From a virus, in the IMG/VR virus record IMGVR_UViG_3300014720_000055, positions 1-44,653 of that record: a stretch of 44,653 nucleotides of DNA, one strand, 5' to 3'. The notes below the pieces were generated by a model. The model made no database searches. It saw nothing but the letters and a program-made list of their open reading frames with translations, and was not told the origin of the DNA. Position 1 is the first letter of the stretch. Each line of letters starts with the position of its first letter. The position numbers and the translations under genes are program-made. Below, piece by piece: positions 1 to 44,653 of the stretch.

Positions 1-128
1 ACTGTGAGCGCGTCCGAGCCGGCGGACGCCAAATTCTTTATGGTTATGGGGGTGACGAATTTTTGTGCCACTTGCGACCTCAATCGCTATTGCTTCTCGT
101 TCGCTGGCCCCTCAGGGCCAACTATGTT
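1..128. other. Left-edge non-coding stretch with two hairpins
   Basis: No convincing gene was seen between the window edge and the end of the first tail-fibre gene. Two perfect inverted repeats are visible: a 7-bp stem (10-16 with 23-29, 6-nt loop) and a 6-bp stem (105-110 with 115-120, loop CTCA). The second lies just downstream of the tail-fibre stop and could end the long minus-strand transcript. Neither is followed by a convincing U-tract on the minus strand, so a rho-independent terminator is only a possibility. Confidence 0.3.
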
Positions 129-1448
129 TTAGACCGCGGTTACGACAATCCTGAACGCATTTGCCGCGTGGCTGCCCAACAGCACGACGGTGACCGTATC
201 CGGGTTGGTTCGGTTAACGTCGCCGACGACGGTTTCGCCCGTCGCCACCTCGTACACCTGAACGATTACGTCGGTCGTGTTGAAATTGTGGACAACGGCT
301 GTCGTCGAGGTTCCAGATGAATGCGCAGTGTTGCCCTGGGCGGCGACGCGAGCAAGGGTTGCGGTGGTTGTGGTGGCCGCGCCGGCACTCGTCTTGATAC
401 CAAGGTTCGTTCGCGCAGTGGTCGCATCCGAGGCGCCGGTACCGCCATCCGCAACGGCGACGTCCGTGCCGTTCCAGACACCCGTGGTGATCGTGCCGAG
501 TGTCGTGATGCTTGCCTGACCGGCATAGGTGGAGGCAATATCGACCGCGTCCCCAACGATTTCTGTTCTATTGGCGACGACGTTTACATTGATTGTGTTG
601 CCGGTTTGAGAAAGACCGTCACCAGGAGTAAACGAACCAGCACCCGAGAACTGCGTCCAGGCGATCGCCGTGGCGCCGACGGTAATCGTGCCGTTCGTCG
701 AGATGACGAAACCCTTGTCGGAGTTGACAGTGCCTTCTTCTACGAACGTGAATGTTCCAGGCGAGAGTTCGCCAGTGTCTGCGGTTCCGTTTGAGTCGGA
801 TGCGCGAACTGGTGCACCCGAAGCCTGAACAACGTAAATACCGTTGTCTACATGTGCGACACCTGGACCACCTTGGTCTTTAACGAGGACACGGTTGCCG
901 GCGGCAAGGGTGACTCCATCAAGTGTGTCGCCAGCCTCAAGGTCGGTTGCAAGGTTGACCGACGCAACTGTTGCGGCCCTGACCGATTGTTTGACATCAA
1001 GACCTTGGCGGGCGGCGTCAACATAACCCTTGGTGGCAATATGGGCAGCGTCTGTTGGGGTTGCAACCTTTGCGTTGCCCTGGGCATCGCGTCTTACGAG
1101 CTTGCTGGCCGTTGCATCCGACGTAGCATCGTTGAGCATTTGCCAGAACGATGCGGGCAGTAGACCGGCGCTATCCGTGTCGGCAACATTGAGAGTGAGG
1201 GTGATCGTGCCGTTTGATTCAGAAACCGTGAGGGCTTCGGCGATGCCAGCGCCGCCGCCGGAGACAATGGTGTGCGGGATTGATTTCCATGCCGAACCCG
1301 TGTAGGCGAAAATGGTGTGGGTCGCGGTGTTGAAGTACATCCGACCTTCGAAGTTGCCATCGGCCGGGTTGGTGGCAAGTTTTTCAAAGGTGGCGTTAAT
1401 CAGTTGGTTCTGATTAAGGTTTATGTTTGTCAGAAATTTTTGTGACAT
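129..1448 (-). CDS. Tail fibre / receptor-binding-type protein (439 aa)
   Basis: This is likely a trimeric tail-fibre or collar-type protein, the distal host-contact part of the virion. The N-terminus (residues 1-60) looks like a short fibre attachment region followed by a 'G..YFNT....FAYTGSAWKSI' segment common in phage fibre proteins. Near residue 330 it carries the GGTGA....ARTNLG motif typical of tail-fibre repeats. The whole chain is rich in T, A, G, V and N, as expected for a beta-structured fibre. No chaperone or enzymatic domain was recognised. It is the last gene of the minus-strand tail block and lies 9 nt downstream of a small repeat protein. Its DNA looks less GC-rich than the baseplate genes, which fits frequent exchange of host-range genes. 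The receptor is unknown. Confidence 0.75.
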   Translation of the reverse strand: MSQKFLTNINLNQNQLINATFEKLATNPADGNFEGRMYFNTATHTIFAYTGSAWKSIPHTIVSGGGAGIAEALTVSESNGTITLTLNVADTDSAGLLPASFWQMLNDATSDATASKLVRRDAQGNAKVATPTDAAHIATKGYVDAARQGLDVKQSVRAATVASVNLATDLEAGDTLDGVTLAAGNRVLVKDQGGPGVAHVDNGIYVVQASGAPVRASDSNGTADTGELSPGTFTFVEEGTVNSDKGFVISTNGTITVGATAIAWTQFSGAGSFTPGDGLSQTGNTINVNVVANRTEIVGDAVDIASTYAGQASITTLGTITTGVWNGTDVAVADGGTGASDATTARTNLGIKTSAGAATTTTATLARVAAQGNTAHSSGTSTTAVVHNFNTTDVIVQVYEVATGETVVGDVNRTNPDTVTVVLLGSHAANAFRIVVTAV

Positions 1449-1457
1449 TTTACTTCC

Positions 1458-1766
1458 TTATGTGAGATAAGCCTTACCCGAAAACGCCGCTGTGAAATTG
1501 ACCGTGATTTGAGTCGTGCTGTTATATATTACATCACCGACAACGTGCGTATCCGCAGAATCGACAATCGTTACTGAGGGTTTTCCGCCCAAGGTGTGGG
1601 TAATCACCCAGGTGGTGGAGGCCTGCCCCTGGGTGTGTTCGTGGCGACGAGTATTGGCTTGTCCGGAACTCGCCCTAACAGTTACGAGGTTTGGGGAATC
1701 CTGGTTGACAATTACTTGGTTGGGTGTGTCTTGGTTGATGTAAACCTGATTAGGCACGTTGCTCAT
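1458..1766 (-). CDS. Small repeat-containing tail protein (102 aa)
   Basis: I do not recognise a named family. Residues 5-31 hold three imperfect copies of a decapeptide of the form NQxxxNQDxP, which would suit a beta-helical or fibrous N-terminus. The second half (HTLGGKPSVTIVDSADT, VVGDVIYNSTTQITVNFT) resembles the small C-terminal beta-domains of tail-fibre-associated proteins. The start codon overlaps the stop of the upstream 131-aa gene (ATGA-type), so the two are translationally coupled. Its place between two fibre-type genes suggests an accessory tip or fibre-connector role. This rests on position and composition only. Confidence 0.6.
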   Translation of the reverse strand: MSNVPNQVYINQDTPNQVIVNQDSPNLVTVRASSGQANTRRHEHTQGQASTTWVITHTLGGKPSVTIVDSADTHVVGDVIYNSTTQITVNFTAAFSGKAYLT

Positions 1767-2158
1767 CTGGTGACCTCAGGTATCAAAGTGACATCGCCGC
1801 GGATAACTTTTGACACTGCTCCGCCAGTGCTTATGATCTCTAGGTCATAAACACCGCTAGTGGTGATGGTTGCCGTATCGGCCGCGGTAATACTTAAAGA
1901 AATTTCGTTATTTTTGGTGGGCGTCCCAGCAATGTTTGGGTTAATCGCAATTCGACCGTTTTCGGTGGTCAGGGTAATCATCGATGCTGCTGTGTCAATA
2001 GTTCTGCGGATATGCATTCGAGCAGTAAAACCAGCCAAATTGAAATTTTCAAAAGTCTGACCCGTGGGGTCCGTGGCTAGGTCTGGTTGTTCGATAGAAA
2101 TAAGGCGCCCGAATGTGGAGCCCTGCTCTATCGTTATGTTGTAGATGCCAGCGAGCAT
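1763..2158 (-). CDS. Baseplate/fibre-associated beta protein (131 aa)
   Basis: The opening (I.IEQGSTFGRLISI..., then NLAGFTARMHIRRTID) is characteristic of a widespread phage and prophage tail protein group with an 'idqGatf...pfDLtGyTarmqiR' signature, similar to the N-terminal domain of some receptor-binding or baseplate upper proteins. It ends with a beta-rich segment (GVYDLEIISTGG.VSKVIRGDVTLIPEVTR). It probably links fibres to the baseplate. A GGAGG ribosome-binding site lies about 9 nt upstream of the ATG. The gene starts 67 nt after the holin-like gene and overlaps the next gene by 4 nt. Function is inferred from family resemblance and context. Confidence 0.65.
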   Translation of the reverse strand: MLAGIYNITIEQGSTFGRLISIEQPDLATDPTGQTFENFNLAGFTARMHIRRTIDTAASMITLTTENGRIAINPNIAGTPTKNNEISLSITAADTATITTSGVYDLEIISTGGAVSKVIRGDVTLIPEVTR

Positions 2159-2200
2159 TCAGGGAACCTCCGACAGGAAAACTCCCTCCATTGTAAATCA

Positions 2201-2220
2201 CGCCGACCGTTTCGGACGGC
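2201..2220. other. Imperfect hairpin after the holin-like gene
   Basis: GCCG-A-CCG / CGG-A-CGGC (2202-2209 with 2213-2220) around a TTT loop forms an imperfect hairpin six bases beyond the holin-like stop codon on the minus strand. No T-run follows on either strand, so it is not a clear terminator. It could slow or process the transcript between lysis and fibre genes. Confidence 0.3.
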
Positions 2221-2225
2221 AAGAA

Positions 2226-2438
2226 TCAGACGACGCTCGGGGAATCCTTGTCCGGTCCTACCTTCTTGAGGCCGAAGCTCATCGCCAGCGAGGCCACGAC
2301 TGCGACCGCCCCGATCTTGAGGTTCTCTTGGTTGGTTATGGCGTCGAAGTCCGATCCCGCGACGACCCAGGCTGCTAGCCAGGCCTGCACGAAAGTCTTG
2401 ACTGCTCTCTCTGCTGCTTGCTTTAGGTGGTTTGACAT
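2226..2438 (-). CDS. Holin-like small membrane protein (70 aa)
   Basis: The protein has an N-terminal amphipathic stretch (HLKQAAERAVKTFVQAWLAAWVVAG) and a second hydrophobic segment (LKIGAVAVVASLAMSFGLKKV), then a short charged tail. This layout, 'RA.KTF.QA..A.......D........A...A..A.......' and the length match small phage holins of the r1t-like type, which make holes in the inner membrane at lysis. It lies just after the baseplate genes, a common position for lysis genes. No separate endolysin was found nearby; the peptidase domain in the tape measure is unlikely to replace it. Confidence is moderate because holins are short and divergent. Confidence 0.65.
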   Translation of the reverse strand: MSNHLKQAAERAVKTFVQAWLAAWVVAGSDFDAITNQENLKIGAVAVVASLAMSFGLKKVGPDKDSPSVV

Positions 2439-2443
2439 AGGGT

Positions 2444-2695
2444 TTATACCTCCCCTTCGCTTCCATTATCGCGGATTTGCCATTTCCCGCGGGTAATCAT
2501 GTCGGCGGCGCTCCTGAGCATTCCGTCGGCCAGCCAGGGAGTCATCCCTTCGGAGAACGACATGGCCATGTCCGACGATTCGCCGTCGACGACCTCCGCG
2601 ACCACGATGAAATTGGTTATTATCGCGTTTTTCCCGACTTTCGAGATCATCTCCGCGAACGATCTGCGAACGAAGTCGTCGAATTCGTCGTCCAT
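2444..2695 (-). CDS. Conserved phage protein of unknown function (83 aa)
   Basis: I choose the ATG at 2693-2695, giving 83 aa (begins MDDEFDDFVR), because it follows the previous gene's stop by only 5 nt and the protein has normal composition from there. The open frame continues upstream but only as an antisense-frame shadow of the neighbouring gene, rich in R, G and P. The centre (NFIVVAEVVDGESSDMAMSFSEGMTPWLADGML) resembles a small protein often found near tail or lysis genes of high-GC phages, with a pattern of a beta hairpin followed by a helix. Its role is unknown. It lies 5 nt upstream of the holin-like gene. Confidence 0.7.
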   Translation of the reverse strand: MDDEFDDFVRRSFAEMISKVGKNAIITNFIVVAEVVDGESSDMAMSFSEGMTPWLADGMLRSAADMITRGKWQIRDNGSEGEV

Positions 2696-2700
2696 CGATA

Positions 2701-3933
2701 TCAGGTCAGTTGGTGGTCTATTCTCACGCCGATGGGCTTCGCGTAGGACAGGGCCTCGAGCACCACCTGCGAGGCGCCCCCGACGTCGTCCTCGGTCGCG
2801 CCGTAGGTCTGCTCCCACGGGGTCTCTACGAGCACGGTGAAGGGTCCCTCGTGCTGCTGCGTAATCGTGACTTGCTTCGCCCCCACCATCACCCGTTTCA
2901 CCGATTCCCTCACCGCCGCGATGCTCCCGGCGCTCATGCCGTAGTAGCCGTACTCCGCCTGCCACGCGAGGAAGTCGCGGGTGACCTCGACCGTGGCCAC
3001 CGGCGGGTCGTTGACGCCGGTCGTGGAGAACCTGAGGGTGTCGGACCCGTTCAGGACGGACGCGTTCGCGTCGGGGCCGAGTACGAAGGGGTCGGACGGG
3101 TCCAGCGTCGAGCTCAGTTTCGCCACGGGCGCGGTGCCGGAGAACTGCGCCAGCCACTTCACCTCGGCGAGGCCCGCGTCGCTCGGCCAGACCAGGTCGC
3201 TGAGGGTCTCGGGGCGCGCCTCGTCGCGCCCCTCGGCCGCGTCGAAGAACCTGTAGTCGCGCAGGACCTTCACCGCCGTGTCCAGCCCGACGAACGCGAC
3301 GTCTACGAATCTGGTCACCGCCGACGCGGGGTTCTCCTCGCCGTTCGTTTCTATGAAGAAACTCGGGATGGCGGGCACCATCTGCCTCGCCGCCTCGGAG
3401 AAATTCCCGTGGTCGAGCGTCCCGGACAGGACGGGGTTGGCGAAGTAAACGTCGTCGGATGCGTCGGTCGGCGTCAGGGTGACCTCTAGGTCCACCCGCG
3501 GGACGGACAGGCCCAGCTTGTCGACTACGACCAGGTCCGACCTGAAGACGGCCCACGACAGGTCGCTCAGCGCGTCCGCGCTCGGCGACTCCGGCTGGGG
3601 ATCCACGGTGAATGTCTTGGTGGACGAGCTCGCCGAGATTGCCGCCGAGTCCGTCACGACCACCGTGACGGTTCCCCCCGATTGCATCTTCGCGGCGAAG
3701 GCCAGTTCGATCGGCTGGAGATGGTCCTCGGCCGTCAGGTCCACCGAGTCGATGTTGACGACGACCGGCCCCGTGAACCTGGCCTGCTTGTAGGACTGGT
3801 CGTCCGGCCAGAACTCCGACTGCTCGATCTCGAAGCTCGCGTTGTTCGCGAACCAGGCGGAGGAACTGTTCAGGACGCTGATCTTTGCCGCCAGCTCGGG
3901 GAGCCGGTTCCTCACGGCCCTCTCGATCGTCAC
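2701..3933 (-). CDS. Baseplate protein, gpI-like (410 aa)
   Basis: This is probably the P2 gpI / phage tail protein I equivalent, which joins the baseplate wedge to the fibres. It follows directly after the gpJ-like gene, as in P2. The middle (about residues 185-270) contains an 'IPSFFIETNGEENPASAVTRF....' region and an 'LAEVKWLAQFSGTAP' segment that match the helical gpI core with its W-L-A...G signature. The N-terminal third is a beta-rich insertion, so the protein is longer than classical gpI (about 180 aa). The C-terminal part (REAVKRVMVGAK-like, then VLVETPWEQ) appears conserved in actinophage-type baseplates. Its start overlaps the gpJ-like stop by 4 nt. Confidence 0.6.
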   Translation of the reverse strand: MTIERAVRNRLPELAAKISVLNSSSAWFANNASFEIEQSEFWPDDQSYKQARFTGPVVVNIDSVDLTAEDHLQPIELAFAAKMQSGGTVTVVVTDSAAISASSSTKTFTVDPQPESPSADALSDLSWAVFRSDLVVVDKLGLSVPRVDLEVTLTPTDASDDVYFANPVLSGTLDHGNFSEAARQMVPAIPSFFIETNGEENPASAVTRFVDVAFVGLDTAVKVLRDYRFFDAAEGRDEARPETLSDLVWPSDAGLAEVKWLAQFSGTAPVAKLSSTLDPSDPFVLGPDANASVLNGSDTLRFSTTGVNDPPVATVEVTRDFLAWQAEYGYYGMSAGSIAAVRESVKRVMVGAKQVTITQQHEGPFTVLVETPWEQTYGATEDDVGGASQVVLEALSYAKPIGVRIDHQLT

Positions 3934-5660
3934 AGCGTCACCACCTCGACGCTGGCCCTAGGGAGCAGCCCTGCGTAGAGGGCCGCGTACCCCGTCACCT
4001 GCGGCCCGGCGACAATCTCCTCGACGAGCTTCTCGTTCCCCTTGCGGCTGGCCGGGTACTCGGGGACCTCGACCTCGAAGGACGAGACGTAGTCGACGCC
4101 ATTCACGTTGGACGCCGCCGCCACGACCTCGAAGACCCTGACCACGCTCTCGAAATCCAGCCATTCGTCCGGGGACACGAGCTTCTCCACCGCGTCCTTG
4201 ACGGACTGCCCGACCGTGAGGGCGCTGAAACCGGGCGAAATTCCGATGGTCATCTGGATGTTGATGTCGTAGGTCCACGCGTCGAGGACCTTGAACTTGA
4301 GGCCCGCGGGGATCCTCTCGGCCACGTCGTCCTCGATGGACTCCCTCGCGCTCCTGCCGATCGGCTCGCCGTCGTCCCCGCACACGAACATGACGAAGAA
4401 TCCGGGTTCCTCCGTGTTCCCCATGTAGGACAACAGGAGCGGGTCCAGCAGGACCACGTCGACGAGCGGGCCGGTCGCGTCAGTGTCGGTGACGGCGTCG
4501 GTGTACGTGACGACCCCGGAGGCGCTCACGGCCAGCGAGTCGTCCGTGGTCGTGAAGGTCCCAGACGGGAAGTCCTCGGCGAACCCGCTCTCCCCGTAGA
4601 GGTCCGGCGTGATGATCCTGTAGATCGTTCCCGGGTAGTCGTCGGTCTCGTCCTCGAACGACGACGAAGTCCTCACCGTGGCGGCGGTCCCCGCGTGCGA
4701 CGAGTTGCCAACTAGCGAAACGGTTCCGGCGACGGTCTGCGCGCCGCTGGTCGCGCTGGCGTAGCTGAGCTGCGTCGAGGACGGAACCGCCGTCACCGCG
4801 TGCGTGCCGTTGTAGCCCGCCGGCGTGATTCCCGCGACGGTCACGACGTGCCCGACCTGCAACCCGTGGGCCGATGTGGTCGTGATCGTCGCCGTCGTCC
4901 CGTTGCCTGTCGCCGCCGTCGTCGCCCCGCCGACCTGACCGGATTGGGCCCTGTGCTCGACGGCCTTCGTGAGGTCGTAGACCTTGACCCTCTTGACCTC
5001 GGTGTAGGTCCTGAGGACGTAGTTCTCGATCTGCTTCGCGGTGTTGAGGGTGGCGCTGAGCGACTGGAGGAACGTGGTGGCGCGGTTGAGGAACTCGGCC
5101 TCGGTCTCGGGGTTCTGCCCCTGCGTGACCTCGGCCGTCGTCGCGCACGAGAACACCACCGTGCTGGGGGTGTTCGAGACCAGCTGGGTTCCCACCGCGA
5201 AGCTCGGTATCTGTCCGAGGACGAGAGATTTCAGCGTCGCCGAAACGGTGAGCGAGTTGGCCGCGGCCGTCACGGGGTCTTCCAGCGCGAACGGGTACTC
5301 GATGGTCTCGACGCCGTTGTAGTAGCTGAAGGAGAATATCGTGTCCTCCGGCACGGTGTCGCCTTCGCTGAAAAGCGTGAGGAGCACCTGCACGGTCGGC
5401 TGCGTCGCCTCGTTTCTCTCGACCCCCATGACTCTCATGATCCCCTCCATGAGCTCGTCGGGGAGGCGGTTGACGGCGCCCATGGCGCTGGCCCCGATGA
5501 GGGCGCCCGCCTGCAGGATCGCGTCCTCGAGCGTGCCCGGTCTAGGGTTGAACTCGGGGAGCGCAGTCCTCGCGTACGTGACCGCCTGCTTGTAGAGATC
5601 CTGCGGCTGGACGTCGTACTCCGTGAGGTCTATGTACGCGCTGAAATCGGGGGACGCCAT
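3930..5660 (-). CDS. Baseplate J-like wedge protein (576 aa)
   Basis: This matches the baseplate J family (P2 gpJ, T4 gp6), the wedge ring that controls baseplate opening. The N-terminal region (TLEDAILQAGALIGASAMGAVNRLPDELMEGIMRVMGVERNEAT) and the 'TEAEFLNRATTFLQSLSATLNTAKQIENYVLRTY.EVKRVKVYDL' stretch (about residues 185-230) are typical of the family. The C-terminal part (GQSVKDAVEKLVSPDEWLDFE, then VNGVDYVSSFEVEVP) is the usual gpJ end. Residues about 245-320 are an inserted beta domain with 'SAHGLQVGHVVTVAGITPAGYNG', which resembles a segment of the head-tail connector at 18415. The gene shares one base with the gp25-like gene upstream and overlaps gpI by 4 nt. Confidence 0.88.
   Translation of the reverse strand: MASPDFSAYIDLTEYDVQPQDLYKQAVTYARTALPEFNPRPGTLEDAILQAGALIGASAMGAVNRLPDELMEGIMRVMGVERNEATQPTVQVLLTLFSEGDTVPEDTIFSFSYYNGVETIEYPFALEDPVTAAANSLTVSATLKSLVLGQIPSFAVGTQLVSNTPSTVVFSCATTAEVTQGQNPETEAEFLNRATTFLQSLSATLNTAKQIENYVLRTYTEVKRVKVYDLTKAVEHRAQSGQVGGATTAATGNGTTATITTTSAHGLQVGHVVTVAGITPAGYNGTHAVTAVPSSTQLSYASATSGAQTVAGTVSLVGNSSHAGTAATVRTSSSFEDETDDYPGTIYRIITPDLYGESGFAEDFPSGTFTTTDDSLAVSASGVVTYTDAVTDTDATGPLVDVVLLDPLLLSYMGNTEEPGFFVMFVCGDDGEPIGRSARESIEDDVAERIPAGLKFKVLDAWTYDINIQMTIGISPGFSALTVGQSVKDAVEKLVSPDEWLDFESVVRVFEVVAAASNVNGVDYVSSFEVEVPEYPASRKGNEKLVEEIVAGPQVTGYAALYAGLLPRASVEVVTL
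4701..4928 (-). other. Inserted E1-FCCH-like beta domain in the baseplate J protein
   Basis: Residues about 245-320 contain the pattern G.GTTATITT.SAHGLQVGHVVTVAGITPAGYNG....VTAV.SSTQLSYA...GAQTVAGTV. This 'HGL..Gd.V.vsG...ayNG...V' signature is what I recall as the E1_FCCH-like module seen in many phage virion proteins. It interrupts the gpJ fold between a conserved helical region and the C-terminal domain. A related copy lies in the connector at 18697-18912. Confidence 0.6.
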
Positions 5661-5962
5661 TACTCGACCTCGTAGTCGACGACGAGCTCGGCCAGGCCGG
5701 GCGACGAGGCGTCGCCGAGTTCAAATTTTTTCACGATGATTTCCGGCCAGTAGCCCGCGATCGTCGACCTGAAGCCCGACGGCTCGCCGCGGCTGAAACT
5801 GGGGTCCTTGGTTCCGAACGACGGGTCCAGCGGGAGCCCGCCGGGTTCGGTCTCGATGACGGCGGCGATGACCTGGTTGTAGTACTCGCGGGTTTCGTCG
5901 GCCAGCTTGAACGCCGAGCCGCCTTTCCTCGAGAAACTGAGGGGCACTCTGAAGGTGGACAC
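5660..5962 (-). CDS. gp25-like baseplate wedge protein (100 aa)
   Basis: This short protein belongs to the T4 gp25 / P2 gpW family, which helps nucleate the sheath on the baseplate. The key signature is visible: 'ETEPGGLPLDPSFGTKDP' (about residues 37-54), matching the conserved 'xxPGErplrPdFG' of the family. The length of about 100 aa is normal. It lies between the spike protein and the gpJ-like protein, the usual order (V, W/25, J, I). It shares a single base with the downstream gpJ-like start. Confidence 0.82.
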   Translation of the reverse strand: MSTFRVPLSFSRKGGSAFKLADETREYYNQVIAAVIETEPGGLPLDPSFGTKDPSFSRGEPSGFRSTIAGYWPEIIVKKFELGDASSPGLAELVVDYEVE

Positions 5963-5980
5963 GGCTCAATTATCTCACGA

Positions 5981-6394
5981 TCAGGGCGACGGGGGGGCGT
6001 AGTCGAGGACGTACCCGGGCGCCTTCGATATCAGCTTCGAGAGCAGGTCTGCGACCTTGTCGTCGACGTACTTCTTGTTGGCCGCGTCCTCGTCGTCGAC
6101 GGGGGTCTCGACGCCCACGAGCTTGAAGTTCCTGTTCTCGGCGCCGAGGACCACCATCTTCTGGCGCCTGCCCTCGGTGAAGCCCACGATGACCGACCTG
6201 CCGTTTTTCGGTTTCTGACCGAAGACCTGGCACGGTCCGAAGATTTGGTTGGGCGCGAGATTCGGCACCGACACGTAGACCCCGGTCGCGTCCGACCTGA
6301 CGACGGTGCCGACGAAGACCGAGTTGGCGTTCACGGGAACCGCCGAGCCCTTCGTCTGGTTCGTCACCTCGAAATTCGGTCTCGTCTTGAACAT
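5981..6394 (-). CDS. gpV-like baseplate spike / OB-fold protein (137 aa)
   Basis: Probably the P2 gpV / T4 gp5 OB-fold equivalent, forming the central spike under the tail tube. The chain has 'GTVVRSDATGVYVSVPNLAPNQIFGPCQVFG' and then 'NGRSVIVGFTEGRRQKMVVLGAEN', the usual OB-fold pattern of this family in which a 'vlV.F.gG....pvVlG' strand pair closes the barrel. The C-terminus (VDDEDAANKKYVDDKVADLLSKL) resembles a fibre-type linker motif, and no long triple beta-helix follows. It sits between the hub gene (gpD-like) and the gp25-like gene. Family assignment is moderately confident. Confidence 0.68.
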   Translation of the reverse strand: MFKTRPNFEVTNQTKGSAVPVNANSVFVGTVVRSDATGVYVSVPNLAPNQIFGPCQVFGQKPKNGRSVIVGFTEGRRQKMVVLGAENRNFKLVGVETPVDDEDAANKKYVDDKVADLLSKLISKAPGYVLDYAPPSP

Positions 6395-6399
6395 TTCGC

Positions 6400-7956
6400 C
6401 TAATCCTTGTCGGGTTTGTCCTGGTTCTTCGGTTTCTGGACCATCACCAGCTGGATGCTCACGGGTTCGCTCGTGAATTCCGAGAAGTTCACGTCCTGCA
6501 CGAGGTACCCCGCCACGAACCTGTCCGGCACGCTCGTCAGGTAGACCGTGTGGCCCGGCTTGACAATTCTACCAATCGGGGAAAGTAGCTCGCAGGAACC
6601 CGTCCCCTCCAGTCCGTCGTTCTCGCTCACCCTGACGCTCGGCCACGTCGCGAGCTCGAATATCCCGTTGTCGTCCCGCCAGGTGACCGAACCGTCGAAG
6701 ATTATGCTCCCGTCGTCCGCGATGCCTATCGGCCTGCCGCCGAGGACGCGGACGGACTTGGCCCCGTTGTTCGGCTCGTCCGGTTTGTACCGGAGATCGA
6801 GGTAGCGCTGCTTCTTCCCCTTCTTGCTCGTCTTCTCCGCCAGCCCGAACTTCCACATCAGCCACTGCCCCGACCCGTAGACGAGCGTGTTGTCCACCTC
6901 GAACACGAAGAACTGCCCTTCCGACCCGGTCTGTGTCAGCACGGTCCAGACGGACTCGTCCGAGTTCTGGCCCCTTCCCTTGAACACCGACTGCTGCTTG
7001 TTGTTCTTCTCCCCCACGAAGTTCATCCCGCACCTCGCCGCCGCGCGCCTCGCGTACTCGAACCCGGTGGAGGCGGTGATTGACTCGGGCTTCTTGTCCC
7101 TCCTCAGCTCCTGCACGCACTTCGGGGCGAACTCCACGGTCGCCTGCGGGTAGCCGGCCGTGCCGGGCCCCGAGTCGCAGGACACGACCTCGAAGAGCAG
7201 GCCCCTGTACTTGTACTCCCTCCTCGGGTCGAAGTACCCGTTCCTCGTCAGGTCGTAGTTCCTGTCGTCGTAGGTGGCGGTCAGCTGCGTCGTGAGCGTC
7301 ATGGAGTAGCTGACGTCCAGACTCAGGAGCCTGCCCGACAGGAAGTCCTGGTCCTCCCTCTTGATCCCGGCGATCGCGAACACGTTGGTGATGAACCCCG
7401 AGTCGGACGGCAAGACGAGGTTCGGCTCGTTGGAGTAGTTCTGCGTCGACCAGGGCTTCAGCGTCGGGTCTTCGGCCAGGAAACGCTCCAGCCTCTTCTC
7501 CTCGAGGAGGTGGAGCGCCTCCGCGTAGGCGTCGGCGAGGAACAGGCGTTTGGTCTTGCCGTTCTTTCGGCTCACCATCACCGACTCGTTCTTGAATATC
7601 CCGAGGTGCAGGCCGTCGAGGAGGAACTTGTCCGTCGCCTGCTTCTCGGTGAGCACGAGCTGCCTCTCTATGTCGAGGGACGGGAGGACGACCATGACCT
7701 TCTGGCCCGGGAACCTCTCGATCTGGAGCGGGCCGACGGTCAGGGAGAGAACGGTTCCGTACTCGAAGTCCACGCCCCGCTTCTTCGCGAGGGGCACTAT
7801 GCGCCTCCCGTCGAGGCTCAGCTTCACGGGCCTCCTGCCCTCGAGGTTTATGGTTCCGTACTCGAGGGGCTCCGGGATGTTCACCTCGGCCCCGGAGTCC
7901 CGGTCCTTGACGACCTGCGGCGGGGTCGGGTATCCGACGAAAATAGGTGTGGGCAT
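6400..7956 (-). CDS. Tail hub protein, gpD / gp27-like (518 aa)
   Basis: The position between the tube-initiator-like gene and the spike gene, together with a length near 500 aa, points to the hub (late control gene D, T4 gp27), which binds the end of the tail tube and the spike. Visible supporting segments are 'SGRLLSLDVSYSMTLTTQLTATYDDRN' (about residues 213-240), 'ASTGFEYARRAAARCGMNFVGE' (about 295-317) and 'ESVWTVLTQTGSEGQFFVFEVDNTLVYGS' (about 335-365); the last is the typical 'w.vl..lA.e.g...f...g..l.f..' hub pattern. The C-terminal end (PGHTVYLTSVPDRFVAGYLVQDVNFSEFTSEPVSIQL) is also hub-like. An AGAAGG site lies just upstream of the ATG. Confidence 0.72.
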   Translation of the reverse strand: MPTPIFVGYPTPPQVVKDRDSGAEVNIPEPLEYGTINLEGRRPVKLSLDGRRIVPLAKKRGVDFEYGTVLSLTVGPLQIERFPGQKVMVVLPSLDIERQLVLTEKQATDKFLLDGLHLGIFKNESVMVSRKNGKTKRLFLADAYAEALHLLEEKRLERFLAEDPTLKPWSTQNYSNEPNLVLPSDSGFITNVFAIAGIKREDQDFLSGRLLSLDVSYSMTLTTQLTATYDDRNYDLTRNGYFDPRREYKYRGLLFEVVSCDSGPGTAGYPQATVEFAPKCVQELRRDKKPESITASTGFEYARRAAARCGMNFVGEKNNKQQSVFKGRGQNSDESVWTVLTQTGSEGQFFVFEVDNTLVYGSGQWLMWKFGLAEKTSKKGKKQRYLDLRYKPDEPNNGAKSVRVLGGRPIGIADDGSIIFDGSVTWRDDNGIFELATWPSVRVSENDGLEGTGSCELLSPIGRIVKPGHTVYLTSVPDRFVAGYLVQDVNFSEFTSEPVSIQLVMVQKPKNQDKPDKD

Positions 7957-7970
7957 CTATGCCTTCTTTT

Positions 7971-8813
7971 CTATTCCTTTTTCTCGCCCGATTTGGCGTA
8001 TGTCGTAAGCAGGTTAAAAAATGAGTCTGCGTCTCCAAAAATGAATCCAGACTTTGTTCTCAGAATTTCCACCAGGTTTGATTCCCCGTATTGCTCCGCC
8101 AACCGGTTCAACTCTTTCCTAAGTTCTGCATCTTTACCCTTTTCTTTAAGGTCTTCTTGCGCTTTAACCGAGAGTTTTAACCAAAATGCGTTGAAGAGCG
8201 TGCTGGCGTTGGTGCTGGGGGGCTCGTCGGTGCCGCCTTTGCCGGTGCCCCTCGGGTTCTTGTAAATGAATTTCGGCAGGTTCAGGAATCTCTCGAGTCC
8301 GTCGCTCGACTCGGAGCAGGACATGTTGACCTGCGCGGACACCGCCTGGCCGGTCTCGTTGACCCTCGACACCTGGACGGACATCGACTGTATCTTCCAG
8401 GAGACGACCGACGTGGCCATCATCTGGTGCACGTTGACGAAGATGACCGAGTCGTCCTCGGCGGCGAAGTTCTGCAGGGTCGCGAGCTCGTTGTCTATGG
8501 TCGCGCCCACGCCGTCCCCGCGCCGCGCGACGATGAAGTCGAACGACACCTTCTGGAGCGTCCCCGCCGTGGTCTGGAGCAGCGGCAACTGGAGCGGCCT
8601 GGCGAGCTCGTCGAACTGGACCGCCCCGACGTCGTGCGAGAAGTTGCTCAGGCCGAAGGGGAACTCGAACTCGAGGTCGCCCGGAGCGGCCTGGATCATC
8701 TTCGGCCGGAGCACCGCGGCGTCGATTGTTCCGGCCGCCGAGGAGAAGTCAGACCTCTTCGTCTCGACCTTCGTCGTCGCCGTGAAGCGGGCCGCTCGTC
8801 CTATCTTCGCCAT
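7971..8813 (-). CDS. Tail tube-initiator / hub-proximal protein (280 aa)
   Basis: This likely binds the end of the tail tube next to the hub, the role played by T4 gp53/LysM-type or contractile-injection-system tube proteins. The support is its place between the tape measure and the gpD-like hub, and a beta-rich N-terminal half with 'LEFEFPFGLSNFSHDVGAVQFDELARPLQLPLLQTTAGTLQKVSFDFIVA', similar to the CIS-tube domain. No LysM motif is seen. The last about 65 codons (7971-8170) are clearly more AT-rich than the rest of the gene and encode a charged helical tail, so the C-terminus may have a separate origin. The gene ends 14 nt before the hub start. Confidence 0.6.
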   Translation of the reverse strand: MAKIGRAARFTATTKVETKRSDFSSAAGTIDAAVLRPKMIQAAPGDLEFEFPFGLSNFSHDVGAVQFDELARPLQLPLLQTTAGTLQKVSFDFIVARRGDGVGATIDNELATLQNFAAEDDSVIFVNVHQMMATSVVSWKIQSMSVQVSRVNETGQAVSAQVNMSCSESSDGLERFLNLPKFIYKNPRGTGKGGTDEPPSTNASTLFNAFWLKLSVKAQEDLKEKGKDAELRKELNRLAEQYGESNLVEILRTKSGFIFGDADSFFNLLTTYAKSGEKKE

Positions 8814-11800
8814 CTAGGTCCTCTCCCTGTACGCGCGCTGCTGCGCCTCGAGGGCGGCGACCACCTGCTTGGCGATCGCCGTCTCGGACTGACCCGGGGC
8901 GGGGTACACGTTGAGCGTCACCGTCTGGTTCATGGTGCCGGCGGCCCCGGGGAGTGTCGCCGAGCGCGGGGAGTACGTGTTGCCGATCGGGGGCACGACG
9001 TGCAGGTGCCGGCTCGAGCCCCACCCGTGGAACTCGGCGAAGCCCCCTGCGCCGGCGACTAGCTTCTGGTACTGGCCGAGGTTCTGGCCGACGAGGTCGT
9101 AGGCCCGCCCCGCCGCGTGGTCGGAGCTCGGCGAGCCGAGGTTGTCGAAGCGCAGCGAGCTGGTGACGCTCCGCTTTCCCGTGAGCAGCGAGTTGAAGCG
9201 CGCGTGCGCGGACATCGTCCCCCTCAGCGCCCTCGAGGTCGCGGTGTCCCCGATCTGCCCCCTCCTTGGGGTCCTCGTGTCACCACCTTGCACGAGCTTG
9301 AGGGTGTTGCCCGACACCTCCCATCTGGCGTTCAGCATGGAATTCCACCACTGAGGGGCGTTCTCGTATCCCTCGGGTTTGTTGTCCGACCCCGTCGATA
9401 TGGCGTTATAGATGTCTGTGAATTTATCCATCGCGGCTTTGTCAAGCGCGACGGTGCCCTCTACCTGAAAGGTCTTTGCCGTCTCGAGGGCGAAAACGCC
9501 TTCGCTTTGGCCCGGTCCTGCCTTCGTCTCGAGTGACTGGGCGAGAGCCTGGCCGGCCGCACCGAGGTTCCTCAGAGAATCCAATTGGAAGTTGCCATCC
9601 TTGTCGACGAGCTGCCCGGTTTCGAGGAAATTCAGCAATTTCGTCTTGTCTAGGCTGTCTATGTCCTGCCTGCCGAATATTGTCCTGAACGTCTCCTGGA
9701 GTTTGCCGGCCCGACTCGGGTCTTTCAGAACGAAATTTCTATCAAGAAGACCCCCGAGGGCTTGCTGGGTGGCGATATCCGAGATGCCGGAAAGCTGGGT
9801 TCGGTAAGCCTCTCCCGCCTGGGCTCGTCCGTTCTTTGCGAAGGCCCCGAGGAGGGCCGGGTCCATCTTGCCCAACAAGCCGAAATTCCCCTCGGAGAAA
9901 TCCCTCATGGCGTCGAGCGCGGCGAACGGGTTGTTGGGGTTGTCGCGCTCGGTCGTGGAGACCAGCAGGCGGGCGTAGTCCCTGAAGTCCTCTATCGTGG
10001 CTGTGCCGCCGAGCCCCATGAGCCTGTTCTGGCTAGCCGTGAACGCCTGGGTCTCGGCCCGCTTCTTTATCTCCTCGTCGAAGACGTCCAGCGACGCCAC
10101 GTTCAGGTCCCTGATCGCCGCTTTGACCTCCTCCGCCGTCCTCCTCGTCGCCTTGCCGAGCAGGCCCATGGTCTCCGTGAGCGACTTTGTCGGGTCGCCG
10201 AGGTCCACGTCCATCTTGTCCGCGAGCTGCTGGATCTGGTCCTCGGTCATGCCCGTGATCTTCGACAGATGCTTGACGACGAACAATCCCCGCTTCATCA
10301 CTATGTCCTGGACCTCCAGGGTGCCGAGGCCCGTCTTCGGCAGGAACAATTCGCCCCTCACCGCCTTGCCTGCCTGGTCTCGGCCGAAGAAGTCCTCGGC
10401 AGTCCTGGCCGCCATGTTCGTCACCCCATTCACGGTGCCGAAGGCGTCCCCCCGGATCTTGTTTATGAACTCGGAGTGAGATTTCGCTGCATTTAAATCG
10501 CCTCCCTCTATCTGCTTGACGAAAGCCAGTTGGCTTTCGTACTCGACGTTGGTCATCAAGCCCATGTCTCGCAATCCCGCGAGCCGAGCGCGGTCGCCCC
10601 TCTTCATCACTTCTTGGAGTTTCTCGTTGACGCTCTTGACTCTGTTGGCTCCCCTGAGGTAGGAGACCCCCTGCGTCTTGACCAGCTGGCCACTCGTTGG
10701 ATCGACGGTCATCCCGACCGTCGACGCGGCGACGAGGCCGCTCAGTCTCCTCGCCACGTTCTCCCCGGTTTTTCTGGATTGCTTCTCGCGGTTGCCCTGC
10801 GCCTTGAAGTAACCCACGGCGCCGCCGATGAGGGCGCCGCCGCCGATGATCAACGCCTTGGCGAGCGGGCCCGCGGGACCGAGCATCGGTGACAGCATGT
10901 CGGAGACGGTCTTGCCCACCGCCGCGCCCGCGAGGGCGCCTCCCGCCATCGCCTTGCCGGTGCTGGTCGATTTCAAAAGGGTGAGCCCAGCGGCCACGGC
11001 CATGCCCCTGCCGCCGAACATGGCGCCCACGCCGAGGGCGTTGTTCGCGGCGGCCCGCGTTTCCTGGTCCCCGATCCTGTTGGTAACCCCCGTGGACAGG
11101 AGCATGCCGCCCATCATGCCCATCATCGGGTTGAAGGTCTTGCGCAAGCTGGCCTGCGCGGCCTCGCCCGTCCCCCTGAACATGACCCCGGTGCGGCCCT
11201 TGAATTCCTCCCTCGCGAACGCCCTGTACGCGGCTCGTTCGCGCTTCGCGTCGAGCCTGCCACTAGAGTCGACGAATTTCCTCCCGCCCGCGGTTTTGTC
11301 CCTCTCGAGGAATTCCTTGAACGCTTTCTGCCTCGCTATCGCTAGTTCGCTGGGGGGAATCGTACCGCCGAAAAGCCCCATGCCGGGCATCATGCTCCTT
11401 GCGTGTCTGTCGGCTGTTTCTATCTGTTCCTGCATTGCCTTCCCGCTGAGGGTTCGGAAAAGTCCCTCCCTCTTGGAGCTCAACGTAACTCCCCCCTCCG
11501 TGGCCGTCACGTTCGATCTCCTGAACTGGTTGAGAATGCCTCTGAATCCGACCCCGCCGGTGCCGAGCCTGAGGTCCCTGCCCGCGGTCGCCTCTTGCAT
11601 GGCCATTCGCCTCACCTCGTCTCGCCCCTGCTCAAGAAGCTTCAATTGTTTGTTTTGATTGAACCCGGCGAATCCGGGCATCGCCCTCACGCTCGCATCC
11701 GAGGCTTCCACCGCTTGACGTAATTTCTGACTTGCCACCGTTCCCGCCATGGGTCCGAACGGCGTTGGCGCAACGAGGCCAGATGGCGCCACCCCCATGA

Positions 11801-13868
11801 AGGTCGCGAATTCGGCCTGGTCTGCGAAACCTATCCGCTCGAAGCGGTTGCCCGCGAACAACTGGGCCTTTCGCCCGGTGCCCACCTTCTCGACGCCCCT
11901 CACGAGAGTTGGATCTCTGACCCCAAACGGGTCGTGGTATGACCTGCCCTGATCCATCAGCATCTGCTGTTGGGCGTAGTTGGCGGCGACCTCCCCGGGG
12001 GTCAGCCTCTGGTTGCCGCGCGCCGTGCTGTACCTCTTCCGACTCAGTATCGCGGGGATCCCGCCGAAAATCCCGCGCGGCGCCATGCTCGCCCCGTGGA
12101 CCGAGGCTTGGTTCATCGAGTCCCCGACGGTCCCGCGCCCGGCCCTCCTCATCCTGTAGGCCGTCCTGCTTCCCCTGAACCCGCCGAATAGCAGGCCGAG
12201 GGTCACCAGCGAACCGATTCCGGGTCCGATCCCGCCCCCGATGGTTCCGCTCGGGCCGCCGCCGGTTCCGCCCATCCCGAGGAACCCCTCCCCGCCTCCG
12301 AGCTTGAACGTCCCTATCCCCCTGACCACGCCGGACATCGTGTCGATGAGCTTGGTCAGGATGTTGACGATCCCGGTCAGCACGGGCAGGGCCTCGGTGA
12401 ACGCTACCTTGAGCGCGGCGAACCAGTCGCCGATTGCGAATATCAGGTTCTCCAGTGCGCTGCCCCAGGCGACGAACTGCTCCTCGTTGTCCTCGGCGAG
12501 GTAGCCGAGCTGCTCGGCGTTCCTGCCGAAGATCCTGAATATCGCGAGCAGCGGGCCCTTGAACGTCTCGTTGATTATCCGCGACCCCTCGCGGAACTTC
12601 TCGAGGGAGTTCTTGAACTGGTTGAACGACTTCATGAACGAGGCCGACGTCCTCTTGAACCACTGCGACGCCCCGAACAGCATCGGGAGGTACTTCCTCA
12701 CGAGGCTGACGGAGAACCTCTCGAGCGCGTTGCCTATCGTCGTGATCGCCGGGAAGAGCTTGTTCTTCCCGAAAAACGAGAACTCGGGCGCCAGTCTCGC
12801 GAACACGTTGCGCACGTTCTTGAACAGCCCGTCCAGGACCCTTCGCGTGTCGTTGAGGAACTGCTCTCCGAAGTCGGCCATGTCCTGCGCGAGGGCGACG
12901 GTTATCTGCTTGAACTGCGCGACGAGGGTCCCCTTGATCGACCCGAACTCGCCGCTGACGCCCGCCTGCTGGGCGAGCTTGCCGCTCGCCATGGACGCCA
13001 TGATGCTCTGCGCGTCCTTGCCCTTCGACTTCTTTATCGCATCCGCGAACTCCTTGCTGACCCCCGACGCGGCCGTGCTCGCCTTGCCCGTGACCTTGCC
13101 CTCCTTCTGGAGCACCGCGACGAAGTTGGCCATCGCCTGGAACGACTTGCTCTGGTCCTGCGACCTCGCGGTGAAGTCCATCGCGCCGGACAGCGCCTTG
13201 GTCTGCGCGCCCGTCACCCTGCCCTGCTGCGACATCGCCTTGTAGGCCTGCGTCAGGTTCACGACGCCCATGGTGGCGAGGTTCGTGTCCGAGTAGAGGC
13301 CCCTCATGGCCGCCGCCGCCGCGCCCGTGGCGGAGCCGTAGACGTTCGCCCCCTTGTACTGCCAGGCCGCCGCCGCGGCGTTGAACTCCCTGAAGGCGGC
13401 CACGGCGGTGGTCGCGGCCACGGCGACGGTCGCGAGGGCGGCTCCGACGGCGCCGAGGGTGAGGTTGTAGCCCTTGGCCACCACCTGCCCCGTCTTGAAG
13501 AGCAGGTTCACCGACGCCAGGGTCGCCGCCGTGATCACGAACTCGGCGGCCAGGGCGATCAGCTGGAAGAAGAGGAGGCGCGCGATTTTCCTGAACATCG
13601 TCATCAACTTGTTGTTCGAGACCATGCGTCTTCCGAGTTGCTTGCCGGATTTTTCGAGGGCGTCCGTCCTCCTTCTCATCGCGGCGAGCGGCTCGTCCAC
13701 GTTCCTGACGGTGCGGTTCATTCTGTTCGTCGATTGCGAGAACCTGTTGGTGGAGTCGTTGGCGGCGTCGACGGCCTCGGTGAATCCCTGGATCTCGGCG
13801 AGCACCTGCGCCATGTCGCGGCGGTTGGCCTCGAAATCAATGCGTATAGTGACTATCTCGTCGGGCAA
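8814..13868 (-). CDS. Tape measure protein with C-terminal M15-like peptidase motif (1684 aa)
   Basis: This sets tail length and occupies the tube lumen before injection. The evidence is its length, its place directly after the frameshifting tail chaperones, long helical regions, and hydrophobic segments (about residues 95-170 and again around 960-1020, rich in A, G and L). Near the C-terminus the segment 1581-1629 reads SSDHAAGRAYD...HGWGSSRHLHVVPP, the zinc-peptidase pattern HxxGxAxD...HxH of M15/VanY-type D,D-carboxypeptidases (H1584, D1591, H1623 as expected ligands). This suggests peptidoglycan cleavage during DNA entry. The start codon is TTG (13866-13868) with GGGAG 7 nt upstream; a TTG start for so large a gene is unusual but the frame is clear. 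Confidence 0.88.
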   Translation of the reverse strand: MPDEIVTIRIDFEANRRDMAQVLAEIQGFTEAVDAANDSTNRFSQSTNRMNRTVRNVDEPLAAMRRRTDALEKSGKQLGRRMVSNNKLMTMFRKIARLLFFQLIALAAEFVITAATLASVNLLFKTGQVVAKGYNLTLGAVGAALATVAVAATTAVAAFREFNAAAAAWQYKGANVYGSATGAAAAAMRGLYSDTNLATMGVVNLTQAYKAMSQQGRVTGAQTKALSGAMDFTARSQDQSKSFQAMANFVAVLQKEGKVTGKASTAASGVSKEFADAIKKSKGKDAQSIMASMASGKLAQQAGVSGEFGSIKGTLVAQFKQITVALAQDMADFGEQFLNDTRRVLDGLFKNVRNVFARLAPEFSFFGKNKLFPAITTIGNALERFSVSLVRKYLPMLFGASQWFKRTSASFMKSFNQFKNSLEKFREGSRIINETFKGPLLAIFRIFGRNAEQLGYLAEDNEEQFVAWGSALENLIFAIGDWFAALKVAFTEALPVLTGIVNILTKLIDTMSGVVRGIGTFKLGGGEGFLGMGGTGGGPSGTIGGGIGPGIGSLVTLGLLFGGFRGSRTAYRMRRAGRGTVGDSMNQASVHGASMAPRGIFGGIPAILSRKRYSTARGNQRLTPGEVAANYAQQQMLMDQGRSYHDPFGVRDPTLVRGVEKVGTGRKAQLFAGNRFERIGFADQAEFATFMGVAPSGLVAPTPFGPMAGTVASQKLRQAVEASDASVRAMPGFAGFNQNKQLKLLEQGRDEVRRMAMQEATAGRDLRLGTGGVGFRGILNQFRRSNVTATEGGVTLSSKREGLFRTLSGKAMQEQIETADRHARSMMPGMGLFGGTIPPSELAIARQKAFKEFLERDKTAGGRKFVDSSGRLDAKRERAAYRAFAREEFKGRTGVMFRGTGEAAQASLRKTFNPMMGMMGGMLLSTGVTNRIGDQETRAAANNALGVGAMFGGRGMAVAAGLTLLKSTSTGKAMAGGALAGAAVGKTVSDMLSPMLGPAGPLAKALIIGGGALIGGAVGYFKAQGNREKQSRKTGENVARRLSGLVAASTVGMTVDPTSGQLVKTQGVSYLRGANRVKSVNEKLQEVMKRGDRARLAGLRDMGLMTNVEYESQLAFVKQIEGGDLNAAKSHSEFINKIRGDAFGTVNGVTNMAARTAEDFFGRDQAGKAVRGELFLPKTGLGTLEVQDIVMKRGLFVVKHLSKITGMTEDQIQQLADKMDVDLGDPTKSLTETMGLLGKATRRTAEEVKAAIRDLNVASLDVFDEEIKKRAETQAFTASQNRLMGLGGTATIEDFRDYARLLVSTTERDNPNNPFAALDAMRDFSEGNFGLLGKMDPALLGAFAKNGRAQAGEAYRTQLSGISDIATQQALGGLLDRNFVLKDPSRAGKLQETFRTIFGRQDIDSLDKTKLLNFLETGQLVDKDGNFQLDSLRNLGAAGQALAQSLETKAGPGQSEGVFALETAKTFQVEGTVALDKAAMDKFTDIYNAISTGSDNKPEGYENAPQWWNSMLNARWEVSGNTLKLVQGGDTRTPRRGQIGDTATSRALRGTMSAHARFNSLLTGKRSVTSSLRFDNLGSPSSDHAAGRAYDLVGQNLGQYQKLVAGAGGFAEFHGWGSSRHLHVVPPIGNTYSPRSATLPGAAGTMNQTVTLNVYPAPGQSETAIAKQVVAALEAQQRAYRERT
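8924..9128 (-). other. M15 (D-Ala-D-Ala carboxypeptidase-like) motif in the tape measure
   Basis: Codons for residues 1581-1648 of the tape measure include SxxHxxGxAxD (H1584, D1591) and W1616....H1621-L-H1623. In M15 peptidases the first His, the Asp and the last His bind zinc, and the HxH neighbourhood supplies the general base. All expected positions are filled, so the domain is probably active rather than a relic. Tail-borne muralytic domains are known in other phages; here it lies about 60 residues from the C-terminus. Confidence 0.7.
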
Positions 13869-13898
13869 GATCGGCTCCCAGGAGTCGGGGTTATCGGA

Positions 13899-14572
13899 CT
13901 AGCCAGAGTTTTCCGATTGGCTTCGTTCCCTCTCGCGGTCCGCCGATATAACTTTAGCACAGGCGTATCTAACGACCCACTCATCAAGGCTTGAATCAAG
14001 CAGTCTGACCGGGTCGGTTCCCCATAGCTCGCCTAATCGAGCGGCGGCCATTACGCGGTTGTCTTGCGACAACTCCTCGATTAGTTCTTCGTAGGGTTTT
14101 CTTGTGCCTCGGCTTGGATGGTGTCGCCGAATCCGCAGGCGTCGATGATCGCCAGCGCCGCCGCCTCCACGTGGGCGTCGATGCCGAAGAATTTCTGAAC
14201 AGCGTCGGGGATCGCCTTGTCGGTGTGCGTCATTTCAAGCATCGGCTTCGAGGCGAAGTTGACCGGCCACTGGCCGTCCTGGAGCACTTCGTCGCCCTGC
14301 AGGTACACGCCCTTGGTGGCGTGACCCACGACGGTGCAGGCGAAGCGCGTGGAGTCAAGACCCTTTTGTGTCTCGCTTCCGCACTGCTTCTGCCAGCCGC
14401 GGATCTGCGCCTGGGTGAGGTTCGGGCTGACGAGCAGCTTCACTCCGGGCCTCTCGGGGACCTCGATGAAGACGTTCGGTCTCTCGACCTTCTTGGCGAT
14501 TACGGCCTTGAGCTGGTCGAGGAGGGTTGGTTCGGGTGTGGTGGGTTGTGTTTTCACGGTGTTTTCTTCCAT
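13899..14572 (-). CDS. Frameshifted tail assembly chaperone (gpGT-type fusion, about 224 aa)
   Basis: The -1 frame downstream of the short chaperone has no start of its own but encodes 64 residues ending at TAG 13899-13901, including 'LGELWGTDPVRLLDSSLDEWVVRYACAKVISADRERER'. This is typical of the T half of lambda-like G/GT tail chaperones. A slip at 14093-14099 joins residue 160 (Pro) of the upstream protein to Tyr-Glu-Glu-Leu, giving about 224 aa. The fusion ends 30 nt before the tape measure start, the classic position. G and GT proteins coat the tape measure and recruit tube subunits. The fusion is inferred from frame, motif and context; the slip itself is not proven. Confidence 0.8.
14081..14572 (-). 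CDS. Tail assembly chaperone, short form (163 aa)
   Basis: This is the lambda gpG-like product made when no frameshift occurs. It begins with a polar N-terminus, then 'LLDQLKAVIAKKVERPNVFIEVPERPGVKLLVSPNLTQAQIRGWQKQC'; the region resembles chaperones that read 'v.v.vP..pg..l.....lt..ql..W'. It lies between tail tube and tape measure. A slippery heptamer is located 10 nt before its stop (14081-14083). The ATG is at 14570-14572. A 69-nt spacer separates it from the tube gene; it contains only a weak CCC/GGG hairpin. Confidence 0.82.
   Translation of the reverse strand: MEENTVKTQPTTPEPTLLDQLKAVIAKKVERPNVFIEVPERPGVKLLVSPNLTQAQIRGWQKQCGSETQKGLDSTRFACTVVGHATKGVYLQGDEVLQDGQWPVNFASKPMLEMTHTDKAIPDAVQKFFGIDAHVEAAALAIIDACGFGDTIQAEAQENPTKN
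14093..14099 (-). promoter_or_regulatory. -1 ribosomal frameshift slippery site A_AAC_CCT
   Basis: On the minus strand the zero-frame codons are GAA AAC CCT ACG AAG AAC TAA. The heptamer A AAC CCT fits the canonical X_XXY_YYZ pattern (X = A, Y = C): both tRNAs can re-pair as AAA and CCC after a -1 slip. The -1 frame then stays open for 64 codons and encodes a recognisable tail chaperone domain. No strong downstream hairpin was identified by eye. Confidence 0.75.
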
Positions 14573-14641
14573 GTGCTGAACCTAGCGCGCAGTCACGCTC
14601 CGTTGTGCAACCCTCCCGTTAGGGAATCTGGGGTTTTTGGC

Positions 14642-15079
14642 TTACGGATTTGGTACTGGTGCGCCGTTTATTGAGAAGGTCATCGCGTAGGTGGCGGGTG
14701 CGCCCGAGGATGCGTCCCCGTCCGGCTCGGTGAGGCCGACCAGGAGGGCGTTGGTGTACTGCCTGTCGGGCACCGAATCGGCGAGGTCGCAGTTGGTTCG
14801 GTAGATCGTGATGTTGTAGAAGATCCTGCCTATGTGCTGGCGGGCCGTGTTGAGCGAAGCCTTGTCTTCGTCGGAGTAGTGCCTCGTGAGGGTGACGTCG
14901 CCGACCTCGGACGGGGCGCAGAGGAGTTCTGGGAACTTCGACCCGCCCGTGTAGATCTTCTCCACGGCAGCCGTAATCTCGCCGCCCGACACCTGCGCAA
15001 AGAAGTTCGTGAACGAAGGGGCGACTGTGCCGATCGGCTCGAGCTTTGCGAGAATTTGCCGTTGAGTGTATTTTGCCAT
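14642..15079 (-). CDS. Tail tube protein (145 aa)
   Basis: Position immediately after the sheath gene and before the chaperones, and a length of about 145 aa, fit the inner tube protein of a contractile tail (P2 FII / T4 gp19 type). The sequence is beta-rich, with 'EITAAVEKIYTGGSKFPELLCAPSEVGDVTLTRHYSDEDK' matching the usual tube pattern in which a property such as 'rK.....p....i.LtR......d..l..w' is seen. It ends with 'YAMTFSINGAPVPNP'. The spacing from the sheath is 15 nt. Hexameric tube rings are inferred from the family. Confidence 0.78.
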   Translation of the reverse strand: MAKYTQRQILAKLEPIGTVAPSFTNFFAQVSGGEITAAVEKIYTGGSKFPELLCAPSEVGDVTLTRHYSDEDKASLNTARQHIGRIFYNITIYRTNCDLADSVPDRQYTNALLVGLTEPDGDASSGAPATYAMTFSINGAPVPNP

Positions 15080-15094
15080 GGTTTATTCCTCCGA

Positions 15095-16564
15095 TTAGGC
15101 TAGAGATGCGGTGAGATTTGACTTGCTGATCTCTACTTCGATCGTTTCCCCGAGCGAAGAGACCCTGAGGCCGACACGCGCCTTAACCGTTCCCGTGGCC
15201 AGCTGCGTGACCGGGTTGAGCTGTTCGTTGACAGTGACCTTGTACCCGGCGTCGAGCAGCTTGCCGTTGTCGGCGAACAATGGGTACAGGGCTCCGGCCT
15301 GGGCCAGCGGGTCCAGAATTCCGGTCAGAACTGCCTTCACTTCGCCGAACAAGGTCCCCCTCCCGTCGATGACGCTGAAGACCAGGCGCTCGAGCCTGAT
15401 TTCGGCCTGGGCGACGACGTAGTTGACCACTTCCTTGGCCGTGATGAACCTGTAGTTTTCCGTGTCGGACGAAGCCGACCTCGCGCCGTAGATCCTCGTG
15501 TCGCCGTTGATGACCCTGATCGGGTTGACGTATCCGTCGTTCAGGGTGTTGGCCTCCGCGTTCGTGATGGCCTTGAAGGTGCCCTTGATGAAATCCGAGT
15601 TGGTGGCGATGCCGGCGTACGCCGACCATGGACCGACGTCGTTGTGGAGCTTGGCCCTCTTGCCGGCGATGTAACCCTCGCACGGCGTGGAGACCACGAG
15701 GCCGTTCCTCTCCACCTTGACCCACGGGTAGTACCACGCGGAAAACTCGGCACCCTCGTGCTCCGCCAGGGTCGCCGCGCTGGCGATCACTTGCGCCACC
15801 GACTGTTCTTTGTCGAAACCGAGGATCGCTACCCTGTTGTTCTCCGCGGCGTGCTCCATGAGGGCTTCCCAGATCGTGCTTCCGAATTCGCCGGGAATGC
15901 ACACAGCACCGGAACCGAGCGTCTTGATGAACGGGGTGAGGGCGGCGACCATCTGAGCGTCCGTCGGGACCGAGCCGTCGCTGCCGCCCGCGAAGTTGAC
16001 GCCCGCGCTGACGGCCGGGATGCCGGCACCCGCGCCCACCTCGGCGATGACGTACAACGACGCCACCGCGCTGTTGTTAATCTCCTCAACCGCGTCCTCC
16101 TTGGACGTGAGGACGGGGGTTGAGTACACGACTTCGTCGTTGAGGATGATCCTGATCCTGAAGCTCACGCCTGCGGTCGGATGGGTGACCTCCGCCTTCA
16201 TGTATCCCGCGGGCGTCTGAGGCCAGGCGCCCTCGCCCGAGGCCTTGAGTGTCAGGACTGTTACGGCTGGGTTAGCGCTGTTCGGGAGAGCGGCGGTTGC
16301 GAGTGCCGCGCCCGTGCCGATGGCGCGCGAGACGTAGGCCCTGGAGCCGCCTTCCTCGAAGAAGGCCTGAAGGGTTTGGTGGACGTATCCCGAGGACGTG
16401 TAGCCGCCGTAGATGTCCTCGAAATTCGCCAGGCTCGAAACCAAGAAAGCGTTTCCCTCAGGACCACGGGTCGTGACCCCGGCGACAAACAATGTTGAGG
16501 TTGGCGAAACGGTGACCGTTGAGGGACCAGTTACCACCGACGTCGTTAAGACTATTCCAGGCAT
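15095..16564 (-). CDS. Tail sheath protein (489 aa)
   Basis: This is the contractile sheath subunit and the clearest sign of a myovirus. The N-terminus (PGIVLTTSVVTGPSTVTVSPTSTLFVAGVTTRGPEGNAFLVSSLANFEDIYGGYTSSGYVHQTLQAFFEEGGSRAYVSR) is the classic sheath start, with the '..f...fg......l..av..FF..GG..aYv.Rv' signature. The C-terminal part (RFITAKEVVNYVVAQAEIRLERLVF and 'GKLLDAGYKVTVNE') is also typical. It is preceded by a good ribosome-binding site (CGGAGG, 10 nt before the ATG) and a 79-nt AT-rich spacer with promoter-like sequence. Confidence 0.92.
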   Translation of the reverse strand: MPGIVLTTSVVTGPSTVTVSPTSTLFVAGVTTRGPEGNAFLVSSLANFEDIYGGYTSSGYVHQTLQAFFEEGGSRAYVSRAIGTGAALATAALPNSANPAVTVLTLKASGEGAWPQTPAGYMKAEVTHPTAGVSFRIRIILNDEVVYSTPVLTSKEDAVEEINNSAVASLYVIAEVGAGAGIPAVSAGVNFAGGSDGSVPTDAQMVAALTPFIKTLGSGAVCIPGEFGSTIWEALMEHAAENNRVAILGFDKEQSVAQVIASAATLAEHEGAEFSAWYYPWVKVERNGLVVSTPCEGYIAGKRAKLHNDVGPWSAYAGIATNSDFIKGTFKAITNAEANTLNDGYVNPIRVINGDTRIYGARSASSDTENYRFITAKEVVNYVVAQAEIRLERLVFSVIDGRGTLFGEVKAVLTGILDPLAQAGALYPLFADNGKLLDAGYKVTVNEQLNPVTQLATGTVKARVGLRVSSLGETIEVEISKSNLTASLA

Positions 16565-16643
16565 TTACGATCCTCCGATGTCATGGATTTGTTCAGTAGG
16601 AATAATAGCATTCCGACTGCTTTGATAATTACACGTTTTGAAA
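16565..16643 (-). promoter_or_regulatory. Candidate promoter upstream of the sheath gene
   Basis: The spacer is distinctly AT-rich in a GC-rich genome. On the minus strand it carries an extended -10 type element TGCTATTAT (16602-16610). There is no good -35 at standard distance; TTATCA at 16623-16628 is 15 nt away. A GGAGG ribosome-binding site precedes the sheath ATG. High expression of sheath and tube would fit a promoter here. Confidence 0.35.
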
Positions 16644-17075
16644 TTAGTCATTTTTCTCGCGGTCACCGGGGTCGTCTGTCGCACCGTCACCTCCGGCACT
16701 CGGTTTGCTCGCCTCGGCCGAGCCCGTTTCGGACTTCTTGACCGCCGGGGCTTCGGACTTACCGTCAGAAGCGACGGGGGCAGCAGTAGGCTCTGCCGAG
16801 GCCTGGGCTTTTGGGATCGGCTTTTTCTTGGGTTGCTTGTCGCCCTCCGCAGGCGTCCCGTCGCCCCCAAGCAGAATGACGCTTCGTCTCGCGAGGGCCT
16901 CCTCGAGGTTCTTGGAACCGGCCAGGACGTACGCCTGCTCGCCGGGCAAGAGTTTGTGCCCCTCGTCGGTCACCTTGGTCATTGTCGTCGAGACGTTCAG
17001 AACCTTCAGATGGGACGAGGCGAGGGACGATTCCTGGTCGTTGTTGACTTCGGATATTGGGATGAATTGTTGCAT
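16644..17075 (-). CDS. Unknown protein with low-complexity C-terminus (143 aa)
   Basis: I do not recognise a family. The first about 75 residues (MQQFIPISEVNN..., VLNVSTTMTKVTDEGHKLLPGEQAYVLAGSKNLEEALARRSVILL) look folded and resemble a small beta-hairpin domain seen next to sheath genes in some high-GC phages. The last about 68 residues are a disordered K, P, A, S, E and G-rich tail. It begins directly after the tail-terminator-like stop (17075/17076) and lies just upstream of the sheath, so a neck or tail-completion role is possible. Confidence 0.65.
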   Translation of the reverse strand: MQQFIPISEVNNDQESSLASSHLKVLNVSTTMTKVTDEGHKLLPGEQAYVLAGSKNLEEALARRSVILLGGDGTPAEGDKQPKKKPIPKAQASAEPTAAPVASDGKSEAPAVKKSETGSAEASKPSAGGDGATDDPGDREKND

Positions 17076-17702
17076 TTAGTCCTCCGGGTCGGGGATTCCG
17101 TCCGTCAATTTTACACCTTGGACCTCTAGGTCTATTTCATCGAAGTCGGCGAGCTTCTCTCTGACTATTGGTTCCTCTATCTTCAGCTCGTAGCCGACGT
17201 AGGCCCCCGCCAGATATCTGTCGCCCTTCAGGAGGGTCAGCTCGGAGTACTCCTCCGTAATGGAGGACTCCTCTATCCTCGCCTGTCTCTCGGGGTTCCT
17301 CCTCTTGAGGCACGGGTGATCCATCAGCGCCGACCTGACCACCACTATCAGCCTGTCTCGCATGGTCGTCACGGACTTCTCGCCTTCGGTCCTCGCCCAG
17401 ACGTAGGTGCGCATGTTGTAGGAAACCTCGTACTCGGGGTCGCCGTAGCGCATGTGCCCGACCCTCGTAAATCCGCGGCCCGAGAGCGACACGGTGATCA
17501 CGGTGGGCCAGACGTCCATCGTCGCGGGTTCGAAGTCGAGGTACTCCGCGGGATCCGGCATATCGTCGTTGGAAACCTGCCAGTAGTTCCTGTACTTGAT
17601 CAGCCTCTTCGGCACCTCCAGCTGCAGGTAGTCGTTGACGAACTGCTTGGCGAATTGGGGCCCGTACATCGCCTCGAATTCGTGCGCGCCCGCGTTGCTC
17701 AT
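17076..17702 (-). CDS. Tail terminator / neck protein candidate (208 aa)
   Basis: No exact family is recognised, but position, length and a pattern of mixed alpha/beta with 'DVWPTVITVSLSGRGFTRVGHMRYGDPEYEVSYNMRTYVWARTEGEKSVTTMRDRLIVVVRSALMDHPCL' fit tail terminator proteins. These cap the last tail ring and join it to the neck, and usually contain an 'R.y.v.V.v.....e....rDrl...v...L' segment. The gene overlaps the virion-morphogenesis gene upstream by 4 nt, and its stop abuts the 143-aa gene. Confidence 0.6.
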   Translation of the reverse strand: MSNAGAHEFEAMYGPQFAKQFVNDYLQLEVPKRLIKYRNYWQVSNDDMPDPAEYLDFEPATMDVWPTVITVSLSGRGFTRVGHMRYGDPEYEVSYNMRTYVWARTEGEKSVTTMRDRLIVVVRSALMDHPCLKRRNPERQARIEESSITEEYSELTLLKGDRYLAGAYVGYELKIEEPIVREKLADFDEIDLEVQGVKLTDGIPDPED

Positions 17703-18415
17703 CGCAGGTCCATCCCGCCCGCCGGACGGCCTACGGATATCTTCGCGAAGACTTTGCCCGCCGCCTTGGCGAAGCCCGGTCTCTCGAATACGAGCCTGCG
17801 CATCGGCATTCTCGTGGTGCCGTACTGGTGCCAGGTCGAGTATCTAACCTTGTTGCCGAACTCGACCGAGTCGTTCTTGATCTTGTCCGTGCTCAATCCG
17901 ACGGTGAGGCTCGCGAACAACCTCCCCGTCGCCTGCATGGTCGGTTTACCCGGGTACCTGAGCGCCTTCCACGCCCCGTAGGCCGGGCTTAGCGGGGCCC
18001 AGCCGCCCGACGGGAGTCCGTTCGTGAGAAAGTTCTCGGCGAACATCATCTGCACCTGGGTCTTGATGATGGCCACGGCGGGCGGAACGCACACCTGGGA
18101 TCGCCCGTAGATCTTCCCCCATAGTTCGTAGACGCCGGCGAAGTGCGTGAGACCCGGGGTCGCGCTGTTGTCTCGGTCGCCGATCCTCTGGATTGCCTTC
18201 TGGAACGTTTTTATTTGGGCCACCGACTTGGCGTAGCTCTTGTGGTTCACCTTCACGTCGATCGCGAGGCTCACGCCCTTGCCCCTGACGCCCGACGTCC
18301 TCACGAAGTCGCGGCCCGTGGTGTCGATCGGGGCGGCCGACCTGACCTTGTCCCCGGTGCTCTTGCGGCTCCGGTTCAGCTGCGTCCTCTTTCGCGGGAA
18401 GAGTTCGCCCTGCAT
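17699..18415 (-). CDS. Phage virion morphogenesis / tail completion protein (238 aa)
   Basis: This resembles the P2 gpS / Mu gpG virion morphogenesis family needed for tail completion and head-tail joining. The second half holds the family pattern: 'NFLTNGLPSGGWAPLSPAYGAWKALRYPGKPTMQATGRLFASLT' followed by 'KVRYSTWHQYGTTRMPMRRLVF', i.e. W.pLsp.y...K...pg...l..tG.L..S...... Y...hQ.G...mP.R....... The N-terminal about 80 residues are a basic extension. It shares one base with the connector start and overlaps the next gene by 4 nt. Confidence 0.75.
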   Translation of the reverse strand: MQGELFPRKRTQLNRSRKSTGDKVRSAAPIDTTGRDFVRTSGVRGKGVSLAIDVKVNHKSYAKSVAQIKTFQKAIQRIGDRDNSATPGLTHFAGVYELWGKIYGRSQVCVPPAVAIIKTQVQMMFAENFLTNGLPSGGWAPLSPAYGAWKALRYPGKPTMQATGRLFASLTVGLSTDKIKNDSVEFGNKVRYSTWHQYGTTRMPMRRLVFERPGFAKAAGKVFAKISVGRPAGGMDLR

Positions 18416-19275
18416 TATCTTGCGATCCTTCTACGCTTGTAGGACTTCAGCGCCAGCAGCTCCTTTTCGAGAAATCCGGTCTCCATCACCGCCACGCCGC
18501 GGGTCGTCAGGTCCTTGACGCCGACCGTGTCGTCGTGCATGTTCTGCATCTCTCTCGTTGCCGCCCTGAGGATCATCAGCTTCATCACCTTGAGCTGCGT
18601 TCCGTCGAGACCCCCCGAGTAGTCTACGGTGATCACGTCGTTGGGCATCGCAGCGTAGAGCTCGAGACCCCAGGGCAAAACCCTGTAGTCGGAGCCCGTC
18701 GCCTCGGCCGTTCCTCCGCTCGCGTAGGCCGCGGCGCCGAGATCGTGCTTTACCGAGAACGTCGTCGCCGTGACCGCGACGATCTGTTTGTTCTGGAGGT
18801 TGAAATTGTCTGGGCTGACGCCTGATATTCGCACGTACTGACCGATGACGAACTCGTTGTTCGCCGTGAACACGACGTTGGCGCCCGACTGCACGGCACC
18901 GGTTATCGTCGCGTCTCGCCTCATTGCCTCGGCCAGCAACTGGGACGCTATCGCGCTGTTCCTGAGCGAAACTTTCTCCACCGACACGACAGGGGTGTTC
19001 CGGAGTGGGACCATGATTGGGGAATTCAGGAAGTGACGCATGGGGTCGTTGGTCGTGTCGAGGCTCTTGTCGTGCAAGAAGCCCGTGTGCGGAACGCCGA
19101 AGTCGTAAGAAGGAATGACGTGGTCCTCGACGAATTCGTCCACGGTCACGGAGCGTCCGAGGTACGCCTCCAGCTCGCCCTGCAGGCCCTCGAGGATCAT
19201 CTCGGCCGCGTCGGTCTGCCTGTTGCTCAGGCTGATGTCCATGAACGTTCTAAGTTCGGCGACGGTTACCAACAT
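18415..19275 (-). CDS. Head-tail connector / adaptor protein (286 aa)
   Basis: The start 'VTVAELRTFMDISLSNRQTDAAEMILEGLQGELEAYLGRSV' and the end 'VITVDYSGGLD....LKVMKLMILRAATREMQNMHDDTVGVKDLTTRGVAVMETGFLEKELLALKSYKRRRIA' fit gp6-type or head completion adaptors that bind under the portal. Such proteins usually run directly from the first helical part to the second. Here residues about 122-193 are an inserted beta domain similar to the one in the baseplate J-like protein. The gene heads the neck cluster and shares a base with the next gene. Confidence 0.7.
   Translation of the reverse strand: MLVTVAELRTFMDISLSNRQTDAAEMILEGLQGELEAYLGRSVTVDEFVEDHVIPSYDFGVPHTGFLHDKSLDTTNDPMRHFLNSPIMVPLRNTPVVSVEKVSLRNSAIASQLLAEAMRRDATITGAVQSGANVVFTANNEFVIGQYVRISGVSPDNFNLQNKQIVAVTATTFSVKHDLGAAAYASGGTAEATGSDYRVLPWGLELYAAMPNDVITVDYSGGLDGTQLKVMKLMILRAATREMQNMHDDTVGVKDLTTRGVAVMETGFLEKELLALKSYKRRRIAR
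18697..18912 (-). other. Inserted E1-FCCH-like beta domain in the connector
   Basis: Residues about 122-193 (ATITGAVQSGANVVFTANN, GQYVRISGVSPDNFNLQNK, IVAVTATTFSVKH, AAYASGGTAEA) show the same strand order and key 'vG.yVrisGv.p..fN....V.av....f' pattern as the insertion at 4701-4928. The match is at pattern level rather than near identity, so the two copies are old or were acquired separately. Confidence 0.55.
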
Positions 19276-19284
19276 ATTCGCCTC

Positions 19285-19641
19285 TTACTCTCTTCCGGTC
19301 GCGCCTCGGCTTCTTCTGCCTCTCCTGCCTCCGCCACTCAAGAAACGCGCCATCCTGTTGCCGATCGCCCTGATCGCCCTCCTGACCAAGCCCGGCCTCG
19401 CCGTTTGCTCCGCTGGGGTCCTCGCGGGAGGCAGGGCGCTTTGCACGGCCCTTGAGATCGTCGTCGCAGGTGAGTCGCCCGCCCTGACCTCGGGTAGGCG
19501 TATTGGTGGGAGCGTGGACGGGAGTATCGTCCCCTCCTGACGCAGTCTTGCGAGAACCCTCCTGAGCTCTCTCGCAAGCCGAGCCTGCTCCATGGGGGAT
19601 TGCGGGCTAATGACCGGTAAAACTGTTTTCTTCGGCGGCAC
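19285..19641 (-). CDS. Small basic protein of unknown function (118 aa)
   Basis: No family recognised. The chain is strongly basic and R/P/A-rich, with a helical 'EQARLARELRRVLARLRQEG' segment and a C-terminus 'RRAIRAIGNRMARFLSGGGRRGRRSRG'. The start is GTG at 19639-19641, supported by a strong GGGAGGG site 4-5 nt upstream. It lies between the ParB-like gene and the head-tail connector. A nucleic-acid or capsid-interior binding role would suit the charge but is a guess. Confidence 0.6.
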   Translation of the reverse strand: MPPKKTVLPVISPQSPMEQARLARELRRVLARLRQEGTILPSTLPPIRLPEVRAGDSPATTISRAVQSALPPARTPAEQTARPGLVRRAIRAIGNRMARFLSGGGRRGRRSRGATGRE

Positions 19642-19705
19642 TAAACCCTCCCGTCGGTGTGACTACGCAAATTTTACAGCATCGGCGAGGTCGTCGTCGA
19701 AACGG

Positions 19706-20266
19706 TCACCTGTCGGGGTTTGGGGGTCTCTCGAATTGCGGCCTTTCTTCCTGGTTGGCCTCTATCGGCACCCAGGCCTTGGAGTACACGTGCTCCGAAA
19801 TCTTTCTCATCTTGAGAAGAGATCCGTCAAGGAGCACCTGGAGCTCATCTGCGGTCATGTTGAAGGCGCGCATCAGCGAATCCGAGTCGTGGGTGCCCGA
19901 GTTGATTAGCGTTCTGACTATTTTCGAGAGCTTCTTGTTTATGACCTGGCCCCTGCCCCTGTTGAGGGTCACGTGCATGATCATGGCCTCCGTCTCGGAA
20001 ATGTCCGGGAGCACGACCGCTGGGATGAATCGTCGGTCGACGAGCACTCGCGGCATGGCCTTGGCCAAGGCCAACCTTTCGTGGCCGTCTACGACGGTGA
20101 GCCCGTCGCCGTCCCGTCTGCCGTAGACGACGATCGGGGACAGCCAGCCGTACGCGGCCAGCGACGCTGCGATGAGTCCGAGGTCGGGTTTCACGATGTA
20201 GGTGGCCCGCCAGGGCGCGGGCCTGAGGGCGTCGGCCTCGACCATTTCCTGCCTGTTGTCATTCAT
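19706..20266 (-). CDS. ParB-like (IbrB-type) protein A (186 aa)
   Basis: The domain is ParB/Srx-like: 'LIAASLAAYGWLSPIVVYGRRDGDGLTVVDGHERLALAK' (about residues 31-69) has the DGHeRl.Aa signature, and 'MIMHVTLNRGRGQ' (about 97-107) matches the second conserved strand-helix pair. The protein lacks a clear C-terminal HTH of chromosomal ParB. It overlaps the PAPS-reductase-like gene by 8 nt, so the two are coupled, as in IbrA/IbrB pairs. Family knowledge: such phage ParB-like proteins may be nucleotide-binding nucleases or regulators; the exact role here is unknown. Confidence 0.82.
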   Translation of the reverse strand: MNDNRQEMVEADALRPAPWRATYIVKPDLGLIAASLAAYGWLSPIVVYGRRDGDGLTVVDGHERLALAKAMPRVLVDRRFIPAVVLPDISETEAMIMHVTLNRGRGQVINKKLSKIVRTLINSGTHDSDSLMRAFNMTADELQVLLDGSLLKMRKISEHVYSKAWVPIEANQEERPQFERPPNPDR

Positions 20267-21389
20267 CGCTTGCCTCCGCGTTCTCCCTCTTCGCGATCCC
20301 GTACGCCTTCGTCCCCGGTCCCATCGGGGTCGGCGACGCCGCGGTGAACTCGTTGAGCAACAGCGTGCGTATCAACCAATGTATCGGGTAGCTCTTCGGG
20401 TCGTTGCGCATCTTCATCCTGAACTTCGCGCAAAAAGCCTTCGCGTAGTGGAGGTCGGAGTCGCTCATCATGTGGTCCTCTATGCACGCCTTGACCCCGT
20501 CCCACTCATACCGCGCGTACCCCATGATCAGCTTCTCGACGTCGTAGTCGGCCCACAACCTGCGCTGCGCGTCGATCATCGGCCAGACCCTCTGGAGCTG
20601 GTCGAAAAAGGCTGGCTCGGTCGCCATGAGGTCACCCATCCTCCTGGCGGCGACACAATATAGAGGTATGCCGACCCTCGTGTTGGACCCCGTCATCGCC
20701 GCGACGTCGTAGTACTCGCAGTACTCCGCGCCGTGCTCTTCGGCCACGAACTTGAGGACGTCGTCGCTCGTCCAGTCGTAGATCACCTTCGCGAACCTGA
20801 GCGGGAGGTTCCTCGGTGCCTTGTAGGGGGCGACGATGTAGTTCTCGTGAAGCTTCTGGACGAGCGACCTGTACCTCACCATGGACTCGTTCGCCCTCAC
20901 GCCGGTCAAGAAGGCCGTCCTGCCTTTCTTGCCCTGCATCGTCCAGTAATCGGTGTCGCCCATGTCGTTCTCCCTGCTCAGTCCGAACGATTCCGCGTTT
21001 ATGGCGAACTTCGGCATCGGCCTGACGAGGCGACCCTCTCTCTCCCTCTGCTTGGACCAAGTCATCTCGGTGGTCCTCTTGCCCATGGACCAGACCTCCG
21101 CCCCGACCGACAGGCAGTACCACTCCATGTCCACCCAGTCGTAGTTCCGCACTTTTTCCACGAAATCTATGACCATCGGGCTGACCATCTCTTCGTCCCT
21201 GAATATGGCCCTCACGGGGCCAAGACCGCGCTCCTCGTGTAGCTCCTTTGCCAGATACAGCACCGCCGTCGAGTCCTTGCCCCCGGAGAACTGGACGCAC
21301 ACGGTGTCGAAGGTGTCGTAGACGTGCCTGATCCTTTTCCTCGCGGCGTCGACGCAAGTGGTGTCAAGGTAGAGCCGCTTCCTCGGCAT
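20259..21389 (-). CDS. PAPS-reductase / IbrA-like PP-loop protein (376 aa)
   Basis: The PP-loop is at residues 35-40 (SGGKDS) in 'VCVQFSGGKDSTAVLYLAKELHEERG', followed by 'VRAIFRDEEMVSPMVIDFVEKV', the usual PAPS reductase / ATP-pyrophosphatase core. Later come 'KKGRTAFLTGVRANESMVRYRSLVQ' and 'VIYDWTSDDVLKFVAEEHGAEYCEYYDVA', typical of IbrA and DndC relatives. I choose the ATG at 21387-21389, which overlaps the stop of ParB-like protein B (ATGA); the frame is open further up but only as a shadow. It most likely activates a substrate by adenylation, with sulfur transfer unproven. Flanking ParB-like genes on both sides suggest a three-gene IbrAB-like unit. Confidence 0.85.
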   Translation of the reverse strand: MPRKRLYLDTTCVDAARKRIRHVYDTFDTVCVQFSGGKDSTAVLYLAKELHEERGLGPVRAIFRDEEMVSPMVIDFVEKVRNYDWVDMEWYCLSVGAEVWSMGKRTTEMTWSKQREREGRLVRPMPKFAINAESFGLSRENDMGDTDYWTMQGKKGRTAFLTGVRANESMVRYRSLVQKLHENYIVAPYKAPRNLPLRFAKVIYDWTSDDVLKFVAEEHGAEYCEYYDVAAMTGSNTRVGIPLYCVAARRMGDLMATEPAFFDQLQRVWPMIDAQRRLWADYDVEKLIMGYARYEWDGVKACIEDHMMSDSDLHYAKAFCAKFRMKMRNDPKSYPIHWLIRTLLLNEFTAASPTPMGPGTKAYGIAKRENAEASDE

Positions 21390-22174
21390 CAGAAGTCGGC
21401 GTTCGTGTTTATGAAGTCGATCAGTTTCGACGCCGTCGTTTCGCCCACGTACGCCGGGTCGTTCCGGACGTACCTGATGAAGTCGTACCATCGTTTCTGC
21501 TGGCCCGCGTCGTCGAACACGAGGGTGTACTGAACTATCGCCCTCTCGCCACCCTTCACGCCAACCGCCACGCTCCCCCTCGTGATCGCCTCCTCCTTGT
21601 CGATCTCGTCCGTGGCCACGTAGTCGATCTCGTCGTTCTCGTTTTTGCTCTCCAGTATCTGGTCGGTTCCGCTCGGCTCGAACGGGTTGACGATGACTGC
21701 GGGCGTGTAGCCGCCCCTGTTGTCGTTCCTCTCGTTGACGAGTATGTCGGTGGTCAGGGACGCGATCTCAAACTCGTCCCAGCCGAGTCCAAGCAGCAGG
21801 TCCTGGTATTCGGACGAGATTTCGGACATCAGCTCGAGCACGACCACCTGATCGGTGTTCCCCAGCTCGGTGGTCCTGTTGTCGGCCAGCGCGAAGGCGT
21901 GCCCGCGACTCTCGTCAACCTCGTAGACGATCGCCGCGATTTTTTGCCAACCGAGTTTCCTCGCGGCGAGCAACTGGTGGTTGCCTGCTATGACCGAGAA
22001 CTTTCCGTCGTCGGACGGCATCACCACGATGGGTTTTATCTGGCCGAACTCGCTGTACGAGGCGACTATCGAATCAACGTTGCCTATTCGTGGGTTCCTC
22101 TCCATCGGCTGGAGTAGGTCTATGTCGATCGCCAGACCGAGGATGGACGGATGGATGTTGGCGGCGTCGCTCAC
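21389..22174 (-). CDS. ParB-like (IbrB-type) protein B (261 aa)
   Basis: This is a second ParB-like protein with clearer motifs: 'LLQPMERNPRIGNVDSIVASYSEFGQIKPIVVMPSDDGKFSVIAGNHQLLAARKLGW' (about residues 20-76) and 'HAFALADNRTTELGN' (about 92-106), matching the NPR, aGnhr..Aa..LG and DNr..el strands of the fold. After residue 150 it has a unique acidic C-terminal extension that ends in 'YDFIRYVRNDP'. It overlaps the small helical gene by 4 nt and the PAPS-reductase-like gene by 1 nt. It is longer than protein A and not closely similar to it, so the two are probably not recent duplicates. Confidence 0.85.
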   Translation of the reverse strand: MSDAANIHPSILGLAIDIDLLQPMERNPRIGNVDSIVASYSEFGQIKPIVVMPSDDGKFSVIAGNHQLLAARKLGWQKIAAIVYEVDESRGHAFALADNRTTELGNTDQVVVLELMSEISSEYQDLLLGLGWDEFEIASLTTDILVNERNDNRGGYTPAVIVNPFEPSGTDQILESKNENDEIDYVATDEIDKEEAITRGSVAVGVKGGERAIVQYTLVFDDAGQQKRWYDFIRYVRNDPAYVGETTASKLIDFINTNADF

Positions 22175-22509
22175 ACCTGGGCCCTGACGTTTGCGTTGAG
22201 CGTCCTCAGGGCGTCAATCGACGTCCTGAGGAGGCTGAGCTTCTCCCTCTTTGCCTTGACAAGGGCCTCGGAGATTTTGTAGTCGTAGTTCTCGTCGTTC
22301 ATCTGGTAGTCGGCCCACGCTTCGCGTTCCTTTATGGATCCCTTGGCGGCCAAGTATGACTTGGCCCAGTTGGCCTTGTACTTAGCCTCTTTCTTGGCGG
22401 CGTCGGTGGAGAGGGTTTCGAAGGCCTCGGTCTCGTTCTCGAGCAAGTCCATGAGGCGCAACAACTCCTCCTCGATTTCAACTTGACTTATCGGCGTACT
22501 GCGGGTCAC
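22171..22509 (-). CDS. Small helical protein of unknown function (112 aa)
   Basis: The protein is nearly all helical and charged: 'EIEEELLRLMDLLENETEAFETLSTDAAKKEAKYKANWAKSYLAAKG' then 'KISEALVKAKREKLSLLRTSIDALRTLNANVRAQ'. Similar small proteins are frequent beside recombination genes in phages, but I cannot assign a function. The start is GTG at 22507-22509, preceded by AAAGGAAA; the nearby ATG is followed immediately by a stop. It begins 1 nt after the RuvC-like stop and overlaps ParB-like protein B by 4 nt. Confidence 0.7.
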   Translation of the reverse strand: MTRSTPISQVEIEEELLRLMDLLENETEAFETLSTDAAKKEAKYKANWAKSYLAAKGSIKEREAWADYQMNDENYDYKISEALVKAKREKLSLLRTSIDALRTLNANVRAQV

Positions 22510-22510
22510 T

Positions 22511-23047
22511 TCATTTTCCTTTATATTGTTCTATGGGGGACCAGTCAACCCCGTCGGCGACGGCGCGACTTGCCTCGGGCCAATCGTATCTCGGCTCGCC
22601 CCACCTAATCAATGCCATTTCCTCGAGAATGAAGGCGTCGCATATGTCGTCCGCCCCGGGCCCCGACCAGACGATTCCCGTCCTGGCGGACACGGCCGAA
22701 ACGACCTCGCTCTTGGATGAGTTTCCTCTTCCCGTGGCGAATTTCGCCCTCGCCGTTGGGGCAATCTCGGCGAAGGGGATGCCCGCGTTGAAGAGCGCGT
22801 ACCTCACCACCCCGCCCATTTCCCCAATGGAGAAGGCCTGTCCGGATCGCGCAGCGAAGGCGTACCCCTCTATCACCACGGCCTCCACGCCGTGCAACTC
22901 AACGAGGTCCATCACCTGAGCCGACACGTCGACCAGCCTCTGTGTTCCCCTGCTTTTTGGGACTATCGCCCCCCGCGCATCCCGCACCGACCAGCCCGTG
23001 GACGATAGGGACAAATCCAACCCCATGAATACCTTTGCTTTTTCCAC
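22511..23047 (-). CDS. RuvC-like Holliday junction resolvase (178 aa)
   Basis: An RNase-H-fold resolvase acting on branched DNA before packaging or in recombination. Catalytic acids are at expected places: D11 in 'VFMGLDLSLSSTGW', E60 in 'VEAVVIEGYAF', and D133/D134 with D137 in 'GADDICDAFIL'; the 'GRGNSSKSEVV' stretch (about 107-116) is a typical RuvC basic loop. Length is close to RuvC. I keep the GTG start at 23047 because it retains the full first beta strand; an ATG seven codons downstream is a fallback. It lies below a 184-nt structured spacer. Confidence 0.85.
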   Translation of the reverse strand: MEKAKVFMGLDLSLSSTGWSVRDARGAIVPKSRGTQRLVDVSAQVMDLVELHGVEAVVIEGYAFAARSGQAFSIGEMGGVVRYALFNAGIPFAEIAPTARAKFATGRGNSSKSEVVSAVSARTGIVWSGPGADDICDAFILEEMALIRWGEPRYDWPEASRAVADGVDWSPIEQYKGK

Positions 23048-23231
23048 AGGCGAAAACTACCGCGTTTGACGGGCAGTCCCCGGAGCCCGTAGGGCCCGGG
23101 GACTGTGCGACCGAATCGGGTCGCTCCCGCCGCGGGATTAACCGCCAGACCGGATCACCCCCCTCCTCATCGAGTTGCCTGCCACGATTGTATCTTCGTA
23201 GCTAATACTGAAAAGGGTAATAGTTATGCGA
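23048..23231 (-). other. Structured intergenic region with three hairpins
   Basis: This is one of the longest non-coding stretches in the minus-strand block and holds no convincing ORF. Three consecutive inverted repeats are visible: a 10-bp perfect stem 23074-23083 / 23096-23105 with an inner CCC/GGG stem and GTA loop; a 6-bp stem 23107-23112 / 23119-23124; and a 5-bp stem 23125-23129 / 23133-23137. None is followed by a U-run on either strand, so simple termination is unlikely. It could be a processed leader of the RuvC-like gene or an RNA element. Confidence 0.45.
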
Positions 23232-23636
23232 TTACTTTTTTTTCCAGCTTTGTATTGAAAGACCTAATTCAAAGGCTTTTTGCGGGTATTTGCCTATTCT
23301 GTCGTGGCACGGGCGGCACACGGCGAGAAGATTTTTTTCGTCCAGTATTGACCCGCCCTGCGACCTTCGCAGCAATTCGTGCACGTCCTGGGACGGCTTG
23401 CGAACGTACGTCACCGCTCCGTCGTCCGCCGCGAAAACGGGGCAAGCCTCGCACCATTTTCTTTCCCCGAGAATTTTTTTCACGACGGCCCTTCGGGCGA
23501 CGTATTTAGATTCCGTTTTTTTGGAGCGACTCCTGATCTTGCTGCTCCTCTTCAAAGGCTGGGAGCTTCTCGAACGCCCAGACGCCTTCGAGGGATTTGT
23601 ATAGCGCTTTATCGGCTGGCGTCGCCTCAATGTCAT
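23232..23636 (-). CDS. HNH endonuclease (134 aa)
   Basis: The fold shows C62-x2-C65, D84-x-H86, N102, C107-x2-C110 and H111 in 'CEACPVF...DVHELLRRSQGGSILDEKNLLAVCRPCHDRIG', an HNH nuclease with a structural zinc site. The basic N-terminus (about residues 1-50, rich in R, K, S) resembles the extensions of many phage HNH proteins, which supports the upstream ATG even though it overlaps the 184-aa gene by 131 nt in another frame. It may aid packaging or act as a free-standing homing-type nuclease. A GTG at about codon 52 is an alternative start. Confidence 0.85.
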   Translation of the reverse strand: MTLRRRQPIKRYTNPSKASGRSRSSQPLKRSSKIRSRSKKTESKYVARRAVVKKILGERKWCEACPVFAADDGAVTYVRKPSQDVHELLRRSQGGSILDEKNLLAVCRPCHDRIGKYPQKAFELGLSIQSWKKK

Positions 23637-24060
23637 AGGACAGAAGATACCTCCTGTGGGCTTCTATGGCGTCACGGCACATCTGTCCGATTTTCTCCTG
23701 ATCGACGTTGGTCGCCTTCTGCAGCAGGATCATCGCGGCCACGTCGGATATTCTTTTGACGACGTAGAACTTGAAGCGCTCGGCTTTGCTGATCTTGCTC
23801 TCGTAGTACATCTTTGACTCCACCGCTAGACCGACTCCGTCCTCGCCGAGGTTCGCGTACCGCTGGTTGTCGACGGCCATGTCGCTCGTCAAGTCGTCTA
23901 TCTGCCGGTTGATGTTGTTCATAAGGGCGTCCAGCGCCCTCATCCACCTGTCGAGGTTCTCGGGCTGGCCGAGGAACAGCCTGTGCTCGTCCGACGCCTT
24001 GTTCTTCACCTCTTGCGCCACCATGTGCGCGAATGCGTCGTCGCTTATGTAGTGATTCAT
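23506..24060 (-). CDS. Unknown helical protein (184 aa)
   Basis: I place the start at ATG 24058-24060 (begins MNHYISDDAF), overlapping the stop of the nuclease gene (ATGA). The open frame extends further upstream but only as a shadow. The protein is mostly helical ('RWMRALDALMNNINRQIDDLTSDMAV', 'MYYESKISKAERFKFYVVKRISDVAAMI', 'MCRDAIEAHRRYLLSYDI'). I do not recognise it, but similar proteins accompany RecB-like nucleases in phage recombination blocks. Its last 131 nt overlap the HNH gene. Confidence 0.7.
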   Translation of the reverse strand: MNHYISDDAFAHMVAQEVKNKASDEHRLFLGQPENLDRWMRALDALMNNINRQIDDLTSDMAVDNQRYANLGEDGVGLAVESKMYYESKISKAERFKFYVVKRISDVAAMILLQKATNVDQEKIGQMCRDAIEAHRRYLLSYDIEATPADKALYKSLEGVWAFEKLPAFEEEQQDQESLQKNGI

Positions 24061-24842
24061 CTTAGATCCTTCTTCCAATATTCGCATATCGTATCCTTGA
24101 AGTAGCACCAGTTGCATAGCTTGGTCGGGTTGGCGGGCCATTTGTCGTCGTTGAACGACGAGACTATTGCGTCGTAGGTTTCGGTGATCAACTTGTAGAC
24201 CGACGACATCTGCGATTCGTCCACCTGCCTCAAAAACCTCTTGCCGTCCTTCAGGTAGAGCAGCTCCACCGATCCGATCGGCTGCTCCAGGGTCTTGGTG
24301 AGCAGAATCGCGTAGATCATGAGTTGCACGAACTTGTCGTCGACGTACGGCTCGCGCGGCGTCTTCCCCGTCTTGTAGTCCGATATCCGGACCGACCCGT
24401 TCTCGACGAACCACCGGTCTATGAAGCCCTTGACCCTCACGTCCCTCACGGTTCCGTCCAGCTCGGTTTCCACGCCGCTGACCGCTATCGTCGACGGGTT
24501 CTCGACCCTGAATATGTTCTCGAGGCACCACCAGGCCGACCACCTGAACTTCTGCGCCTCCCTGTCGGGGACCGTCCCCTTGATTCGGCCCGCCCAGTCA
24601 CCGTCGGACCAGACCGTCGCGCTGAGCGACCTCAGCGAGAGCGGCGTCCTCTCGTTCGGCTCGAGTGTTCCGTAGAAGGACTCGAGGACGTCGTGCACGA
24701 AGTTGCCCAGCATGGTCGCCTGCGTCGGCGGCTCCTGGAGCTTGTTGACCCGCGAGTACTTGTACTTCAGTGGGCACTGCGTGTACGTCGCCAGCGAACT
24801 GGGCGATACGTAGTCGGGCAGCTCGTACGGTAATTGGTCCAT
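24057..24842 (-). CDS. RecB/Cas4-type PD-(D/E)XK Fe-S nuclease (261 aa)
   Basis: Likely the 5'-3' exonuclease partner of the annealing protein. Four cysteines, C23 in 'YTQCPLKYKYS' and C243, C246, C253 near the C-terminus, fit a 4Fe-4S cluster as in Cas4 and AddB. The nuclease core is H50, D142 in 'VKGFIDRW', D155-x-K157 in 'VRISDYKTGK', and the Q173...Y177 motif. All catalytic positions are filled. It ends in an ATGA overlap with the 184-aa gene and follows the Rad52-like gene by 10 nt. Confidence 0.85.
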   Translation of the reverse strand: MDQLPYELPDYVSPSSLATYTQCPLKYKYSRVNKLQEPPTQATMLGNFVHDVLESFYGTLEPNERTPLSLRSLSATVWSDGDWAGRIKGTVPDREAQKFRWSAWWCLENIFRVENPSTIAVSGVETELDGTVRDVRVKGFIDRWFVENGSVRISDYKTGKTPREPYVDDKFVQLMIYAILLTKTLEQPIGSVELLYLKDGKRFLRQVDESQMSSVYKLITETYDAIVSSFNDDKWPANPTKLCNWCYFKDTICEYWKKDLR

Positions 24843-24852
24843 CAGCGACCTG

Positions 24853-25497
24853 TTACTCGGATTTGATTCTGTTCACCTCGGCGACGATGAACTCGAGATC
24901 GTCGACGGACACGGAGTCGATCGACTTGGGGACGGGCTCGCCCTGCGTCCGTTCGTTCCAGCGCTCCCGCATCGCGTTCTTTTGGTTGGCGTCAAGCCCC
25001 TTGGCGAGCGAGACGAACGCGTTCCACAGGGAGACCTTGTTGTCCTGCACGGACTCGGCCTCGAGGAAATGCTCGGCCTCTATCGCGTCGTCGCTGCGGG
25101 CGAGATACAGGCCCACCCCGAGGGTTTGGGCCGCCTTCTTCAGGGCGTCCGAGATCGCGCCCTTAAACTCGTCCCCGAGATCGACTATCTGGCCCTGCTT
25201 GGTTCGCTTGATTTTTTGCCCGCCGAATCCGTCTCGGGTTATGGTTTGGCCGTCGGCGACGAAGTACTCGATGCGGACGTGCGCCACGACGAACTCGGGG
25301 TCGGCGCCGTCGCGCTCGCAGCGAATGATCGTGAACGACCACTTGTCGACGCCGAGCACCTTGTTGAGCCTGTTGATGACCTCGCTCACGGGGATGTACG
25401 TGAGGGCCGTCCCGCCCTTGTTGACCGTTCGCTCCATTTCCTGCGAGAAGTTCTCGGCCAGGGCGGCGTATATGTTGCTGGAATGTCCGTTGGTCAT
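24853..25497 (-). CDS. Rad52-like single-strand annealing protein (214 aa)
   Basis: The N-terminal two thirds match Rad52/Sak-type annealing proteins: 'LTYIPVSEVINRLNKVLGVDKWSFTI', 'AHVRIEYFVADGQTITRDGFGGQ' and 'VDLGDEFKGAISDALKKAAQTLGVGLYL' (about residues 31-133). The protein probably anneals complementary strands in phage recombination together with the downstream Fe-S nuclease. The last about 80 residues are acidic and may bind SSB or other partners. It overlaps the upstream 170-aa gene by 4 nt. Confidence 0.85.
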   Translation of the reverse strand: MTNGHSSNIYAALAENFSQEMERTVNKGGTALTYIPVSEVINRLNKVLGVDKWSFTIIRCERDGADPEFVVAHVRIEYFVADGQTITRDGFGGQKIKRTKQGQIVDLGDEFKGAISDALKKAAQTLGVGLYLARSDDAIEAEHFLEAESVQDNKVSLWNAFVSLAKGLDANQKNAMRERWNERTQGEPVPKSIDSVSVDDLEFIVAEVNRIKSE

Positions 25498-26006
25498 TTT
25501 GGCCTCCTGACTATGACGCTAGTTTTACTCTCCTCGGAAACATCGCAGTATTCGTCGGCGGTCACTCCGATCCCCGACAGCGCCTTGACCCTCCAGTAGG
25601 AGGGCTGGAGGTACTTCAGCATTTCCTTGCCGACGATCTCCGGCGTCGCACCCACCTCGCCGGTGTCAAGATTCGTGGAGAGCTGAACGATGCGCCGCGA
25701 CACGACCTCCGCCAAGTCGTCGTGCCTCCACGACTTCCTGTCGTGGGAGGTTCTCTTCTCGAGCTTCGTGCCGTCGGCGAGAACGATCTCGGGCAGTTCG
25801 GCCATCTTCTCGGCCACGACCGCTATTGCCGAGTCGTACACCACCGAGACATCCAGCTTCAGCCGGTTTATTTCGCACAGATCGGAGCATGCCGACTCGA
25901 CGCTGACGGAATCGGACGCAAGGTTCTTCGTCTCCGCGTCTATCGCCATCAGCTTCGCGGTAATTTCCTCGATGATTGATGCGATCTTGCTGGTCTCGTT
26001 AGGCAT
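25494..26006 (-). CDS. Unknown recombination-block protein (170 aa)
   Basis: No named family recognised. The first half is helical ('SKIASIIEEITAKLMAIDAETKNLASD', 'CSDLCEINRLKLDVSVVYDSAIAVVAEKM'), then a conserved-looking segment 'VLADGTKLEKRTSHDRKSWRHDDLAEVVSRRI', then 'LKYLQPSYWRVKALSGIGVTADEYCDV'. It resembles small proteins that precede SSAP genes in high-GC phages. Coupled by a 4-nt overlap to the Rad52-like gene, it may assist annealing or nuclease loading. It lies 26 nt downstream of terL. Confidence 0.72.
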   Translation of the reverse strand: MPNETSKIASIIEEITAKLMAIDAETKNLASDSVSVESACSDLCEINRLKLDVSVVYDSAIAVVAEKMAELPEIVLADGTKLEKRTSHDRKSWRHDDLAEVVSRRIVQLSTNLDTGEVGATPEIVGKEMLKYLQPSYWRVKALSGIGVTADEYCDVSEESKTSVIVRRPK

Positions 26007-26032
26007 GTCTTAGTTACTCCCCGTATGTTATT

Positions 26033-27343
26033 TCAGACGAGGATAGTGGACGGCCTCCTGAAAGGCAACCCCAAACCGGCGAGAAACATGTAGGCGCCGA
26101 CGGCGGAGTCAACCTGGTCGTCGTGGACCTTGGCCTCGGGGAACGACGAGAGCTCGTCCAGCCAGTCCGACATCCAGGGGGCCCTGATGATCTTCACGTT
26201 GCCGTTGGCCGCCGCCGCGGAGAACGGCCGGGCTCTTGTCACCTTGTCGCCGGTGGACCTTATTCCCATGAAGTCGTAGCCTGGCACCACGTACCGCGAG
26301 TACTGGTCGACGAGGGCCTTGCCCGACGAGCCGGGCTCCTGCTCCATCCTGACCGCCACGGCGGTTCCGTCTTCCGTCGCCGTCTGTGCGACGAGTTGCT
26401 CGACCTTGTCGCCCTTGACCCTCGCCCTCTTGACGTCGAGCACGTAGGCGACGCCGTTCTCGAACAGCATCAGGGTTCCCACGGTCCAGTCGGGGTCGGG
26501 GTTCGAGCCGCTCGGTTCGGTGGCGGCGAGGTCCCAGAACCGCACGGCGCGGGCGGTCGGACCCATTACTGGCACCTCGCTCGAGTCGATGACGACGAAC
26601 GAAGTGCGGTCGAACATGGTACCGAGCGTCGTTGCCCACCAATCTCCCTCCTCGAGCCTCCTCCGCTCGAGCGGATCCAGCGAAGCGAGCGCTATGCGGT
26701 AGGACTCGGCGTCGATGCCCGGGTTGTCGGTCAGTTTGGACGGCACGAAGACCCTCCCCGTGCTCATTCCCTCCACGATGAACCTCTGTCTCACCCAGTT
26801 CGGGGCGGGGTTGGACGCGGCCCTCATCCTGAGGGGGACCTGGGACAGGGGACCCGTCGCCGGACGCCTGAGTCGGGAGAACAGGTAGCGGTAGTCGTTC
26901 TCCCTGATCTCCGTGACCTCGTCCATGCCTACGAACTGGAATTCCGAGCCCTTGTAGCGGAGGTAGTCGTTCTGGTTGTTCAGGTACCCGAAGGAGATTC
27001 TTGCCCCAGAGGGGAATGTGGCGACGTAGGTGTTGTTGTTCCAGTGGACCTCGTCGTAATTTGCTATCCAGGTTCGGAACCTGTCCATGAGTGCCCCGGG
27101 CAAGGAGAGGTCGGCGAACGTTCGCCTGAACAGAATCGCCGAGTAGCCGGGGACATCGAGGTACTGCATGGCGGACATGAGGAGGGCGGACGATTTGCCT
27201 CCGCCGGCGGCGCCCCCGAAGAGACCCTCGAGGCAGTGCGTCCTGAGAAAAACCTTCTGGGTCAAAGAGGGAGACTCGGGGCAGAACATGGGGTCCTTGG
27301 GCTGGAGCCACTCCAGCACCTTTTCCCAGTTTGTCTCTTCCAT
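26033..27343 (-). CDS. terL: Terminase large subunit (436 aa)
   Basis: The packaging motor. Walker A is residues 43-52 (GGAAGGGKSS), Walker B ends at D141-E142 in 'FQFVGMDEVTE', and a coupling-type motif follows. The C-terminal RNase-H-like nuclease has D271 in 'RFWDLAATE', a glutamate around 334-336 in 'RMEQEPGSSG', and D408/D409/D412 in 'HDDQVDSAVGAY'. All main catalytic residues appear present. The start ATG (27341-27343) has GGAG 5 nt upstream. It is divergent from the portal gene, which is unusual, and no small terminase was recognised beside it. Confidence 0.93.
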   Translation of the reverse strand: MEETNWEKVLEWLQPKDPMFCPESPSLTQKVFLRTHCLEGLFGGAAGGGKSSALLMSAMQYLDVPGYSAILFRRTFADLSLPGALMDRFRTWIANYDEVHWNNNTYVATFPSGARISFGYLNNQNDYLRYKGSEFQFVGMDEVTEIRENDYRYLFSRLRRPATGPLSQVPLRMRAASNPAPNWVRQRFIVEGMSTGRVFVPSKLTDNPGIDAESYRIALASLDPLERRRLEEGDWWATTLGTMFDRTSFVVIDSSEVPVMGPTARAVRFWDLAATEPSGSNPDPDWTVGTLMLFENGVAYVLDVKRARVKGDKVEQLVAQTATEDGTAVAVRMEQEPGSSGKALVDQYSRYVVPGYDFMGIRSTGDKVTRARPFSAAAANGNVKIIRAPWMSDWLDELSSFPEAKVHDDQVDSAVGAYMFLAGLGLPFRRPSTILV

Positions 27344-27404
27344 CTCTGCTCCGAGCCGTCTCTTGAACTACATTATATGTGTTGTCAAAATTTACCGGGA
27401 ACAA
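27344..27404. promoter_or_regulatory. Divergent promoter region between terL and the portal cluster
   Basis: This 61-nt AT-rich spacer separates the two transcription directions. On the minus strand there is a perfect TATAAT at 27372-27377, but no -35 at the right spacing (TTGACA at 27383-27388 is only 5 nt away). On the plus strand TTGAAC (27363-27368) and CAAAAT (27386-27391) are 17 nt apart, a weak sigma70-like pair. Because both gene blocks must start here or nearby, a bidirectional control region is likely. Confidence 0.45.
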
Positions 27405-27590
27405 ATGAGCATGGACAAATTGAAAATAGCCATGGCAAAATTAGCCAAAAGACAGACAGTCGCTAACTTGCTGATGTCTTCATTTATACTATTCACAGCA
27501 GTAGGAACTTTTTTGATCAACCCCGCGCTCGGCTTCATCGTCTTCGGTCTGACCGCAGGGGCGGTCGGCTATTTGCTCGGCAAGGAGTAG
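27405..27590 (+). CDS. Small membrane protein (61 aa)
   Basis: Starts at ATG 27405 (MSMDKLKIAMAK) or possibly the second ATG at 27411. After a basic N-terminus it has two hydrophobic segments, 'NLLMSSFILFTAVGTFLI' and 'LGFIVFGLTAGAVGYLL', separated by a short turn (NPA), ending in GKE. It is the first gene on the plus strand and contains the AAGGAG site (27582-27587) for the portal gene over its stop. A small two-pass membrane protein next to the portal is uncommon; it could be a holin-like or membrane-targeting protein. The ribosome-binding site (CGGGAA) is weak. Confidence 0.6.
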   Translation: MSMDKLKIAMAKLAKRQTVANLLMSSFILFTAVGTFLINPALGFIVFGLTAGAVGYLLGKE

Positions 27591-27599
27591 ATCTAAAAA

Positions 27600-29819
27600 A
27601 TGGCCTGGAATTCCAGATCCAACAAGGGTTCTAACGCCGACAGGTTTAAGGCGCTGAACCCGGGCGCCCCGGTCGCCTACAACCCGTCCCAGGTCGGGAA
27701 ACCGTACCGTGACTCGTGGGACATAGAGCGCGCCTACCGTGAGGGATTTCAGAAGGTCACCTGGGTGAACCGCTGCATTGACGCCATCGCGGGCAACCAG
27801 TCTCGTCTGCCGGTGATCCTCAGGGAGGGCAACAGCCCGGCGGGCAGGGTGGTCAACAAGACCGACAGGAAAATTCTCGATTTGTTCAACACGAAGGCGA
27901 ACATGGGCGAGAATTCCTTCGTGTTCAGGTACAGGCTCTCGTCGCAGCTCCTCATGTCTTCCCGCGGCGCGTTCATAGAGAAGATCAGGGGACGAGACGG
28001 AGAGCTGATCGCCCTCCAGCTGCTCCCACCGCAGCACACGGCGCCGATCCCCGACCCCAAGAAGTTCGTCTCGGGTTTCGAGGTGGACATGCGCAACGGA
28101 ACGAAGGTGACCCTCAAGCCCGAGGACGTCGTGTGGATCAGGAAACCCCACCCGTTGGATCCCTACCTCTCGCTCACCCCGATGGAGTCGGCGGGCATCG
28201 CCATCGAGATAGAGAATCTCTCCAAGCTCTACAACCGAAACTTTCTTCTGAACGACGGCAGGCCGGGCGGCCTATTGGTGGTCAGGGGGGAGATTGATGA
28301 CGACGACAAGGACGAGCTCAAGAGCCGCTTCAGGGGGAACGTGAACAGGGCCGGGGCCGTGACCGTCCTGTCCTCGGATGAGGGAGTCGATTTCGTCGAC
28401 ACCGGCCAGAGCCCGAGGGACGCGAACTACGTCCAGATGCGCCAGATACAGAAGGAGGAAATACTCGCCGCCTTCGGTGTCCCCGAGTCCGTGATCGGCA
28501 ACGCGGCGGGCAGGACTTTTGCCAACGCCGCCGAGGAGCACAAGGTGTTCTGGAACGAGACGATGCTCCCCCACCTCGAGACGATCGCAAGGGCCTTGGA
28601 CGAACTGGACGACCAGTACTACATCGACTTCGACGTGACCGACGTGCCGGTCCTCGTTCTCTACAAGCAGGAGAGGGACAGGTACCTGATGACCGAGTAC
28701 CAGACGGGTCTCATCAGCGGCAACGAGTACAGGGAGGGCGCAGGGCGCAAAGTGGTCGACTCCGAGCTGATGAACGCCATGCTCGCCAACCCGAACCTAA
28801 CCCCGATCGGATACACGAACAAGAAGTTCGTGCAGCAGCAGATGGGCGCCCCCGGCATGGGCGGGGCGGTCCCGCCGGCCGGAACGCCGGGCGGACCGAT
28901 GATGCCCGGGATGGGCGCCGTACCGCCGATCCCCGGGATGCCGGCGATCGAGGGGGTGGCTCCCGCCCCGCAGGATGGCATGACCGCGGCGCTCGCCGCC
29001 GAGGACGTGGCCGCGGCCCAGGCCGGCCAGATGGCCCAGGCGTCGGCCTTCGGCAACCAGGTGAGCACGAAATCCCTATGGGACGAGTGGGACGAAAAAG
29101 CCGAGAACTCCCTGGGCAGGTGGACCGAGATACTGGACACGGCGCTCGAGCGTTTCGTGGAGCGCCAGCAGCGGGTGATCATGGAGAAGGCGGCGGGTTC
29201 CAAGTCGCGGAGGGCCCTGGATTCCGGGAGCCTCGACTACGAGAACATATTCGACCAGCGAATCTGGGACAAGCAGCTCGCCGAGGACATGCGTCCGATA
29301 CTGAGCGGAATCATGAACGACGCCGCCACGATCGTCTCGCAGGAGATCGGGATGCAGGCCGAGATCGACGAGAAGGAGGCCTCGGAGCACCTCAAGGAGC
29401 AAGTCGAGAGGTTCCAGCAGGTCAATGCGACGACCGCCAAGGAGATCGAGGGGGCCGTCCTAATATCCCTGTCGCTGGGCGACGAAGAGGACAAAATGGG
29501 AATGCTCAAGGCGGCGCTGCTCGCCATATTCGTCAACCTGCTGTCCAAGCGCAAGAGGACGATCGCCGAGCACGAATCCCACGCAGCGTTCAACGCGGGC
29601 TCCTTCTACGCAGGCCGCTCAATCGGCGCGGCGACCAAAACGTGGGTCTCCGAGAAGGACGCAAAGGTCAGGCCCGAGCACTCGTCCCTGCACGGCAACA
29701 CCGTGAGCATGCACGAACCTTTCGTGGTTAGCGGGCAGGCCATCATGTACCCCGGCGATCCGACGGCTCCGATAAACCTTACGATGAACTGCCGATGCAA
29801 GGTGAGATTCGGGTTCTGA
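27600..29819 (+). CDS. Portal protein fused to a MuF-type head morphogenesis domain (739 aa)
   Basis: The N-terminal about 400 residues are a portal: 'YREGFQKVTWVNRCIDAIAGNQSRLP' and 'PTPMESAGIAIEIENLSKLYNRNFLLNDGRPGGLLVVRG' region plus 'EEILAAFGVPESVIGN', a typical HK97-type portal signature, followed by 'RTFANAAEEHKVFWNETMLPHLETI'. Residues about 417-457 are a G/P/M-rich linker. The C-terminal about 250 residues are helical and end with the MuF fold: 'ESHAAFNAGSFYAG', 'KTWVSEKDAKVRPEHSSLHGN' and 'NCRCKVRFGF'. Portal-MuF fusions are known and usually place MuF inside the capsid. The ribosome-binding site is AAGGAG 12 nt upstream. Confidence 0.9.
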   Translation: MAWNSRSNKGSNADRFKALNPGAPVAYNPSQVGKPYRDSWDIERAYREGFQKVTWVNRCIDAIAGNQSRLPVILREGNSPAGRVVNKTDRKILDLFNTKANMGENSFVFRYRLSSQLLMSSRGAFIEKIRGRDGELIALQLLPPQHTAPIPDPKKFVSGFEVDMRNGTKVTLKPEDVVWIRKPHPLDPYLSLTPMESAGIAIEIENLSKLYNRNFLLNDGRPGGLLVVRGEIDDDDKDELKSRFRGNVNRAGAVTVLSSDEGVDFVDTGQSPRDANYVQMRQIQKEEILAAFGVPESVIGNAAGRTFANAAEEHKVFWNETMLPHLETIARALDELDDQYYIDFDVTDVPVLVLYKQERDRYLMTEYQTGLISGNEYREGAGRKVVDSELMNAMLANPNLTPIGYTNKKFVQQQMGAPGMGGAVPPAGTPGGPMMPGMGAVPPIPGMPAIEGVAPAPQDGMTAALAAEDVAAAQAGQMAQASAFGNQVSTKSLWDEWDEKAENSLGRWTEILDTALERFVERQQRVIMEKAAGSKSRRALDSGSLDYENIFDQRIWDKQLAEDMRPILSGIMNDAATIVSQEIGMQAEIDEKEASEHLKEQVERFQQVNATTAKEIEGAVLISLSLGDEEDKMGMLKAALLAIFVNLLSKRKRTIAEHESHAAFNAGSFYAGRSIGAATKTWVSEKDAKVRPEHSSLHGNTVSMHEPFVVSGQAIMYPGDPTAPINLTMNCRCKVRFGF

Positions 29820-29933
29820 CCCGTTCTGTCCGCGCCATTCTGAAGTCGCGCGGCGAATCGGCGTAGGTTTACTTAAACGATTTAATAAATGTTACGCCAC
29901 GACCGATGTTGATCGTTTATTATGTAACGAGAC
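29820..29933 (+). promoter_or_regulatory. AT-rich spacer with inverted repeat before the polyprotein gene
   Basis: From about 29870 to 29930 the DNA is strikingly AT-rich for this genome. It contains an 8-bp inverted repeat TAAACGAT / ATCGTTTA (29874-29881 and 29912-29919, 30 nt apart) and two near-copies of ATGT(T/A)ACG (29888-29895, 29922-29929). No standard -35/-10 pair is clear. It probably holds a phage promoter or operator for the giant gene. The ribosome-binding site of that gene is weak (AACGAG). Confidence 0.45.
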
Positions 29934-30480
29934 ATGGCGAACGAAACTATTTCCTCAGAGGTTGACTACCTCTACAAATCGCTCAACGGCCAGATAAACG
30001 TCGACGAGGCGCAGGGCATAGTCGAGGCATTCGTCGCCGGAGTGGGCAACAAGGACTCCGTGGGCGACATCTGCCTGCCGGGGTGCTTCACCTCGTCGCT
30101 CAAGCGCAGGAAGCCCCGGGTGGTCTGGGGCCACGACTGGAATTCCCCGATCGGCAAGGTGCTCGAGATATACGAAGTCGGACCCAACGATCCCCGTCTC
30201 CCGTCCAAGATGCGCAAGGCCGGCATAGGCGGCCTCTACGCGAGAGTCCAGTTCAACCTTAAGGCCGAGAAGGGGCGCGAGGCCTTCGCCAACGTGTCTT
30301 TCTTCGGCATGGAACAGGAATGGTCCATCGGCTACAAGACGCTGGACGCCGTGTTCGACCCCGTGCAGACTGCGAACCTTCTCAAGGAAGTCGAGCTGTA
30401 CGAGGTGTCGCCGGTGCTGCACGGAGCGAACCAGCTGACGGGAACGATATCCATCAAGGCCGACGAGGCGGAGACCGAGG
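29934..30480 (+). other. HK97-type prohead protease domain of the polyprotein
   Basis: Residues about 1-170 show the S78/U35 pattern: 'GIVEAFVAGVGNKDSVGDICLPGCF', then H67 in 'RVVWGHDWNSPIGKVLEIYE', then S131 in 'QEWSIGYKTLDA', and 'EVELYEVSPVLHGANQLT' at the end. H67 and S131 are the expected catalytic His and Ser. In related phages this enzyme cuts scaffold and capsid proteins inside the prohead. Its fusion to about 4300 further residues is not usual. Confidence 0.85.
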
Positions 30481-33400
30481 TCAAAGACGAGCAGGGTCCG
30501 TGCTGGCCGGGGTACAAGCAGGTGGGCATGAAAAAGGGCAAGGGTGGCAGGATGGTCCCCGACTGCGTGCCCGTCGGCGGCAAGTCTCTAGACGACGAGT
30601 GCTGCCCCGACGAGAAGGCGGCCGACAAGCCCGTGCTGCGAGACCCCAAGGGGGGGTTGACTGCGGCCGGGAGGGCGCACTTCAAGCGGACCGAGGGCGC
30701 GAATCTGAAGCCCGGGGTCAGGGGTGCCGCCGACACGCCGCAGAAGATGCGCAGGAAGGGGTCCTTCCTCACGCGCTTCTTCACCAACCCGAGCGGTCCG
30801 ATGAAGAAACCGAACGGCAAGCCGACGAGACTCGCCCTGTCGGCCGCTGCCTGGGGGGAACCGGTGCCGCAGAACGCGTCCGACGCCGCGGCGCTCGCGG
30901 CGAAGGGTCGCAGGCTGCTAGAGAGATACGAGAATTCGAAGAAGAAGGACGACTCCGAATCGTTGGAGAGCAAGAATCACGTGGACGCCATCTACGCGGC
31001 GGCCCTGACCCCGCAGAACGAAACCTTCGGCAGGGCGTCGCAGCTCACGAGGGCCCTCGCCGCGCGCTTCGGCGGACCCGTCAGGCTGGTAACCGCCGAC
31101 AACGACATAGCGGTGTTCGAGATGGGCGCCGGCCAGTCCACGGAGATGCTGCGGGTCGCCTACCACTTCGACGGCGACGAGTTCATGATCGGAACGGCGC
31201 AGAGGGTGAAACCGGAGACCGTGTACATCCCCGTAAACGAGACCAACTCGGGGCAGACTTCGGGCGGGGTGGCGACCGGCATCGCCCCGGTCCGCCAGCA
31301 CCATGAGGGACATTGTTGTCCTGGGTGCGGCGGGGGAGGGAGCTGTGACGCATCGGTCGCGCTCTCCGACGGGGAGAACCCGAGAATCGCGTTCCTGAAA
31401 CTCAAATCGCTCGGCGACCAACTCGACTTCAGGGTCCGGCCGGTGTCCGGGGGATTCGTGCTGGAGGGCTTCGGTCTGCTGACCGAGCAGGCGCAGCAAT
31501 ACGTCGTGGACAAGATAGACGACGGAATGAGCGAGAAACTCCTCAATCCGGTCGGCAGACTCGCGAGGAGGACGATCGGGTTCCCGAACCCGCGGGCGAC
31601 CCTGAACGTGAACATGAACCCGTTCACCGCGAGGGACGCCGACCTTGACAAGCTCGTGCTCGAGGGGATTCCGATGATAAACATGGGGAGGGGCATCCCC
31701 GACCCGACTCCGTTCGGGGTGCCGGAAGCCCCGGGCTTCGCAAGTCCGAACATCCCGAGCGCATCCGACAGGGTGGTTCCCGGTCGCCGCAGAACGGACA
31801 TGCCGCCCATGATGCCAGCGATCCCCGAGGAGCCGGAGATCCCCGAACCCGTGAAGGAACCCAAGCCCGAGACCGTCCCCCAGGAGCCGCGAGTTCCGAC
31901 AAGACCCAAAACCCCGATACCGGAGAGGGAGCCCTCGCCCTCGCCCTCGCCCTCGCCCGCACCAGCGCCGGCTCGCCCGGTCCCGGAGAGACCGCGCGTG
32001 CCAGTCCCTGTCGGGATGGACGGTAACGATGATTTCGCCATCGCCGCCATGGGGGGCAAGAGGAGAACGCCCAAGGATCTCGCCGACGAGCTGGCCCAGA
32101 TGGACTCGTTCGACCGCCCGAGCAGGCAGACGAGGCAGCGCCGCCTGAGGGACGAGGGCATGGACCAAATGCGCAGGCTGATGCTCCTCGACGGACCGGA
32201 AGCCGGAATGAGCGATTCCAGGGGATCGCGCAAAAATAGGGGTTTGGAATTTATGTTGCGCCCGGATGAGGGGAGGGTCTACTACAGATTCGCGGACGGA
32301 GATTTCAAGGACATAATGGAGCCCGACGAAAACGGGTTCACGCTCATTGACGAAATGAACGAGCTCGGTTACAACGACAGGGGCGATCTCGTAATACGAG
32401 TTGCAGGCCGAGACAGCGTCCTGTTCAGCAAGGAACAGTTTGACTCCAGGGACGGGAATCCGATTTTCACTTTCGAAAACCCCGACAGGGACGAAGTCGT
32501 ATTCGACCGCGAGTTCACGTTTCCCCCTGGTTTCGACGACATCGACGAAATCGACTACGTCGGCTACGACAACATGGGCAATCTCGTCAATCGCGGACCA
32601 GACGGGGACCAAATAATCTTCACGGCGGAGCAACTCGGTTCAACCGGGATGACCGATGACGACATCGTCGACGGCGAAATCGTAGACGACGGTCAGGCGG
32701 GCATGGCCGGCGCTCGCAGGACGAGAGAAGAATCCGCCGAACTCGGAAGAAAGATATGGCTGGCGAGAACGCACGACAAGATTTCGCTGGAGGATGCGGG
32801 CAGTCGTTTCGGCATGTCGCGACAGGACGCGCGCCAGCTCGAGCTGCTCCACCAGAAGTACCTGAGAGGCCTCGGCGCCGAGCATCCGAACCGTGTGGGA
32901 CGAAGCATGCTCGACGATCCGATGACAGGCCTCACCGACGCCGAGATGGATCTCCTCAGGAGGAGATTCGACGGCGAAAAGATCGAGGAGGCTGCGGAGC
33001 GTCTCAGGACTGACAAGTTCGCCGTGAGGCGCATGGAGCAGCTGGCTCTGGCCAAGTTGAGGAACAGGATGCTGGATGACGGCCAGGGAGTCTCTGCCGG
33101 CATGGGCAAGCGCAATGGAGGCAGGGCGGTAGAAGCCGACCCCCCAAAAGCACGACGGGTCGAAAGGCCCGGAAGCCAAAGAAAAAAAAATAGACTCAAC
33201 CCCAGTTTCATACAGATCCTAGATTCCCTGCGGGAATCTGGTCCCGGCGGATTGAGCTCAGGCGAGCAGGTTCGCCTGGCAGCCCTGATGCGACTCCGCG
33301 GCGTCGTCGGCAAGAAGATCGACGACATGATGGCGAGAGGTTCGGGTAGCCGGCGCATGTCGAATCTCGGGCCGGAAATCAATGAGCTCAACGCGTCCAT

Positions 33401-36400
33401 TCGCGGGCCGTTCTCGTCCCTCGCCGAGGCGACGAGACTCTCGGTGGGCACCCCTCGGGATCTGGTTTCTACAGCAATAAAGATGGTCAACGGCGATCAC
33501 GATCCCCGGGACCTAGACAGTTCCATAAACGTTCAGGTGTTCGAGGCCCTGCACCTCTCGGGGGGCGACGTGGCTTCGGTCGCCCGAAGCCTGGGGATGG
33601 ACGAGCAGGTGGTTCGCATCAGGGCCAACGCCCACTCAATGAGGCTCCTCGCGGCTTCCCTCCCGTCAAGGTTGAAGCTGAGCAGACGCATAGAGGAGAA
33701 CGGCGACAAGCTGACGTCGGCCGAGCAAGCGATGCTCAGGATGTGGGTCGACGGCGCATCAAACCTCGACATCGCCGACAAGATGGGGTCGGGCCTAGAC
33801 GAGAAGGGCGTAATTGCCGAGAGGGCTGAGGCCCTGCGAAAGATAGGCGTGGACCTGAACTCCGCCGAGCTGCGCAACAAGATCGTCGACGGAAGGATTT
33901 TCTACGACGAGCACGGTCTCTTCAGCGAAGTGAGAGACGAACTCGGGAACACGACCTACAACAGGATCGGGGACGGCCCCTCGGCGGGGATGGGCGCGGG
34001 CAGGAAGACCGTCGTGAGCGCCGATTTCGGCGACGGAAGGCGGGATTACGCAATCTCCAGGACCGTGGCGAGGGACAGGGCCCGCGGCGAAGAGTCGGTC
34101 CTGCTGGTGCCGATCAGGGGCGACGACGAGCCCACCATCAGCACCCTGATCGGCAGGCAATTGCTGTTCGACGAGAGAGGCGCTGGTCTCGAGTTGCCCG
34201 CAGTCATCAGTCGCTCGGGCGGACGAGTGGCAAGGGTTTCGGACGCCTACGGGCAGGACGTCCCGTTCTTCGGGGAGACGACCATCGACGACAGCATGAA
34301 ACCGTCGGATGGCGCGCTCAGCATCGCCGAGAGGATCGCCGCCGTTAGGAGCAACGACTCCGCGGCCCGAATGAAGATGGACCAGGACGTCGACGGGGCG
34401 CAGACGAGGTACGCGAACCTCGTCACGGCGCTCGATCACCTGATCACCACGGGGGACTGGATCGGCGGCGATCTCGGAGTGACGGGGCGAGTGCCCGAGT
34501 ACGCAACGATGATGACTTACGGCCTCGATGCGGACGAGGACGGACGGCCGATCATCCCCGCCAACGCGACGAGGGAGCAGTTTGAACTCCGGGAGGCGGA
34601 GTGGTTCCTCTCGCGCAACCCCGGCGCAACGAACGAGCAGGTTGAGTCGCACGTGTCCTCGGCGTCAAGGGACAGGATTGCGCAGGTCAACAGGAAGTTG
34701 GACCTCGCCGGCAAGGAGCTGGCGAGGCTCCGCCACATGAGGGACTCCAGGGAGGTCAGAAGGGCGCAGAACGTCGTCGATCTCGAGACGCTCGACGACG
34801 ACGCGGCTCAGATGCTCAGCGACGAGACCGTCTTCCTCTCGTCAATGTCGGGCGTTGAGTTCGATGCGTCGGCGGTGGCGAAGGGCGCCGACGGGTTCGT
34901 TTACGTCGTGCACAAGGGACCGGACAGGCTCGCGGGCGGGGTGCTTGATCCCCGCAGATCCGCCGGCGCCCCTGGCGGCGCCGGCGATGTCGCCGGGCAG
35001 GGCGACACGCGGGGGCTGAACAGGATATATCTGGACAGATTCCTGCAGGTCGCCGAGAGCAATAGGGAGATGGTGGGGCACGCGGAGGGTCTCGCAGCGA
35101 GAATCGCTAGGGGCGACATGGTCGTGACCGCGCACCCGTTGATACTGAGTGCGCTGAGGGGGCGATCGTCTGTGCTCGCCTCGGCGTTCAACGAGTCGGG
35201 GGGGCTGAACCTCGCGAACTACGACAAGGCGCGGGTGGACGCGATCGTGAGGGAAATCGTTGGCTTCGTCGACGACCTCAAAAGAGACATGCAACGCTAC
35301 GGCAAGATAAGAGATTCCCTCGTCAGATTTGGCGGCCCGAACATGGACCAGATGCTGTCGGTCGAGGCGGACGCGATCAGGGCCACCTCGTCCCTCAATT
35401 TCTACGGGAGGTACGCCGAGGCGGATCTCCCCGACGACGTCGTGGAATTTGCCACGGGGTTCACGGACGGATTGACCAGGGGATGGGATCCGATTGACCC
35501 CGAGATGTTCGACAGGTGGAACCTCGGCGGGTCCCTCCGCGGCGGGGCGTTCCTGGCCGTGGGCAGGGAGGACTCCGAAATCGTGAGGGGCGGGTTGCTG
35601 GGACCGACATCCGAGTCGCAGATCATTTCCCCGCTGAAGCCGCTGATCGGAGTATCCACCCCCGTCAGGGTCGACTACAAGACCTCTCCCAACGACCCGA
35701 AGTTCCTCGTGACCCAGATCGGACCGGCGATCATGGCGAGGGCCATAAAGATGCACAAGAGGGACGGCGAGGTGGACATCGAGACGGTGCTGACCGACCC
35801 CAGTCTCGCACCCGAAGGATTCGCCGCGCGGCGCGCGGGCTCGGCGGTCGACGATGCTTCCGCAGGGATGGCCTCCGCTGACCGGATGGTGCGCGAAATC
35901 GTCAACGCAATGGATGAGTACGAGAGGATCGCTTTCAGCGATTACGAAAGGGACGACCAATATCCCAGCCCGCCGACGAACGGGGAGTTCGTCCGTTTCG
36001 CTCGATACTTCGAGGGAGTCGTGGCGACCGAACTCGGTCTGCCCGAAACGAACCCAACCCTTCTCTCTTTCCGTTCCGAATTCCGCGACAGAGTCAAGTC
36101 AGTCGAGGCAAGAGTCGACAGAATCCTCGACAAGCAGGGAAAACGAGAAGTAATTAAGACGACCATCAAGATACTCGGACTGGCGTTGGACCTCAAGATC
36201 CGCGGGGTGGATGCCCTTGATATGGCGGGTGGCAAGGGAGGCTCGAAAGGGACGCTCGAACTGCACTGGATGATTCTGGATGCCGGCGCCTACAAGATTT
36301 TCAATGCGTACGGGCAGAAGGCCCTCGTGGACTTCCTCAACGCAGCAGTGCGAGCGAAACTTCTGCCGCGAAAATCGGCGGACAGAATCATCAACAGGGT

Positions 36401-39400
36401 CCTCGGGGGAGAGTCGGAGAATCGCCCCGGGGCGACGAGCCTCGCCGACGAGACGGCGGCCCTGACGGCGACGTCCATGAGCCCGCGCGCGTCCGACCTC
36501 GTCGCCAGAGCCAGGAAGTATCTCCCCGACGGTGACGGGAACTACGCAGTCCCCGAGTCCGTGTTCCCGAAAAAGGATCAGGACGCAATGTCCGTTGCCG
36601 TTCGAAAGATCCTCGCGGGGGAGGAACTAACCGAAGCCGGCGACCAGTTGGGCGAGCTGCTCAAACGGGCGGAAAACGCGTCGGCGATCCGCCTCTACGG
36701 GAACGAATTGCCCCACGATTCCGACCCGATCGGCACGAGGGTTTACGGTGTCACCTCGGGCCACAAAGAAGTGGGGTACGGACAGCTAATCCCGTTCGTC
36801 AAACCCGGCGCGACCACGTACAGGTACGACGACGGGACGGGTTCGGTCGTCGACTACATCCCCGTGAGGATCGGCAGGAGCCTCGCCGACGCCGACTCCT
36901 TCGCATACCACCCAGCATCAGAGCTCAGGTACGCACGCGTCCTCCGCAACAGGCAGCTGAGGACTTGGAACCACCCGAGCAACTCCGACTCGGGCTCCAA
37001 CGGGACGGTGCTGAACTGGGAAAACTCGGGGGTTGAGTTCGACGCGCTCGGCGAGGAAATCCGTTTCCAGGCCTCGAGAACGAAACAGCTCGACGACAAA
37101 CTCGGCTTCACGGGCGACTCGCCGAGGAAGGTCATATTCGCTCTGCGCCGGGCGTCCGGCGCCAAGACCAATCTGCCAGGCGACGAACTTAGGTACGACC
37201 CGTACGGGTACGTGATCCCCCGTGACGCCACGTCGTCCTCGGGCGACCCCGTCCTGACCTTGCGACGCCGTGACGACTTCGCCGCCCTGCAGGAACTGGT
37301 CGAGACGGCGAGGCGCAAAAAAACGGGCCTGTCCGTGGACGCCCTGGTCGGCTACAAACCGGGCACGAAGACCGGACCGGCGGTCGTAAACAGGGTCGTG
37401 TACTCGCCGAGGATCGCGAACGGCGAGATCGACGAGGTCTCGCGGGCCTTCGTGCCGGGAGGCGAGAACGCCCCCCACCTGCTCGGGTCGGACGAATCCG
37501 GCTCACCCATGGCCTTTGAGATTTCCGACCTGCTCCACGACCAATTCTCTGCGAGGCGGGCGGAGGGAGACCTGCTCGAAAGACAGAGACGAGCCCAACG
37601 GGGTGCGCGGGTGTCGGCGGACGGTGCGGAGGCGGGAATGTCGTCGTCGCTGGACAGGTACGTGCGTTCGGTGCCCGCTCGCGGCGAGGACGGGGAAAGC
37701 GAGTACGAGGACTTGGCGATAGTTGACCTGCCGAGCACATCAAGCGCGAGGTTGGGGGGCGATTTTGACGAGAGTCCTGCCGGGGTCGTGGCAAAGATAG
37801 TCGCCATGGTCCGCCGCAGGGAAGCAGACACGGGCGAGAGAAACGGCCTCGTGTTCTCCTACCCGAGCACGGTGAAGGGGGAACCCGGCGTCAAGAGAGA
37901 CAAGGACAGGACGCTATTCAACCCGATGGTCGTTTACGGGGAGTTCGATCCCGAATCCAAGGAGACAAGGATCCTCGTGACCGACGAGCGAGGGATCACG
38001 AGGCTGGTTCCCATCTCATCGGTTGACCTCGCGGCCCTTGCCGACGACGAGCAGAGAAGGGGCGATCCGTCGAGAAACGAGGACGTGCAGGTCGGCACCT
38101 GGAACGTCTACGTCGTCGGCGACGAGTACGTCGGCGGGAAAAAGACGACCAAAACATTCAACGCGGCGAGAATCAAGCCCGCGATCGCCCACGGGGTGAC
38201 GCGGCCCGCGCCGGACGGCGACTTCGTCGTAGATGACGAACTCGGAGTGGGCTACTTTGAGACGGAACCAGCGACTGACGCTCCTCGCACCGCAACACGG
38301 ACAAAGCCCAGCACCCAGCAACGACCGGATGCGCCGACCTCGGTCGCGCCGAGCGACACGGACGACGACGAAGTCCTGAGACACATGACAGTTCCCGAGG
38401 AGGTTTTTGACGAAAGGACTTTGCTGCCAAGGGACCCCGACTCCCTCTTTGACAAAACGAGGCCGACCGCCTACGAGGTGGCGAAGGGGCTGGCGATGAA
38501 CGACCCCAAGGCAATTGATGCGCGCCAGACGGACGAGAGACGTTACTGGGAAAAGATAGTAGCCAATTTGGGAAAATGGCTGAGAGCGTGGTCGGCGCAA
38601 AACAACGTGGTCACGGAGATGAAAAACGGCGAGGAGGTCACAAAGATAAATCCCGAGACCGGCAAGCCCCTGTACAGAACTCCATACAAGAAAAATTACA
38701 GGTGGTTCGGTAATCCGATCGGTCCCGACGGCTCCGAGATGCCTGATGGCGTTCGCTCGGAGCTCGAGAAGGTCAAGGATTTCGCTGGCTTGAAGAACTG
38801 GATGAACGGGAAGAAAGTGGTGTTCTTTGATTTTGAGACGACCGGCATGGTCGATGGGGAGCTCGGCAGCACGGGCGCACCGCTCCAGGCGTCTTTCCTG
38901 ATCATCGAGAACGGCGACCTCGACAAGCCCAGAGGGCTCACCCTGGCGATCAACCCCGGGGACACCCCAGTCACGCAGTGGAGCATCGACAACGTGAAGA
39001 TCAACGGCACGCCCGTCCTTGAGGCCCTGAAAGATAGTCCGGAATCGTTCCTGTCGCCGGAAGAAGCACGGCAAAAGATCGTCGAATTCCTCGGGCAGGA
39101 CGCCGTGCTCGTCGCGCACAACTTAGTGAACTTCGATGTGAAAGTTTGGAAGGATCTGATGGGGGACCACCCCTACCGGGGATGGATTGACAGTCTTGCC
39201 GTCGCTAACTGGCTTTTCGAAATTGACGCAGCGAGATTCAAGGAAATCATGTCCTTGAGCCGAAGAACCGGTAACCGCGACCGGGACCTATATCCATTCA
39301 CGGATTGGATGTCATCGCAGGTCCGGATCAAGCCGCGAAAACCGGGCGAGAAAGCGTGGAGGGGAAATAAGAAGCCTGGCCCGCTCCAGAAGTTGTACCG

Positions 39401-42400
39401 CAGGGCGACGGGTCCGCTCCATTACAAGGTAGCCGCAAACGAAAAAGGTCAGCTGTACCCGAGGGCGTACGCGTCGAACAAGCTCGAGGCTTTGGCCTAT
39501 TACTTCGGGATTACGCAAAAGGACGCGCACGACGCCAAGGAAGACACCAGAACCCTGGCAAGAATGTTCATGGAGATGCTCGACCTCGGAGAGCGCTGGG
39601 GCGCAGCGAGGCAGATGTTCGACACCGGAACGGTGGCGACTGTGGCGCGACAGATCGACGAACAATACTCGGCCGACGTCGAAAGTTGGGCGAGGGCCAG
39701 CGGCGTGAAAAACCCTCGGCGCGAGACCCTGTTCGACTTCGACGCCAGGCCCGGATCCGGTCGCGGCGACACGCCACCCCGCTCCGGAGGCGCTGGTTCG
39801 GGCGGCGGACGACCCCCCGGAGGAGGGGGAGGCACGCCCCCGCGCGGCGGTTCCTTCTCGGGAGGCGACCCGGACAGGAGACTTCTGTACCAGACGGCGG
39901 ACGGCGTTGCCGTGTACGAGACGAACACGGGCATACATTTCGAAATCAAGTCGATCTCGCCGTCGGACGGCCGCGAGGAAGCCGTGGTGTTCCTAAGGGC
40001 ACTCTCGCAGGCGCGCGTCGAGGGATACGCGGCCGAGTTCAACTACGGCGAGAAACCCGACGGGTCAGTCGCTTCCTACAGGATCGCATCCATCGAGGTC
40101 CTGCGCAAACCCGACCTGACCGACGAGCAAATCAGGGGGGCTGGGCCCGAGGCGTACGAGGTCCACGGCATAGACCTCTCGGACGGCAAGTTGAAGAAAT
40201 TCGAGCTTGCGCAAATCAACTCGGGAGCAAAGGCCGGCCCGAAACCCAGCGACCTCACCGAGCTCCCCGTCAACATATTCGGCGCCGTTTTCTCGGACGG
40301 TTCAGGGGGCAAACCGAAGACTCCGCAACAATACGCGGACTCAATCAGGAGGCAAGCGTTCAGCATGGGCCGATCATCGGACGGGCCCATGGCGGGCATG
40401 TCCGGGCTGACCAACGGGGACGGAGCGACGAACTCGACCTCTTACTGGGTCACGACGCAGGACGACGTCGCCATGGCGGACATGTCCGATTCCGACATCT
40501 CGAAAAGGCTCGCCTCCGACCGAACCAGGTTCGAGAATCTTTTTCACGCGGGCCCCGAGTCCGACGCAGCCGCCTCGAGGGTGCTTGACTCAATGGCAGC
40601 CGCGAACAGAATGATCAAGGTCAGGTCAAACCAGACGACGGACCAGAACGGCTTCTCCGTAGCGATGACGAGGAACGGCTACAAGCTCACGGGCAAGTTC
40701 AAGCCGCCACCGGGCGTGATGGACGGCAGCTACGAACTGCCGGCGGACTTCGGGCCAAGACGGGCCGAGATGGCGAGGAACGCATCGTTGTCCGTGGCGC
40801 TCGACTACGCGACGGCCAACGGCCTCAGGGCCGAGGCCATCGACCGCGTCTCGCGATTCTCTCTCGTTCCCAGAGCCGAACTGCTCGGCAGGCTCGCGTC
40901 CCACGATTACCCGACCTACTCAAGCGCGCTCACGTTCAGAAAATTCAGGGACGCTTCAGAGTCGATATCGGAGGGCATCGCCAGCCCGTCGTCGCTCGGG
41001 ATGATAATTGACCCCGTGTCCGACCTGGCGTCCGCGGCGCGGGCCGTCGACTCGGCTCTGAGAAAGCTCGGCGCAAACCCGCTGGACGAGAGTCGCGTAC
41101 TGCGCAGGGGCGGGCGCAACTACGCACAAATCGACCAGGACGAACTACTGAACGAGTTCAACGAGTCCGTGTCCGACCTCTTCTCCTTCGACCACCGGGC
41201 GATGTTCTCCGATCCCGAATTCAGGGTGAAGTACGACGCGATACGGGACGGGTTGACCGACATAGGCGACGAGCTGAGGAGGAGATACCTGTCGTCGCTC
41301 GCCGACGGCCCGAGCGCTGGCATGTCGGCCGGTCCGTCTCCGTTCGGCGAGGCCGACGGTCTGCCGATTCTGAGCGGCTCAAAATGGTTCGATGCGAGGC
41401 TCTTCGCCGTCCACGGAGCGAGAGACTACGAAAACGTTGCCACCGAATTCGGAAATAGATTCAGGACCCTGCCCGACAGGACATGGGACAACCCGACCGA
41501 CGACGACCTCACGGACATCTACCACTTCGCGACGATGCTCAACCACGACGCCATGATCGAGGACCTCGTCCTCAGGGGCGAAAACACGGACTCCACGGAC
41601 TTCTCCCGGCTTGACGTCGTTGACAACGGCTTGATCGGAGTCGTCTCGAAAATTTCTGCCTTCACGGGCTTACCGCCGGCACGGGTCAACGACCTCGTCG
41701 CGCGGGGCCGCGACACTGCCTTCATCAGGAGACTCGCGGCGATGGACGCCGCCGGGAGGACCGAGCAGATGAACGCGGTTCGCCGAAGGCGCGCCTTCGC
41801 GAGGCTCGCCCGGCTCAAGAAGAAAGAACTCGGGGATTCTTTCCCGCTGTGGCTGGCGGAGGCTTCGATCAGGCAGGGTTCCGACGACAGACGCACCGGA
41901 GGTTTCGAAAACGACTTCGCCGAAATCATGGACTACCCGAGGAAAAATTTCTACGGGGAGGACGTCTCGTCCGCCCTTGACGGAGTAGCGAGCTTCCTCG
42001 GCGTCGCCCCGAGGGGACAGGGCGCCGACCCATCGGCCGGCATGGCGGGTCGCAGGCCGTTCGTCAGGCAGCGTTACGACATCAAGCCCGTAGACGGCGG
42101 ATTCGTGATCATAGACACCGACAACAGGAACTCGATCGCAAGCAGGGTTTTCAAGGACAGGAGGGAGGCCCTGCGCGGGGCGGCCCGCATGGACAAGGGC
42201 GACAGAACGTTCGACCCGTTTGCCGCGCCCTTCACCCCGCCGCCGCCCAAGAACGCACCGGAGTCGATCGTCCGCGACCCGAAAACCGAGAAACTCGCCC
42301 AACCCAAGATCCAACCGACGCTCTTCGACGACAACGGGGACCCGAACGTGGGGATGTCCGCAACGGGAATGCCGTCCAAGCTCCGATTCGCATCGAGGTC

Positions 42401-43436
42401 GCTCAAGGACCAGGGCGTCAGCGAGGAAAACGTACGCTCGGCGATGTCGGAATACGATTCGGGGCGAGCCTCGCTTCCTTACCCGTCGCCAGACGATGTC
42501 CCCGTATCCCGACTGATGGGCGGCTACGCATCGAGCGACGCCGCGCTCAACACCGTCATGGGCAGGATTGAGCAGATAGCGGGCGATCGCTCAAACCGCG
42601 AGGAGATGCAGCGGCTCGCATCCAACCTAGAGAAGCTCCAGAAGAGGAGGAACTATTTCTACAACCAGCTCAGGGAGAGACTGGACGACGGGGATCCCGA
42701 CATGCAGACCTTGGAGTCGTGGCACTCACAGAGGGCGGGTCTAGACAGGGAATCCACGACCCGTTTCGGTCTGGGGAACCTGCCCGCCTACATAATGCCG
42801 AGCAAGTTCGTGAGCGACGCGCCCGCCTCCGACTCAACCCCCGGGTACGTCAACGGATCCAGCGACTTCGCCCTGCTCGAGACGATCGGCAACCTGGCGG
42901 CCGAGAATCTGTCATCGAACTCCCGAACGCCGGGCTACTCGGCGCGCAGGAGGATAGACGAGATCATCAAGTCCGTGCAGCGCGATGTCGAGCGGATTTC
43001 GCGTCGCAGGGGCGAGTCAATGGCCAAGTTCGGCCAGAAGGCCGTCCGTATCGGCGCCCAGGTTCTCGCGATGGCCGCGCGGGCGGGGAAACCCGACGGC
43101 GAGGCGCTGAGGAGGGAGTTGATCTCCGCCGGCCTCTCGCAGATGGTCGCCGACGGTGGCTCCCGTCTGGGGCTGGCATATCTCGTCAACGCCGTTGACG
43201 CGGGGATTCTGACTTCCCTGGAAGCCAAGCGAATGCTGCGGAAGGCGAGGGGCGAGGGCTTGAGGCCGACGTACGAAATGACTAAGGCCGAGGGGTTGCT
43301 GGCTAGGGGCCAAATGTCCCGGCTCGTCTCCGAGCTTTTCGGAACGACGGTGTCGACCAAGTCGGCGGGTCGGAATCCGGAAACCCGACGTCTGTCGATC
43401 ATCACCGAGACGATCAGCTCGGTGTTGACGGAGTGA
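29934..43436 (+). CDS. Giant self-processing polyprotein with N-terminal prohead protease (4500 aa)
   Basis: One unbroken frame of 4501 codons follows the portal. Residues 1-170 are an HK97-type prohead protease. Then come a Cys motif (190-211), a conserved phage domain (237-313), a Cys cluster (461-471), a Pro-rich linker (623-695), a tandem repeat (782-905), HTH-like segments (about 1000-1047, 1196-1242, 1260-1305), SH3/WYL-like stretches, a complete DEDDh exonuclease (about 2950-3225), a Gly-rich linker (3270-3315) and several helical units. The motif D-[GD]-x-[SE]-A-G-M-[SAG] recurs at M759, M924, M1057, M1353, M1979, M2569, M3489, M3797 and M4037, with a variant at M4141. I infer cleavage at these motifs by the N-terminal protease and packaging of the products in the head. 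No frameshift, stop or composition change interrupts the gene, which argues against an assembly error. Confidence 0.85.
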   Translation: MANETISSEVDYLYKSLNGQINVDEAQGIVEAFVAGVGNKDSVGDICLPGCFTSSLKRRKPRVVWGHDWNSPIGKVLEIYEVGPNDPRLPSKMRKAGIGGLYARVQFNLKAEKGREAFANVSFFGMEQEWSIGYKTLDAVFDPVQTANLLKEVELYEVSPVLHGANQLTGTISIKADEAETEVKDEQGPCWPGYKQVGMKKGKGGRMVPDCVPVGGKSLDDECCPDEKAADKPVLRDPKGGLTAAGRAHFKRTEGANLKPGVRGAADTPQKMRRKGSFLTRFFTNPSGPMKKPNGKPTRLALSAAAWGEPVPQNASDAAALAAKGRRLLERYENSKKKDDSESLESKNHVDAIYAAALTPQNETFGRASQLTRALAARFGGPVRLVTADNDIAVFEMGAGQSTEMLRVAYHFDGDEFMIGTAQRVKPETVYIPVNETNSGQTSGGVATGIAPVRQHHEGHCCPGCGGGGSCDASVALSDGENPRIAFLKLKSLGDQLDFRVRPVSGGFVLEGFGLLTEQAQQYVVDKIDDGMSEKLLNPVGRLARRTIGFPNPRATLNVNMNPFTARDADLDKLVLEGIPMINMGRGIPDPTPFGVPEAPGFASPNIPSASDRVVPGRRRTDMPPMMPAIPEEPEIPEPVKEPKPETVPQEPRVPTRPKTPIPEREPSPSPSPSPAPAPARPVPERPRVPVPVGMDGNDDFAIAAMGGKRRTPKDLADELAQMDSFDRPSRQTRQRRLRDEGMDQMRRLMLLDGPEAGMSDSRGSRKNRGLEFMLRPDEGRVYYRFADGDFKDIMEPDENGFTLIDEMNELGYNDRGDLVIRVAGRDSVLFSKEQFDSRDGNPIFTFENPDRDEVVFDREFTFPPGFDDIDEIDYVGYDNMGNLVNRGPDGDQIIFTAEQLGSTGMTDDDIVDGEIVDDGQAGMAGARRTREESAELGRKIWLARTHDKISLEDAGSRFGMSRQDARQLELLHQKYLRGLGAEHPNRVGRSMLDDPMTGLTDAEMDLLRRRFDGEKIEEAAERLRTDKFAVRRMEQLALAKLRNRMLDDGQGVSAGMGKRNGGRAVEADPPKARRVERPGSQRKKNRLNPSFIQILDSLRESGPGGLSSGEQVRLAALMRLRGVVGKKIDDMMARGSGSRRMSNLGPEINELNASIRGPFSSLAEATRLSVGTPRDLVSTAIKMVNGDHDPRDLDSSINVQVFEALHLSGGDVASVARSLGMDEQVVRIRANAHSMRLLAASLPSRLKLSRRIEENGDKLTSAEQAMLRMWVDGASNLDIADKMGSGLDEKGVIAERAEALRKIGVDLNSAELRNKIVDGRIFYDEHGLFSEVRDELGNTTYNRIGDGPSAGMGAGRKTVVSADFGDGRRDYAISRTVARDRARGEESVLLVPIRGDDEPTISTLIGRQLLFDERGAGLELPAVISRSGGRVARVSDAYGQDVPFFGETTIDDSMKPSDGALSIAERIAAVRSNDSAARMKMDQDVDGAQTRYANLVTALDHLITTGDWIGGDLGVTGRVPEYATMMTYGLDADEDGRPIIPANATREQFELREAEWFLSRNPGATNEQVESHVSSASRDRIAQVNRKLDLAGKELARLRHMRDSREVRRAQNVVDLETLDDDAAQMLSDETVFLSSMSGVEFDASAVAKGADGFVYVVHKGPDRLAGGVLDPRRSAGAPGGAGDVAGQGDTRGLNRIYLDRFLQVAESNREMVGHAEGLAARIARGDMVVTAHPLILSALRGRSSVLASAFNESGGLNLANYDKARVDAIVREIVGFVDDLKRDMQRYGKIRDSLVRFGGPNMDQMLSVEADAIRATSSLNFYGRYAEADLPDDVVEFATGFTDGLTRGWDPIDPEMFDRWNLGGSLRGGAFLAVGREDSEIVRGGLLGPTSESQIISPLKPLIGVSTPVRVDYKTSPNDPKFLVTQIGPAIMARAIKMHKRDGEVDIETVLTDPSLAPEGFAARRAGSAVDDASAGMASADRMVREIVNAMDEYERIAFSDYERDDQYPSPPTNGEFVRFARYFEGVVATELGLPETNPTLLSFRSEFRDRVKSVEARVDRILDKQGKREVIKTTIKILGLALDLKIRGVDALDMAGGKGGSKGTLELHWMILDAGAYKIFNAYGQKALVDFLNAAVRAKLLPRKSADRIINRVLGGESENRPGATSLADETAALTATSMSPRASDLVARARKYLPDGDGNYAVPESVFPKKDQDAMSVAVRKILAGEELTEAGDQLGELLKRAENASAIRLYGNELPHDSDPIGTRVYGVTSGHKEVGYGQLIPFVKPGATTYRYDDGTGSVVDYIPVRIGRSLADADSFAYHPASELRYARVLRNRQLRTWNHPSNSDSGSNGTVLNWENSGVEFDALGEEIRFQASRTKQLDDKLGFTGDSPRKVIFALRRASGAKTNLPGDELRYDPYGYVIPRDATSSSGDPVLTLRRRDDFAALQELVETARRKKTGLSVDALVGYKPGTKTGPAVVNRVVYSPRIANGEIDEVSRAFVPGGENAPHLLGSDESGSPMAFEISDLLHDQFSARRAEGDLLERQRRAQRGARVSADGAEAGMSSSLDRYVRSVPARGEDGESEYEDLAIVDLPSTSSARLGGDFDESPAGVVAKIVAMVRRREADTGERNGLVFSYPSTVKGEPGVKRDKDRTLFNPMVVYGEFDPESKETRILVTDERGITRLVPISSVDLAALADDEQRRGDPSRNEDVQVGTWNVYVVGDEYVGGKKTTKTFNAARIKPAIAHGVTRPAPDGDFVVDDELGVGYFETEPATDAPRTATRTKPSTQQRPDAPTSVAPSDTDDDEVLRHMTVPEEVFDERTLLPRDPDSLFDKTRPTAYEVAKGLAMNDPKAIDARQTDERRYWEKIVANLGKWLRAWSAQNNVVTEMKNGEEVTKINPETGKPLYRTPYKKNYRWFGNPIGPDGSEMPDGVRSELEKVKDFAGLKNWMNGKKVVFFDFETTGMVDGELGSTGAPLQASFLIIENGDLDKPRGLTLAINPGDTPVTQWSIDNVKINGTPVLEALKDSPESFLSPEEARQKIVEFLGQDAVLVAHNLVNFDVKVWKDLMGDHPYRGWIDSLAVANWLFEIDAARFKEIMSLSRRTGNRDRDLYPFTDWMSSQVRIKPRKPGEKAWRGNKKPGPLQKLYRRATGPLHYKVAANEKGQLYPRAYASNKLEALAYYFGITQKDAHDAKEDTRTLARMFMEMLDLGERWGAARQMFDTGTVATVARQIDEQYSADVESWARASGVKNPRRETLFDFDARPGSGRGDTPPRSGGAGSGGGRPPGGGGGTPPRGGSFSGGDPDRRLLYQTADGVAVYETNTGIHFEIKSISPSDGREEAVVFLRALSQARVEGYAAEFNYGEKPDGSVASYRIASIEVLRKPDLTDEQIRGAGPEAYEVHGIDLSDGKLKKFELAQINSGAKAGPKPSDLTELPVNIFGAVFSDGSGGKPKTPQQYADSIRRQAFSMGRSSDGPMAGMSGLTNGDGATNSTSYWVTTQDDVAMADMSDSDISKRLASDRTRFENLFHAGPESDAAASRVLDSMAAANRMIKVRSNQTTDQNGFSVAMTRNGYKLTGKFKPPPGVMDGSYELPADFGPRRAEMARNASLSVALDYATANGLRAEAIDRVSRFSLVPRAELLGRLASHDYPTYSSALTFRKFRDASESISEGIASPSSLGMIIDPVSDLASAARAVDSALRKLGANPLDESRVLRRGGRNYAQIDQDELLNEFNESVSDLFSFDHRAMFSDPEFRVKYDAIRDGLTDIGDELRRRYLSSLADGPSAGMSAGPSPFGEADGLPILSGSKWFDARLFAVHGARDYENVATEFGNRFRTLPDRTWDNPTDDDLTDIYHFATMLNHDAMIEDLVLRGENTDSTDFSRLDVVDNGLIGVVSKISAFTGLPPARVNDLVARGRDTAFIRRLAAMDAAGRTEQMNAVRRRRAFARLARLKKKELGDSFPLWLAEASIRQGSDDRRTGGFENDFAEIMDYPRKNFYGEDVSSALDGVASFLGVAPRGQGADPSAGMAGRRPFVRQRYDIKPVDGGFVIIDTDNRNSIASRVFKDRREALRGAARMDKGDRTFDPFAAPFTPPPPKNAPESIVRDPKTEKLAQPKIQPTLFDDNGDPNVGMSATGMPSKLRFASRSLKDQGVSEENVRSAMSEYDSGRASLPYPSPDDVPVSRLMGGYASSDAALNTVMGRIEQIAGDRSNREEMQRLASNLEKLQKRRNYFYNQLRERLDDGDPDMQTLESWHSQRAGLDRESTTRFGLGNLPAYIMPSKFVSDAPASDSTPGYVNGSSDFALLETIGNLAAENLSSNSRTPGYSARRRIDEIIKSVQRDVERISRRRGESMAKFGQKAVRIGAQVLAMAARAGKPDGEALRRELISAGLSQMVADGGSRLGLAYLVNAVDAGILTSLEAKRMLRKARGEGLRPTYEMTKAEGLLARGQMSRLVSELFGTTVSTKSAGRNPETRRLSIITETISSVLTE
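30501..30872 (+). other. Cys motif and conserved phage domain after the protease
   Basis: Residues 190-211 read C-WPGYKQVGMKKGKGGRMVPD-C, a pattern I recall from virion polyproteins of other environmental phages. Residues 237-313 (DPKGGLTAAGRAHFKR to WGEPVPQ) are a domain I associate with DUF6321-type sequences, with K/R-rich 'MRRKGSFLTRFFTNPSGPM' in the middle. Both look conserved rather than low-complexity. The DUF number is from memory; function is unknown, possibly DNA binding inside the head. Confidence 0.5.
31800..32018 (+). repeat. Proline-rich linker with CCCTCG tandem repeat
   Basis: Residues 623-695 of the polyprotein are Pro/Glu/Arg-rich and include a PSPSPSPS stretch encoded by four exact CCCTCG units (31932-31955). 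The stretch ends at a variant boundary motif P-V-G-M (M695). It looks like a flexible linker between the protease-proximal part and the processed units. Confidence 0.7.
32277..32651 (+). repeat. Tandem protein repeat of about 60 residues in the polyprotein
   Basis: Copy A (residues about 782-840) and copy B (about 843-905) share the order: beta strand, acidic 'GF..IDE...' segment, 'GY(N/D)..G(D/N)LV.R...(D/G)....(L/I)F(S/T).EQ(F/L)(D/G)S'. The 'NDRGDLVIRVAGRDSVLFSKEQFDS' and 'DNMGNLVNRGPDGDQIIFTAEQLGS' ends align without gaps. The unit is closed by an STGM/QAGM pair. Function unknown. Confidence 0.65.
32931..33074 (+). other. Sigma-region-4-like helix-turn-helix segment
   Basis: Residues 1000-1047 read LTDAEMDLLRRRFDG.KIEEAAERL..DKFAVRRMEQLALAKLRNRM, which lines up with the sigma70 region 4 / LuxR pattern 'Lt..E...l...f.g.s..eiA..l..s...V...e..Al.kLr'. 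The preceding 'ISLEDAGSRFGMSRQDARQLELLH' is HTH-like too. Two more such segments lie at about 33519-33659 and 33711-33848. This suggests DNA binding; a working sigma factor is not implied. Confidence 0.45.
37329..40209 (+). other. Dispersed WYL/SH3-like segments in the polyprotein
   Basis: Three stretches, at residues about 2466-2535, 2636-2704 and 3360-3425, share a loose pattern: aromatic 'F.Y' or 'GY', then a loop with G, then 'R....P.(V/I)', then a second strand pair ending in a charged 'f....(L/I)..(L/I)' helix, e.g. 'YAAEFNYGEKPDG', 'SYRIASIEVLRKP' and 'YEVHGIDLSDGKLKKFELAQI'. This resembles WYL or other SH3-like ligand/nucleic-acid binding domains. The listed span covers all three and other sequence between them; the call is tentative. 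Confidence 0.25.
38781..39608 (+). other. DEDDh (DnaQ-type) 3'-5' exonuclease domain in the polyprotein
   Basis: Residues about 2950-3225. Exo I is 'VVFFDFETTGM' (D2966, E2968), Exo II is 'VLVAHNLVNFDVKVW' (H3062, D3068), and Exo III is 'DAHDAKEDTRTLARMFMEML' (H3199, D3204). All four acids and the His of the DEDDh family are present, with normal spacing, so it is expected to be an active single-strand or proofreading-type exonuclease. It is flanked by a Gly-rich linker (3270-3315) and lies in the unit between M2569 and M3489. Confidence 0.85.
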
Positions 43437-43486
43437 TCTATCTGTCGCGGATTTCGCGCGACTCGTCTTCTACAATTGGAGGAATC

Positions 43487-43807
43487 ATGAGATACCAGGG
43501 ATCGTACGAGGCTAAATCAATGACCTCAGAATACATAATCAGCCTTGGCGAGCTTTCCATGCTGGAGGAAGACGAGCCCGACGACGATTTTTTCATGCCC
43601 GTGCCGCCCGAGGACCTTTTTTATGCCAAGTCGGCGGTAGACGAGGTTCTTTCATCTTACGAAATGAAGGCCAGCGCGGTGCCCGACGGGATAGTGCTCC
43701 ACGAAGCAAAATTAATCGGACCGACCCTCGTTGAGGAGCTGCAAGAAGCGATTACCCGGGTCTGGCATGATGCTCAGGCGAGAAACGCCAACAGCGGCAA
43801 TCAGTAA
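43487..43807 (+). CDS. Unknown acidic protein (106 aa)
   Basis: The start is ATG 43487, directly after a perfect GGAGG site (43478-43482); an upstream in-frame ATG near 43433 has no such site and overlaps the polyprotein stop. The protein starts MRYQGSYEAKSM, then has an acidic segment 'SMLEEDEPDDDFFMPVPPEDLFYAKSAVDEVLSSYEMKA' and a final helix 'PTLVEELQEAITRVWHDAQARNA'. No family recognised. Its place between the protease polyprotein and a putative capsid-region gene would suit a scaffold or decoration accessory. Confidence 0.7.
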   Translation: MRYQGSYEAKSMTSEYIISLGELSMLEEDEPDDDFFMPVPPEDLFYAKSAVDEVLSSYEMKASAVPDGIVLHEAKLIGPTLVEELQEAITRVWHDAQARNANSGNQ

Positions 43808-43819
43808 ACGAAAACTCCG

Positions 43820-44023
43820 ATGAACGGCAGGCCAAGCAACGGGTACACCCGCGGTAACCGTAATATAGGTTATGATAAACCTACACAAAATAACGCGGTC
43901 AAATTGAAATATCACTGCATTGCAACTGGCGAGAAACGCCAGTTTCCGTGCGGAAGTTGCGTCAACCACAAGGGTTGCCTCGCATCGACAATGCAACACA
44001 AGGAGCGAAAACATGGAACCTGA
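43820..44023 (+). CDS. Small Cys-containing protein (67 aa)
   Basis: A short ORF (begins MNGRPSNGYTRGN) with 'KYHCIATGEKRQFPCGSCVNHKGC', where four Cys and nearby His could bind zinc. It overlaps the next gene's start by 11 nt and lies 12 nt after the 106-aa gene. The ribosome-binding site is weak. Two inverted repeats lie inside it, so it may be partly regulatory DNA. It may be a real zinc-ribbon-type protein, but this is uncertain. Confidence 0.5.
   Translation: MNGRPSNGYTRGNRNIGYDKPTQNNAVKLKYHCIATGEKRQFPCGSCVNHKGCLASTMQHKERKHGT
43866..43944 (+). promoter_or_regulatory. Two inverted repeats upstream of the right-end gene
   Basis: TAGGTT-ATGATA-AACCTA (43866-43883) is a perfect 6-bp inverted repeat in AT-rich sequence. 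AACTGGCG-AGAAA-CGCCAGTT (43924-43944) is a perfect 8-bp stem with a 5-nt loop, strong enough to fold in RNA. No T-run follows the second. They could be an operator and an mRNA hairpin controlling the highly expressed capsid-region genes. Confidence 0.4.
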
Positions 44024-44653
44024 AGCCGGAGCACCAACCGTAAAGATCGGCGACAACGGTCAGGTTCTTCAGTGCGCGAAGGGCGCGGACATCGCCGCCT
44101 GCGGTTACAAGGCGGGGGACGCGGTTTGCGCGGCCTGCGGAGCCACGGCGGTCGAGGTGAAGATGTACGGCGACGAACCCGGCTCAGATGGTTTCATGTG
44201 CAAGGCGACGGGCGAGAACGTTATGGATGCCTGCTCCGAATGCAAGGGCGACTGCGCGCCCATGGGGTACAAGGGCGAATCCATGCCTGATGATGTCCTT
44301 GGCATGTTCAAAAAGAAGAAAAAGAAGAAGGGTGGCAAGAAGAACCCGTTCGCCAAGGCAGACGAGGAAAACGAGGAAGACGAGGAAATGTCGGAGAAGG
44401 TCGCCATGTACGGCGCGCCCCCAGCGAGGGCCTACGGCGACTTCGTGGACGACGAGGAACTGGGGATCGAGCAAGAAGAGGACGAGGACGAGGACGAAGA
44501 GGATCTCGATTTAGAGGTGCCGCAGATGGACGACCCCGAGGAGGAGATGGTCGAGTCAATGGCCGGAAACCGATCTCCTTTGCCAAAAGCTGCCTACGTT
44601 GACGGCATGATGGACGAAGAGGACGAAGAGGACGAAGAGGACGAAGAGGACGA
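44013..44653 (+). CDS. Acidic, Cys-containing capsid-region protein, partial (213+ aa)
   Basis: An excellent AAGGAG site lies 8 nt before ATG 44013, and the frame is open to the window end. The first about 95 residues have CxxCG-like and CxxC pairs ('CAKGADIAACGYKAGDAVCAACG', 'CKATGENVMDACSECKGDC'), suggesting a zinc-binding fold. Then come a K-rich run (about residues 101-110), acidic low-complexity stretches, and 'PQMDDPEEEMVESMAGN'. The end is a (GACGAAGAG) tandem repeat coding Asp-Glu-Glu. Position suggests a scaffold or a fusion ahead of the major capsid protein. It is cut by the window edge. Confidence 0.75.
   Translation, partial: MEPEAGAPTVKIGDNGQVLQCAKGADIAACGYKAGDAVCAACGATAVEVKMYGDEPGSDGFMCKATGENVMDACSECKGDCAPMGYKGESMPDDVLGMFKKKKKKKGGKKNPFAKADEENEEDEEMSEKVAMYGAPPARAYGDFVDDEELGIEQEEDEDEDEEDLDLEVPQMDDPEEEMVESMAGNRSPLPKAAYVDGMMDEEDEEDEEDEED
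44613..44653 (+). repeat. 9-bp tandem repeat GACGAAGAG at the right edge
   Basis: Four complete in-frame copies (44613-44648) and part of a fifth code for a repeating Asp-Glu-Glu run and continue to the window edge. Such a run may vary in copy number and could also be a collapse point for sequence assembly. Confidence 0.85.

Follow-up and report, generated by a model that had tools for sequence, protein, structure and literature searches.

Phage genes annotated as 'PAPS reductases' are often filed as auxiliary genes of sulfur or host metabolism (PMC10434257, PMC11318856); the other common filing is as IbrA co-activators. IbrA and IbrB have been reported to co-activate the expression of prophage genes (PMC4490671; PMC5874904) and comprise a PP-loop enzyme of the PHROG 424 type with a DUF3440 domain and, downstream of it, a ParB-like protein. 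In E. coli the chromosome encodes such a pair, YbdN-YbdM, and ybdN/ybdM are under the regulator CitR (PMC9068703). An enzyme of the PAPS_reduct superfamily also stands beside a ParB/Srx-superfamily protein in the Dnd system (DndC and DndB, the latter with the motif DGQHR), and the DNA-modification enzyme DpdA is paired with the ParB-like ATPase DpdB (PMC12839542).

Organization of the locus and its relatives

The DNA analysed here, a viral stretch of 44,653 nt (the window), carries three open reading frames on the minus strand between positions 22174 and 19706, which code for a ParB-like protein (ParB1), a PP-loop enzyme and a second ParB-like protein (ParB2) (Table 1). The original prediction of a PP-loop enzyme with the motif SGGKDS between two ParB-like genes was confirmed in its reading frames, its family matches, all of them much stronger than chance would give, and its overlaps, which amount to 1 nt between ParB1 and the enzyme (TGATG) and 8 nt between the enzyme and ParB2 (ATGAATGA). 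A further ATG lies upstream in the enzyme frame at 21491; the start at 21389 agrees with the relatives. Since the 112-aa gene overlaps ParB1, the trio belongs to a longer operon.

Table 1. Features of the trio locus in the window
Feature	Position	Strand	Remarks
112-aa gene, PHROG 1389, no assigned function	22171..22509	-	4-nt overlap with ParB1; same operon
ParB1	21389..22174	-	GTG start, 261 aa; ParB-N domain protein
PP-loop ATP-pyrophosphatase-type enzyme, PAPS_reduct superfamily, PHROG 2302	20259..21389	-	ATG start, 376 aa
PP-loop motif SGGKDS, enzyme residues 35-40	21270..21287	-	
C224 codon, enzyme motif YCxxYD	20718..20720	-	
ParB2, IbrB-like: ParB nucleotide-binding domain and predicted helix-turn-helix, PHROG 2159	19706..20266	-	ATG start, 186 aa
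ParB2 motif DGHER, residues 60-64	20075..20089	-	
ParB2 C-terminal tail ERPPNPDR	19709..19732	-	

The trio had been placed in a structural gene cluster. This is correct for its downstream side, where a neck-sheath-tube block follows, but the trio is not purely within structural genes: it forms the junction with an upstream block of terminase, annealing protein, PD-(D/E)XK exonuclease, HNH and RuvC genes. Pattern scans for promoters and terminators between 18500 and 24500 gave no signal clearly exceeding the shuffled background, and neither an Rfam nor a tRNA match was found.

The enzyme matches Pfam PAPS_reduct (5.2e-09) and, over nearly its full length, PHROG 2302 (4e-71). It is homologous to both IbrA and DndC. 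The profile comparison with the IbrA of an E. coli phage extends over 283 residues (E 3.4e-24), both enzymes share the PAPS_reduct PP-loop domain with SGGKDS, and ParB2 is the counterpart of IbrB, being located directly downstream of the enzyme and containing the DGxxR and N-R motifs. To this extent the locus is IbrAB-like, as had been proposed. The enzyme is, however, not a strict IbrA because it lacks DUF3440 (PF11922): no match was obtained up to E 0.1, nor up to E 1, whereas this domain is matched at 4.7e-33 by the IbrA of phage PhiR5_2 and at 6e-55 by the Gaia protein. It also lacks the C-terminal cysteines of IbrA and falls into a separate clade of the tree, and the window has the additional, upstream ParB.

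This double-ParB flank is the usual arrangement for the PHROG 2302 enzyme subtype. In a neighbourhood survey a ParB was found on both sides of the enzyme in 66 of the 110 phage loci whose flanks were sufficiently long; the IbrA loci of bacterial genomes had a downstream ParB only (67/68). Two different ParB-like partners had been regarded as less usual, which is wrong for this subtype in view of the survey and of the annotated phages. The trio is present in phages or prophages of Mycobacterium, Arthrobacter, Amycolatopsis, Bacillus and Rhizobium, and its genes are already annotated individually in phages of Mycobacterium, Arthrobacter, Bacillus and Rhizobium; the literature searched, which covered few subscription journals, contains no description of the trio as a system. 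With ParB1 upstream, the enzyme and ParB2 downstream on one strand, the window matches the trios of Mycobacterium phage Phlyer (gp1-gp4-gp5, gp5 bearing the annotation note IBrB) and Arthrobacter phage Salgado (gp5-gp6-gp7), which consist of the identical three families in the same order and strand. The enzymes of these trios have about 34% identity to that of the window. The annotated trios differ from the window by additional small genes, a methyltransferase or a GNAT gene within or beside the cluster, and their ParB2 contains DGFHR and no ERPPNPDR tail, in contrast to DGHER and the tail in the window.

The enzyme and its two ParB partners

In an alignment of 128 enzyme sequences SGGKDS was invariant (128/128), and the motifs DEE, GxRxxESxxR and DWxxxD were invariant or almost so. 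Because the active-site residues are under such strong constraint, the enzyme is probably catalytically functional. Only one cysteine, C224 in the motif YCxxYD, is kept in nearly all relatives (124/128, 97%); each of the others is conserved in less than 85% of the sequences. The core fold was matched to FAD synthase (Z 15.0), APS reductase and FMN adenylyltransferase (Z 13.4 each) and the ATP sulfurylase CysD (Z 12.9). These enzymes handle a phosphate or sulfate group together with an adenylate moiety.

ParB1 matches Pfam ParB_N (1.7e-10) and PHROG 723 (2.4e-36), and its profile matches the Noc/ParB structures, with E 1.4e-16 for Noc. It differs from the ParB clamps in having lost the arginine of the GERR/GxxR nucleotide motif, where AGNHQ stands in the window protein and either AGNHQ or AGNHT in its near relatives, and in a C-terminal region of its own with the conserved sequence QYTLVFDDxxQQxxWYDFIRxLR. 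Only N27, G64 and N99 are near-invariant. A helix-turn-helix was not recognised in ParB1.

ParB2 gave no Pfam match but was assigned to PHROG 2159 ('ParB-like partition protein', 1.1e-24). The residues D60, G61, R64, N102 and R103 are each kept in at least 98 of the 99 sequences, and DGHER of the window is a variant of DGFHR. A tail of the ERPPNPDR type terminates 49 of 98 viral ParB2 proteins and none of 82 bacterial IbrB proteins. The predicted model of ParB2 has its best structural match in the transcriptional repressor KorB (145 residues including the DNA-binding domain with the helix-turn-helix, Z 14.3, rmsd 4.0), and Foldseek returned a ParB match with E 2.8e-07. ParB2 is thus predicted to consist of a ParB domain and a DNA-binding helix-turn-helix and to be most similar to KorB. 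Kinship with SspE and DndI was dropped, as the fold search gave Z values of 3.5 and 2.7, which are no evidence of kinship. In-frame stops had been reported in the ParB2 matches of three records (G019, G032 and G036); in G019, the one examined, the stop lies one codon ahead of the start and the gene is intact.

Both ParBs are, moreover, similar to the ParB domain found in phage ParB-DNA-methyltransferases (PHROG 498, 1.2e-19 and 1e-09; PADLOC MTase_II, 5.6e-12 and 5.5e-06). Unlike the CTP clamps KorB, Noc and ParB, both accompany an enzyme, and unlike in ParABS partition no ParA was noticed in the annotation of the window. DndB was rejected as a relative, since hhalign gave probabilities of 0.2 for ParB1 and 1.4 for ParB2 and the likeness ends at the DGxxR motif.

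Co-occurrence of the three genes

Among the enzyme-bearing viral records with a length of 48 kb or more, which partly belong to one lineage and are therefore not independent, ParB2 was present in 29/29 and ParB1 in 28/29. In six records (G001, G002, G025, G033, G034 and G039) the genes are split across the genome in differing ways and all three are retained. Both ParBs are missing from two records that belong to the same terminase lineage but do not carry the enzyme. The window ParB2 as a query found only 95 of 50,697 phage records. No ParB is located nearby in 28 of 58 close relatives of the enzyme. That the enzyme is used alone in some of these relatives was rejected for the long records, since these carry the ParBs at other places in the genome; short fragments are outside that rejection.

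As all three genes are retained even when scattered over the genome, the PP-loop enzyme and the two ParBs very probably act together as a functional unit, and co-occurrence at unlinked loci makes it less likely that the three proteins do not interact. This evidence for a single unit, which includes the unlinked loci, is new here.

Possible functions of the trio

DNA or RNA modification or anti-defence had been named as possible roles of the trio, and each may apply. The most likely function of the trio would be a ParB-guided, ATP-dependent modification of phage DNA. ParB2 would bind a nucleotide via its ParB domain and DNA via its helix-turn-helix, and so bring the enzyme to the DNA. The enzyme could spend ATP, by AMP transfer or by adenylation with release of pyrophosphate, to activate a phosphate or a base of the DNA, which would then be substituted. 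ParB1 may serve as a scaffold, clamp or regulator, and the phage DNA, once modified, would be protected against nucleases of the host or carry a mark for late steps. DNA is suggested as the substrate by the ParB partners, with the PP-loop fold occurring in small-molecule and tRNA enzymes as well. We counted in favour of DNA modification the analogous pairing of an enzyme with a ParB-superfamily partner in DndC-DndB and DpdA-DpdB, the fold matches of the enzyme, the match of ParB2 to KorB and the likeness to the ParB-DNA-methyltransferases. Counted against it was that the literature names IbrA/IbrB co-activators of prophage expression and not DNA modifiers. The literature searched records no modified nucleoside for a phage carrying the trio, and the window showed no further DNA-modification gene. 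The whole account, a conserved three-component phage module in which ParB2 carries the enzyme to the DNA and the product is modified phage DNA, is put forward as a tentative explanation. A more specific version is more doubtful still: a widespread, undescribed three-subunit viral system in which an active, helix-turn-helix-bearing ParB clamp and a degenerate ParB load onto phage DNA a PP-loop enzyme free of Fe-S clusters, whose adenylation chemistry installs the modification.

The main rival is transcriptional co-activation, which we consider unlikely. Here the enzyme and ParB2 with its helix-turn-helix would co-activate phage genes, the ParBs spreading on the DNA like KorB or Noc and the enzyme making or sensing a nucleotide signal. 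The described role of IbrA/IbrB, the repressor KorB as top structural match and the regulation of ybdN/ybdM by CitR are consistent with it. Nevertheless, transcription control alone leaves the near-invariant PP-loop catalytic site unexplained, as it does the location beside terminase genes seen in several phages, and the window enzyme is outside the DUF3440 subtype that owns the IbrA name.

Rather improbable is a modification of tRNA or other RNA, or a small-molecule adenylyltransferase rewiring host metabolism during infection. The fold is indeed common to TilS, TtuA, NcsA, LarE, FAD synthase and NAD synthetase, and a Mycobacterium prophage copy of the enzyme is annotated 'nucleotidyltransferase', but two partners of a DNA-binding type would be odd in such a role and yet are retained in nearly all the long records.

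A Dnd-like phosphorothioation, with the enzyme adding sulfur to the DNA backbone and both ParBs standing in for DndB, DndD and DndE as nickase and NTPase, is improbable. The profile of the enzyme does match a genuine DndC across some 205 residues (E 2.4e-12), the best PADLOC matches are DndC and BrxP, SGGKDS, G[IV]RxxESxxR and DWxxDxV are shared with DndC, and a link to DndC has been suggested for PAPS-like proteins of M. abscessus prophages (PMC8092301). In the DndC of L337, where dndB and dndC are adjacent, we located the cysteines FRWC and C...C...CWTC; by alignment and census of the 128 sequences, none of them occurs in the window enzyme family. Judged from these conserved cysteines, the chemistry of the enzyme appears to differ from that of DndC. 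Membership in DndC was rejected on the missing 4Fe-4S cysteines and on the TIGR03183 score of 24.1 bits against a cut-off of 290.4, and neither DndD nor DndE was seen in the window.

We give slightly less credit to a role in packaging or late DNA handling, with the ParBs clamping fresh phage DNA and the enzyme modifying or charging a protein of the terminase complex. The trio is beside or near terminase genes in Phlyer, Salgado, Kovu, an Amycolatopsis prophage and Faecalibacterium phage Taranis, and lies about 4-6 kb from the terminase in the window lineage. However, no terminase is annotated close to the trio in Bacillus 031MP003 and Rhizobium L338C, and in the six split records some of its genes are elsewhere in the genome.

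In CysH the active site has its catalytic cysteine at the C-terminus. That the enzyme is an assimilatory PAPS reductase, and thus an auxiliary metabolic gene for sulfur, is very improbable: the domain name PAPS_reduct is all that favours it, CysH-like sulfur reduction was rejected as the 128 sequences have no conserved C-terminal cysteine of this kind and C224 sits shortly after the DW motif, and the NCBIfam CysH model is absent among the matches.

One large subtype of the phage 'PAPS reductases' is thus argued to be neither PAPS reductase nor strict IbrA, but a PP-loop enzyme lacking Fe-S cysteines and accompanied by two ParBs, which are retained with it even when unlinked. Since several carriers grow on common laboratory hosts (M. 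smegmatis, Arthrobacter, B. subtilis), the role of IbrA-like enzymes is directly testable in them. If DNA modification proves true, the trio would extend phage counter-defence by a new chemistry.

The trio and its surroundings

As noted originally, three ORFs coding for ParB1, a PP-loop enzyme and ParB2 lie together on the minus strand of the window; the first two overlap by 1 nt and the last two by 8 nt, and the family matches are strong (see table). ParB2 was not recognized by Pfam but matched PHROG 2159. Upstream of the trio we found a 112-aa gene, which overlaps ParB1 by 4 nt, and genes for RuvC, HNH, a PD-(D/E)XK exonuclease, an Erf-like annealing protein and the terminase; downstream follow the genes for neck, sheath, tube and tail.

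Features of the window
Feature	Position	Strand	Matches and remarks
ParB1	22174-21389	-	ParB_N 1.7e-10; PHROG 723 2.4e-36
PP-loop enzyme	21389-20259	-	PAPS_reduct 5.2e-09; PHROG 2302 4e-71
ParB2	20266-19706	-	PHROG 2159 1.1e-24
ERPPNPDR tail of ParB2	19709-19732	-	
Terminase large subunit	26033-27343	-	closest to Gordonia phages, 43% identity
Portal	27600-29819	+	fused to Mu F-like head morphogenesis domain
4,500-aa single ORF	29934-43436	+	begins with prohead protease domain (PHROG 80, 2.3e-26) and DUF6321
1,684-aa ORF	8814-13868	-	position makes a tape measure probable; unmatched in PHROG and Pfam

The window is a complete linear virus record of 44,653 bases and probably a fragment. Since its terminase is nearest to those of Gordonia phages, an actinobacterial host is suggested, short of proof. 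The terminase and portal genes are divergent, and the head genes are split over both strands. The 4,500-aa ORF is an unusually large fusion or polyprotein with weak matches to sigma-70 region 4/LuxR-type HTH and exonuclease/DNA-polymerase-subunit sequences (residues ~1000, 1260 and 2950-3100).

The enzyme and its ParB-like partners

Enzymes were sorted by profile score into T-type (window-like) and I-type (IbrA-like). The residues R19, D28, SGGKDS 35-40, D65, E67, R115, G163, R165, E168, S169, R172, DW 205-206, D210, Y227 and R238 are invariant in 128 T-type sequences, and C224 in YCxxYD is the sole cysteine conserved at 97%. The AlphaFold2 model of the enzyme (mean pLDDT 82) matched FAD synthase (Z 15.0, rmsd 2.8, 174 residues), APS reductase and FMN adenylyltransferase (Z 13.4 each) and CysD (Z 12.9), these matches spanning residues 7-271; the comparison hardly bears on the C-terminal helical part (~280-345). 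The protein is probably a working PP-loop enzyme that uses ATP. Judging by its cysteines, it is unlikely to insert sulfur in an Fe-S-dependent way or to reduce PAPS.

For comparison we took a genuine DndC (TIGR03183, 702 bits). SGGKDS, G[IV]RxxESxxR and DWxxDxV are common to DndC and the window family, whereas the FRWC and C...C...CWTC cysteines of DndC have no counterpart there. IbrA differs by its DUF3440 domain (4.7e-33) and by C-terminal cysteines that are conserved in part, both of which are missing from the window enzyme. The original reading of the trio, IbrAB-like with a possible modification role, is supported in part. The C-terminal cysteines of I-type enzymes, including that of locus L089, align with positions 354, 356 and 364 in the E. 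coli phage protein and occur in 61-72 of 84 sequences; they hint at a metal site that the phage T-type lacks.

The ParB1 profile matched Noc/ParB structures (1.4e-16); AGNHQ replaces the GERR of ParB, and the C-terminal end holds a conserved QYTLVFDDxxQQxxWYDFIRxLR region. ParB1 is also a relative of ParB2 (E 6.1e-13). For ParB2 the model (pLDDT 83.6) predicts a ParB domain with an HTH behind it. The closest match is KorB (145 residues, Z 14.3), whose operator-binding domain by itself matched residues 94-151 (Z 5.6). Each of the DGxxR and NR residues of ParB2 is kept in 98 or more of 99 sequences, the commonest motif form being DGFHR (41 sequences) and that of the window DGHER. An ERPPNPDR-like tail ends 49 of 98 viral ParB2 proteins and none of 82 bacterial IbrB proteins; it may be a docking peptide.

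Occurrence and joint retention

Two different ParB-like partners had been considered less usual. Counting ParB genes within 1.5 kb of the enzyme, at loci flanked by 1.5 kb or more on each side, we found ParB on both sides in 66 of 110 T-type viral loci, on one side in 12 and on neither in 32, whereas 67 of 68 I-type bacterial loci had a downstream ParB only. Trios with these families and this gene order, annotated one gene at a time, occur in phages Phlyer (gp1, 4, 5), Salgado (gp5-7), Bacillus 031MP003 (81, 82, 86), Rhizobium L338C (gp88-90), Kovu and Faecalibacterium Taranis (enzyme very divergent), in an M. abscessus prophage (gp92-97) and in a plasmid-borne Amycolatopsis prophage. The arrangement is not rare; it is better regarded as what is typical of a large phage subtype that stands apart from IbrAB. 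Downstream-only pairs go with IbrA-type enzymes (Streptococcus PY7, E. coli PhiR5_2, Mycobacterium Gaia).

A tree of 69 enzymes gave two T groups, one with the window (support 99) and one of actinophage, Bacillus and Rhizobium copies (95), and one IbrA group (88). ParB architecture requires 8 changes on this tree versus about 26 after shuffling. Taranis carries the trio yet sits on a long branch near IbrA, its position being unsure.

In other phages, small Zn-ribbon/HNH-like, methyltransferase-like or GNAT-like genes have often been inserted beside the enzyme or behind ParB2: between enzyme and ParB2 at L085, L093, L095, L096, L097, L101, L115 and L118, and directly behind ParB2 at L003 and L091. 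They are possibly extra components or mobile nucleases.

Loci without a nearby ParB were traced through their whole records. In 29 viral records of 48 kb or longer that carry a T-type enzyme, ParB2 occurs in all 29 and ParB1 in 28 (that of G030 taken from the local survey, directly upstream of the enzyme); these counts are not independent trials, since the records are fragments and partly of a single lineage. ParB2 was found here with a more sensitive profile than in a comparison with 50,697 sequenced phages; even allowing for this, its presence in all 29 is not background, because only 95 of those phages matched the window ParB2. Two terminase-lineage records without the enzyme, G038 (87 kb) and G040 (53 kb), also lack both ParB genes.

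The trio genes lie apart in six records: G001 (locus L043; ParB2, ParB1 and enzyme at 22, 73 and 92 kb), G002 (L050; 18, 66 and 86 kb), G033 (L284; 55, 108 and 117 kb), G025 (L170) and G034 (L330) with ParB1 apart, and G039 (L302) with ParB2 apart. The dispersal took several different forms, most or all in one phage lineage, and all three genes were kept. Simple hitch-hiking as the cause of joint retention is argued against by these different splits. ParB2 of G001 and G002 has kept the neighbours that it has in the window, the 112-aa gene on one side and the neck gene on the other.

Possible function

Literature searches found the trio nowhere described as one system. Its gene content, homology, conservation and co-occurrence are documented here, and the folds are predictions. 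The main rival to a role in modification is transcriptional co-activation, as reported for IbrAB (PMC4490671, PMC5874904). We infer that the three proteins would form one complex, which would act on DNA and modify phage DNA, because the partners are of a DNA-binding type, because of parallels with DndB-DndC and with DpdA and its ParB-like ATPase partner DpdB (PMC12839542), and because ParB domains occur fused to phage DNA methyltransferases. The gene families were already known; the novelty is that three genes form a unit, that all three are retained even where they are unlinked, and that there is a mismatch with DndC, CysH and IbrA.

Follow-up and report, generated by a model that had tools for sequence, protein, structure and literature searches.

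A candidate capsid-maturation polyprotein in tailed phages: a prohead protease heads a chain of modules bounded by Met-ending motifs

We propose, with a probability of roughly 0.84, that the phage described here makes a capsid-maturation polyprotein. Specifically, a prohead protease would cut several cargo chains after Met residues, both in cis and in trans, inside proheads. The window, by which we mean the whole stretch of DNA analysed, comprises 44,653 bases and is a virus record from IMG/VR. Within it, positions 29934-43436 of the forward strand are open throughout and form a single frame of 4500 aa (the giant ORF), with the portal gene directly upstream. The terminase large subunit and tail sheath are also encoded in the window. 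Hence, the phage is contractile-tailed. Features are listed in Table 1. Note that the gene following the giant ORF is short compared to its homologues, and may reflect either a real truncation or an assembly error. A phosphoadenosine phosphosulfate reductase-like gene (20262-21491, reverse strand; PHROG 2302, E 5e-71) sits among the structural genes.

Table 1. Features of the giant ORF and its surroundings. Positions are those of the window unless a genome is named; res, residues of the giant ORF.
Feature	Position	Strand	Basis
Portal protein, 739 aa, with C-terminal head-morphogenesis (MuF-like) part	27600..29819	+	PHROG portal E 1e-98; phrog_2468 E 3e-28
Putative protease-cargo polyprotein ORF, 4500 aa	29934..43436	+	Homologues in many independent contigs
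S78/assemblin-type prohead protease, res 14-184	29973..30485	+	PHROG 80 head maturation protease E 2e-26; Pfam S78
DUF6321 domain, res 236-307	30639..30854	+	Pfam E 1.6e-27
Recurring tag NMNPFTARDADLDKLVLEGIPMINMGRGIPDPTP, res 560-593	31611..31712	+	One copy per giant head-module precursor, several precursors, in related genomes
Loose site M695, after Pro-rich linker	32016..32018	+	Comparable sites in G008, L100, L106, L108, L117, L130
M759, first full motif (DGPEAGM, then S), closes module 0	32208..32210	+	Motif position; module boundary comparison
Module 1, res 760-924, Asp/Glu-rich, ends DDGQAGM	32211..32705	+	Sequence
Module 2, res 925-1057, 133 aa, sigma-70 region 4-like HTH (weak)	32706..33104	+	Pfam Sigma70_r4 E 1e-3; end-to-end matches
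Module 3, res 1058-1353, LuxR/GerE-like HTH (weak), ends DGPSAGM	33105..33992	+	Pfam GerE E 8e-4
Module 4, res 1354-1979, 626 aa	33993..35870	+	Relatives in other precursors of other phages
Module 5a, res 1980-2182, ends with degenerate TATSM	35871..36479	+	Akin to part of a G013 module near module 8
Module 5b, res 2183-2569	36480..37640	+	Separate AGM-bounded module in G002, L006, G003
Module 6, res 2570-3489, 920 aa, with DnaQ-like exonuclease (38820-39146)	37641..40400	+	PHROG 192 E 1e-17; Pfam RNase_T E 1e-4
Module 7, res 3490-3797	40401..41324	+	Conserved across dialects A, S and P
Module 8, res 3798-4037	41325..42044	+	Module comparison with relatives
Module 9, res 4038-4141, ends NVGM (AGM in G002)	42045..42356	+	Module comparison with relatives
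Module 10, res 4142-4500, C-terminal product	42357..43433	+	Module comparison with relatives
Next small head-module gene	43488..43807	+	About 106 aa versus 547-601 aa in homologues of G003/G013/G002
Second short element	G003 ORFs at 55757, 104428; G013 ORFs at 26798, 78157

The giant ORF opens with a prohead protease

A first-pass annotation of this DNA had described one frame of about 4500 residues opening with a prohead protease. Our results bear this out. The N-terminus is of the S78/assemblin type, and matches Pfam PF04586 (S78) above the cut-off (E 3e-10). The two catalytic residues named at the time, H67 and S131, are invariant in 27 protease sequences, as is H163. In assemblins, the catalytic triad is His-Ser-His and is spaced in a comparable way. 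The best PDB matches to an AF2 model of the protease (pLDDT 74) are herpesvirus proteases, albeit modest ones (E 4e-3, TM about 0.4). The modelled fold appears to resemble that of herpesvirus assemblins. As is characteristic of the family, the protease gene sits in a head module, with a portal gene directly upstream and, in relatives, a gene for an HK97-type major capsid protein (MCP) downstream.

At protease residues 124-131 (30303-30326), the residue pair before a conserved EQEWS varies, being GM, GL, GE or DM. For example, the related contig L096 has FFDM where the window has FFGM. This variable pair could bear on protease specificity.

Repeated Met-ending sites coincide with module boundaries

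AGM ends exactly at M759, M924, M1057, M1353, M1979, M2569, M3489, M3797 and M4037, the nine positions initially noted. The full form of the site is D-[GD]-x-[SE]-A-G-M, then S, A or G. Plain AGM thus occurs nine times in the giant ORF, versus 1.1 expected and a maximum of eight in 2000 shuffles. With a small next residue stipulated, there are nine sites versus 0.3 expected. Note that our evidence comes from sequence throughout, that expected counts derive from composition and shuffles, and that, in individual phages, pattern matching was used to locate some of the sites. An unbiased search for three-residue patterns placed D...A.M second in the giant ORF, behind a Pro-rich linker pattern. The same search ranked AGM, or the variant E.GM, first in three relatives. 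The boundary motifs had been called regular. This is true of their form, but not of their spacing, which ranges from 104 to 920 aa, or from 133 to 920 aa when only full sites are counted; since the distance between sites varies so widely, regularity is a property of the motif only.

The sites fall where one domain gives way to the next, in sequence slightly less prone to order, and the segments between them are distinct, as first suggested. Segments of 133, 296, 626 and 920 aa match end to end across several phages, and modules change precursor. Module 3 is 296 aa in four phages and module 6 is 920 aa in three relatives. The helix-turn-helix (HTH) assignments in modules 2 and 3, sigma-region-4-like and LuxR-like respectively, are weak. 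Relatives of module 4 occur in other precursors of L106, L122 (twice), L161 and G003, and in the first three of these the local form of the site comes next. For module 4 itself, the AF2 model was poor (pLDDT 54) and a profile search found no solved relative. A possible identity as an ADP-ribosyltransferase, judged by eye, was not supported. The C-terminal third of the giant ORF has no sequence match in named phages. Module 1 (165 aa) is strikingly rich in Asp and Glu, and a DNA-mimic role is conceivable.

Comparison between phages also altered the list of sites. The segment from 1980 to 2569 consists of two joined modules, meeting at a degenerate site, M2182 (ALTATSM, then S). This boundary, absent from the first-pass annotation, reads EAGM in G003 and G002. 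The looser sites proposed earlier fared differently. M4141 is backed by AGM at the equivalent position of G002. M906 is weakly favoured by DSGAM in L096, an equivalence judged solely from the sequence upstream. M695 is no more than suggested by sites in other dialects (see below), and is absent in the close relatives G003, G013 and G002. M4146 is Leu in relatives, which speaks against it. While about ten released proteins were envisaged previously, the predicted count for the giant ORF is now about 11-12.

Site motifs follow the genome rather than the module

Scanning IMG/VR with the N-terminus of the giant ORF identified at least 42 loci in close relatives. A wider scan yielded at least about 600 candidate contigs. 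Among relatives, the first ORF, encoding the protease, can be as short as about 660 aa or as long as 5467 aa. Other relatives have a different site motif that is just as uniform across the sites of a genome, which we regard as the decisive result, and we refer to such motifs as dialects. The dialect is GP[VI]GxM in G008, G009 and L100; D[GE]P[TIV]xSM in G007; DSGAM in L096; VVGxM in L108; ISGxM in L117, L126, L128 and others; LSGxM in L130; LTGAM in L106; and GM, then RSxR, in G012 and L149. In G008, there are 24 copies of P.G.M, versus 1.4 expected, and none elsewhere in the same contig stretch. Both the AGM and P.G.M dialects were also found by unbiased pattern search. Across dialects, the Met is nearly invariant and, in most, a small residue comes after it. 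The motif is restricted to 4-8 residues and the flanks are unrelated. One contig filed under a Phycisphaerae MAG (L163) encodes a relative of the protease ORF, 2690 aa long, that has no recognisable Met motif.

Alignment of related giant proteins showed that homologous boundaries mostly keep the Met, flanks follow homology and the motif follows the genome. AGM itself is conserved in relatives with the AGM dialect and replaced by other uniform motifs elsewhere. Motif identity is 0.55 within a genome, a value with some circularity, since the motif itself was used to pick the sites, versus 0.22 at homologous sites across dialects; flank similarity runs the opposite way. Projecting the boundaries of the window into G007, G008 and L096 by flank alignment alone is motif-independent, and so avoids that circularity. 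The local motif was present at most projected boundaries. Some homologous boundaries have no matching motif, and one G008 site is Leu (CTG). An exact Met was found at 0.13 of projected sites, compared to 0.04 of random positions and 0.24 of other Mets in the window, a weak statistic, given that projected positions are displaced by indels in the linkers. Our argument is carried by motif content at boundaries, not by this rate.

Phylogeny provides a further view. In the tree, L096 (DSGAM) branches inside the AGM clade, with support of 98/86. Hence, about 13 sites have changed together, during which the protease domain has remained 88% identical. Such concerted change, of all sites in one genome, suggests a single recognising enzyme.

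We considered whether the motif might instead be an uncut interdomain linker, or a binding element for a scaffold or packaging factor. Sites placed between domains, where the sequence is slightly less prone to order, would fit, and coevolution with any single binding partner would also give concerted change. However, a prohead protease is fused to the same chain, and the layout of a small residue, x and P1, then another small residue, resembles known prohead sites. Furthermore, the Met persists when other motif residues change, and homologous modules end at the motif in different precursors. We consider this explanation improbable.

Slightly less probable again is that translation also starts internally at the site Mets, or that these are left over from gene fusion, with each module made as a separate protein as well and the motif corresponding to a ribosome-binding site, ATG and a small residue. 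Met followed by S, A or G resembles a processed N-terminus, codons for E-A-G can resemble GGAGG, and P1 is encoded by ATG at all scored sites but one. However, the exception is CTG, and there is no Shine-Dalgarno excess at sites relative to other Mets (2.00 versus 2.12 in the window). Elsewhere, the values differ slightly in either direction, with G002 and G012 a little on the higher side. Synonymous codon use at the sites is mostly at background. In addition, the R dialect is conserved downstream of the Met, and upstream residues vary by dialect without Shine-Dalgarno logic. Least credible is that gene conversion, or module shuffling via a shared seam, homogenised the motif at the DNA level without protein recognition: modules do move between precursors, and synonymous codons at G003 sites are more alike than background (0.54 versus 0.36), so some recent DNA copying may contribute in that genome, but in the window, G013, G002 and G008 the sites share codons at close to the background rate, and likeness ends abruptly at the edges of the motif.

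Recognition of the sites by the protease, as the first-pass annotation envisaged for AGM, is well supported, if indirectly, and is the reading that we favour.

Other giant head-module proteins carry the same sites and a shared tag

In G003, G013 and G002, about 60-66 kb separate the start of the protease ORF from the MCP gene downstream, and giant ORFs, encoding up to 5330 aa, fill this interval. In these three genomes and G008, giant ORFs between portal and MCP share one motif per genome. For head-module ORFs of G003, G013 and G002, AGM occurs 31, 32 and 36 times respectively, versus 4.3, 4.9 and 5.5 expected. Outside the head module, AGM is not in excess in G003 or G013 (2 versus 3.3 expected, and 1 versus 1.1). 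Similarly, the genomes with the smallest head modules (G014, G015, G018 and G019), which have the protease and no extra cargo, have no excess of the Met motif. Each of these patterns favours recognition of the motif by the protease. Since the window ends soon after its first giant ORF, we infer the further giants of this phage from relatives.

The system had been described as self-contained. This proved too narrow: the other giant precursors of the long relatives bear the same sites and, therefore, the protease probably also acts in trans. Domains that can be named are scarce overall; those of G013 comprise many HTH domains, a zeta-toxin-like kinase and NUDIX. A Pfam search of five other head-module ORFs, from G003, gave no match.

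Several of the giant precursors also share a short element of the form A[RN]xADxDxxVxEGxPxINxGRGxxDPTP. Per genome, the ORFs bearing it are the protease ORF and those encoding 1763-2457 aa, 913-917 aa, 1827-1855 aa and over 5200 aa. Each of these has one copy, near the start of the chain and, if the chain has full cut sites, ahead of the first of them; the exception is an extra AGM at G002 residue 552. By analogy with phage T4, which uses capsid-targeting propeptides (PMC9026906), the element is a candidate capsid-targeting or scaffold tag. A second short element, KALGATIGG...DRDGDG[YT]I[FY]DGTP[DQ]EQ, occurs in two smaller head genes flanking the giant ORFs.

Proposed mechanism

In the proposed capsid-maturation pathway, the protease would probably be active once confined in the prohead with tagged precursors, each probably brought there by the tag preceding its first cut site. 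Cleavage would fall C-terminal to the short Met-ending motif, with a small residue next, though the scissile bond could be one or two residues away from the Met. In cis, cuts would separate about 11 modules of the protease's own chain and free its N-terminal module. In trans, the protease would cut several further giant proteins from the head module of this phage. By this route, few tagged chains would package many cargo proteins. These would include HTH or sigma-like proteins and a DnaQ-like exonuclease, to which relatives would add a zeta-toxin-like kinase and NUDIX. The same protease would mature the capsid. In line with this, nine MCPs have an invariant NGANM just after the delta-like region, which is a possible capsid cut site of the small-x-Met type. 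The separated cargo would be packaged with the DNA and probably ejected with it. Judging from gene position, tag motif and domains, packaging and injection of this cargo as effectors is plausible.

A broader version of the proposal is that widespread uncultivated tailed phages make true polyproteins. Here, few tagged precursors would load dozens of cargo proteins per head, one Met-directed protease would serve them all, its motif would have switched several times genome-wide, and a multi-effector package would be ejected. We lean only slightly towards accepting this in full. If true, it would bring the polyprotein strategy of RNA viruses to tailed phages, and account for some of the giant phage genes seen in metagenomes. 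It would also supply a rule by which the mature proteins encoded in such genes can be delimited. Related phages that differ in cut motif, with proteases that are 71-89% identical, amount to a natural experiment in specificity and in tens of sites changing together. Together, a shared tag and a cut motif would make up a simple code that directs proteins into phage heads.

Comparison with known systems

Polyvalent proteins, known from phages and conjugative elements, are huge, combine 2-15 disparate domains, are encoded among virion genes and are thought to be delivered with DNA (Iyer et al. 2017, PMC5512222). The same authors propose processing by embedded peptidases, likening this to RNA-virus polyproteins. 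The giant ORF is similar in size, in multi-domain make-up (protease, DUF6321, HTH and DnaQ-like domains in one ORF adjoining the portal gene) and in the proposed release by a peptidase. However, zincin metallopeptidases are held mainly responsible for the processing of polyvalent proteins, in which assemblin-like peptidases are reported to be C-terminal in every case (PMC5512222). Here, the protease is N-terminal (residues 14-184 of 4500), and several precursors share one motif with genome-specific dialects.

The proteases T4 gp21, phiKZ gp175 and SPN3US gp245 are assemblin-type serine enzymes with defined P3 and P1, which cleave head and ejected proteins, mostly removing propeptides from single proteins (PMC9026906, PMC10052503). 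They cut after Glu, at L/I-x-E, S/A-x-E and A-x-E (PMC9026906, PMC10052503), and for gp245 the site is A-x-E, then S (PMC10052503). The motif of the giant ORF has the same order of small residue, x, P1 and small residue. Conversely, the apparent P1 is Met in all dialects, whereas the known prohead proteases of large phages cut after Glu, which counts against our reading. The sites here also part many modules of one chain. RNA-virus polyproteins, such as those of picornaviruses and nidoviruses, offer another parallel, since one protease frees many products and the site consensus drifts with lineage. The proteases and viruses are unrelated, and here we consider dsDNA tailed phages and head cargo.

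In the open-licence literature searched, we did not find this arrangement described for tailed phages. Because the single parts are known already, novelty rests on their combination: as far as we searched, it is new to find multiple cargo precursors together with a site that is apparently Met-directed and with dialects that span the genome.

The nearest named homologues of the protease, at 36-42% identity, belong to Gordonia phages DalanDe, GMA6 and Gray, Brevibacterium phage Cantare and Streptomyces phage Gilgamesh. Head proteins of cultured relatives (DalanDe, Gray, ScarletRaider and Gilgamesh) yielded no strong repeated Met motif. In DalanDe gp27 (1633 aa), the protease domain is in the C-terminal part, unlike in the giant ORF. 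Gilgamesh gp48 (L093 764-14638), a hypothetical protein of 4624 aa encoded between portal and protease, is a candidate for a cultured giant head-module protein.
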